Of a stretch of DNA of 40,326 bases, positions 1 to 40,326 are shown piece by piece (the first letter of the stretch is position 1; each line of letters begins with the position of its first letter). The stretch comes from Oscillospiraceae bacterium (GTDB lineage: Bacteria > Bacillota > Clostridia > Oscillospirales > Ruminococcaceae): assembly GCA_017848115.1 (NCBI GenBank), contig JAGAKZ010000019.1:1-40326 (forward strand), in the 5' to 3' direction. The translations under genes and the position numbers were made by a program. The notes beneath the pieces are model-generated. The model worked only from the letters and a program-made list of their open reading frames with translations, was not told the DNA's origin and did no database searches.

Positions 1-167
1 TAAATTCTTATTGTAAGTTGTTTATAATAAGAATATTGGTGTATTTTGTTTTTAAAAGAAAAATTATAGTGAAAATATTTCTTTTTCTGGATGGACAAAC
101 CTGAAAAAATCGCAGGATTTTAAGTCCACAAATGAAGGTCGAAAATGAGGTTTGTCCAAAGAAATAG
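1..167. other. Non-coding region upstream of the CRISPR leader, with inverted repeats
   Basis: No plausible gene is seen here. Three inverted repeats are visible. A 9-bp pair (ATTCTTATT at 4-12, AATAAGAAT at 26-34) is followed by a T-rich stretch and may be the terminator of an upstream gene outside the window. An 11-bp perfect pair (TGGACAAACCT at 92-102, AGGTTTGTCCA at 148-158) ends 9 nt before the leader -35 box. Nested inside it is a 6-bp hairpin with loop GCAG (AAAATC/GATTTT, about 106-121). The role of the 11-bp pair is unknown. Confidence 0.5.
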
Positions 168-196
168 TTGACATATGTTGAAATGTGTGATATAAT
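168..196 (+). promoter_or_regulatory. CRISPR leader promoter
   Basis: A full-consensus sigma-A promoter is visible: TTGACA at 168-173, a 17-nt spacer and TATAAT at 191-196. Predicted transcription starts near 203, about 70 nt before the first repeat, and reads into the array. A 6-bp hairpin (TCAGTC-aga-GACTGA, 205-219) would form at the 5' end of the transcript. A second, 7-bp inverted repeat (257-263 with 272-278) spans the leader/first-repeat junction. Confidence 0.85.
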
Positions 197-274
197 AAGA
201 CATATCAGTCAGAGACTGAATTTATACTCGAACTATATATGGTGTAGATTTTTTCAGAACCGCAATTTGTAGCG

Positions 275-777
275 GTTCGAGTACGCTCGTTATATGGGTA
301 TTGAAACCTACAATGTGATTTTTTACTTTTACATTGTTCGGAAGTTCGAGTACGCTCGTTATATGGGTATTGAAACTTGAATTCTTTTTGAAATTTTCAA
401 ATTCTTCATCGTTCGAGTATGCTCGTTATATGGGTATTGAAACCATCGCACGCACGACGTCGACCAAACATTCCTGAGTTCGAGTACGCTCGTTATATGG
501 GTATTGAAACCGTGCAATCTCCTTCATATGGTAATTGTCACGCACTGTTCGAGTATGCTCGTTATATGGGTATTGAAACTCAAAAGAGGATAAAACACCC
601 CACATTTTACTACGTTCGAGTACGCTCGTTATATGGGTATTGAAACATAAAACCTTTCCTTTTATGCTTCTGTTAATCCATGAGGTTCGAGTACGTTCGA
701 TTGAACCCCTATCTCTCTAGGTTTAGCTCCATCACGCTTAGAAATTTCGAGTTTGCTCATTATATAGGTACTGAAAT
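275..777 (+). CRISPR. CRISPR array, 6 intact and 2 degenerate 33-nt repeats
   Basis: Intact repeats begin at 275, 344, 411, 478, 547 and 614. Each is 33 nt, starts GTTCGAG and ends ATTGAAAC, the usual 8-nt crRNA 5' handle for Cas6-type processing. Spacers are 36, 34, 34, 36, 34 and 38 nt. Each repeat holds a short hairpin, CGAG-TACG-CTCG; repeats 3 and 5 have T instead of C in the loop (TATG). Repeat 7 (685-706) looks like a repeat with one substitution, a 10-nt internal deletion and loss of one A. Repeat 8 (745-777) is full length but has several substitutions. The degenerate repeats mark the distal end, so the array is transcribed on the plus strand from the leader on its left. Short open frames crossing the array are artefacts of the repeats. 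Confidence 0.97.
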
Positions 778-792
778 CAGTGTAAAAAAATT

Positions 793-841
793 AAAACATC
801 ATTTTCTGTTGATTTTGGAAAATGATGTTTTTGTTTTTGCG
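793..841 (+). terminator. Terminator after the CRISPR array
   Basis: A perfect 14-bp stem (793-806 with 818-831), an 11-nt loop and a T-rich tail lie 15 nt after the last degenerate repeat. It probably separates array transcription from the cas operon. Confidence 0.8.
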
Positions 842-999
842 AAAAAATTTTTATCATCCCTTAAGTTTCTGAAATTCAAAACTATGTAAAAGTGAAACCA
901 ATTCAATATATAACATATAGTGATGTTGTATTTATTGAAAAATAAAATAAAAAAATAATTATATTTAATAAATACTCTCTAAAAAAATGTTGTTTTGTA
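842..999. other. AT-rich spacer before the cas operon promoter
   Basis: No gene, repeat remnant or RNA gene is recognised in this stretch. Confidence 0.5.
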
Positions 1000-1028
1000 T
1001 TGAAATCGACTATTAATTATGATATAAT
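1000..1028 (+). promoter_or_regulatory. cas operon promoter
   Basis: TTGAAA at 1000-1005, a 17-nt spacer and TATAAT at 1023-1028 with an extended -10 TGA just upstream. It lies about 40 nt before the first cas-associated start codon, which has the ribosome binding site AGAGGTGAT (1057-1065). No other clear promoter is seen until after the last cas gene, which supports one operon. Confidence 0.75.
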
Positions 1029-1069
1029 TAATAAGTATTGTTTTTATTATGTTTTAAGAGGTGATATAA

Positions 1070-2755
1070 ATGAAAAATATACTTATACTTAATCTTAGTA
1101 CAGCGCCATCCGATAAAAATGGGAAGGTCGATATGTATAACTATGAAAGCGATAATGGAGAATTTAAAGGTTTGTTTTCAAATGATGCACCAACAAAATA
1201 TGTAATCGACTTTTTGATAAGGCAAAATAAAACTCTTGATAAGATACTTTGCATCAAAACAAAAAAATCATATGAAGAAAGTTATAGTCACTTCGAAAAA
1301 ATGGTAAAAGATTTCTGTGACGAAAAAGGTGTTTTGACTCCGAATATTGTGTTGATATCAAGTCACCATGCTTCTACTGATATGGCGCAGACTATACAAC
1401 AGATACTTGAGAACGTTGATAAAGACGATAAGATCTATATAGATACGACAGGAGGAGCGAGAAATGCTGCATATCTCCTTATGTTTATTGTTCGTTTTCT
1501 CGAATATGAAGGAGTAGTTCTGAAAAAAGCAGTTTTAAGTGTACATACCGATAACCCCAGAAGAATAGAAGATGTTACATCACTTTACAAAAAGTTTGAA
1601 CTGATAAATGCCGCTAATACATTTACTTCATTTGGTGATGCATCTGAACTTGCAAAGCTTTATGAAGGCACACAAAATGTAGCTATAACAGAAACTATAA
1701 ACGCTATGAAAGAATTTTCCGAAGCAGTTACACTTTGTAAGACAGATCTCGGTGAAATAATCAAGAAACTAAATGTGCAGTTAAAGAAGCTGTCATCGCT
1801 TCAGACCAGTGATGAAAATGATATTCTTTTTTTGCGTATAGTTGATATTATAAAAGAAAAATTCAATATCAGTAAAAATAAAGAAGAACTTAACTATAAG
1901 GACGTTATAACATGGTGTGTGAAAAACAATCTTATTCAGCAGGCTATAACCATATATGCAGAAAAAATTCCTGAATATCTTTATGATAAAAAATATTTTG
2001 GTGCAAATCAAAGTATTATACAGCTATGTAGGGATGAAAAAAATAATTATTCAACAGCTTATAATCTGTTCAACAAATTTTTAAATATCAGCCCGTTGCT
2101 GACCTTTGAAGATTTTGTTGTAAATTTTGTGAAAAATAATGAAAAAATTAAGAAACAAATAATACAGTCAAATAATATTGATGAACTAATAAACGCCAGT
2201 GCGTATCTTAAAAAATTAACAGACAGAAGTCAGACATTAAAAAAAGGATTGACAATTCTCTTCAGAATAAAGAGAAAAATGTATGATGAGTGTGGAAATC
2301 GCAGAGTGAATATAGATAAAAACTTTGGAGTTTTAGAGGAAGTAACAAACAAGATTATATCCATAAAAGCCAAAAACTTCTCAGGATTTCTTAACGAATT
2401 TGCAAATAATCATAATGGTATAGCTTCTGATATTTCTCCGTATGATGGCGAAATTAAACAATATAATCATGCCAAAATAAATATGATAGAAAATCTTGAA
2501 GAGTGTCTGAATATATCCTCTGATTATTGGATTACAAATAAGATTTCAAAAGATGATATGAAATTGATACTGAGAGATTGTCTGTATATAAAGAAATATC
2601 TGAGAAATATGATAAATCACGCAAGTGAGGATAATAAACTTACAAAAGAGGAAAAAGAATATTTTAGAAGATATAACTACCCTGAAAATGAAAATCTGAG
2701 GATAGATGATATCAAAAAAGTAATAATCGGAGCGCTTGATAGAATGATTATATAG
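1070..2755 (+). CDS. CARF-HEPN ribonuclease, type III CRISPR ancillary effector
   Basis: Likely a cyclic-oligoadenylate-activated RNase of the broad Csx1/Csm6/TM1812 group. The N-terminal ~180 residues look like a Rossmann-type CARF sensor: an opening hydrophobic strand (ILILNLS), then DTTGGARN at residues 125-132 followed by a hydrophobic helix. The C-terminus carries a HEPN active-site motif, RNMINH (R512 to H517, the R-x4-H pattern). The long middle region is mostly helical and not assigned. It is the first gene of the operon, 27 nt before cas10. Its CARF motif differs from the DVTHGFR of the second CARF-HEPN gene at the other end of the operon, so this is not a recent duplication. Ligand ring size cannot be read from sequence. 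CARF-HEPN architecture is confident; the family name is less so. Confidence 0.85.
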   Translation: MKNILILNLSTAPSDKNGKVDMYNYESDNGEFKGLFSNDAPTKYVIDFLIRQNKTLDKILCIKTKKSYEESYSHFEKMVKDFCDEKGVLTPNIVLISSHHASTDMAQTIQQILENVDKDDKIYIDTTGGARNAAYLLMFIVRFLEYEGVVLKKAVLSVHTDNPRRIEDVTSLYKKFELINAANTFTSFGDASELAKLYEGTQNVAITETINAMKEFSEAVTLCKTDLGEIIKKLNVQLKKLSSLQTSDENDILFLRIVDIIKEKFNISKNKEELNYKDVITWCVKNNLIQQAITIYAEKIPEYLYDKKYFGANQSIIQLCRDEKNNYSTAYNLFNKFLNISPLLTFEDFVVNFVKNNEKIKKQIIQSNNIDELINASAYLKKLTDRSQTLKKGLTILFRIKRKMYDECGNRRVNIDKNFGVLEEVTNKIISIKAKNFSGFLNEFANNHNGIASDISPYDGEIKQYNHAKINMIENLEECLNISSDYWITNKISKDDMKLILRDCLYIKKYLRNMINHASEDNKLTKEEKEYFRRYNYPENENLRIDDIKKVIIGALDRMII

Positions 2756-2782
2756 GAAAAATCCTAAATTCAGCAGGAGGAA

Positions 2783-4294
2783 ATGCAGAAAATGAAAAAC
2801 TATTTACTTATCACAGAGGTGTCACAGAAACAAGCATATATTTTCAGAAGTAAAAAACTGAAAAACAATATCATAGCGTCAGATATCATACGCTATGTAA
2901 CAGATCCGCAGTTTTATGAAACAGTAGCCGGGGAACTGTACGATACTAAAGAAAATCTTGTTTATTCGGGAGGCGGACATTCCGTTCTTGGATTTGATAC
3001 AAAAGAAAAAGCACGTGAGTTTGCTATGAAAGTAAGCAAGAAAATAAATGATGATTTTAAACCTATCGAAATGTTTATGAAAATCATTGAAGTAGATAAA
3101 AGTAAAAAAAATGCTGAAAACATCACAGAACTTATACGACAGCTTGAAATAAAAAAATCAATGCGCAGTTCTTCGTTTTCACAAGGAAGTTTTGGTGTTG
3201 AGATATATGATTTCAAAAAGATAATGAGCCGTAAGGACAAAGATGAATCAGGAAAACTTCCGTCAGATTTTAACCATAAAAATATGATGGATGAAAAAGA
3301 AAAAAGCATAATGATGCCTTACAAACCTGTTTTTGAGTTTGATAAACTTGGTGGTACAAAGGGCGAGGCAAATTTTATTGCGGTTGTTCATATAGATGGC
3401 AACAGTATGGGGAAGCGTGTTGCTCTGTTAAATGAAAGAACACAATTTTCAGATTTTAAGGACTTTGATGAATATTCTAAAATGAAGAAAGCATTCAGTG
3501 AAGAAATAGACAAGGATTTCAGCGATGCTTATATGGAAATGCTTGAAGAAGTGAAAAAACAGATAGATGCAGGAAATATGAATGCTCTTGATCTGAAAGA
3601 AAATTATTTCCCTGTAAGACGTGTTGTAATGGCAGGTGATGATATCTGTTTTGTGACAGACGGCAGAATAGGTATCGAATGTGCTGCGAAATATATGGAA
3701 ATTCTGAACAAAAAAATAAATAAGACTGACGGAAAAAATTACACTGCTTGTGCAGGAGTGGCTATTGTTCATCAGAAATATCCTTTTCATAAGGCCTATG
3801 AGCTTGCAGAGGAATTGTGCTCAAGTGCCAAAAAAGCTCTGGCTCATAACGATCTTTCAGATAAAGCCTGTGCTATAGACTGGCATATAGAATACGGCGA
3901 AGTGTATGGAGGAATTTCAGATATAAGAAAGTCGTACTATGATAAAGAAGGTGTCAGTCTGACGATAAGACCATTTATTGCCTGTGGTGATTTTGATGAA
4001 AAAATGTTTAAATATAATGGAGATAAAGAAAAAACTGAAACTCTAAAATATGGCTTGTATAAAGATTTTATACATATGATGGGCGATATCGATGCTGAAG
4101 AGACTGTAAGAAGTGGTGAAAATCATGATGCAAGAAACAAGATAAAAGCGCTTAGAACAGAAATGAGAAAAAGCCGATCTGCTGCAAAGGAATATGCAGA
4201 AAATTCACTTATGGAAACTATAGCGATAACTGATTATACATTTGATGCTATTGAACTTATGGATGCGTTTATCAGATTTAAAGAAATAAAATGA
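2783..4294 (+). CDS. cas10: Cas10, type III-D-like, lacking the HD nuclease domain
   Basis: Large subunit of a type III effector and the probable source of cyclic oligoadenylates. The protein opens directly in Palm1 (YLLITEVSQKQAYIF at 7-21, then GGGH at 63-66); no N-terminal HD domain is present. HIDGNSMG (203-210) starts the second Palm domain, and AGDD (284-287) is the cyclase motif, usually GGDD; both metal-binding Asp residues are kept. At ~503 residues it is much shorter than HD-containing Cas10 proteins. Loss of HD is a described trait of subtype III-D, so DNA cleavage by this subunit is not expected. Start choice is uncertain: the AGGAGG site (2775-2780) is only 2 nt from ATG 2783 and 11 nt from the in-frame ATG at 2792. 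The next gene begins at the stop codon. Confidence 0.92.
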   Translation: MQKMKNYLLITEVSQKQAYIFRSKKLKNNIIASDIIRYVTDPQFYETVAGELYDTKENLVYSGGGHSVLGFDTKEKAREFAMKVSKKINDDFKPIEMFMKIIEVDKSKKNAENITELIRQLEIKKSMRSSSFSQGSFGVEIYDFKKIMSRKDKDESGKLPSDFNHKNMMDEKEKSIMMPYKPVFEFDKLGGTKGEANFIAVVHIDGNSMGKRVALLNERTQFSDFKDFDEYSKMKKAFSEEIDKDFSDAYMEMLEEVKKQIDAGNMNALDLKENYFPVRRVVMAGDDICFVTDGRIGIECAAKYMEILNKKINKTDGKNYTACAGVAIVHQKYPFHKAYELAEELCSSAKKALAHNDLSDKACAIDWHIEYGEVYGGISDIRKSYYDKEGVSLTIRPFIACGDFDEKMFKYNGDKEKTETLKYGLYKDFIHMMGDIDAEETVRSGENHDARNKIKALRTEMRKSRSAAKEYAENSLMETIAITDYTFDAIELMDAFIRFKEIK

Positions 4295-4308
4295 TAGGAG
4301 TCGGAACT

Positions 4309-4851
4309 ATGAGAATAAGACTGGAACTTTTAGAAGATACTGTTTTTGGTTCAGGACAGAGTGTTCCCGGTGCTGAAGACAGTACGATATTGTATGATGA
4401 CGGAGGATATCCGTATCTTAGAGGTACTACATTCAAAGGGCTTTTAAGAGAAGCTGCAGAAAACTATATATGTTGGACAGGCAGTGACTTCGGTCTGGAT
4501 GAACTTTTCGGAAAAGGCGGAGTTGATATAGAAACAGAACGAAAAGTATATGTTTCTGATTTTGTTATTCCGCAGGAGGTAAAAAAATCTTTTGACGGTT
4601 TTTCAAAGACAGAAATCCATGAGGCGACTACATATATCAGGAACTTTACAAGAATAAATGATGGTGTTGCTGAAGACGGTTCTCTGCGTTCTGTCAGATG
4701 TATAAAAAAAGGTCTGGTATTTTACGGAAATGTAACCTGTTCTGAAAACGACAAAGAATTGTTAAAAGAGATAATTCCAATGATAAAATGGCTCGGATGT
4801 ATGAGAAACAGAGGAATGGGAAAGGTGAATATTACAGTATCGGAGGTATGA
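4309..4851 (+). CDS. Csm3-like RAMP protein, type III backbone subunit
   Basis: A single-domain RAMP (RNA-recognition fold) protein of 180 residues, expected to form part of the crRNA-binding filament. Seen are the RAMP motif LRGTTFKGLLR and a C-terminal glycine-rich loop, RNRGMGK. D24, in GAEDS, sits where Csm3 proteins carry the Asp that cuts target RNA, so this subunit may be catalytic; that is an alignment by eye. I chose ATG 4309 because AGGAG (4296-4300) is well spaced for it; the in-frame ATG at 4291 overlaps the cas10 stop codon and has no proper site. The stop codon overlaps the possible ATG at 4848 of the next gene, so translation is probably coupled. Confidence 0.85.
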   Translation: MRIRLELLEDTVFGSGQSVPGAEDSTILYDDGGYPYLRGTTFKGLLREAAENYICWTGSDFGLDELFGKGGVDIETERKVYVSDFVIPQEVKKSFDGFSKTEIHEATTYIRNFTRINDGVAEDGSLRSVRCIKKGLVFYGNVTCSENDKELLKEIIPMIKWLGCMRNRGMGKVNITVSEV

Positions 4852-4853
4852 AG

Positions 4854-6389
4854 ATGAAATTTCTGAAGTATAAAATAGTAAATACAGAACCTTTGAAAAT
4901 TGTGGATATAGGAGAAAGTAAGGACGGCGAAACATCGTCTGTAAGCTATATACCGGGTTCTACTTTTAAGGGTGCAGTTATAAATAAATTAGTTATAAAA
5001 TACAAAAATGATACAGCAAGATTTGAAACACTGAAAAAACAGCTTTTGTCTGAAAATACTATGTTTATGAATTCATATATGTGTGTAGATGACAATGACT
5101 TTTTTCCTTCTCCAAAAGGATTTTATGAATCAAAAGCAGGGGATAAAAAACTTCAGAATGTGGTTTCTGAAGGAAAGTTCGATGAAGGTTATAAAAGAGC
5201 AAATCTTGGTGTCTACAGCGTTTTTGACGACAAGTGCGTGAAGTATATTTCACCTGAGAAATCAGAAGCTATGAACATAAATGTAAAAAGTCATGATGTG
5301 TACAGAACTGATTATATAAAAAGTGGTTATACATTCAGCGGATATATAGGTTTTTCGGAAAATGTAAGCGATGATACTATATCCGAAATAGAAGAATTGC
5401 TCAGATGTTCTGATATAAGACTTGGAAGCAGTCGTTCTTCGGGATATGGATGTGCTTATATAAAAGAATACGAAATAATGAGTGAAAATGACTATCCTTT
5501 TAAAAATATAAGTGTACTTGGTTCACCTCTGAAAGAAAGAGTAGTTTATATGATGCTTTTGTCACCGATGTCTATGAGAAATAAATATGGTGAAATATGT
5601 GGTTTTGACAAAGAAGGTTTTGAAAAAATAGCAGGTACAAAGTTGAAAAATGAGATACGTGCTTCCACTACAGTTATGAAAACAAGTGGTTTCAACAGAA
5701 CCTGGAGAGCGAGAACTCCTGAGTATACAATGTATGCACCTGGTAGTGTTTTTCGTCTGGAATTTGAAGAGATACCGGATGCAGAAAAACTTTTAAAAAT
5801 AGAAAAACAGGGTCTTGGAATAGGAAAAAATGATGGTTTCGGAAGAGTAGTTTTTCTTGATGGATATGACAAGATAGTATGCAAAGATGAATATTTGGGT
5901 AAAAATCAATCTGATACGGATATTTCCGATATACCTTCTGAGGATATTTGCAGAAATAAAAAGATAATAGCTCAGGGGCTTGCCGACTTTATGGTATCAA
6001 GAGCTATAGACAATTATGTACAGCAGGAAGAAAATATTTTAAATACTTCTGCTTCTAACAGTCAGGTCGGTGTATTCAGAAGCATATGTCAGAAGTACAG
6101 ATATCAGCCTGAGAATGCTTACAGTGAATTTAAATCACTTATAGAACAAATAGAAAAAAAAGAATTAAGAGCGAAAACACACACTTTGACTCACGGAAGT
6201 CAGAAAGGTTTGATTGAGAAGATAAATCATATTCTTCAAACCGATCTTTTTGGATTGCTTGGCATTGAAGAGAATGTGTGCGGTTATAAGCTGAGCGATC
6301 TTATAGGAAAAGAAAAACAAGGTATACTGAAGATAACTATTCTTGAAAAGTTGATGCATACCAAAAACAGAAAGGAGAAAAAGAAATGA
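4854..6389 (+). CDS. csx10: Csx10-like RAMP protein (Cas5-type, subtype III-D marker)
   Basis: A 511-residue protein with two RAMP-like halves. The first has YIPGSTFKG (32-40), a typical internal segment with 'YRTDYIKSGYTFSGYIGF', and the glycine-rich loop LGSSRSSGYG (190-199). The second ends in GLGIGKNDGFGR (320-331), and a helical C-terminal region follows. This layout fits Csx10, the Cas5-like subunit that caps the crRNA 5' handle in subtype III-D. The start at 4854 has CGGAGGT (4841-4847) at good spacing; ATG 4848 abuts that site. The 3' end overlaps the next start codon (ATGA). Identification rests on motif pattern and gene order, not on a search. Confidence 0.75.
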   Translation: MKFLKYKIVNTEPLKIVDIGESKDGETSSVSYIPGSTFKGAVINKLVIKYKNDTARFETLKKQLLSENTMFMNSYMCVDDNDFFPSPKGFYESKAGDKKLQNVVSEGKFDEGYKRANLGVYSVFDDKCVKYISPEKSEAMNINVKSHDVYRTDYIKSGYTFSGYIGFSENVSDDTISEIEELLRCSDIRLGSSRSSGYGCAYIKEYEIMSENDYPFKNISVLGSPLKERVVYMMLLSPMSMRNKYGEICGFDKEGFEKIAGTKLKNEIRASTTVMKTSGFNRTWRARTPEYTMYAPGSVFRLEFEEIPDAEKLLKIEKQGLGIGKNDGFGRVVFLDGYDKIVCKDEYLGKNQSDTDISDIPSEDICRNKKIIAQGLADFMVSRAIDNYVQQEENILNTSASNSQVGVFRSICQKYRYQPENAYSEFKSLIEQIEKKELRAKTHTLTHGSQKGLIEKINHILQTDLFGLLGIEENVCGYKLSDLIGKEKQGILKITILEKLMHTKNRKEKKK

Positions 6390-7738
6390 AAGCAGTTTTT
6401 TATGAAGTAAAAAAATATCATATCGAAGCTGTATGTGAAACTCCTATGCATGTAGGAACTACTGATACAGAGAAAACAGAATCAGAAATACTGATTCATC
6501 CTGTGACAGCTATGCCATTTATTCAGGGAAGCAGTATATCAGGAGTATTTGGTGAATATATAAAAAATTATTTTGATACCGATATTATGGGATTTAATCC
6601 TTGTGATAAAGAAGTAGATGGTCGAAGCAGTGTAGTTTTTTCTGATGCTTTGTTTCAGAGTAATAAGACTAAGATAGAAACAAGACCACATATCAAAATT
6701 GATTCCGGATTTTCTACAGTTCATTCGGAAAACAGGTCAGGTCAGGTTTTTAACATAGTATATATTTCAGAAAAATCAGAATTTTCATTTGATATTTATT
6801 ATTTTTCAGGTGATAAAAATGATGAGTCTGAAATAATTGAACAGGCGATATCAGCTTTAGATTCGGGAGAAATAAAGATAGGCGGAAAAACGACTACAGG
6901 CTGTGGAAAAGTCGGATTAAAAAAAGTTACAAAAACCTGTTATGATATGCGTGATGCAAATGACAGAAAACTTTGGATTAACGAATCAAAAGAAGAACAA
7001 GAAATAACAAATGATATAAAAAAATCAGATGCCAAATCAGACAGATATCTTATAAAAGTAGAAGCAAAAGCTGACAAGCTGATGGTAAAGGGCAGTTTTA
7101 TAGATTCTATGATGCTTCATAGCATGGGATACAGTGATGAAAAATATCCTGATTCGATGCCGGCTTCAAATCCTAACAGCTGTTTTATTGTTCCTGGTAG
7201 CAGTTATAAGGGCGTTTTCAGAAGCCGTATAACCTCAATAGCAAAGTACATGGGTATAAGTGATGATTTTGTTGAAAATGCTTTTGAAAACAGATCAAGA
7301 GTGTGTTTTTATGATACTGTAATTGATAAAAAAGACTGCAAAATAAATACTGTGGTAAGAAATAAAATCGACAAATTTACAGGTGGAACTATTTCAAAAT
7401 CATTGTTTAAAGAAACTGAGATAAGCGGAAAATTTCATATCAATTTTTCTGTAAACAGTAAAGAAAGAATAAATAGCGATAATGATGTGATATGGAATGA
7501 TACAGAAGCAAAAAAACTTGTTGGTCTGATGTTCCTCACCATAAGAGATATGGCAATTCATGCTGCAACACTTGGAAGCGGTGCTTCTGTTGGCAGAGGA
7601 TTTGTTGATGTATCAGAAGTGTCAGTCAAAAAACCTGATGGAACAGAGTATAGTATTGATTTTGAAAAGAAAGATATGAATAACGAGAGCAAATCTTTCA
7701 TAAATGAATGTATTGCGTTGCTCAGAAAGGGAGATTAA
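6386..7738 (+). CDS. Tandem double RAMP protein (Csm3-Csm3-like fusion)
   Basis: A 450-residue protein made of two Csm3-like domains, probably occupying two positions of the effector backbone. Domain 1 has IQGSSISGVFG (46-56) and a glycine-rich loop around 166-177 (GGKTTTGCGKVG). Domain 2 has VPGSSYKGVFR (269-279) and LGSGASVGRG (396-405). Where Csm3 carries its RNA-cutting Asp, domain 1 has Glu (E32 or E34), whereas domain 2 offers D256 in YPDSMP; domain 1 may therefore be non-catalytic. Fused RAMPs of this kind are common in III-D loci. The start overlaps the upstream stop, with AAAGGAG 7 nt before it. Confidence 0.82.
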   Translation: MKAVFYEVKKYHIEAVCETPMHVGTTDTEKTESEILIHPVTAMPFIQGSSISGVFGEYIKNYFDTDIMGFNPCDKEVDGRSSVVFSDALFQSNKTKIETRPHIKIDSGFSTVHSENRSGQVFNIVYISEKSEFSFDIYYFSGDKNDESEIIEQAISALDSGEIKIGGKTTTGCGKVGLKKVTKTCYDMRDANDRKLWINESKEEQEITNDIKKSDAKSDRYLIKVEAKADKLMVKGSFIDSMMLHSMGYSDEKYPDSMPASNPNSCFIVPGSSYKGVFRSRITSIAKYMGISDDFVENAFENRSRVCFYDTVIDKKDCKINTVVRNKIDKFTGGTISKSLFKETEISGKFHINFSVNSKERINSDNDVIWNDTEAKKLVGLMFLTIRDMAIHAATLGSGASVGRGFVDVSEVSVKKPDGTEYSIDFEKKDMNNESKSFINECIALLRKGD

Positions 7739-7739
7739 G

Positions 7740-8126
7740 ATGCATGAAAAAACATATGCTTCGATGAAAGAAGCTTTTGAAGATTGTGAAAATTACAAAT
7801 TTGCACTTGTATATATGATGAGCAGACTGCTTCTTTGTAAGACTGATGATCTGAAAAATATTGAGTTTGATGAAGTTACAGAAGCTCGTTTTTTCGATGA
7901 AAATGGCGAAAAACATATTTTTGTTAATGAATCATATGAGATATGTTCTGTTTATATAGAAGATACTGCTTTTGAAGGTAAGTATTCAGAAGTGGATAAA
8001 GTATTACTGAGCAAAGATTTTCAAGGTGAAAAAGTATTTGAAAAGCTTGAAGTCAAGATTTATTATGATTATGACGATGACGGTCAGATATACAAGGTTC
8101 TTACCAGATGCTTCAGCGCAGAGTAG
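7740..8126 (+). CDS. Small uncharacterised type III CRISPR-associated protein
   Basis: A 128-residue acidic protein that I do not recognise. It has a helical N-terminal part with a hydrophobic stretch (FALVYMMSRLLL) and then alternating hydrophobic residues suggesting strands, including EARFFDENGEKHIFVNE. It sits between the double RAMP and the large RAMP, the place where III-D loci often carry csx19, but no convincing csx19 signature is visible. A relationship to the small TIGR04423 type III family is possible but unproven, and it does not look like an all-helical Cas11. I chose ATG 7740 because AAAGGGAG lies just upstream; a longer reading would overlap the previous gene by 35 nt. Confidence 0.7.
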   Translation: MHEKTYASMKEAFEDCENYKFALVYMMSRLLLCKTDDLKNIEFDEVTEARFFDENGEKHIFVNESYEICSVYIEDTAFEGKYSEVDKVLLSKDFQGEKVFEKLEVKIYYDYDDDGQIYKVLTRCFSAE

Positions 8127-8141
8127 AGGAGGATTAAACTT

Positions 8142-10130
8142 ATGGAAAACGATAAACTTGCTCCAAAATATGTGGGTGCACCGTATAATTTTGTCGAATT
8201 GAAGGAGAACGTAGCTGTCAGATATGATAGCAGTCAGGAACTTCCTAAACACAATATTATAAGTGATGAACTTGTTTCAGGTGAAATCAGATACACTATA
8301 ACACCCGAAACTGCTATATCTGTAGGAGGAGCAGATGGAAAGAACTTTTACAGAAATGCTGATAAAAAGCTTGCTATACCGGGAAGTACGTTCAGAGGTT
8401 TGATAAGAAATAACGTTCAGATAATAAGTGCCAGTTCTATAGGCGATGATATTGACGACTACAGAATAATGTTCAGAAAGGTTGCAGGTAAGGATGAACC
8501 TTTAAAAAAGGTATATGAAGTTTTTTTAGGTGTAGATGAAGATTTTTTAGGTGTAGAATCCAAAAAAGTCAAATCAGAAAAAACAGGAAAAGTTTCGGCT
8601 GTATCTCTTTGCAGAAAAGTTAAGTCGGGATATATAACTTTCGAAGACGGAAAATATATAATTTATCCTACAGTTAATGACATAAAGGACAAGGATAACA
8701 GAAATTATTTTTATTTAAATTCTGAATATGAATTTGTAAAAAGGCTTCAGCTGTGTAAGGACGGAGAAAAGATCATAACTGATTTGAAAAGTACAGATTA
8801 TGTACCTTTTTATGCAGAGATTTCATATCAGTGTGATAATACAAACAAGACGATCACAAACATAGGGGAAAAAGGGGTTTACTCTCGGAATGGATATCTT
8901 GTTGGTTCAGGAGCTGCGCCGAAGAAAAAAGCATTATATGTTGTTCCGGAAATAGAAAAAAGCAAAGGTGTTATTATTTCGGAGAAGTCGGTCAATTCTT
9001 TTAAGATAGATTTTGAACTTAAGAAAAATCTTCTTGGTACAACAAGTGCAAACAAATCCTCAAATCCTGAAAGTTATATAAAAAGTTATCAGAAATATTT
9101 TTCACTCCCTGAAAAAAATGAGATAAGACCTGTGTTTTATATACCCGAAGGCGAAGATGTGTATTTTGGATATACTCCCTATCTTAGAGTTTTTTATAGA
9201 CACAGTATTGTTGACGGTTTACCTGAAGATCATAAACCTGTACATAAAGATCATGAACCGATGTGGGACTGTGCAAGAGCTATGTTCGGATTTTCAAACA
9301 GAAAAGTATCATACAAGAGCAGAGTATACTTTAGTGATGCAGTATACAGCGGAAATGAAAAAATAGGTAAAGGAAACGTTGTACTTGGTACTCCGAAACC
9401 GAGTAGTTATTATGACTATGTAAAACAAGATTCACAAAATTCAGGGAATATAACTACATATCATGATGATGATTTCAGATTGAGAGGGTTTAAACAGTAC
9501 TGGCTTCGTGATGAGATATATAAAGATAACAAGTCAGTAAAAGATAACGTAGGTTCAGAGTTTGAAACTCTGGAAAAAAATCAGGGACATTTTTCAGGGA
9601 TAATATATTTTAAAAATCTTCATAATGATGAGTTGGGACTTCTTCTGAATGCGCTTGACATGGGTGAAGGATTTAGTCAGAATATAGGAAAAGCAAAACC
9701 ATACGGTTATGGAAGGATAAAAATTACAATAGATTCTATAAGAAAATTTGACCCTGCAAAAATGTACGGTGGTGAGTTTTCTTTTGAACCGTATACTGAG
9801 TATACAAAAAAAGAGATAGAAAATCTCAAAAAAGAAGCTTTTAAGGATAAGGTGATGTCGGCAGCTTTGAGAAAAATGAAAAATGCAAAACTCATTCCTG
9901 ATCCTGAAAAAATCAGATATATGGATATCGAAAAAAAAGAATATCAGAGCAGATGTATACCGCTTCAGACTATAGAACAGCTTGTTGGTAACAATAACAA
10001 CTCTTCTCCTAAAAATACTTCTGAAAAGAAGGTTGAAAAACAAACCGACAGCTCAACCTATGGTAATGTTCCGGCGTATATGAAGGTATGCAAACGAGGC
10101 GAAAAGCGTGGAAACAAATCTAAAAAATAA
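8142..10130 (+). CDS. Large multi-domain RAMP protein, TIGR03986 type
   Basis: A 662-residue RAMP protein of the TIGR03986 type found in type III loci. Recognisable elements are the N-terminal APYNFVEL segment, IPGSTFRG (79-86), a central segment with RAMFGFSNRK and SRVYFSDAVYSG, and the glycine-rich loop PYGYGRI (about 520-526). The C-terminal ~60 residues are Lys/Ser/Asn-rich and probably disordered. It likely forms a backbone or terminal part of the effector. A 21-bp tandem duplication (8522-8557) gives the repeated peptide FLGVDEDFLGVE in a loop. It starts 15 nt after the small gene with AGAGGAGG upstream and is followed 21 nt later by csx1. Confidence 0.83.
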   Translation: MENDKLAPKYVGAPYNFVELKENVAVRYDSSQELPKHNIISDELVSGEIRYTITPETAISVGGADGKNFYRNADKKLAIPGSTFRGLIRNNVQIISASSIGDDIDDYRIMFRKVAGKDEPLKKVYEVFLGVDEDFLGVESKKVKSEKTGKVSAVSLCRKVKSGYITFEDGKYIIYPTVNDIKDKDNRNYFYLNSEYEFVKRLQLCKDGEKIITDLKSTDYVPFYAEISYQCDNTNKTITNIGEKGVYSRNGYLVGSGAAPKKKALYVVPEIEKSKGVIISEKSVNSFKIDFELKKNLLGTTSANKSSNPESYIKSYQKYFSLPEKNEIRPVFYIPEGEDVYFGYTPYLRVFYRHSIVDGLPEDHKPVHKDHEPMWDCARAMFGFSNRKVSYKSRVYFSDAVYSGNEKIGKGNVVLGTPKPSSYYDYVKQDSQNSGNITTYHDDDFRLRGFKQYWLRDEIYKDNKSVKDNVGSEFETLEKNQGHFSGIIYFKNLHNDELGLLLNALDMGEGFSQNIGKAKPYGYGRIKITIDSIRKFDPAKMYGGEFSFEPYTEYTKKEIENLKKEAFKDKVMSAALRKMKNAKLIPDPEKIRYMDIEKKEYQSRCIPLQTIEQLVGNNNNSSPKNTSEKKVEKQTDSSTYGNVPAYMKVCKRGEKRGNKSKK

Positions 10131-10151
10131 TACAATAAGGAAGTAAAAAAC

Positions 10152-11693
10152 ATGAACAAACATTACATAAGCGTACTCGGAACAGGTAATTATCACGAGT
10201 GTACATACGCACTCATTGATGCAAATGATGTAGGAAAACAGATAGATAACAGCAAGATACGCAAAACAAAATACGTTCAGTCAGCGATGTTTGAACTTAT
10301 CTGCAAGGATTTTGATAAAGATGACAGAGTAACTATATTTGTAACTCCCGAATCTAAAAGTAAACACTGGGAGTCTTTAAAAGAGGAACTTGATAAGATC
10401 AACAGTGATCTCAACATTAACTGTGTTATCAAGCCTGTAGATATAAGAGAAGCTCTTAGCGATGAACAGCAGTGGGAAAATTTCAATATCATGTATGACT
10501 GGATAAATGAAGGAGAGGAACTTATAGTAGATGTCACTCATGGTTTCAGAATTCTCCCTATGCAGATTTTCTCGATACTTAGTTATGCAGAAACGTTGAA
10601 AAATATAGTGGTTCGTTGTGTGTACTATGGAATGTTTGAACAGCCCTTCGGTTGTCTTGACGGAAAGTATATTTCGTACGAAGAACTTGACAAGAAATAT
10701 AGAATAGACAGGAACAGATATTCTATAGAAGTCCATAATCCGCTTATCGACTATAAAAATTACCTTACTATATCAAAGCTTAGTAGTGCAGCACACAGTT
10801 TCAAAAATACAGGTGATGCAAAGCTTCTCAAAAAGATATCAACCGAATCCAAAGTAAAAAGATTTAAGGAAAAAGACAATCAGAGATATCAGTCAGAAAA
10901 AGTTATTTTTGAAAAGATCAACAAACTCTGCGAGTCACTTGATGATATATCCGATACTATAAGATGTGCAAGAGGAAGTTATCAGGGTGAAAAGGAGAGA
11001 AGTGTACAGAAGGCTGTAAATATGTACAATTCCCTAAAAAATGAAGGTATCACAGATGTTTTAAATGAAACAGAGGCAATAAAAAATGAAGCTAAGGCAA
11101 TAAAAAATATTGTAAACTATATCGAAAAATTTGTTGATAAATACTTTGAAAATGTCGGTGATGATGCAGATGATCTCGAAACAGGTTTTTCTATAGTAAA
11201 GTGGTGTATATCTTTTGATATAATCCAGACTGGATTTACAGCACTCAGAGAAACTATCATAAGCTGGATATACAGTCTGTGCGATAAGGCGGAACTGAAA
11301 GAACAGTATAGCTTATATCTCAGATATAAAAAGAGTAAAAAGAAAAACTCTGATACGGATACAGAAAATGATTTAGTTTCAGAGGATGATATAAAAGACA
11401 CAGACTTTAATGAACGTGATTTAAGAGAGTTTGTAAACTGGGGATTTGGTATAAAAAACAGCAATCCTGACGGTATTATCAAAGAGGAAAGAGAAATACC
11501 GTTTTATGAATATTTTGCAAATGTTGCAGGAAAAGATAAATGGGACAGCATTTGCAATGTAGCAAAAAAAATCAGAGAATCAAGAAATGATATAAACCAT
11601 TTCGGATTTTCATCTACGGTTTCAAAAACAAACAATCTGAAAAAACATCTGAAAGAATATTATGATGAATTGCTGGAGTTATATAACTCATAA
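10152..11693 (+). CDS. csx1: Csx1-type CARF-HEPN ribonuclease (TM1812 family)
   Basis: A probable cyclic-oligoadenylate-activated RNase closing the cas operon. The N-terminal CARF domain shows VLGTGNYHECTY near the start and DVTHGFR at 127-133, followed by LPMQIF, as expected for the TM1812/Csx1 family. A long helical linker region follows, and the C-terminal HEPN domain carries RNDINH (R478 to H483, R-x4-H). At 513 residues it is in the usual range for the family. The ribosome binding site AAGGAAGT lies just upstream. It is the second of two different CARF-HEPN effectors in this operon, so one Cas10 signal may feed two RNases. No terminator is evident after the gene; the next gene has its own promoter 10 nt downstream. 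Confidence 0.9.
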   Translation: MNKHYISVLGTGNYHECTYALIDANDVGKQIDNSKIRKTKYVQSAMFELICKDFDKDDRVTIFVTPESKSKHWESLKEELDKINSDLNINCVIKPVDIREALSDEQQWENFNIMYDWINEGEELIVDVTHGFRILPMQIFSILSYAETLKNIVVRCVYYGMFEQPFGCLDGKYISYEELDKKYRIDRNRYSIEVHNPLIDYKNYLTISKLSSAAHSFKNTGDAKLLKKISTESKVKRFKEKDNQRYQSEKVIFEKINKLCESLDDISDTIRCARGSYQGEKERSVQKAVNMYNSLKNEGITDVLNETEAIKNEAKAIKNIVNYIEKFVDKYFENVGDDADDLETGFSIVKWCISFDIIQTGFTALRETIISWIYSLCDKAELKEQYSLYLRYKKSKKKNSDTDTENDLVSEDDIKDTDFNERDLREFVNWGFGIKNSNPDGIIKEEREIPFYEYFANVAGKDKWDSICNVAKKIRESRNDINHFGFSSTVSKTNNLKKHLKEYYDELLELYNS

Positions 11694-11702
11694 CTAGAAA
11701 AG

Positions 11703-11731
11703 TTGACGTATATACGGTTGTGTGGTACAAT
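11703..11731 (+). promoter_or_regulatory. Promoter of the AAA-ATPase/PD-(D/E)XK gene
   Basis: TTGACG at 11703-11708, 17-nt spacer, TACAAT at 11726-11731, directly after the csx1 stop codon. The gene downstream therefore need not depend on the cas operon promoter, though read-through is possible. Confidence 0.7.
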
Positions 11732-11760
11732 AAAAACATATTGAGCGAAGGGAGAAAACT

Positions 11761-13455
11761 ATGCATTCTTTAAAACGAATACCGGTAGGATTAGAGGACT
11801 TTAAAGAAATAATAGACAAAGGATATTATTTTGTAGATAAGACATTGCTTATAAAAGATATACTTGACGGAAATTCAAAAGTAAGCCTTGTGACACGCCC
11901 CCGTCGTTTCGGAAAAACGCTCAATATGAGTATGATACAGCGTTTTTTTGAAAAAACAGAAGAAAACAACGCATATCTTTTTGAAGGTTTAAAGATAACC
12001 TCTGAAGATAAAAAATACCTTGATCATCAGGGAAAGTATCCTGTTATAACCGTTTCGCTCAAAAGCATGAAACAAAGTTCATATGAATATGCATTTTCAG
12101 AGTGGAAAAATAATGTTATCAGAGAATTTATAAGACATACAGATGTTTTGAGTTCAGAAGAAATTTTACCGTATGAGAGAAAAAGGGTTGAAGCGGTTAT
12201 AGCCGATGAAGCAGATGATGTTGTATATTTTACTGCTTTAAGATTTCTTTCGGAATGTCTGAAAAAATATTATAAAAAAAATGTAATACTCCTCGTTGAC
12301 GAATACGATGTACCGCTCGAAAATGCGTATTTCTGCGGATTTTATGATAAGATGACAGATCTCGTAAGAAGCGTACTTGAAAGTGTACTAAAAACAAATC
12401 CGTCACTTGAATTTGCAGTACTTACAGGTTGTCTGAGAATTTCAAAAGAAAGCATATTTACAGGACTTAACAATCTTGGCGTGTATCCGATAACTGAAAG
12501 CAGATTGTCGGAATATTACGGATTTACGCAGGACGAAGTTGAAAAGATGGCAGAAGAATTTGATCTTTTGGAAAGACTCCCCGAAATGAAAAAATGGTAC
12601 AACGGATATATATTCGGTCAGACAGAAATATACAATCCCTGGAGCATAGTTCAGTATATGGCATCAGCAAATGGCGGAAACAAAATCCCATGCAAGCCGT
12701 ATTGGATAAATACAAGCTCAAACAGTATAATACATCAGCTTATATCACAGTCTGATGAGAAAACGAAAAAGAAGATAGAAGAACTTATGGCAGGAAAAAG
12801 CATAAAAGCACCTGTAAACGAAAATACAGTATATTCTGACATAAACGTAAATAAAGAAGATATCTGGAGTTTTCTTTTGTTTACCGGATACCTCAAACAG
12901 GTTGACAGTGAGTTTAAAAATCTCAGAACATATTCAGAAATGGTCATACCAAACCTTGAAGTTATGACGGTATATGGGCAGACGGTTATGAACTGGTTTG
13001 ATGATATGATAATAAAAGAGAGAACACCGGAGTTGCTTTGTGCATTTATTGAAGAAGATACTCAGAAAGTCCAAAGTGAAATAAACAGATGGTTAAGAAA
13101 AAGCATAAGTTTTTACGACTCTGCCGAAAACTTTTATCATGGATTTCTGTTAGGGGCGCTACTTGGAAATGATGAATATGAAATAAAATCAAATCGTGAA
13201 AACGGAGACGGAAGAACAGATATAACGATTTGTGAGTTCCAGACAAGAAGACTGGGAATCGTCATTGAAATAAAAATAGCAGGAAGTTTTCATGAACTTG
13301 ATAAGATGTGCGATGAAGCACTTATGCAGATCGAAGAAAGGCAATACGGAGAGCAACTGCTTGAAGATTGCTATGAAAAAGTAATAAAATACGGTATTGC
13401 GTTTTGTGGCAAGTCCTGCAAAATAAAGACCGGAAAATCGTTATCATGCTGTTGA
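11761..13455 (+). CDS. AAA-ATPase-like protein with C-terminal PD-(D/E)XK nuclease domain
   Basis: A 564-residue member of the AAA-ATPase-like (PF09820) plus PD-(D/E)XK (DUF1703-type) family, which is multi-copy in gut Clostridia and Bacteroidetes and has no settled function. It shows the family opening IPVGLEDFKEII and YFVDKT, the Walker A RPRRFGKT (46-53), Walker B LLVDEYD with D180/E181, and a C-terminal nuclease signature: D487 in GRTDIT and E503-x-K505 in VIEIK. The ribosome binding site AAGGGAG (11748-11754) supports the start. It follows the type III operon on the same strand but with its own promoter; a defence role is only inferred. A remnant and a truncated copy of the family lie elsewhere in the window. 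Confidence 0.88.
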   Translation: MHSLKRIPVGLEDFKEIIDKGYYFVDKTLLIKDILDGNSKVSLVTRPRRFGKTLNMSMIQRFFEKTEENNAYLFEGLKITSEDKKYLDHQGKYPVITVSLKSMKQSSYEYAFSEWKNNVIREFIRHTDVLSSEEILPYERKRVEAVIADEADDVVYFTALRFLSECLKKYYKKNVILLVDEYDVPLENAYFCGFYDKMTDLVRSVLESVLKTNPSLEFAVLTGCLRISKESIFTGLNNLGVYPITESRLSEYYGFTQDEVEKMAEEFDLLERLPEMKKWYNGYIFGQTEIYNPWSIVQYMASANGGNKIPCKPYWINTSSNSIIHQLISQSDEKTKKKIEELMAGKSIKAPVNENTVYSDINVNKEDIWSFLLFTGYLKQVDSEFKNLRTYSEMVIPNLEVMTVYGQTVMNWFDDMIIKERTPELLCAFIEEDTQKVQSEINRWLRKSISFYDSAENFYHGFLLGALLGNDEYEIKSNRENGDGRTDITICEFQTRRLGIVIEIKIAGSFHELDKMCDEALMQIEERQYGEQLLEDCYEKVIKYGIAFCGKSCKIKTGKSLSCC

Positions 13456-13482
13456 TTTTAAAATATAATATCTGAGAGTTTT

Positions 13483-13531
13483 AATAATGAGATACTAAAT
13501 TGTATTTTGAGTATCTCATTATTTTTTTTGA
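13483..13531 (+). terminator. Terminator after the AAA-ATPase/PD-(D/E)XK gene
   Basis: Perfect 14-bp stem (13483-13496 with 13510-13523), a 13-nt loop and a run of eight or more T. Confidence 0.88.
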
Positions 13532-13714
13532 AAATATCAAAAAAATCAAAAAACTAAAAATATGTTAAGAAAAAATGTTTGTTTACACAAATTAAATATT
13601 CAGATTTTGTTGGATATCTCTAAAACAAGCTTACTTTTTTTAAAATTAAAAATCTTTAAATATAATATTTTAACTTTAAAATCATAAATAAAATAAATTT
13701 ATGAAAAAAATTTG
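13532..13714. other. AT-rich intergenic region upstream of the GH9-type gene
   Basis: No gene is seen in this very AT-rich stretch. The only convincing signals in the 13.5-13.85 kb gap are the bipartite element at 13715-13744 and the GGAGGAAAT ribosome binding site at 13841-13849. Confidence 0.5.
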
Positions 13715-13744
13715 TGTAGCTTTTTTTGTTTTACCGAAGTATTA
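13715..13744 (+). promoter_or_regulatory. Shared bipartite promoter-like element, copy A
   Basis: TGTAGC, a 17-nt T-rich spacer and AGTATTA. The same element with exactly the same spacing occurs at 36205-36234 and 36507-36536. The spacing matches the -35/-10 distance of a promoter, but the boxes do not match the sigma-A consensus. It lies 108 nt before the start codon of the GH9-type gene. An alternative sigma factor or activator site is the likely reading. Confidence 0.55.
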
Positions 13745-13852
13745 ATAATGTAGTTCAGTTTTTAATGCATCTGAATATCTTATAAAAATCTTGAAGGGAT
13801 TTAATGAAAAAAGTTTTTAAAAGTTTTTAAAATTTTGATTGGAGGAAATATT

Positions 13853-16800
13853 ATGTTAAACAAGAAAATCAGAAAAGTTATGGCTTCAGTAATGGCAGTT
13901 GCTCTCCTTGCAGGTTCGGTATCTACACCGGCAGAAAATGTTTTTGCAGGTGAAGTTCTCGGTGAAACCGGTTTTGAAAATAAGTATTTACCGTGGAGAG
14001 GTTTGGAATCTGCTCCGGCAAATCAGAATATATCGGTTGAGGACGGTCAGCTTCATGTGGAGATTCTCAATCCGACAGGTGAATGTTGTGAAAAATGGGA
14101 TCTTCGTACAGAGTACAGAAATATTAAGTTCAAAAAAGGTCATGAATATACTGTATCTTTCAAGGCAAAGTCAAACCGTTCGGGACTTCAGCTCTGTACA
14201 CATATCGGCAATGTCAAAGGCGATGAAGAGTATTTTGTACTCAGTGGAGACAAAATGCAGATGGGTCCTCATATGGACGGACAGTGGGGAAAAGCTGCGG
14301 TTTTAGAAACCGAATATCAGACATTCAGCGGTACTTTTATACCAACAGAAGACATTGAAGGTGCAGTGTGGACTTTCCAGTATGCAAGAGGTACTGTATA
14401 TGAAGGAAATGCACAGTCAGGAGATGAGATATGGTTTGATGATATGTCTATCATTTGTGAAACTTGTGAAGATTGTAATTACAAAGTAAGCAGTACATTC
14501 CCACCGAGTGTTGTAAACCGTGAACGTTCTGCACATACAGATCCGGAAACTTATGCACCTGACGGAAAGCTTATAAATTTCATCTCTGTAAATCAGCTCG
14601 GATATTATTCAGGATTAAAAAAGGTAGCTGTACTTGCTGATAACAAGGGTGATGTTTTCTCAATGACTTCATCGATAGATCTCACTGAAGCATCTTACGA
14701 ATTTGAAGTATGTGATGCTGCGACAGATGAAGTAAAATTTAAGGGTGTATCAGGTGAAGCAATTCAGGATCAAGATTCAGGCGATACTGTATTCAAACTT
14801 GATTTTACAGAGTTTAATGAACCGGGAAAATATTATATAAAAGCAGGCGAGTGGAGATCTTTTGAGTTTGAAATAAGTGACAGCATATATTCATCATCTG
14901 ATAAAAGTTTACTTACTGATGCTTTGAATTATTTCTATCAGAATCGTTCAGGTATTGATATTGATGAAAAATATATAACATCAGGAGAAAAGGCACTGCT
15001 TGCTCATGAAGCTTCACATAAGGTAGATGAAGCTTATATCCAGACAATCAATGGAAATTCATATACGTATTCTAGCAGTATGGACGCTTCAAAAAAATAT
15101 GCATCATCTGTAACTCAGGCATCAGGTGGCTGGTACATGACCGGACAAAATCATTCCAAACAGGTTGTAGTAGGCGGAATATCTGTATGGACTCTTCAGA
15201 ATATGTATGAAAGAGCATCTAAGACAGAATCAGGACGTGATAAATTTGCGGATGGTTCAGGTAAAGTTGTAATTCCTGAAGCAGGAAACAAAGTTCCTGA
15301 TATTCTTGATGAAGCTGCATATGAGATCGACTGGATGACAAATATGGTTGTCAAAGAAGATGAACCTACATGGGGAAAATATGCAGGTATGGTATACAGT
15401 AATCTCAAAGACCATAAATGGACAGGACTTGCAACAAGACCACATGACTACGAAGAAGAATGGGGAACAGTTCGTATAGTTAATCCTCCGACGTTTGATG
15501 CTACGCTTAATTACGTTGCATGTTCTGCTCAGGCAGCGAGACTCTGGCAACCATATGATTCCGAAAAAGCTGCTTATTATTTTGAAAGTGCTAAAAAATC
15601 CTACGAGGCTTATAAAACACACTGGGAAGAAGAATCCGATAATAGAGATTTATATGATTTTGGATATGTTCACAGTGTATCAGCTGCTAAAAGTACTATA
15701 AGCGATGAAGCTTACTGGGCAGCGTGTGAATTGTTTGTGACAGCAAAGACTTTTGAAGATGCTTCTGCTGATGAATACTACAAAGATCTTTCTGCACACA
15801 GCTATGCATTCAATATGCCTACAGCAATTAATATTCCTAATTATGTAGGAACTTCCGCTTCATTGAATGTAGATAGCACAACGACAGCAGGTTCAATGAC
15901 ACTTTATCTTAATAAAGAGTTCCTGCCTGAAAATGATATGAAAAAGCTTGAAGAATCCATAATATCAGCTGCAGATATGTATACAGGTGCAACTGAAGAA
16001 CAGGGATATGGCATACCATATGTATATGATAGTTCCGGTTACAGAGAACCAAATGGCATAGGCGTTTATGTAGTAAAAGGCTATGCAAACTGTTCAAACT
16101 TATTGGTACTGACAAACTCTATGGTTATGGCTTATGCGTATGATATTACAGAAGATGCTAAGTATGTAAACGGTGTAGTATCAGGAATGGATTATATCCT
16201 CGGTACAAATCCGCTCAACTATTCATATATTACAGGTTACGGTGATTACAGCGTTGAAAATCCTAACCACAGATACTGGGCAGCAGAACTTGATAAAACA
16301 CTCCCTTCAGCTCCTGACGGCGTTCTGGTAGGTGGCCCTGATGCAGGACTTCATGATGAATATGTACGTGGTTTAGGTATGACCAGTGAAAAAATCACTA
16401 TTCCTTCGCAGAGATGTTATGTTGATGATATTGAATCATGGTCAACAAACGGTACAGGAATCGATACAAATGCAGCATTGGCATGGGTGGTTTCATTTAT
16501 CGAAGATGAAGCAAAGGCTTATTCAAAAAATGATGGTAATGAAAACAAAACACCTGAAGACAACAAAGATACAACAGATGACGAAAACAAAACACCTGAA
16601 GACAACAAAGATACAACAGATGACGGAAATAAAACACCTGAAGATAACAAGGATACAACAGGTGATAAAGACAAAACACCTGAGGACAACAAAGATGTAA
16701 CAGATAACAAAAACGAAACACCTGAAGACAATAAAGATACATCAGGTGACAGCGATAAAGCTCCCGATAACAACTCACCTGTTGTTGTGCCGACAGCAAC

Positions 16801-17041
16801 TTCAACAAGCAGTATTGCAACAGAAATAATCAATTATGGTGATATGAACGGTGACGGTGAAACAGACCTTTCAGACCTTACTATCCTCAGTCTTCACCTC
16901 ATAGGAGACAAGAAACTTTCAGATAACTTCCTGAAAGCTGCTGATGTATATTATGACGGAGAAGTAAACATAGCTGACCTTGCACATTTCAAACAGTATA
17001 TATGCAAAGAACCAAACGTAGTTCTTGGTGTTCAGAAATAA
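13853..17041 (+). CDS. Secreted CBM-GH9-dockerin protein, probably catalytically inactive
   Basis: A 1,062-residue secreted protein. In order: signal peptide (1-32), CBM4/9-like carbohydrate-binding module (about 35-205), Ig-like CelD N-terminal domain (about 225-330), GH9 (alpha/alpha)6 domain (about 345-890), acidic repeat linker (897-980) and a C-terminal dockerin (about 995-1055). The GH9 fold is well kept (GGISVWTLQN, VPDILDEA, GLATRPHDYEEEWG, CYVDDIESWSTN), but the active site is not. The DAGD motif holding the catalytic base reads MTGQ (429-432), the catalytic acid Glu in STNE is Gly (G867), and the first His of the HHR motif is Asn (N805). It may bind rather than cut cellulose. The start follows GGAGGAAAT at ideal spacing; an upstream in-frame ATG at 13835 lacks one. 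The dockerin indicates cellulosome attachment. Confidence 0.88.
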   Translation: MLNKKIRKVMASVMAVALLAGSVSTPAENVFAGEVLGETGFENKYLPWRGLESAPANQNISVEDGQLHVEILNPTGECCEKWDLRTEYRNIKFKKGHEYTVSFKAKSNRSGLQLCTHIGNVKGDEEYFVLSGDKMQMGPHMDGQWGKAAVLETEYQTFSGTFIPTEDIEGAVWTFQYARGTVYEGNAQSGDEIWFDDMSIICETCEDCNYKVSSTFPPSVVNRERSAHTDPETYAPDGKLINFISVNQLGYYSGLKKVAVLADNKGDVFSMTSSIDLTEASYEFEVCDAATDEVKFKGVSGEAIQDQDSGDTVFKLDFTEFNEPGKYYIKAGEWRSFEFEISDSIYSSSDKSLLTDALNYFYQNRSGIDIDEKYITSGEKALLAHEASHKVDEAYIQTINGNSYTYSSSMDASKKYASSVTQASGGWYMTGQNHSKQVVVGGISVWTLQNMYERASKTESGRDKFADGSGKVVIPEAGNKVPDILDEAAYEIDWMTNMVVKEDEPTWGKYAGMVYSNLKDHKWTGLATRPHDYEEEWGTVRIVNPPTFDATLNYVACSAQAARLWQPYDSEKAAYYFESAKKSYEAYKTHWEEESDNRDLYDFGYVHSVSAAKSTISDEAYWAACELFVTAKTFEDASADEYYKDLSAHSYAFNMPTAINIPNYVGTSASLNVDSTTTAGSMTLYLNKEFLPENDMKKLEESIISAADMYTGATEEQGYGIPYVYDSSGYREPNGIGVYVVKGYANCSNLLVLTNSMVMAYAYDITEDAKYVNGVVSGMDYILGTNPLNYSYITGYGDYSVENPNHRYWAAELDKTLPSAPDGVLVGGPDAGLHDEYVRGLGMTSEKITIPSQRCYVDDIESWSTNGTGIDTNAALAWVVSFIEDEAKAYSKNDGNENKTPEDNKDTTDDENKTPEDNKDTTDDGNKTPEDNKDTTGDKDKTPEDNKDVTDNKNETPEDNKDTSGDSDKAPDNNSPVVVPTATSTSSIATEIINYGDMNGDGETDLSDLTILSLHLIGDKKLSDNFLKAADVYYDGEVNIADLAHFKQYICKEPNVVLGVQK
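16544..16765 (+). repeat. 42-bp tandem repeat encoding the linker of the GH9-type protein
   Basis: Five 14-codon units of the form NKTPEDNKDTTDDE begin at 16544, 16586, 16628, 16670 and 16712, followed by a partial, diverged sixth. The units diverge toward the 3' end. The peptide is an acidic, flexible spacer between catalytic and dockerin modules. Open frames on other strands here are produced by the repeat. Confidence 0.9.
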
Positions 17042-17052
17042 AATAAACTTAT

Positions 17053-17103
17053 AAAACAGATAGAAGACCTGCCCTGAGTGGCAGGTTTTTTATCTGTTTT
17101 TTT
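17053..17103 (+). terminator. Terminator after the GH9-type gene
   Basis: Two nested stems: an inner ACCTGCC/GGCAGGT (17067-17073 with 17080-17086) and an outer AAAACAGATA/TATCTGTTTT (17053-17062 with 17091-17100), followed by T. Confidence 0.88.
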
Positions 17104-17166
17104 AAGAATTTGATAAGAATTTGATAAGGATACGATAAAGAACATTTTTTTGAAATATGGTATACT
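17104..17166 (+). promoter_or_regulatory. Three 11-bp direct repeats before an extended -10 promoter
   Basis: AAGAATTTGAT (17104), AAGAATTTGAT (17115) and AAGGATACGAT (17126) repeat in phase at 11 bp, one helical turn. They are followed by TGG-TATACT (-10 at 17161-17166) with no recognisable -35 box. Head-to-tail repeats with a weak -35 are typical of activation by OmpR-type response regulators. This site is about 170 nt upstream of the exporter operon and probably controls it. Confidence 0.6.
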
Positions 17167-17255
17167 AAAAATACAGTAAAAACAGTAAAGCTATTGAAAG
17201 GAGTGTCTGTATATAGATTTTAGTGTTACATAATGGACATATTTCTTGATAAATA

Positions 17256-17284
17256 TTGACTAATTTTAAAAAATAAGTTATGAT
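17256..17284 (+). promoter_or_regulatory. Second promoter of the exporter operon
   Basis: TTGACT at 17256-17261, 17-nt spacer, TATGAT at 17279-17284. It lies about 50 nt before the first start codon and would give basal expression independent of the direct repeats upstream. Confidence 0.6.
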
Positions 17285-17335
17285 AATAATATGTCATTTT
17301 ATTGATAAAAATTCATAACAAGAAAGGAAAATAAC

Positions 17336-18751
17336 ATGAAGAAAAAACTTTTAAAAGCAATAGCACTTATAGGTGCAAGCTGTATTCTTTTTACAGGGTG
17401 TGATGAATCGGAGGCAGAAACTCTGAAAGTTGCAAATGTTACACCGTACTCCAAAAATGATCTTGAGAAAACCATGATCGTAAACGGTGTTGTAGAGAGT
17501 GCAGTCAAAGATTCTGTTATAACTACAGAACTTACCGAGTATAAGGTAACAGCACTCCATTACAAACTGGGTGACTATGTAAATGCCGGAGATATAGTCT
17601 GCGAACTCGATACTACAGAACTTGAAAAAGAGATAGCAGAACTTGAAAAAGAGATAGCAGATTCTGATGAGCTTTCAAATTACAGATACCAGCAGATGCA
17701 GGAAGGTGTAAGCAAGGCACAAAAACAGGCTGATCTTGATTTACAGGCAGCACAGAAGAAAATAGATGACGAACAGGCAAACCGCGATACGCTTCAGCAA
17801 CAGTATGAAGAAAATATGGCTGCATACAATGAAATGGCTGCCGAGATCGAAAAAATAAGAGAACAGATGAGCGGAGAGCTTACTGAAGAACAAAGAGAAC
17901 TTTATGATCAGCAGTATGCAACAATGATGGAAACTTCCGAGAAGTTTATGATGGCATATGAAACTGCACAGGCACAGATAAGAGAATCAGATTCACAGTT
18001 AGAAATATATAAAAATGCATTTGATTCATTAAAGATAAGAGTAGAAAGCGATATTAATTCTGCAATATTTGAGAGAGATACATATTCACTTCAGGACAAT
18101 GCTTCTACAGAAAAACAGAAGGAACTTGATGAACTTAGAGAAAAACTTGAAAATACAAAAGTAAAAGCTGAAAGAGGCGGAGTTATTTCAAATATCGCTG
18201 TTGAAGTAGGAAAAAAATGCGAATCAGGACTGATAATGACTATTCAGAGTACCGATGATATCTGTATTCACACAGTTATTTCAGAAGAAGATCTGCTTTC
18301 TGTAGAGAGCGGAATGCGTGCAGTAGTTGAAATAAAAGCAAAGTCAGATGAGGAGTTTGAAGGTAAGGTAGACAGAGTACTCGATATAAAAACAAATGAT
18401 GGTTTTGACGGATATATCAAAGTAGATGATACAAAGGATTTTCGTATCGGTATGAATGCAACTGTTGAAATATTCACAATAGATGAAAAAGATGTTTTAT
18501 CAGTATCAAGAACATCTGTATTTAAAAACGATGAAGAACAAGATTGTGTATATAAAGCAACAGAAAATGATGACGGAACATATAAAATCGAAGAAATACC
18601 TGTAGAAACAGGCCTTGAAACTATAAAATATACAGAAGTAAAAAGCAGTGAGCTTTCAGAAGGCGACTATATAGTATCAACTCCTTCAAAATTTGATGAT
18701 GGTGAGATCGTAGAAGTAAAAGTAAAATCCACAGAAAAAGAAGGAGAATAA
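17336..18751 (+). CDS. MacA-like membrane fusion lipoprotein (exporter adaptor 1)
   Basis: A 471-residue adaptor of the HlyD/MacA family, expected to sit outside the cell membrane and connect to a MacB-type ABC permease. It has a lipoprotein signal with lipobox LFTGC (Cys near residue 21), a biotinyl-lipoyl-like half-motif (VTALHYKLGDYVNAGDIVCELD), a long coiled coil (about 90-265, Glu/Gln/Lys-rich), the second lipoyl half (VKAERGGVISNIAVEVGKKC) and beta-barrel and membrane-proximal domains. A short duplication, ELEKEIAELEKEIA, lies at the start of the coiled coil. The ribosome binding site AGAAAGGA supports the start. First gene of a six-gene operon with tight spacing. Confidence 0.88.
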   Translation: MKKKLLKAIALIGASCILFTGCDESEAETLKVANVTPYSKNDLEKTMIVNGVVESAVKDSVITTELTEYKVTALHYKLGDYVNAGDIVCELDTTELEKEIAELEKEIADSDELSNYRYQQMQEGVSKAQKQADLDLQAAQKKIDDEQANRDTLQQQYEENMAAYNEMAAEIEKIREQMSGELTEEQRELYDQQYATMMETSEKFMMAYETAQAQIRESDSQLEIYKNAFDSLKIRVESDINSAIFERDTYSLQDNASTEKQKELDELREKLENTKVKAERGGVISNIAVEVGKKCESGLIMTIQSTDDICIHTVISEEDLLSVESGMRAVVEIKAKSDEEFEGKVDRVLDIKTNDGFDGYIKVDDTKDFRIGMNATVEIFTIDEKDVLSVSRTSVFKNDEEQDCVYKATENDDGTYKIEEIPVETGLETIKYTEVKSSELSEGDYIVSTPSKFDDGEIVEVKVKSTEKEGE

Positions 18752-18756
18752 GTATT

Positions 18757-19476
18757 ATGTCAGATAGCAAAAAGTCCGTAGTAAATATGTCGGGCATAAT
18801 AAAAAGATTTTATATAGGTATGCCAAACGAACTGCAGATATTAAATGGTATAGACCTTGATATAAAAGAGGGCGAATTTGTAGCGATAGTCGGTGAATCA
18901 GGTTCAGGTAAAAGTACGATGATGAATATTATAGGTGCACTTGACAGACCGACAGAAGGAAAATATTTTTTCAACGGCGAGGATATAAGCAAACTCAGCG
19001 ATAAAAAACTCAGTAAGATACGTAACAAGGAAATAGGTTTTGTTTTTCAGAACTTCAATCTCGTTCCAAGAACATCAGCTTTGAAAAATGTCGAGTTACC
19101 TATGATGTACGCAGGAATAAAACGCCGTGAAAGAACAAAGCGTGCAAAAGAACTTTTAAAAACTGTAGGTATGGAAGAACGTTCGGATCACAATCCTAAT
19201 GAACTTTCAGGTGGTCAGAAACAGAGAGTGGCTATAGCAAGAGCAATGGCAAACGATCCTTCAATAATACTTGCCGATGAGCCGACAGGTGCGCTTGATA
19301 CAAAGACAGGGCGTATCGTTATGGATATTTTTCACGAACTTCACCGCTCAGGTAAAACTATAATCCTTATAACACACAGTCCGGAACTTGCAAAGGAAAC
19401 AGAGCGTATCATTACCATTTCAGACGGAAATATAATTTCCGATACTGCCGGAGGTGCTGTAAATGGGGCTGATTGA
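18757..19476 (+). CDS. MacB/LolD-type ABC transporter ATPase
   Basis: A 239-residue ATP-binding subunit. Walker A GESGSGKST, Q-loop FVFQNFNLVP, signature LSGGQKQR, Walker B ILADEPTGALD and switch His in LITHS are all present, so it should be active. The sequence is typical of exporters that work with FtsX-fold permeases. It is the only ATPase of the operon and therefore probably powers both permeases. It starts 5 nt after the adaptor, and its 3' end overlaps the permease start by 14 nt. Confidence 0.95.
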   Translation: MSDSKKSVVNMSGIIKRFYIGMPNELQILNGIDLDIKEGEFVAIVGESGSGKSTMMNIIGALDRPTEGKYFFNGEDISKLSDKKLSKIRNKEIGFVFQNFNLVPRTSALKNVELPMMYAGIKRRERTKRAKELLKTVGMEERSDHNPNELSGGQKQRVAIARAMANDPSIILADEPTGALDTKTGRIVMDIFHELHRSGKTIILITHSPELAKETERIITISDGNIISDTAGGAVNGAD

Positions 19477-20839
19477 GAACATTAGTCAAGCGATAAAAAC
19501 AATAAAATCAAATTCAAAACGTTCTGCACTGACTATGATAGGAATAGTGATCGGTCTTACATCTGTTATAACGATAGTTTCAGCAGGTAGTCTTATATCT
19601 GATATTGTAAACGGCCTTTTATCAAGTATGATAAAAGAAACTTTGATTTCTGTTGAAATTCAATCAGAAAATGATGCTATGTTATATGATGAATCGGAGA
19701 AATATTATCTGACCGAAGATGAGAAAAAAGAATTTGAAGATAACGCTCCCGATAGTATATACGGTGTTTTATCGATTTCATGGAGATTAGAAGGAAAGGT
19801 GTATACTGATAATAGTCATTATTCACTTGCAAGGGTATCTGGTGTATCATCGGCATATTCGCAGCTTCGACAGGTTAATATTACAGAAGGAAGATATCTT
19901 AGCAAAAGTGACTGTGACAAAGCAAGCAACGTTATTGTAATTTCCGATATAGCTGCAAGAAACTGTTTTGGTTCAGAAAAAAATGCTATAGGTAAAACGA
20001 TATCAATAAATCTTAATCAGAACGAAATGAAACAGGAAAAACTGGTATGTGCAGATTGTGTAGTAGTCGGTATATACAAATATGAGGATAAATATGAAAA
20101 GACAAAAAGGATAAATGATATCAGAAACTTTTCGACAGATATGTTTATGCCATACACAACTATGGACAATCTGGTTGTAATGCCAACAAAGCTTTCTCCT
20201 GAACTTTCAAACACATATAGCGTACTTCTTGTAGCGGCAAAAGATTCTGATTCGATCCCTGATGCGATGCGATATATCAATGATTTTATGAGAGACAGAT
20301 TTCCGGGTGATGAGGATTATAGTTATACTTGCAACCAACTTTTACCAGAAGAAGCGCAATCTATGATCGATACTGTTGTGATGGCAATAACTGCAGTGTT
20401 TGTGGCTATAGGAGGTATCTCGCTTGTCGTTGGCGGAATAGGTCTTATGAATACCATGCTTGTAAGCGTAACGGAACGAACAAAGGAAATAGGTATAAAG
20501 AAAGCGCTTGGTGCAAAAAAGAGTACAATAAGATTACAGTTTCTTATTGAATCGGCAACGATATGTCTTATTGCCTGTGCTATAGGTGTATTGGTTTCAT
20601 CTGTTATCTTAACCGTACTTGATACAAAGTTTTATGATCTGATTGATATGGTACCCAAAAAAGTATTATACGGTGATCTCAGATATTATATTGAAAACAC
20701 TGAAATTCATATAGAAGTATCATCGGTAGCCGTTATTGTATCAACATTGTTTTCAGTTGCAGTCGGTGTTATTTTTGGATATTATCCTGCAAACAAGGGT
20801 GCGAAGATGCAGCCTGTAGACGCTTTGAGATATGAATAA
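19463..20839 (+). CDS. MacB-like ABC transporter permease 1
   Basis: A 458-residue FtsX/MacB-type permease: one N-terminal membrane segment (about 22-44, SALTMIGIVIGLTSVITIV), a large extracytoplasmic MacB core domain (about 45-290) and three C-terminal membrane segments with the conserved cytoplasmic loop MLVSVTERTKEIGIKKALGA. It ends in the family-typical VDALRYE. GGAGGT lies upstream inside the ATPase gene, indicating coupled translation. Confidence 0.92.
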   Translation: MGLIENISQAIKTIKSNSKRSALTMIGIVIGLTSVITIVSAGSLISDIVNGLLSSMIKETLISVEIQSENDAMLYDESEKYYLTEDEKKEFEDNAPDSIYGVLSISWRLEGKVYTDNSHYSLARVSGVSSAYSQLRQVNITEGRYLSKSDCDKASNVIVISDIAARNCFGSEKNAIGKTISINLNQNEMKQEKLVCADCVVVGIYKYEDKYEKTKRINDIRNFSTDMFMPYTTMDNLVVMPTKLSPELSNTYSVLLVAAKDSDSIPDAMRYINDFMRDRFPGDEDYSYTCNQLLPEEAQSMIDTVVMAITAVFVAIGGISLVVGGIGLMNTMLVSVTERTKEIGIKKALGAKKSTIRLQFLIESATICLIACAIGVLVSSVILTVLDTKFYDLIDMVPKKVLYGDLRYYIENTEIHIEVSSVAVIVSTLFSVAVGVIFGYYPANKGAKMQPVDALRYE

Positions 20840-20864
20840 AGCAGAAAGGAAAGTCACATAATAA

Positions 20865-22208
20865 ATGAAGACAAAAAAATATAAAAGAAAAAAGAAAATC
20901 ATAAGAAAAATAGTGGCAGGCGTTGCAGTTGTCGCTTTCTTTGGTTGGTTTATCTCGCTTCGTATAAATAATGAGCAGAGTGTGGGTTATGATATGGTTT
21001 TAGCTTATGAAAAACATGACCTCAGCACATATGTAAATGCGTCGGGAACAGTTGTACTGAGTGATTCACAGACTGTATCTGCAGAAGTTACCCAGAAGAT
21101 AAAAAAGCTTAACTTTAAAGTAGGCGATACAGTAAATGAAGGCGATGTTCTCTGTGAATTTGATAGTGAAATGCTTGATGAGCAGATCGCAAGATATGAA
21201 AAACTTATAAATGACGCAAAAACACTTGAGCAGTTACAAGATAATAACGGAGCAAATTCACAGCAGTATGCAAAACAGCTTGCTGATATTTCTGTTGAAA
21301 GTGCAAAGATAGCACTTGATGCCGCACAGAATGAGTATGATACAGCTTATTCAAAATACAGTGAATATTATCAGATATATTATAATTCTACAGATGCTGC
21401 CGAATCTGATCTTTACTATAATATGTACAAACAGTATGAGGCAAGTCTTGAACCATTGAGTTTACAGCTTCAGATGGCGCAGAATGAATATAACAGTGTA
21501 CTTGAACAGAAGACAGAGACGCTTGATCAGATATCGGAAAGCAATTATCTGAAAAAATTTCAGTCATCGGAAATAGAAAAGTATCAGGAAACACTTGATG
21601 AGCTGAAAAGACAGCGTGAGCATATTGTGGTTACAGCACCAAGATCAGGTATAGTTACAGACTGTTATGTAAATGAAGGTTCTTTTACAAATGAAGGTGA
21701 ACTTTTTAAGATAGGTACATTCGGAGATTATAAGGTTGAGGCAGTTATCACCGACAGAGATATACTTAATGTTAAGGTCGGAGATGAGGTTTATTTCACA
21801 ACTGTTCTTACAGGCGATATGGAGATAAGCGGATATATTGAAAGCATTTCAGAATATTTTAATGGCTTTGGTTATTCGGCTACTGTAAAGATTACTGACA
21901 GTGATGCAATGAAACTTTTAAAGCCAAATATAAATACTGCAGTAAGAGTTTATACAAATAAGGCAGATGAGCTTTATTCTGTTGCATATGATGCTATAGA
22001 ACAGGACGAAAACGGAAACAGTTATGTACTAAGAGCAGTTGAAAACGATGGTCAGTTTACAGCTCAGAAGGTTGAAGTGCAGACGGGAATAGAGTCTGAT
22101 TTTTACGTTGAGATAGTTTCTTCCGATCTTAAAGAAGGTGATCTGGTGGTATGCGGTGATAAGGAGCATAAGGCAGGTGACAGAATAAGATTGAGAGGTG
22201 CTGACTAA
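20865..22208 (+). CDS. MacA-like membrane fusion protein (exporter adaptor 2)
   Basis: A 447-residue adaptor related to the first but not its close copy. It has a basic N-terminus and a membrane anchor (about 14-30) instead of a lipobox, a lipoyl half-motif (INFKVGDTVNEGDVLCEFD-like, near 83-100), a coiled coil (about 105-250), the second lipoyl half (VTAPRSGIVTDCYVNEG) and C-terminal beta domains. AGAAAGGAAAG precedes the start. Its stop codon overlaps the start of the second permease by one base (TAATG), so the two are probably partners. Confidence 0.88.
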   Translation: MKTKKYKRKKKIIRKIVAGVAVVAFFGWFISLRINNEQSVGYDMVLAYEKHDLSTYVNASGTVVLSDSQTVSAEVTQKIKKLNFKVGDTVNEGDVLCEFDSEMLDEQIARYEKLINDAKTLEQLQDNNGANSQQYAKQLADISVESAKIALDAAQNEYDTAYSKYSEYYQIYYNSTDAAESDLYYNMYKQYEASLEPLSLQLQMAQNEYNSVLEQKTETLDQISESNYLKKFQSSEIEKYQETLDELKRQREHIVVTAPRSGIVTDCYVNEGSFTNEGELFKIGTFGDYKVEAVITDRDILNVKVGDEVYFTTVLTGDMEISGYIESISEYFNGFGYSATVKITDSDAMKLLKPNINTAVRVYTNKADELYSVAYDAIEQDENGNSYVLRAVENDGQFTAQKVEVQTGIESDFYVEIVSSDLKEGDLVVCGDKEHKAGDRIRLRGAD

Positions 22209-23518
22209 TGAATATATCAGAATATATTTTTTCTGCTGTACGTTGTCTGTCGGCAAGTAAAATGCGTACATTCCTTACTACTCTAGGAATTATTGTCGGC
22301 ATCAGCTCTGTAATTCTTATAAATACACTTGGCGAATCACTCAGCAAAACTATAGAAAATGTTATATATTCGTTGCTTTCAGGAAACGAAGTATATATCA
22401 GTGTAGAGCCTAGTGAAGACAATACCGATGTAGAATATGATGAATACGGATATCCTATATATGACCATGATGTGTATTTTGATCAGCAGACAATTGAAGA
22501 ATATGATAAAATGTATGAGGGACAGATCGAAAGAGTTCTTGATTTTTATGAATATTCGATTAATGGAACAATTCAGACGGATAGCGGAGAAAGCATTAAT
22601 GTCAGTGCTTCTCCTGTTTCTCCTTCATGTCTTAATTATTATGGATTAAAAATAAAAGAAGGACGATTTGTAAGTCATGATGATGTGGATAAGTCACTTT
22701 CGACTATTGTTATAGATCAGAAAGTAGCTAATAAATACTTTGGTGGTGATGCTCTCGGTAAGAAACTTGAAATCAAGTCACAGGACGGTAATGTATATTC
22801 ATTTACAGTTGTAGGTGTGCTTGAGGAATCTGCTGAGGATGTTATGATGGGAATGTCTTCGGAAAGTAGTCCGTCAAGGCTCTATATACCATACACATGT
22901 GGTCTGGATATAAACCAGATTTCGCTTGAAAATTTTGCGTTTAATTATATCGACTATTCTATAAAGAATATAGAAGATGAAGAACAGTTCAAGGAAGATA
23001 CCGAGGAATATTTTGATGCTGTTTTTGAAGGAACCGGTTTTGAAACCGAAGTTACTTTTCTAACAGATAATATTAAAACTATCGATAAAATAATAGATAT
23101 CATAACAACTGTAATAGCTGTTATAGCTGCTGTTTCTCTGCTGGTAGGCGGTATAGGTGTAATGAATGTAATGCTCGTAAGCGTAACAGAAAGAACTATG
23201 GAAATAGGTGTACGTAAAGCGATGGGAGCAGAAAATAAATCTATATGTATACAGTTTATAATTGAGTCAATAATCATATCATTGATAGGTTCGGTTCTCG
23301 GCATAATCTGGGGACTTATGCAGTCGAAAATACTTGCCATTGCTGTTGTAAAGCTGACTTCGGATCTCCCTGTAGCGATTACTGTTGAGCTTGCAGTTCC
23401 GTATGGCTGGATAATCGGAGCAGTAATATTCTCATTTGCAGTAGGTATAATTTTTGGCGTTTATCCGGCATACAAGGCATCTAAAATGGAGGTAGTCGAT
23501 GCACTCAGATATGAATAA
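22208..23518 (+). CDS. MacB-like ABC transporter permease 2
   Basis: A 436-residue FtsX/MacB-type permease with the same layout as permease 1: N-terminal membrane segment (about 18-40), acidic extracytoplasmic domain, and three C-terminal membrane segments around MLVSVTERTMEIGVRKAMGA, ending VVDALRYE. It has no ATPase of its own and probably shares the one at 18.8 kb, either as a heteromer with permease 1 or as a second complex. Its last 20 bases contain the start of the next gene, whose GGAGGT site also lies inside this gene. Confidence 0.92.
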   Translation: MNISEYIFSAVRCLSASKMRTFLTTLGIIVGISSVILINTLGESLSKTIENVIYSLLSGNEVYISVEPSEDNTDVEYDEYGYPIYDHDVYFDQQTIEEYDKMYEGQIERVLDFYEYSINGTIQTDSGESINVSASPVSPSCLNYYGLKIKEGRFVSHDDVDKSLSTIVIDQKVANKYFGGDALGKKLEIKSQDGNVYSFTVVGVLEESAEDVMMGMSSESSPSRLYIPYTCGLDINQISLENFAFNYIDYSIKNIEDEEQFKEDTEEYFDAVFEGTGFETEVTFLTDNIKTIDKIIDIITTVIAVIAAVSLLVGGIGVMNVMLVSVTERTMEIGVRKAMGAENKSICIQFIIESIIISLIGSVLGIIWGLMQSKILAIAVVKLTSDLPVAITVELAVPYGWIIGAVIFSFAVGIIFGVYPAYKASKMEVVDALRYE

Positions 23519-25271
23519 GGAATATTATACAAATGCCCTTGAACGATCTAAAGCAGAAGAAAAAGAACTTAAAGCAAAATTTGAAAAGATAAGTTTTTTA
23601 AGACTTTTTATTGTAATATCCGCAATACTTACAGCCGCATTGTTAAAAACAATGTGGCTTTTGCCGGTATTTATAGCAGCTTTTATATATTGTGTAAATC
23701 TTCATATAAAAAACGAAAAGTCAGAAGCTCTCTGCAGAGCAAAGCAAAAAGTTATATGTTCATACATCTCAAGGTATGACGGTACGTGGAAAGAACGTGA
23801 AGAAGACGGTGCAGAATTTTTTGATGACAGTTTTCATCAGGGAAGAGATCTTGATATTTCGGGAAAAGCGTCACTTTATAAACTTATATGTTCAGCGTAC
23901 ACTTTCAAGGGTAAAAAGAAACTTGCAGATATTCTTCAGAGAGGCTGTAAGAGCGTAGAAGAAATCTATGAAAATCAGTCAGCGGTAAAGGAACTTTTTG
24001 AAAACAGAGTATTTTCAGAAAATTTTGAATACCGTCTTGCAATGACAGACAACAGGAAAAGAAAAGACACAGGTGTTTTTTTAGACTGCAAAAATCTAAA
24101 AAAAAGCAGTACTTTTATAAATATGCTGTCATTTATTCTTCCTGTTGTAACTATACTTTCAGCAATAATGTTTTTCTTTGATATATATCCTCAGATAACC
24201 GCTATATCAGCACTTATATCAGCGGCTGTAAGCTTTGTTCTCTGCTGTATAATAAATTCGGTAAACGGTGGTTTACTGCGTGAACTTGAAATGATAAAAA
24301 ACAGGATATATTCATACTATGAAGTTATAAATGAAATAGAAAAAGAAAACTTTAAAAGTGAAAAACTAAAAAATATCAAAGAAAATCTTAAAGCTGACAA
24401 TGTTTCTTTACAAATAAAAAATCTTGTAAAGATAGCCGATCGTGCCGAGATTCGCTCAAACTTTTTTGCATCATTTTTTCTGAATGCAATTTTTATGTGG
24501 GATATACACTGCATGAGAAATTTTGAAAAATGGGCAGAGAAAAACGGTGACAAAACTGATACATGGCTTGACCATGTAGCCGAATTTGAAATGCTCATAA
24601 GTCTGTGTGTTGTGCAGATTATTTCAGAATGCACCTATCCTGAGATAACAGTCAGCAAGACACCTTTTATTGAGTTTGAAAATCTTCGCCATACGCTTAT
24701 TTCACCTGAAACTGTAAAAGGAAATTCGTCAAAGTTTACGTCATCTTCTGTTATAGTTACAGGTTCAAATATGTCTGGTAAAACCACATTTATACGAAGT
24801 ATAGGTCTTGCACTCATTCTTGCAAATGCAGGAGCGCCGGTTACTGCTGACAGTTTTTCTGCATCATTTATGAGTGTTATGACATCTATAAAAACAGAGG
24901 ATAGTGTAAGTGAGGGCATATCAACATTTTATGCAGAGCTTGTAAGAGTAAAACATATGGTTGAAGTGTCTTCGGAAAACAGACTTTTTCTTATGCTTAT
25001 AGATGAGATTTTTAAGGGTACAAATTCAAAAGACCGTATAGTCTGTGCAATAGAAACTATAAAAAGACTGTCGCGTGAAAACACAATAGTTATGGTTACA
25101 ACTCATGACTTTGAACTTTGTTCGACGGATTTTGGTGTAAGCAAGACAATAAATCTTCATTTTTCAGAATACTATGAAGATGACAAAATAAAGTTCGACT
25201 ATAAACTAAAAGAGGGACGATGTCATACTACAAATGCACAGGCACTGTTAAAGATGGTCGGAATAGTATAA
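23499..25271 (+). CDS. Membrane-anchored MutS-family ATPase
   Basis: A 590-residue protein with a MutS-type C-terminal ATPase: Walker A GSNMSGKTT (422-430), Walker B LIDE with D502/E503, the GTNSKDR trans-acting segment and a VTTHD switch. Two hydrophobic segments lie near residues 31-65 and two more near 210-255, so it is probably membrane-bound. The N-terminal mismatch-recognition domain of MutS is absent, so mismatch repair is unlikely. The start at 23499 has GGAGGT 5 nt upstream inside the permease gene and overlaps it by 20 bp; ATG 23511 is an alternative. Its function is unknown. Coupling to the exporter genes suggests a role at the membrane. Confidence 0.85.
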   Translation: MHSDMNKEYYTNALERSKAEEKELKAKFEKISFLRLFIVISAILTAALLKTMWLLPVFIAAFIYCVNLHIKNEKSEALCRAKQKVICSYISRYDGTWKEREEDGAEFFDDSFHQGRDLDISGKASLYKLICSAYTFKGKKKLADILQRGCKSVEEIYENQSAVKELFENRVFSENFEYRLAMTDNRKRKDTGVFLDCKNLKKSSTFINMLSFILPVVTILSAIMFFFDIYPQITAISALISAAVSFVLCCIINSVNGGLLRELEMIKNRIYSYYEVINEIEKENFKSEKLKNIKENLKADNVSLQIKNLVKIADRAEIRSNFFASFFLNAIFMWDIHCMRNFEKWAEKNGDKTDTWLDHVAEFEMLISLCVVQIISECTYPEITVSKTPFIEFENLRHTLISPETVKGNSSKFTSSSVIVTGSNMSGKTTFIRSIGLALILANAGAPVTADSFSASFMSVMTSIKTEDSVSEGISTFYAELVRVKHMVEVSSENRLFLMLIDEIFKGTNSKDRIVCAIETIKRLSRENTIVMVTTHDFELCSTDFGVSKTINLHFSEYYEDDKIKFDYKLKEGRCHTTNAQALLKMVGIV

Positions 25272-25316
25272 AAAAACGTTTCACATCATTGTTATTTTCT
25301 GATGTGAAACGTTTTT
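25272..25316. terminator. Bidirectional terminator between the MutS-like and AGCS genes
   Basis: A perfect 17-bp stem (25272-25288 with 25300-25316) with A-run and T-run flanks on both sides and an 11-nt loop. It serves the converging genes on both strands. Confidence 0.93.
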
Positions 25317-25317
25317 A

Positions 25318-26706
25318 TTATTTTTCAATTATCGGTACAGGAGTGGTATCTTCCTTATCGATATCATTTATGTATTTTTTTGTTTCTTCTTTTATAACGT
25401 TAGAAAGAAGGATTATGGCAACAAGGTTTGGAATAGCCATAAATGCGTTGAGGACGTTTGCGATATCCCATACAAGGTCAATTGAAACAACAGCGGCAAG
25501 AGCAACTGTAATTATAAATATTATTTTGTATACAAATACACATTTTCTGCCACCTAAGTATTCAACACACTGTTCTCCGTAATATGACCAGCCGAGTGTA
25601 GTAGAGTATGCAAATGATATTATACCAAGTACAAGTATGGTAGGGCCAAGTACAGGTATCTGTGAAAATGCTGCTGTAGTAAGCTGTCCGCCGTTTTCGA
25701 TATCGGAAATATTGATATCAGGATTTTTGAGAATGGTTGAAACTATCATGAGACCTGTCATAAGACATACAACAACAGTATCCCAGAATGTACCTGTTGA
25801 TGATACGAGTGCCTGACGTACAGAATTTTTTGTTTTTGCGGCTGAAGCAACAAGAGGAGCAGAACCCATACCGGATTCATTTGAAAAAAGTCCTCGTGCT
25901 ATACCATATCTTGCAGCTATCATGATACCCTGGCCTATAAGACCACCACCTACAGCCCCCGGAGTAAAGGCAAGCTTTACGATACAGCTTATAGCAGGAA
26001 TTATAAAATCATAGTTCATTGTCAGAATAACAAGACAACCTAGAACATAGAACAGAGCCATAACAGGAACTAATTTTTCACATACTTTTGAGATGCTTTG
26101 TATACCGCCCATTATTACTACAGCAGTGATGACGGCGGCTGCAAGACCTATTGTCCAGCGTGGTATTGTGATAAAAGTAACATTGTTTTCGATAACTTCA
26201 GCTATTGCATTTATCTGAGTACCACTTCCTATTCCGAATGATGCAAATGCAGCACACAAAGCAAATATTATACCGAGCCATTTCATGTTTAGTCCTCGTT
26301 CAAGTGCGTACATTGCACCGCCGAGCATTTTGCCTTCTTTTGTTTTGACACGATATTTTACTGCGATAAGAGATTCTGCATATTTGGTGGCTATACCAAA
26401 AACACCGGTAAGCCAGCACCAGAGAACAGCACCCGGACCACCAAAATATATAGCAGTTCCCACACCGATAATATTACCCGTGCCGATTGTCGAAGCAAGA
26501 GCTGTTGTGAGCGCCTGGAACTGACTTACATCGCCCGGAGAATCAGGATCTTTGGTAACAGAAAGTTTTATTCCTTTAAATACTTTCCGCTGGATAAATC
26601 CTGTTTTAAAAGTCATAAAGAGGTGCGTTCCGAAAAGAATTATTATCATCGGAACGCCCCACACAATATCATCTATGGACTTTACTATTTTTGATATTGT
26701 TTCCAT
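25318..26706 (-). CDS. Sodium:alanine (AGCS family) amino-acid symporter
   Basis: A 462-residue polytopic membrane protein of the alanine or glycine:cation symporter family. Family signatures seen are FQALTTALASTIGTGNIIGVG near residues 63-83, FGGPGAVLWCWLTGVFG, and the central GLFSNESGMGSAP region. About ten to eleven hydrophobic segments are present, and the length is normal. It imports alanine or glycine with Na+. It is a single-gene unit with its own promoter (26749-26777) and AAAGGAAG ribosome binding site. Confidence 0.95.
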   Translation of the reverse strand: METISKIVKSIDDIVWGVPMIIILFGTHLFMTFKTGFIQRKVFKGIKLSVTKDPDSPGDVSQFQALTTALASTIGTGNIIGVGTAIYFGGPGAVLWCWLTGVFGIATKYAESLIAVKYRVKTKEGKMLGGAMYALERGLNMKWLGIIFALCAAFASFGIGSGTQINAIAEVIENNVTFITIPRWTIGLAAAVITAVVIMGGIQSISKVCEKLVPVMALFYVLGCLVILTMNYDFIIPAISCIVKLAFTPGAVGGGLIGQGIMIAARYGIARGLFSNESGMGSAPLVASAAKTKNSVRQALVSSTGTFWDTVVVCLMTGLMIVSTILKNPDINISDIENGGQLTTAAFSQIPVLGPTILVLGIISFAYSTTLGWSYYGEQCVEYLGGRKCVFVYKIIFIITVALAAVVSIDLVWDIANVLNAFMAIPNLVAIILLSNVIKEETKKYINDIDKEDTTPVPIIEK

Positions 26707-26748
26707 TTTCTAAGAACTTCCTTTCGTTTTTATTTTTCACCTTTTTTA

Positions 26749-26777
26749 ATTATACCATAAAGTATTTGTTGTGACAA
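26749..26777 (-). promoter_or_regulatory. Promoter of the AGCS symporter gene
   Basis: On the minus strand: TTGTCA (26772-26777), 17-nt spacer, TATAAT (26749-26754) with an extended -10 TGG. Confidence 0.8.
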
Positions 26778-26778
26778 T

Positions 26779-26809
26779 AAAAAGCCGTTTACTTTTTAAA
26801 GTAAACGGC
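26779..26809 (-). terminator. Terminator of the rhomboid gene
   Basis: A 12-bp stem GCCGTTTACTTT/AAAGTAAACGGC (26784-26795 with 26798-26809) followed by T5 on the minus strand. Confidence 0.88.
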
Positions 26810-26829
26810 AAAATATTTATATGAATTTT

Positions 26830-27429
26830 TTAGTAAGAAGATGTGCTTTTCTTTGGCTTAGTAAAGACGATACCAAAGCAACCACCGCATATACCGCCTA
26901 TGATATGTGAAAGCTGTGAAACATTGTCACGTTTGAACATATCCATAACTTCTCCGCCTATATAGATAAATGCGATAAGGATAAGTGTGAGCGGAATAGT
27001 ACCATCTTCGATGTTTGAACAAGCTGCAAGCAGAATAAACATAAATACAATACCACTTGCACCGCATACAGCACCGTAAGGTGTGAGAATAACATGAAGA
27101 ACACCTGTAAGGAATGCAGTAAAGAGCATCATCATGAGAAGTTTTTTACTTCCGTACTTTTCTTCAAGCATCGGTCCGATAAGAAGAATTGTTGTGAAGT
27201 TACCAATAAGATGACTCCAGTTTGCGTGTCCGATTGCGTGTGTAAAAAGTCTCACGTAGAAAAGCGGATTAAGAAGTGAACCTCTTGATGCAACAAAGAG
27301 ATCATGTGTAAATCTTAATGGTGTAATGGAATGAAGTATTTCCACTACTACTGCTATCAGCGTGAAAGTAAGAACAACAGGTGCGTTGTAACTTACACTG
27401 TTAAGAACTTTGTCGACTGCTTTTTTCAT
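26830..27429 (-). CDS. Rhomboid-family intramembrane serine protease
   Basis: A 199-residue membrane protein with about six hydrophobic segments. The catalytic Ser is S125 in GASG and the catalytic His is H175 in SQLSH; H68, H73 and N77 in HANWSHLIGN form the usual oxyanion region. The minimal rhomboid core is complete, so it should be active; its substrate is unknown. GGAGGT precedes the start at good spacing. It stands alone with its own promoter and terminator. Confidence 0.93.
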   Translation of the reverse strand: MKKAVDKVLNSVSYNAPVVLTFTLIAVVVEILHSITPLRFTHDLFVASRGSLLNPLFYVRLFTHAIGHANWSHLIGNFTTILLIGPMLEEKYGSKKLLMMMLFTAFLTGVLHVILTPYGAVCGASGIVFMFILLAACSNIEDGTIPLTLILIAFIYIGGEVMDMFKRDNVSQLSHIIGGICGGCFGIVFTKPKKSTSSY

Positions 27430-27477
27430 TTTGTTTACCTCCGATTTTTTATTTGTTTTATAACTACCAATAACATT

Positions 27478-27506
27478 ATTTTACCATGATATTTTACTGT
27501 TGTCAA
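27478..27506 (-). promoter_or_regulatory. Promoter of the rhomboid gene
   Basis: On the minus strand: TTGACA (27501-27506), 17-nt spacer, TAAAAT (27478-27483) with an extended -10 TGG. Confidence 0.8.
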
Positions 27507-27572
27507 CAAAAAAATATATTTTTTTAGAACTTACAATTTAGCTGATGAAAATCGGAGAAACATTGTTTAAAA

Positions 27573-27609
27573 TATAGTAAATGAAAAAAATATATTTTTG
27601 TTTACTATA
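27573..27609. promoter_or_regulatory. 37-bp imperfect palindrome upstream of the diguanylate cyclase promoter
   Basis: Nine-base perfect arms TATAGTAAA (27573-27581) and TTTACTATA (27601-27609) flank an A/T core that is itself largely symmetric. It ends 11 bp before the -35 box, a position suiting a regulator operator. AT-richness makes chance symmetry possible. Confidence 0.4.
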
Positions 27610-27619
27610 ATAAACAGGA

Positions 27620-27648
27620 TTGACATTGAACTGTATTTGAGTTATAAT
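27620..27648 (+). promoter_or_regulatory. Promoter of the diguanylate cyclase gene
   Basis: Full consensus: TTGACA (27620-27625), 17-nt spacer, TATAAT (27643-27648). A leader of about 90 nt follows before the start codon. Confidence 0.85.
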
Positions 27649-27746
27649 TAAAAATGGTTTATAGTTTATAGAGGTAATTATTTTAAAGGAAAATTTTTAT
27701 TGAGAATGACAGGGTTGTTTGGAAAAATAAAAATTGAGGGTGAATC

Positions 27747-29438
27747 ATGAAGAGGGGAAATTGTAATTGGTATAGTCGGTATGACCGGAAATATCTGTTT
27801 GTTTATATAGCTATAATTATTGTGATGATGGTCATAGTTATTATTCCCGGTACTTCAGCCAGTCATAAAACTTATATGGATAAAGTAGGTGAAGTGCTGA
27901 AAGCAGATCATGGTTGGACCGATGAAAATGGAAATGAAGTTCAGCTTTACAACTTCAATCTGAACGAAGATGAAACGTTTTTTATCTATCATCAGATTCC
28001 ACAGGAACTTCCATACGGAACGTCGTTGTGCTTTGGCAGCAGAAATATATATACTGATGTGTATATAAACGATGTTTTAGTTGAAAAAATACCGGAAGTT
28101 ACGCATATGTTTTATAACAAATCTCCCGGTACGGTATGGCATTTTATAAAGATACCGCAGGAGGATTATGGAGGAACAATAAAAATACAGATAAAAAATG
28201 TGTATAATAAAAACTGTTCTTCTATAAATGACATATGTTTTACAGAACCCGCAAATTTTGTTTTAAGATACATAATGAACAATATGTTCCATATAGTACT
28301 TTGTGCGATAATGTTTGTTATGGGTTTTGTATTTATATTGTTTGATCTGTATGCGTATCTTAAAATAAAGAAAAAACCGGATATATTTTTTCTTGGTGTA
28401 TTCTCCGTTCTTGTGTCGCTTTGGTCATTCTTTGAAACAGGTGTTGTGGAGATTTTTGCAAGAGACACACGTGCTTTGCAGAATATAAAAATTTACATTC
28501 TGGCACTGGTTCCTGTTCCGATACTTTATTATATAAAGCATTATTTCGGTATGAAGGATCTTAAACTTCTTAATCTGATACGTGATTTTACATTTGTAGT
28601 CTTCGCAGCGTGTACAATACTCAAAATAACAGGTATTGCTGATTTTCTTGAGAGTATCTTTCTGGTACATATAAATCTAGGAATAACAGCATTATTCATT
28701 GTTTATCAGGCAATAAGACGCTGGGTTAAAAATGTTAAAAATCACAGACATGACAGTGTATTGTTTTATCTTGGATTTATCACAATATGTGTTTCATGCG
28801 CAATAGATCTTGTTCGTTTCTATATCGGAAGCGGTGAGACTGATGCGGCATTGTTTATCCGATTGGGCTTGTTTGCAGCGATCCTGTGTTATGGTGTTCT
28901 CGGACTTGGAAGTGTTGTTGAAAAGGTAAAGAGCGGTCTTGAAGCAGAAGTGATAAGTAAACTTGCTTATCATGATGGTCTTACAGGCGTTGCCAACAGA
29001 ACAGCATATCAGGAAAAAGTAGATGAATATGAAAAATCCAGACACGTTAATGTCGGAGTTGCTATGTTTGATGTAAACAATCTCAAGACCATAAACGATA
29101 AGTATGGTCATAACAGTGGTGATGAACTGATAATAAAGAGTGCTTCGATAATACAAAAATCCTTTGAAAATACAGGTGTTTGTTACAGGATAGGCGGAGA
29201 CGAATTTGTAGTTTTCATATCATCCAAAAATATCGAGGAGTCTTATAAAAACTGCATTGAAAATATGAAGACAAATATTTCTAATGCAAATAAAAATACA
29301 CCATATGATATAAGTATTGCATACGGTATGGCAGTGTATGACAGTAAAAAATCTTCAAAGATATCTGATGTGCTTAAAGTAGCGGATGAGAGAATGTACA
29401 TATGTAAAGCAAAGATCAAAAAGAAAAATAAAGTATAA
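27747..29438 (+). CDS. Membrane diguanylate cyclase with GGDEF domain
   Basis: A 563-residue sensor that should make cyclic di-GMP. It has an N-terminal membrane segment (about 18-37), an extracellular beta-rich domain (about 45-170, likely ligand sensing), a seven-helix membrane region (about 175-400, similar in layout to 7TM-DISM sensors) and a C-terminal GGDEF domain. The GGDEF motif is intact at 483-487, preceded by FDVNNLKTINDKYGHNSGDE, so activity is expected. No EAL or HD-GYP domain and no clear RxxD inhibitory site were noted. The start follows GAGGGTGAATC. It is monocistronic, with a strong promoter and a terminator. Confidence 0.93.
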   Translation: MKRGNCNWYSRYDRKYLFVYIAIIIVMMVIVIIPGTSASHKTYMDKVGEVLKADHGWTDENGNEVQLYNFNLNEDETFFIYHQIPQELPYGTSLCFGSRNIYTDVYINDVLVEKIPEVTHMFYNKSPGTVWHFIKIPQEDYGGTIKIQIKNVYNKNCSSINDICFTEPANFVLRYIMNNMFHIVLCAIMFVMGFVFILFDLYAYLKIKKKPDIFFLGVFSVLVSLWSFFETGVVEIFARDTRALQNIKIYILALVPVPILYYIKHYFGMKDLKLLNLIRDFTFVVFAACTILKITGIADFLESIFLVHINLGITALFIVYQAIRRWVKNVKNHRHDSVLFYLGFITICVSCAIDLVRFYIGSGETDAALFIRLGLFAAILCYGVLGLGSVVEKVKSGLEAEVISKLAYHDGLTGVANRTAYQEKVDEYEKSRHVNVGVAMFDVNNLKTINDKYGHNSGDELIIKSASIIQKSFENTGVCYRIGGDEFVVFISSKNIEESYKNCIENMKTNISNANKNTPYDISIAYGMAVYDSKKSSKISDVLKVADERMYICKAKIKKKNKV

Positions 29439-29441
29439 AAC

Positions 29442-29484
29442 AAAATAACTATCCTTACTTAAAGCAAGGATAGTTATTTTTTCA
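29442..29484. terminator. Terminator between the diguanylate cyclase and hpf genes
   Basis: A perfect 15-bp stem (29442-29456 with 29466-29480) and T6 on the plus strand. The minus-strand flank is less T-rich but may also serve hpf. Confidence 0.88.
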
Positions 29485-29558
29485 CCGTAACTAAGACGGC
29501 AAGTTTATCATACAGCAATATTAAAGTGAGTAAAAAATATCGCTGTCAGTAGTGGCTT

Positions 29559-30086
29559 TTATTCAATTACAGGTTCAAGAACAGCGTAGTTTCCATCGCT
29601 TCTTTTGTAAACAACATTTGTTTCACCTGATTTGGCGTTGCTGAACATAAAGAAGTTATGACCGAGCAGATTCATCTGCAATATAGCTTCGTCAAGTTCC
29701 ATAGGACGCATGGAGAATTTTTTATGCTTAACAACTTCAAAATCATACTGTTCTTCGATCTCGTCAGAATATGTATCAAGGAAAGCAGTGTCACGGAGTT
29801 TCTTTTCAACTCGTGTCTTGTTCTTTCTGATCTGTCTGATAATCTTATCAATAGCAGCATCAAGTGCGTCATTTTTGTTTACAGCACTCTTTTCAGATCT
29901 GTAGATTATATTGTTATATCTGACAGTCAACTCAATGACTATCTGATTTTTAACCTCAGAAATAATCAGCTTTGCATCAGCGTCATCTCCGAAAAATTTT
30001 GATAATCTTGATTCGATTCTCTGTGTTGCGTAGTCGTCAAAAGCCTGTGGAATGTTCATTTTTTTAGCTGATATTATTGTTTTCAT
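29559..30086 (-). CDS. hpf: Ribosome hibernation-promoting factor, long form
   Basis: A 175-residue long-form HPF that pairs 70S ribosomes into inactive 100S dimers in stationary phase. The N-terminal S30AE domain (about 1-95: ISAKKMNIPQAFDDYA, ALDAAIDKIIRQIRKNK) is followed by a linker and the C-terminal dimerisation domain (about 118-175: VVKHKKFSMRPMELDEAILQ, LGHNFFMFSN). Length is typical of Firmicutes. A very strong AAGGAGG site precedes the start. Confidence 0.96.
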   Translation of the reverse strand: MKTIISAKKMNIPQAFDDYATQRIESRLSKFFGDDADAKLIISEVKNQIVIELTVRYNNIIYRSEKSAVNKNDALDAAIDKIIRQIRKNKTRVEKKLRDTAFLDTYSDEIEEQYDFEVVKHKKFSMRPMELDEAILQMNLLGHNFFMFSNAKSGETNVVYKRSDGNYAVLEPVIE

Positions 30087-30143
30087 ATTAATTCCTCCTT
30101 CTTAACTTAGCCTATCTTTATTATATGCTAAGCTGATATTTGT

Positions 30144-30172
30144 ATTATAGCATATACCAAGAAAAATTTCAA
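30144..30172 (-). promoter_or_regulatory. hpf promoter
   Basis: On the minus strand: TTGAAA (30167-30172), 17-nt spacer, TATAAT (30144-30149) with TGC extended -10. A 6-bp inverted repeat (CTTAGC 30106-30111, GCTAAG 30127-30132) lies in the 5' leader just before the ribosome binding site. Confidence 0.8.
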
Positions 30173-30213
30173 GGGTTTTTTGATATTTTTTTGGATTTAT
30201 ACACAATTTTTTT

Positions 30214-30241
30214 TTGAAGTATTAAAATTAATTAGTATAAA
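30214..30241 (+). promoter_or_regulatory. Promoter of the Nudix/NrtR-like gene
   Basis: TTGAAG (30214-30219), 16-nt spacer, TATAAA (30236-30241). Confidence 0.6.
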
Positions 30242-30243
30242 AC

Positions 30244-30263
30244 ACAAACATGAACGTGTTTGT
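30244..30263. promoter_or_regulatory. Candidate operator of the NrtR-like regulator
   Basis: An inverted repeat, ACAAACA-N6-TGTTTGT, lies 3 bp after the -10 box, covering the expected transcription start. That position suits a repressor, and autoregulation by the downstream protein is a plausible reading. The same sequence was not seen before the nicotinamidase gene. Confidence 0.45.
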
Positions 30264-30283
30264 ATTAGAAAGGAACGTTTATT

Positions 30284-31081
30284 ATGAATGAAAAAAAATT
30301 TTTAAAAGAGTATGACATAAGTAATTATGAAAGGCCTTCTGTTGCAACAGATATGGTTATTTTCAATGCAGTTGATGAGGCAAATGAAAATCCGAAAAAA
30401 TCCGGTATAAAAAAGCTTAAAATTCTTCTTATAAAAAGAGGCGATTTTCCTTTTAAGGATAAGTGGGCACTTCCGGGTGGATTTCTGAAAATGAATGAGA
30501 CACTTGAAGAGTGTGCAAAGCGTGAACTAAATGAAGAAACAGGGCTTGAACATTTTTATCTTTCACAGCTTGGTACTTACAGTACAGTAGACAGAGATCC
30601 GAGAGGACGTATAATTTCATGCGCATATATTTCACTTATAAATAACTGCAATGATATTATAAGTGGTGGAAGTGATGCTGATGATGCAGACTGGTTTGAA
30701 ATAAAGATAAATGAAGAAGAAAATAAATTTAGTTTTGAACTTTTAAGAAATGATGAAGAATTTTTAAGAGCAAAGGTAACAGTAGAACATGATAAGGCGG
30801 TTGTAGAAGATGTAAAAGGTGAACTTGCGTTTGATCATGTGCAGATCATATCCGATGCAGTTTTTCGTGTGCGTACAGGATTCCATACAACAGACTATAT
30901 CTTTTCGCTTTTACCAAAGAAGTTTACTATTCCGCAGATGCAGGCAGTGTATTCTCTTGTGATGGGAAAAAGCATAAATAAGGACGTTTTGCACAGGTTG
31001 TATGATAAAAAAATAAGCAAGACAAATTTTACTGAGGAAAACGGTCAGCATAAAAGAGCAATTTTATATGTAAAAAATTAA
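30284..31081 (+). CDS. NrtR-like Nudix protein (NAD metabolism regulator or hydrolase)
   Basis: A 265-residue protein with an N-terminal Nudix domain and a C-terminal winged-helix-like region (KKFTIPQMQAVYSLVMGKS, about 206-224), the domain layout of NrtR regulators, which sense ADP-ribose and control NAD genes. The Nudix box is intact: G-x5-E-x7-REL-x-EE-x-GL around residues 66-88, so it may still hydrolyse a nucleotide. The genes directly downstream make NAD precursors, which fits such a role. A palindrome in its own promoter is a candidate operator. AGAAAGGAAC precedes the start. Confidence 0.8.
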   Translation: MNEKKFLKEYDISNYERPSVATDMVIFNAVDEANENPKKSGIKKLKILLIKRGDFPFKDKWALPGGFLKMNETLEECAKRELNEETGLEHFYLSQLGTYSTVDRDPRGRIISCAYISLINNCNDIISGGSDADDADWFEIKINEEENKFSFELLRNDEEFLRAKVTVEHDKAVVEDVKGELAFDHVQIISDAVFRVRTGFHTTDYIFSLLPKKFTIPQMQAVYSLVMGKSINKDVLHRLYDKKISKTNFTEENGQHKRAILYVKN

Positions 31082-31089
31082 AAAAACTA

Positions 31090-31118
31090 TTGACATTTTA
31101 GTTTTATAGAGTTATAAT
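31090..31118 (+). promoter_or_regulatory. Promoter of the NAD salvage operon
   Basis: Full consensus TTGACA (31090-31095), 17-nt spacer, TATAAT (31113-31118), 9 nt after the Nudix gene stop. Confidence 0.85.
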
Positions 31119-31182
31119 AAAGATACAGAAATTCTTAGGATAAAAAACTCCAAAGAAAAATGAATGAAAGGACTTGAATAAG

Positions 31183-31704
31183 ATGAAAAAAATACTTCTT
31201 GTTGTTGATATGCAAAATGACTTTATAAGCGGGGCTCTTGGCAGTAATGAGGCAAAGGCTATTGTGGAAAATGCCACTGAAAGAGTAAAGGATTTTGATG
31301 GTGAGGTAATATTTACACGAGATACTCACTTTGAAAATTATGAACAGACGCAGGAGGGAAGAAAACTTCCTGTAAGACACTGTATAAAAGATACATACGG
31401 CTGGGAAGTGTGCGATGAACTTAAAGCATTGCCGGTATATGAAAAAAGCCGTAAAATAGATAAGCTGACGTTTGGTTCTGATGAGCTTGCAGTTTTTGTG
31501 AAAGAGGAAAAACCGGATGAAGTATATCTTCTCGGACTTTGTACTGATATATGCGTTATCAGCAATGCGATGCTTGTGAAAGCTTTTTCTCCTGAAACAG
31601 AAGTTACAGTTTTTGCAGACAGCTGTGCCGGAGTTACACCTGACAGCCACAAGACAGCTCTTGACGCAATGAAAATGTGTCAGATAAATATAATCGGAGA
31701 GTGA
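31183..31704 (+). CDS. pncA: Nicotinamidase / isochorismatase-family hydrolase
   Basis: A 173-residue cysteine hydrolase of the isochorismatase fold, probably converting nicotinamide to nicotinate. Seen are VVDMQNDF with the catalytic Asp at the N-terminus, DTH in the metal-binding strand (FTRDTHFENY), and the catalytic Cys in LLGLCTDICV with the usual cis-peptide segment. I chose ATG 31183, which has AAAGGA (31167-31172) upstream; a TTG at 31174 also lies in frame. The PRPP synthetase and NadV genes follow within a few bases, which supports the nicotinamidase assignment over other family members. Confidence 0.85.
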   Translation: MKKILLVVDMQNDFISGALGSNEAKAIVENATERVKDFDGEVIFTRDTHFENYEQTQEGRKLPVRHCIKDTYGWEVCDELKALPVYEKSRKIDKLTFGSDELAVFVKEEKPDEVYLLGLCTDICVISNAMLVKAFSPETEVTVFADSCAGVTPDSHKTALDAMKMCQINIIGE

Positions 31705-31708
31705 GAAA

Positions 31709-32506
31709 ATGATAAAGATAAATGATAAAAAGATAGATACAGCATATTTCCCGGATGGAACATCTTCTTTCAGAGCAGATATTCCTGACGGAAAGATTTC
31801 ATTAACATGGTGTTTTGACGGTAATGAGGAAATGATTACTTTATTTTACCTTGTAAATCATATACGCCGTATAAGAAAAGATGCAAAAATTTCTCTTGTT
31901 ATGCCGTATATTCCAAATGCCCGTATGGACAGAGTAAAAAATGCTGATGAAGTATTTACTTTAAAGTATTTTTCACAGTTTTTAAATTCGCTTGATTTTG
32001 AAACAGTAAAAGTTTACGATCCGCATTCAAATGTATCAGAAGCACTTATAAATAGTGTGGTAATAATGCCTCATATACCATTTATTGAAGAAGTTATGGA
32101 TAGGATTGACTTTCGTAAGGAAAATGATGTGCTTTTTTATCCTGATGCAGGTTGTGCAAAAAAATATGAAAATGCTTTCTGTTTTCCGTATCTCAAAGGC
32201 GACAAGAAGAGAGACTGGAGAACAGGTAAGATAGAAGGTCTTGAACTTGTAGGAAATATACCTTCGGAAAATTATAATGTTCTCATAATAGATGATATAT
32301 GCAGTCGTGGCGGTACATTTCTTCACTCGGCAAAAAAACTTAAAGAATGCGGAGCAGGAGATATTTATCTGTATGTAACACACTGCGAAAACACTATTCT
32401 TGATGGTGAACTTATAAACAGCGGACTTATAAAAAAGATTTTTACAACCGATTCTATATACACAAGTGAAAATGAAAATATTGAAATAATAAGAACTTTC
32501 AGATAG
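31709..32506 (+). CDS. Ribose-phosphate pyrophosphokinase homologue
   Basis: A 265-residue PRPP synthetase-like protein, shorter than the ~315-residue housekeeping enzyme. It has an N-terminal domain with MPYIPNARMDR and a C-terminal phosphoribosyltransferase domain with the PRPP-binding motif VLIIDDICSRGGTF. The compact form, next to nadV, is best explained as a supplier of PRPP for nicotinamide phosphoribosylation. It starts 4 nt after the nicotinamidase with GGAGAGTGAG upstream. Confidence 0.85.
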   Translation: MIKINDKKIDTAYFPDGTSSFRADIPDGKISLTWCFDGNEEMITLFYLVNHIRRIRKDAKISLVMPYIPNARMDRVKNADEVFTLKYFSQFLNSLDFETVKVYDPHSNVSEALINSVVIMPHIPFIEEVMDRIDFRKENDVLFYPDAGCAKKYENAFCFPYLKGDKKRDWRTGKIEGLELVGNIPSENYNVLIIDDICSRGGTFLHSAKKLKECGAGDIYLYVTHCENTILDGELINSGLIKKIFTTDSIYTSENENIEIIRTFR

Positions 32507-32518
32507 GGAGGAAGTAAT

Positions 32519-34090
32519 ATGAAAAAAGCAAATCCTTTGGTACTCACTGATTTTTACAAGACAATTCATCACCTTGCATACACACCCGGACTTGAATATC
32601 TTGTATCTTACTGGACACCGAGAATGTCAAGATATGACTATATAGACAAGGTAGTAGTTTTCGGAATGCAGGCATTTATAAAAGAATACCTCATTACTTA
32701 TTTTAATGAAAATTTCTTTGAAAAAGACAGGGAAGAAATGCTTTCCGAATACAAAAGACTTATTTCAAACACTATGACACAGCAGGCAGCCGATACAACA
32801 GAAATAGAAAAACTCTATGATCTCGGATATCTGCCTATACAGATAAAAGCTGTAGCAGAGGGAACAAGAGTAAATATAAAGACACCTGTTTATGAAATTT
32901 CAAATACTGTAAAAGGTTACGGCTGGCTTGTAAATTATCTTGAAACATTTATTTCGGTAAATATATGGCACCCAATGAATTCAGCAAGTGTGGCATATGC
33001 ATACAGACAGATCGTAAACAAATATTTTGATAAGACTGTTTCAGAGAAAGCGGTTACAAGAATTGATTTTGAAAACGGGAAAATGCTTTCAAAAGAAAGT
33101 AATGCTGTGCTTGCAAATGTAAAAAGTGCTGCGTGCGGTGATTTTTCCATGAGAGGAATGACTTCTATAGAAGACGCACTCAAAAGCAGTTCTGCACACC
33201 TTCTTTCGTTTACAGGTTCAGCGACAATAGGTGCTATACTCTGGCTTGAAGAATTTTATAACTGTGACTGTACAAAAGAAGTTGTAGGAAAAGGTGTACC
33301 TTCAACCGAACACAGTGTAATGAGCTCATATGGTCGTGACGGTGAGGAAGAGTGCTACCGTCACCTTATAGAAGATGTATTTACTGCAGGACCTCTTAGT
33401 ATCGTTTCGGACACATATGATTACTGGAATGTAGTAACAAAAATCATTCCGTCACTTAAAGAAAGCATAATGAAAAGAGACGGAAAAATTATAATAAGAG
33501 GCGATTCGGGAGACCCTGTGGAAATAATCTGCGGTACGGTGACAGAACTTGAAGAAGGAAAGGAATATACTCCTGAAGAACTCGGAACAGTAAGATGTTT
33601 ATGGAATGTTTTCGGCGGATATGTAAATGATAAAGGTTACAAGGTTCTTGACAGCCATATAGGTGCTATATACGGAGATGCCATCACCTACGAGAGAGCC
33701 GGAAAGATATATGAACTTCTTGAAAAAATGGGATTTGCCGTTTCAAACGTTACCCTCGGAATAGGTTCATACACCTATCAGTATGTGACCCGCGATTCAC
33801 TCGGTCAGGCGCTCAAGGCAACAAACAGTATCGTAGACGGTAAAGAACGTCAGATCTTCAAAGATCCTGTTACAGATAAAGTAAAGGGAGCAAACTTCAA
33901 AAAATCGCAGAAGGGTATGTGTTGTGTATACAGAGATGGTGAGGATGTGCTTTACAAAGATGAACTTACATTTGATATGGTAAAGGATATGAAAGAAAAT
34001 CTCCTCGTACCTGTATTTTGTGACGGTAAACTTCTTGTTGACGAAAGTCTTAGTGATATACGTGCAAGACTCCATGGCGGAGAATTTTGA
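32519..34090 (+). CDS. nadV: Nicotinamide phosphoribosyltransferase
   Basis: A 523-residue NAMPT/NadV-type enzyme that makes nicotinamide mononucleotide from nicotinamide and PRPP. It resembles eukaryotic NAMPT in ANPLVLTDFYKTIHH, GKGVPSTEHSVMSSYG, SIVSDTYDYWNV and the PRPP-site motif IIIRGDSGDPVE. The length matches the NAMPT group and exceeds that of PncB. Last gene of the salvage operon, with GGGAGGAAGT upstream and a strong terminator after it. The operon carries both nicotinamide routes (deamidation by PncA and direct conversion here). Confidence 0.92.
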   Translation: MKKANPLVLTDFYKTIHHLAYTPGLEYLVSYWTPRMSRYDYIDKVVVFGMQAFIKEYLITYFNENFFEKDREEMLSEYKRLISNTMTQQAADTTEIEKLYDLGYLPIQIKAVAEGTRVNIKTPVYEISNTVKGYGWLVNYLETFISVNIWHPMNSASVAYAYRQIVNKYFDKTVSEKAVTRIDFENGKMLSKESNAVLANVKSAACGDFSMRGMTSIEDALKSSSAHLLSFTGSATIGAILWLEEFYNCDCTKEVVGKGVPSTEHSVMSSYGRDGEEECYRHLIEDVFTAGPLSIVSDTYDYWNVVTKIIPSLKESIMKRDGKIIIRGDSGDPVEIICGTVTELEEGKEYTPEELGTVRCLWNVFGGYVNDKGYKVLDSHIGAIYGDAITYERAGKIYELLEKMGFAVSNVTLGIGSYTYQYVTRDSLGQALKATNSIVDGKERQIFKDPVTDKVKGANFKKSQKGMCCVYRDGEDVLYKDELTFDMVKDMKENLLVPVFCDGKLLVDESLSDIRARLHGGEF

Positions 34091-34099
34091 TAAATAAAA

Positions 34100-34155
34100 A
34101 TCTCCCCTGTAATTTCTATCGGTATTTGATAGAGTTGCAGGGGAGGTTTTGTTTA
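34100..34155. terminator. Bidirectional terminator after nadV
   Basis: CTCCCCTG (34102-34109) pairs with CAGGGGAG (34138-34145), with a second small stem (CTATC/GATAG) in the loop. T-rich tails lie on both strands. Confidence 0.83.
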
Positions 34156-34181
34156 TTAATAATTGTTTGATAATTCAGAGA

Positions 34182-34385
34182 TTAGTTTTTTAATATATTA
34201 CGTATTTTTTCATTAGGAATTTTGATTAAAAGTTTTTGATTGATAGCTTGTGTATATAAATTTTTATGATCATATGTAAGGTATCCGGTGATAAACAAAG
34301 CGCTCCATAAATATTTTTTAATTTTATCTAAATCATCATACGTCATTTCCTGATAAATTTCTTTTTCAATCGTTTCACCTGAAAT
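34182..34385 (-). pseudogene. Remnant of an AAA-ATPase-like/PD-(D/E)XK family gene
   Basis: On the minus strand, directly after the pectate lyase stop codon and in the same frame, 67 codons remain open to a TAA at 34182. The translation contains YLWSALFITGYLTYDH and LLIKIPNEKIRNIL, matching the middle of the family (compare IWSFLLFTGYLKQ and MVIPNLEV in the protein at 11.8 kb). Neither the Walker A region nor the nuclease domain is present. It is therefore an internal fragment of a lost copy. Confidence 0.7.
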
Positions 34386-36077
34386 TCAATACACCGAGTC
34401 AATGAGTAACTGTTTTAGCATACACATATCCGCTATATCTGTTTTACCGTTTCCGTTAAGGTCGGTGACATTCAGGTTTGAAATGGTTGTGTTATCTGCT
34501 GAGATAAACCATTTCTGAAGGAGTATGACATCTGAAATGTTCAGAGTTCCGTCAAGATTTATGTCGCCTTTGACAGCTTCGGGAGCTGATGGTGTTGTTT
34601 TTGGGGAGAGAGTTACTACGCCTTCGGGGAAAGCGTTTACTGTAAGGTCGTTTATGTAATATTCAATATTTGTATAACCTTTACCGCAGTAATCTCCGTT
34701 TGTGTCTGACGGGTCTGAAGGGTTAAGACCTCTTTCTTTTTCCCAGTCATCATCCATTCCGTCGTTGTCGTTGTCAACTATTTCTTTTGTGAGTACTGCC
34801 TTGGGGTATTCGTAGGTGACACCGCATTCTATGCCGTATTTGTCTATTTTTGATTTTTCGTCTGCTGATGCTGAGTCATATGATGAAGTTCCGCTGAGTG
34901 TGCCTGTTCCTGTTTTTGTTTCATATGCACACTGCCGGTCTATGGCGGTTCTTTTATCAGATGAGATGCCGTTTCCGGCGAATGTGATAACGTGTTCATA
35001 TGAGTCTTCTGCACTTTCAGCATCAGGTACTGTAGACATATCTATACTGCTGTTGTATGTTGGAAAATATGACTCGCTATAAACGTTATCCTTTGTTATT
35101 CCAAGACCGTCTTTTACTTTGATACCGCTCCAGTTATCTTCTGTAAGTGTGCCATAGTTTGTATTGTCTTTATTTATCATGCGGTTTCCTGTTGCATATA
35201 CAGAGAAGTTCTGGGGGTTTGTTGAACTGTCGATATTTATGTAGTTGAAACCATCTGTTGTATCGGGACCTATTTTCAGTGTGTTTCCCACATAGTTCAA
35301 GTGACCTATTGTTCCGTAGGCAGTCTGATATCCCCAGTTGTATATTACATTGTTTGTAAAGTCGCAGGTTTCTGTTCCGCCTATTTTTCCTCTGAAATTT
35401 CTTGAAACGTTGTGTATGATAAGATTGTGGTCAAAAGTTGACGTTCCGGGCATCATTATTCCGAAACCGTGAACGCCTTTGGAATGACCGCCCCATGAAT
35501 CAGCGGGACCTATTACACTGTACTGAACAGTTGTATTTTTATTTTTTGAATAAAGTCCCCACTGTTCATCTGTCGTCCAGCCCATAGAGCAGTGGTCAAT
35601 AATTGATTTTGAACCTTTTTCACCGCCCCATGCGTCATTTCCGCTTGATGTTGAAGCATAAGGGCCGGGTCTGGAACTTATAAAACGGCAGATAATATTA
35701 TCGCCTGCCATACCTATTTTGTAGTTTTTAAGTGTTATACCACTTCCGCCCGGAGCGGTCTGCCCTGCGATGGTTACGTTGTCAGCGACAGTTACATTGC
35801 CTTTTAACTCAATAGTACCGCTAACGTCAAAAACGACGATTCTGTTTGATTTGCTTACAGCATCACGAAAAGAACCTTCACCGCTGTCGTTGAGATTTGT
35901 TACATGATATACTGTACCGCCTCGTCCGCCTGTAGCATATTTTCCTGCACCTACAGCACCGGGAAATGCAAGGAGATTTTCAGCTGCGCTTGTATGAAGA
36001 GGAGAGAGTGCGGTTGAGCCTATAAAAATAGTTCCTCCTACTATAAGGCTAAGAAATTTTTTTGACTTTTTCTGCAT
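34386..36077 (-). CDS. Secreted PL1-type pectate lyase with dockerin
   Basis: A 563-residue secreted enzyme expected to cleave pectate by beta-elimination. It has a signal peptide (1-31, ending ALSPLHTSA), a parallel beta-helix lyase domain (about 35-380: AFPGAVGAGKYATGGRGG, NVTIAGQTAPGG, SIIDHCSMGWTTDE, NLIIHNVSRNFRGK), a calcium-binding thrombospondin-3-like segment (DNDNDGMDDDWEKERGLNP) and a C-terminal dockerin (about 500-560) with two DxNxDG-type loops (DINLDGTLNISD and DLNGNGKTDIAD). I chose ATG 36077, with GAGGTG 6 nt upstream, over the in-frame GTG at 36086. The dockerin differs from those of the other two dockerin proteins here and may bind another cohesin. Confidence 0.9.
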   Translation of the reverse strand: MQKKSKKFLSLIVGGTIFIGSTALSPLHTSAAENLLAFPGAVGAGKYATGGRGGTVYHVTNLNDSGEGSFRDAVSKSNRIVVFDVSGTIELKGNVTVADNVTIAGQTAPGGSGITLKNYKIGMAGDNIICRFISSRPGPYASTSSGNDAWGGEKGSKSIIDHCSMGWTTDEQWGLYSKNKNTTVQYSVIGPADSWGGHSKGVHGFGIMMPGTSTFDHNLIIHNVSRNFRGKIGGTETCDFTNNVIYNWGYQTAYGTIGHLNYVGNTLKIGPDTTDGFNYINIDSSTNPQNFSVYATGNRMINKDNTNYGTLTEDNWSGIKVKDGLGITKDNVYSESYFPTYNSSIDMSTVPDAESAEDSYEHVITFAGNGISSDKRTAIDRQCAYETKTGTGTLSGTSSYDSASADEKSKIDKYGIECGVTYEYPKAVLTKEIVDNDNDGMDDDWEKERGLNPSDPSDTNGDYCGKGYTNIEYYINDLTVNAFPEGVVTLSPKTTPSAPEAVKGDINLDGTLNISDVILLQKWFISADNTTISNLNVTDLNGNGKTDIADMCMLKQLLIDSVY

Positions 36078-36144
36078 AAGAAACACCTCACAAAATATTC
36101 AGTTATTCACTTTTAGCTATAAAATATATGCTGGTTATGTAATA

Positions 36145-36173
36145 ATTTTATCATATCCTTATATAGTTGTCCA
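36145..36173 (-). promoter_or_regulatory. Promoter of the pectate lyase gene
   Basis: On the minus strand: TGGACA (36168-36173), 17-nt spacer, TAAAAT (36145-36150) with TGA extended -10. It is sigma-A-like, unlike the bipartite element used by the neighbouring dockerin gene. Confidence 0.7.
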
Positions 36174-36204
36174 TGAGATAATTGAAAAAAATTTTGATTT
36201 TTTA

Positions 36205-36234
36205 TGTAGTTTTTTTTGAAGATGGGGAGTATTA
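36205..36234 (+). promoter_or_regulatory. Shared bipartite promoter-like element, copy C
   Basis: TGTAGT, 17-nt spacer beginning with T7, then AGTATTA. It lies 57 nt before the ATG of a tiny open frame and heads a short putative transcript ending at 36508. Confidence 0.5.
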
Positions 36235-36291
36235 TTAATAGAAGGGCAAATATAGCACCTTGTTTTAAGGTATATGAAGGAGGTTATAGTG

Positions 36292-36384
36292 ATGAAAAAA
36301 CTAGTGTATGATGATGGTTAGAGACTTTATTTACCGGTTAAGGAGGGGCAGACAAGATTGATAAATAAAAGAGATAAAAAATAA
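36292..36384 (+). other. Tiny open frame interrupted by an in-frame TAG
   Basis: A strong AAGGAGG (36277-36283) stands 8 nt before ATG 36292. The frame reads nine codons (MKKLVYDDG), a TAG at 36319-36321, then 20 more open codons (RLYLPVKEGQTRL and a basic tail) to TAA at 36382. It lies between a promoter-like element (36205-36234) and a hairpin terminator (36461-36508), so a transcript of roughly 270 nt is possible. It may be a decayed gene whose body was lost, a small peptide gene or a small RNA. I recognise no family. Confidence 0.35.
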
Positions 36385-36460
36385 TATTCTATTTTCATAT
36401 AAAAAATAAAGATAAAAATAAAAAATACAGTTTCAAAAAATAAATTTTAATATTTATAAT

Positions 36461-36508
36461 AAAAAATGACTGCTTATAAAAAATAAAAAATCAGCGGTCA
36501 TTTTTTTG
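36461..36508 (+). terminator. Terminator of the tiny transcription unit
   Basis: Thirteen-base arms (36461-36473 with 36494-36506, one G-T wobble) with a 20-nt A-rich loop and T7. Its tail runs into copy B of the bipartite element. Confidence 0.6.
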
Positions 36509-36536
36509 TAGCTTTTTTGCAAGATACCAAGTATTA
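36507..36536 (+). promoter_or_regulatory. Shared bipartite promoter-like element, copy B
   Basis: TGTAGC, 17-nt spacer beginning with T6, then AGTATTA, 54 nt before the start codon of the BspA-like gene. It matches the copies upstream of the GH9-type gene and the tiny unit. Confidence 0.55.
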
Positions 36537-36590
36537 TTATTGTAAATACATTTTTTATAAAATATTTGAATTGAAAGGGAATGATTGGAT

Positions 36591-39500
36591 ATGAATAACA
36601 GAAAAATTTTAAGTATGCTCGTAGCAATATCTGTACTTACAGCTAACAGCGGAAATATGGTATACGCTCTTGAAGATGTTAAAACAGGTGAAACAAGTGT
36701 AGAGCAGGAAGCAACAGAAGAAGTAAAAGAAGAAACAAAAGAAGAAGTAACCGAGGAAAGTGAAAGTAAGGTTATAGCTTCAGGTGATTTTTCTTATCAT
36801 CTTGTATGGTCTATAGATGACAAGGGTACTATGACTGTTGAAGGTAACGGAAAACTTATGATGATATCAGGTGATGATGAAAGCCTGAATTATGATGTAA
36901 GAAAAATTGTATTTGGCAAAGGCGTTGAATATCTTGATGATGATATGTTCGAATATTATCCTTTGCTTGAAGCTATAGAGGTTTCACCTGAAAATCCGTT
37001 TTATGCATCTGCTGACGGAGTGTTTTTCAACAAGGATATGACAGAGCTTGCTTTTTATCCACGTTGTAAAACTACTGAAAGTTATACGATCCCCGAAAGT
37101 GTTGTAACTGTAAAAGACAGAGCTTTTTCAGACTGTAGGTATATTAAAGAAGTACATATGCCCGGAAATATCACTACATTAGGAGAAGGGGCATTTTCAG
37201 GTTGCGGAGAACTGGAAATCGTGGAACTTTCAGAAGGAATAACCTGTCTTCCACAATTTTTGTTCAGCAGTTGCAGTATGCTTAAAACATTAAATATTCC
37301 AGCAAGTGTTGAGAAAATTGATACAGAAGCTCTGATAATGTGTTTATCTCTTAAAGAGATAAATGTAAACCCTGAAAATAAAGCATATAAGTCTGTAGAC
37401 GGAATACTTTATAATAAGGATATGACAGAACTAGTAAAATATCCGTCAGATAAAAAAACAATTGAATATATAGTTCCTGACAGTGTGGTTAAAATAAACT
37501 ACAGATCTTGTTATGGCGCTCATTTCTCATCTGTTGTTATCCCTGACAGCGTAAAAGTTATAGAAGAAAGTGCTTTTTATCATTCGGATACACTTGTAAC
37601 TGTATTTATCGGAAAAAATGTTGAAACTATAGGTACTTCAGCATTTGGATACTGTGATAATATCTCTGATGTATATTATTCGGGTAATGAAGAACAGTGG
37701 GGTAGTATAGCTAAGGGATTGCATATAATCGGTTCTGATAAAGATGTAAATTATCATTTTGATGCAGAAAAAACTGCTGATGCTGTTGCTTTTGGGGAAT
37801 GCGGAAAAATTGCAGGCGATATTAAATGGTCACTTGACAAAAACGGGGTTCTTACAATAGACGGCAAAGGCGAGATGCTGGATGATATGCAGTCTGTATG
37901 GGACGGATATGCTGAACTTATCAGGGAAGTAAAAATATCTGAGGGTATTACAAGTATAGGGGATTATGCATTTGAAGGATTTACAGAACTGGTATCTGCA
38001 GATATTCCTGAAAGTGTTACTGTTATAGGTGCTAATGCATTTGCGTGTTGTAGCTCTCTTAAATCTGTAAATATTCCGGCAGGTGTTACAGAGTTATATA
38101 TCGAAACTTTTATAGAATGTGATGCTCTTGAAAATATAGAAGTATCAGCAGAAAATGAAAGTTATGACAGCATTGACGGTGTATTGTTTACCGAAGGTGC
38201 AAAATCACTCATACTTTATCCGAGAGGAAAGACAGCTGAAAAATACACTATTCCCGATAGTGTTGAAAAGATAGAAATAAGTGCATTCACAAAGGCAAAA
38301 TTTTCATCGGTTGTTATCCCTGACAGTGTTAAGGAGATAAATGATTTTGCTTTTGAGAAGAGCGCTCTTACAAGTGTTGATATTTCAAAAGGCATAACAA
38401 AAATAAGCAGTGGAGTATTTAGTGACTGTGAAAATCTTGAAAGCGTTAAGTTTGCAGGAGATATCGAGTCTATAGGATGCGGTGCTTTTGAGTCATGCAT
38501 TTCATTAAAATCAATAGACTTGCCTGATAGTATCACAACTATAGCCGAACTGGCATTCTATAATTGTGACTCATTTAAATCCGTTACTGTTCCGAAAAAT
38601 GTTAAAAAACTTTCTACAATGGCATTTGCAGGCTGTGACAGTCTTGAAGAAGTTGTACTTTCAGAGGGAATAGAATTTATGGACTATCGTGCATTTTCAG
38701 ATTGTCTGTCATTAAAGAAAATAAATATTCCCGATAGTGTAAACAGAATTGGTGAATTTGCATTCAGCTACTGTGAATCTCTTGAAAGTATAGTCTTTTC
38801 GAAAGGTGTAAAGGAAATTGGTTCACACGCATTCAGTTACTGTAAATCTTTAGTTTCATTTGAAGTTGATGCAGAAAATCAGAGTTATTCTGTTATAGAT
38901 GGTGTGCTGTTTGATAAAGAAGGCAAATCTGTTATATACTATCCTCCGGGATTTAAAAATGAAAGTTATGTAATTCCTGACGGAGTTACCGGGATAAATG
39001 AACTTGCATTTTCAGAGTGCAGTTCCTTAAAGAAAGTAGAAGTACCTGATAGCGTTACAGAAATAGGTGACGGTGCATTTATGGGTTGTTATAAGCTTGA
39101 GGATATAAATTTCCCTGAGAGCTTAAAGAGTATAGGTATAAGTGCGTTTTCAAATTGCAATTCTTTGAAGAAAGCAGAAATACCTGATAGTGTTGAATAT
39201 ATAGGTGATCATGCATTTTATGAGTGTATATCATTGACAAGTATGAAACTTCCGAAAAAACTCATCAGAATACAGGATCAGACATTTGATAATTGTGCAA
39301 ATCTTGAAAATGTAGAAATCCCTGAAGGTGTTCAGGAAATCGGTAGCTGTGCGTTTGGAAGATGTATTTCTCTTGAAAATGTAATACTTCCTGATAGTAT
39401 TACAAAAGTTGAAAGCACTGCATTTTCAGATTGCATATCGTTGCAAAGTATTGAACTTCCCGAAGGTATAAAAGAAATAAGTGAAAATGCTTTTGACGGT

Positions 39501-39926
39501 TGTAGTTCACTTAAATGGGTTAAGATTCCCGGCAGTGTCGAGATTATCGGCAGATATGCATTCTATGATTGTGATTCTCTTACAGATATTTATTATACAG
39601 GAACTCAGGAACAGTGGAGTGCTATAAAAATAGATGTTCCAGGAGCTATTCTTGCAAACGTACATTTCAATGCAACAAATACTCCGGTTACAGACGGTAA
39701 TGTTGGCGGAAATGCAGATATAGTTTACGGTGACCTTGACGGAAATATGAAAGCAGAACTTACAGACCTTTCGATTCTTTCACTTTATCTTCTCGGAGAT
39801 ACTGCACTTGATGAAAATATTTTAAAGGGAGCAGACGTAAACGGTGACGGAAATGTAGACCTTGCAGACCTTGCACATTTCAAGCAGTATATTTCAAAAG
39901 ATGATGTAACTCTTGGTGTGCAGTAA
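36591..39926 (+). CDS. Secreted BspA-like leucine-rich repeat protein with dockerin
   Basis: A 1,111-residue secreted protein: signal peptide (about 1-27), acidic Glu/Thr/Lys-rich segment (30-60), two arrays of BspA-type LRR_5 repeats and a C-terminal dockerin (about 1047-1105). Each LRR array opens with a beta cap (LVWSIDDKGTMTVEGNGKL and IKWSLDKNGVLTIDGKGEM) and ends with a YYxGxxEQWxxI segment, so the protein looks like an internal duplication. Four 'YxSxDGVLFxK' insertions break up the repeats. LRR_5 proteins usually bind proteins or surfaces. The dockerin places it in the cellulosome, perhaps as an adhesion or scaffold accessory. Its dockerin closely resembles that of the GH9-type protein (shared DLAHFKQYI and LGVQ ending). 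ATG 36591 was chosen; TTG 36585 is an in-frame alternative nearer to AAGGGA. Confidence 0.9.
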   Translation: MNNRKILSMLVAISVLTANSGNMVYALEDVKTGETSVEQEATEEVKEETKEEVTEESESKVIASGDFSYHLVWSIDDKGTMTVEGNGKLMMISGDDESLNYDVRKIVFGKGVEYLDDDMFEYYPLLEAIEVSPENPFYASADGVFFNKDMTELAFYPRCKTTESYTIPESVVTVKDRAFSDCRYIKEVHMPGNITTLGEGAFSGCGELEIVELSEGITCLPQFLFSSCSMLKTLNIPASVEKIDTEALIMCLSLKEINVNPENKAYKSVDGILYNKDMTELVKYPSDKKTIEYIVPDSVVKINYRSCYGAHFSSVVIPDSVKVIEESAFYHSDTLVTVFIGKNVETIGTSAFGYCDNISDVYYSGNEEQWGSIAKGLHIIGSDKDVNYHFDAEKTADAVAFGECGKIAGDIKWSLDKNGVLTIDGKGEMLDDMQSVWDGYAELIREVKISEGITSIGDYAFEGFTELVSADIPESVTVIGANAFACCSSLKSVNIPAGVTELYIETFIECDALENIEVSAENESYDSIDGVLFTEGAKSLILYPRGKTAEKYTIPDSVEKIEISAFTKAKFSSVVIPDSVKEINDFAFEKSALTSVDISKGITKISSGVFSDCENLESVKFAGDIESIGCGAFESCISLKSIDLPDSITTIAELAFYNCDSFKSVTVPKNVKKLSTMAFAGCDSLEEVVLSEGIEFMDYRAFSDCLSLKKINIPDSVNRIGEFAFSYCESLESIVFSKGVKEIGSHAFSYCKSLVSFEVDAENQSYSVIDGVLFDKEGKSVIYYPPGFKNESYVIPDGVTGINELAFSECSSLKKVEVPDSVTEIGDGAFMGCYKLEDINFPESLKSIGISAFSNCNSLKKAEIPDSVEYIGDHAFYECISLTSMKLPKKLIRIQDQTFDNCANLENVEIPEGVQEIGSCAFGRCISLENVILPDSITKVESTAFSDCISLQSIELPEGIKEISENAFDGCSSLKWVKIPGSVEIIGRYAFYDCDSLTDIYYTGTQEQWSAIKIDVPGAILANVHFNATNTPVTDGNVGGNADIVYGDLDGNMKAELTDLSILSLYLLGDTALDENILKGADVNGDGNVDLADLAHFKQYISKDDVTLGVQ

Positions 39927-39932
39927 AAATAT

Positions 39933-39982
39933 AACAATGCATGACTTACCTTTTGTGGTGAGTTGTGCATTGTTTCTTTTTT
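39933..39982 (+). terminator. Terminator after the BspA-like gene
   Basis: AACAATGCA (39933-39941) pairs with TGCATTGTT (39966-39974), with inner ACT-ACC/GGT-AGT pairing, followed by TCTTTTTT. Confidence 0.85.
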
Positions 39983-39989
39983 GGGATTG

Positions 39990-40019
39990 TTGACAATGAC
40001 AGAAAGAATCGTATATAAT
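39990..40019 (+). promoter_or_regulatory. Promoter of the truncated AAA-ATPase gene
   Basis: TTGACA (39990-39995), 18-nt spacer, TATAAT (40014-40019). The -35 box lies in a small palindrome (ATTGT-TG-ACAAT). Confidence 0.75.
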
Positions 40020-40061
40020 AAGTATGTATAGAAAATGTGCGGAAAAAAAGGAGTGGAATAT

Positions 40062-40326
40062 ATGCCAAGAACAATTTCAATAGGCAGACAGAGCTATGAA
40101 ACGATAATAACCAAAAAAAACTTTTATATAGATAAAACATTATTCATAAAAGACTGGTGGGAAAACGATGACGATGTAACACTCGTAACCCGCCCAAGAA
40201 GATTCGGAAAGACGCTTAATCTTGATATGCTGAATTGTTTTTTCAGTACCAAGTATAAAGACAGAGCAGAACTTTTTGAAGGTCTGAAAATCTGGGAATA
40301 TGAAGAGTACCGAAAAATGCAGGGAA
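40062..40326 (+). CDS. AAA-ATPase-like family protein, N-terminal part only
   Basis: The window ends inside this gene, so only the first 88 residues are visible. They show the family opening (ISIGRQSYETII, FYIDKTLFIKD) and the Walker A TRPRRFGKTL with K50/T51. It is clearly related to the complete protein at 11.8 kb but differs in sequence, so it is a paralogue, not a recent copy. AAAAAGGAG lies 10 nt upstream of the start. A C-terminal PD-(D/E)XK domain is expected but cannot be seen. Confidence 0.85.
   Translation, partial: MPRTISIGRQSYETIITKKNFYIDKTLFIKDWWENDDDVTLVTRPRRFGKTLNLDMLNCFFSTKYKDRAELFEGLKIWEYEEYRKMQG

Follow-up and report, generated by a model that had tools for sequence, protein, structure and literature searches.

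Does a cellulosomal protein of glycoside hydrolase family 9 (GH9) whose catalytic motifs have been replaced still act as an enzyme and, if not, what is it for? The question is raised by a gene of an Oscillospiraceae bacterium of the rumen (assembly GCA_017848115.1), located on contig C10 (JAGAKZ010000019.1) of a genome of 3.34 Mb in 108 contigs; the whole stretch of 40,326 nucleotides that was analysed is hereafter called the window. The gene is a single open frame on the forward strand (13853-17041) with 1062 codons counted from the ATG, the start in the mechanical list of frames being the TTG at 13835. A GGAGG that is the likely ribosome-binding site is read at 13841-13845 (+). A hairpin 3' of the gene (17067-17086), listed on the reverse strand only and followed by a T run read on the forward strand, represents a possible terminator.

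The product begins with a putative signal peptide (residues ~1-32, 13853-13948), recognized by eye from a basic start and a hydrophobic stretch. It continues, always on the forward strand, with a CBM4 module (residues 37-176, 13961-14380; Pfam CBM_4_9), a CelD_N Ig-like module (residues 244-333, 14582-14851; Pfam), the GH9 module (residues 352-880, 14906-16492; Pfam), a repetitive acidic linker with a different number of repeats in the ortholog (residues ~891-990, 16523-16822) and a type I dockerin (residues 995-1050, 16835-17002; Pfam Dockerin_1). The Pfam matches bear out the initial annotation that the CBM, Ig-like, GH9 and dockerin modules are kept. The GH9 profile PF00759 is matched with 212.6 bits (cut-off 27.7) over positions 3-444 of 444, and Dockerin_1 with 42.2 bits (cut-off 22.9); by homology, the protein belongs to GH9. 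The host genome displays 13 GH9, 13 cohesin and 142 dockerin matches, and the dockerin, together with the cohesin-bearing scaffoldins of the same genome, designates the protein as a predicted cellulosomal component, consistent with the role in presentation that had been suggested for it.

The best match of solved structure is CbhA/CelK from Clostridium thermocellum (1ut9, 1rq5; E 8e-82). CBM4, Ig, GH9 and dockerin succeed each other in what we take to be the order found in CbhA/CelK, and CbhA presumably also contains X1 and CBM3 modules, both missing from the window protein. The score against the NCBIfam model of the CbhA/CelK cellobiohydrolases (NF049990) is 400 bits, below the cut-off of 1700. 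CbhA/CelK differ in possessing the catalytic residues that the window protein has lost. Its alignment with 1ut9/1rq5 and with the paralogs reveals that the base motif DAGD is replaced by MTGQN, with one residue inserted (residues 429-433, 15137-15151), HHR by NHR (residues 805-807, 16265-16273) and STNE by STNG, where G867 (16451-16453) takes the place of the acid Glu. MTGQ at 429-432, N805 and G867 are thus located by translation and alignments exactly where they had first been read.

Compared with CbhA and with 128 intact relatives, the protein has other residues in place of both Asp, of the acid Glu and of the leading His in HHR. The Asp pair of GH9 enzymes (base and water-holding residue) has no counterpart in MTGQN, which is devoid of any acid, and glycine occupies the position of the catalytic acid. 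Owing to the insertion, the position of the second Asp is taken by N433 or Q432, both non-acidic. PMC6096475 names the Asp pair and the Glu of the exo-acting GH9 VC0615 as base, water-coordinating residue and acid, mentions a complex of the CbhA mutant E795Q, and gives a construct sequence in which VC0615 has the motif DASGD, with similar spacing and both Asp. An insertion of this kind would therefore not by itself inactivate the site, whereas the absence of the acids should. The initial annotation had counted three independent catalytic sites. These are rather parts of one active site, and the loss extends to Y437, W673, W746 and W872, four positions invariant among the close active relatives (37 rows) and also replaced in the window protein.

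The window protein retains 73.3% of the GH9-invariant positions, against a mean of 98.9% and a minimum of 93.8% for the 37 active relatives (leave-one-out), so that the damage goes beyond what chance would give. Once the catalytic residues themselves are set aside, invariant positions up to 10 residues away from them show no significant excess of losses over the others in this protein (12 of 41 versus 43 of 174, p 0.55). Its Ig-invariant positions are all conserved (100%; 98.8% in active and 95.1% in degenerate copies). The CBM4-invariant positions are conserved at 73.5%, compared with 97.3% in active and 80.6% in degenerate copies, and 13 of the 14 CBM4 aromatic residues found in at least 85% of active copies are present. 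Cellulose binding, one of the functions first proposed, is on these data plausible for CBM4 and doubtful for the GH9 cleft, where invariant tryptophans are lost; sensing, another of them, is unsupported.

The protein might nevertheless still cut, either by means of catalytic residues recruited elsewhere in its sequence or against a different substrate. Its fold is kept at the level of sequence, and the Glu persists in five of 35 degenerate relatives with other changes, plus one in which HHR alone is altered. However, all three acids are missing from the window copy along with conserved aromatics; D871, close to the old Glu, corresponds to an ordinary residue in other GH9 of the same genome (DYNA); and the replacements vary from lineage to lineage, unlike what one new active site would give. 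We consider a retained hydrolase highly improbable. Judged from the alignments, the loss of GH9 catalysis is near certain, the protein, an enzyme homolog without catalytic residues, would be classed as a pseudoenzyme, and we have very little doubt that it should fold as a GH9 barrel without GH9 hydrolase activity.

The nearest public record, Ruminococcus sp. SIG549 (SVNW01000053), is collinear with positions 11750-22411 of the window at ~98% identity, interrupted only by an assembly gap and linker repeats. The ortholog has the same neighbours, an AAA-ATPase-like gene on one side and a MacB-type transporter set on the other, and its readable pieces also contain MTGQ, NHR and STNG. Since the same changes occur at the same locus in this second Ruminococcus metagenome-assembled genome, they are not an assembly error. 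An apparent frameshift in the ortholog of genome G003 was rejected, as it corresponds to a run of N (L044, 3172-3271) with overlapping ends. In the window genome, the gene is not adjacent to its active sister. Contig C6 carries three tandem paralogs, two with STNS and either YHK or YHR and one intact (DAGD/HHR/STNE; L046:6597-9629), which has the architecture of the window protein and 61% identity to it but an unaltered site.

Relatives were searched in 247 genomes of the family and in three further genera (38, 11 and 30 genomes). All listed places were covered for the family-wide search and one genus search, and 34 of 56 and 47 of 49 in the two others; 10 + 3 fragments were dropped and identical or contained sequences merged. 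The resulting CbhA-type GH9 set, from one bacterial family and not a random sample, comprises 168 sequences: 128 with an intact site, 35 degenerate ones and 5 that are incomplete. Two partial degenerate copies, in G010 (L032) and G320 (L195), lie outside the 35. The search for relatives with the same substitutions, proposed at the outset as a check, recovered both the MTGQ/NHR/STNG ortholog and a degenerate group.

Relatives are found in all 11 searched genomes of the window's genus, and degenerate copies in four genera of the family. Only part of the candidates was scored per genome (e.g. 5, 20 or 26), and the counts of degenerate copies are lower bounds: at least 6 of 11 genomes in the window's genus (G010, with its partial copy, besides), at least 13 of 30 in genus g108 (G320, partial, besides), at least 1 of 11 in genus g6 and, in a fourth genus, G167. 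None of the 38 genomes of genus g29 has a degenerate copy among the matches retrieved, which were not all of those listed, and absence from this genus is not implied. An intact copy stands beside the degenerate one in 18 of the 20 genomes compared, often in tandem; for G297 and G309 the set contains none.

The sister species display the variants ESGD/LHS/STND, ESSG/NHW/TNG, ESAS or ESGS with NHR, EAGG/YHR/VNS and others. Asp motif, HHR and Glu are all altered in 23 of the 35 degenerate copies; both Asp are kept and the Glu is lost in six; Asp motif and HHR are altered with the Glu kept in four; and one copy each is altered in HHR only (with DSGD) or in the Asp motif only. Some activity is possible in these last two (DSGD/YHK/VNE and EAGD/HHR/VNE), which keep enough of the site. 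On average, 72.8% of the GH9-invariant positions are conserved in degenerate copies. Pooled, and not counting the catalytic residues themselves, these copies have lost 40% of the invariant positions within 10 residues of the catalytic residues and 22% of the others.

Residue 746, a Trp within GYxWGSN in 128 of 128 intact copies, is Trp in none of the 35 degenerate ones; Tyr or Phe is found in 22 of them, and Asn in the window protein (N746, 16088-16090). Related sequences are not independent, and this split represents fewer events than sequences. For the retention counts and the half-domain trees, L222 and L112 were set aside. Among 33 degenerate copies, W872 is conserved in 8, Y437 in 8 and W673 in 16; W446, Y621, Y719, Y771, Y781 and W878 are conserved in all 33. 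W746 and W872 putatively line the substrate cleft. A profile scan of nine degenerate proteins gave GH9, Ig and Dockerin_1 above cut-off in seven and CBM_4_9 in eight. Across the degenerate set, the active site would have been dismantled in many ways, and the fold (at sequence level), the CBM4 aromatics and usually the dockerin would have been kept.

Selection was estimated as omega from pairwise Nei-Gojobori counts (own script), which contain no model of transition bias or recombination. For the GH9 module, degenerate species pairs with a common loss range from 0.09 to 0.34 and active pairs from 0.12 to 0.28. The former include the LHS/STND trio (0.286, 0.255, 0.086), ESAS/ESGS (0.108, dS near saturation), the RNL pair (0.289, partial), the NAED pair (0.262) and NAAD/ESAD (0.344). 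The two degenerate C6 copies, compared between the window genome (G000) and G003, give 0.133 (4 synonymous and 2 nonsynonymous changes) and 0.546 (10 and 20). Purifying selection on several degenerate lineages is about as strong as on active ones, and the maintenance of a non-catalytic function in the degenerate group appears well supported. It counts against such a role that CBM4 invariants, too, are lost more in degenerate than in active copies, and that one of the degenerate C6 copies reaches an omega of 0.546.

The window's own copy offers a weaker case. Against its ortholog, the GH9 module has 5 synonymous and 15 nonsynonymous changes (omega 0.82), and with this one pair neutrality is not rejected (binomial p 0.79). 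Omega is well below this value in the Ig (0.11) and dockerin (0.10) modules, and the ratio of synonymous to nonsynonymous changes in GH9 differs from that in the rest of the protein (Fisher p 0.010). A difference is also found with the active paralog on C6 (p 0.011, or 0.029 once a group of clustered changes at codons 593-612 is set aside), whereas pooling the two degenerate copies of C6 gives none that is significant (p 0.38). The dS values are uneven along the gene, from 0.014 in GH9 up to 0.14-0.17 for the Ig and dockerin modules, which hints at recombination and weakens the contrast between GH9 and the rest. In a simple simulation, the probability that a neutral GH9 frame stays stop-free is 0.30 at a distance of 0.014, 0.024 at 0.042 and 0.0005 at 0.08. 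The initial annotation had argued from 1,062 codons without frameshift; the frame is indeed unbroken, but as a neutral one would be stop-free in ~30% of cases at 0.014, the argument is weak.

These values could describe a decaying gene, in which catalysis is lost and the GH9 module drifts, the frame being unbroken because the loss is recent or because usefulness is now limited to CBM4, Ig and dockerin. The in-frame stop of one g108 copy (G314 C44) agrees with decay. The divergence of the window gene from its nearest active paralog speaks against it: synonymous differences are near saturation (pS 0.54-0.81 by segment, against 0.35-0.62 when active copies of G000 are compared with those of G001), and neither stop nor frameshift has appeared, which argues for selection on the frame through most of the gene's past. 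The ortholog is intact apart from the assembly gap, and other degenerate lineages are clearly constrained. We regard decay as unlikely, and a maintained non-catalytic function as likely for the window copy too, the comparison of sequences also leaving room for a catalysis that may have been lost late in the history of the gene. The maintenance initially claimed is thus supported for the group; for the window GH9 itself, selection is not distinguished from neutrality.

The number of losses was addressed with trees. The whole-domain tree, with the motif columns removed, requires 7 changes between intact and degenerate states (76 rows). A tree of 34 rows built for the close clade, with an outgroup of four rows and 16 degenerate ones, rejects a single degenerate clade (p 0.0004). 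For residues 236-600, one clade of the 33 degenerate copies is also rejected (p 0.0008; 4 changes). For residues 601-862, 32 of the 33, from two genera, form one group (SH-aLRT 97; 2 changes), and one clade of all 33 is not rejected (p 0.18). Most degenerate copies have in common the changes of I753 to Leu (26 of 33) and of I870 to Leu (31 of 33), which fit a common origin or convergence. Several branches of the GH9 trees are long.

That active and dead copies recently underwent gene conversion with each other is unsupported as the source of these mosaic trees, the synonymous divergence of the N-terminal half being as high as that of the C-terminal half; these sites are near saturation and do not reach back to an ancient conversion. 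An active CbhA-type gene would have been duplicated and catalysis then lost, with from two to seven origins by these trees, that is, either one old loss with mixing of the halves or several losses. The C-terminal grouping is compatible with a single dead ancestor of ancient date, the N-terminal half of which would later have been mixed with active copies.

Overall, the window protein is probably best explained as a catalytically dead relative of the CbhA/CelK-type GH9 cellobiohydrolases, exported and attached to the cellulosome through its dockerin. Once secreted, it would be held in the complex through this module; CBM4 is the predicted contact with polysaccharide, and the GH9 barrel, no longer cutting, would serve as a spacer, a contact surface or a remodelled binding site. 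It is quite conceivable, at a little short of an even chance, that it works as a non-catalytic subunit in which CBM4, and perhaps the remodelled GH9 surface, touches plant polysaccharide, the dockerin placing the protein among active enzymes.

This role is inferred by analogy with CttA, a cellulosomal expansin and the binding site of CtCE2. CttA of Ruminococcus flavefaciens is described in PMC2721979 as a non-catalytic dockerin protein with cellulose-binding modules. It resembles the window protein in being cellulosome-linked, non-catalytic and CBM-bearing. Unlike the window protein, CttA is presumably not derived from a glycoside hydrolase. According to PMC4788839 and PMC2661963, the cellulosomal expansin of C. 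clariflavum and CtCE2 combine an enzyme-like fold or site with a non-catalytic role on wall polymers; they differ in having other folds and, for CtCE2, in keeping the catalytic residues.

A subunit that disrupts or regulates would also be non-catalytic: by analogy, it might loosen cellulose as an expansin does, or compete with or guide its active sister. Intact and degenerate copies together in most of the genomes compared, often in tandem, would suit this, and precedents are the cellulosomal expansin (PMC4788839) and the influential GH28 pseudoenzymes of beetles, of which PMC6549527 indicates that inactive copies are kept beside active ones, as here. The beetle proteins differ in being eukaryotic and without cellulosome. 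The separation of the window gene from its active sister and the other folds of the precedents make this reading improbable. Returning to the cellulosomal binding subunit, a broader version, in which dead CbhA-type GH9 proteins form an old and diversifying group in several gut cellulosome genera and the barrel has turned into a non-catalytic module for variable recognition (lectin-like subunits whose clefts differ, beside an intact enzyme), is speculative and remains doubtful.

By its description, a CBM4-IgX-GH9-Doc protein of R. flavefaciens FD-1 has the same architecture as the window protein; PMC2721979 and PMC2930009 report five CBM4-GH9 proteins in this strain and list one CBM4-IgX-GH9-Doc, respectively, and the term "catalytic residue" is absent from the main text of both. 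Literature searches on inactive or pseudoenzyme GH9 or dockerin proteins, mostly judged from listings, gave no recognised report of a dead cellulosomal GH9. Glycoside hydrolase pseudoenzymes are already known; dead GH9 cellulosome subunits were not found reported in these searches.

GH9 modules are usually counted as cellulases in genome surveys. With about one fifth of the collected CbhA-type copies damaged (35 of 168, a non-random set), annotation alone can overstate the cellulase content of this family, and the phenomenon is wider than the initial annotation of one locus had perceived. It points to a reuse of worn-out cellulases, in some gut fibre-degraders, for a job other than cutting. 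If the dead copies do bind or remodel cellulose, they would constitute a natural collection of binding modules derived from glycosidases; they would also offer a testable case of evolution from enzyme to pseudoenzyme within a multi-enzyme machine, the intact sister serving as a built-in control.

A type III-D-like CRISPR effector set, detected with PADLOC, occupies positions 1070-11690 (+ strand) of the window; besides a CARF-HEPN protein, it includes a Cas10d-like and a Csx1-like protein together with several Cas7/Cas5 IIId proteins. In the nearest public record, Ruminococcus sp. SIG549 (SVNW01000053), the end of locus L066 outside the shared block (positions 1-1061) displayed no match when compared with the window. 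Directly 5' of the GH9 gene, a gene at 11761-13452 (+) encodes a protein with AAA-ATPase_like and PDDEXK_9 domains, for which PADLOC gave no match. Among the other proteins of the window, dockerins are carried by a 1113-residue protein with BspA-type leucine-rich repeats (36585-39923, +) and the protein encoded at 34386-36086 (-). In the latter, the dockerin was the sole Pfam match at E<=0.001, none being obtained for the N terminus, which by eye reads like a pectate lyase.

Among the degenerate copies of the GH9 protein in other genomes, L211 (G314, contig C44) contains a single in-frame TAA, and therefore decay occurs in some of these copies. The copy L112 (G167, contig C9), which belongs to another branch of the family, distant from the main group, displays AASD, HHK and VNE at the DAGD, HHR and STNE positions, and Tyr in place of Trp746, the residue of all intact copies. 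The degenerate copies L205 and L210, from another genus of the same family (g108), gave no Dockerin_1 match at E<=0.001; their C termini look like divergent dockerins.

In the GH9 module, Ile753 is altered in all 33 degenerate copies and Ile870 in 32 of the 33, Leu being the commonest replacement. These changes span two genera and lineages supposed to be separate, and could reflect either common descent or convergence.

In the CBM4 module, Cys51 and His176 (numbering of the window protein) are invariant in the active close relatives (36/36), whereas they are replaced or absent in 31/33 and 30/33 degenerate copies, respectively. These binding-module changes accompany the loss of GH9 catalysis.
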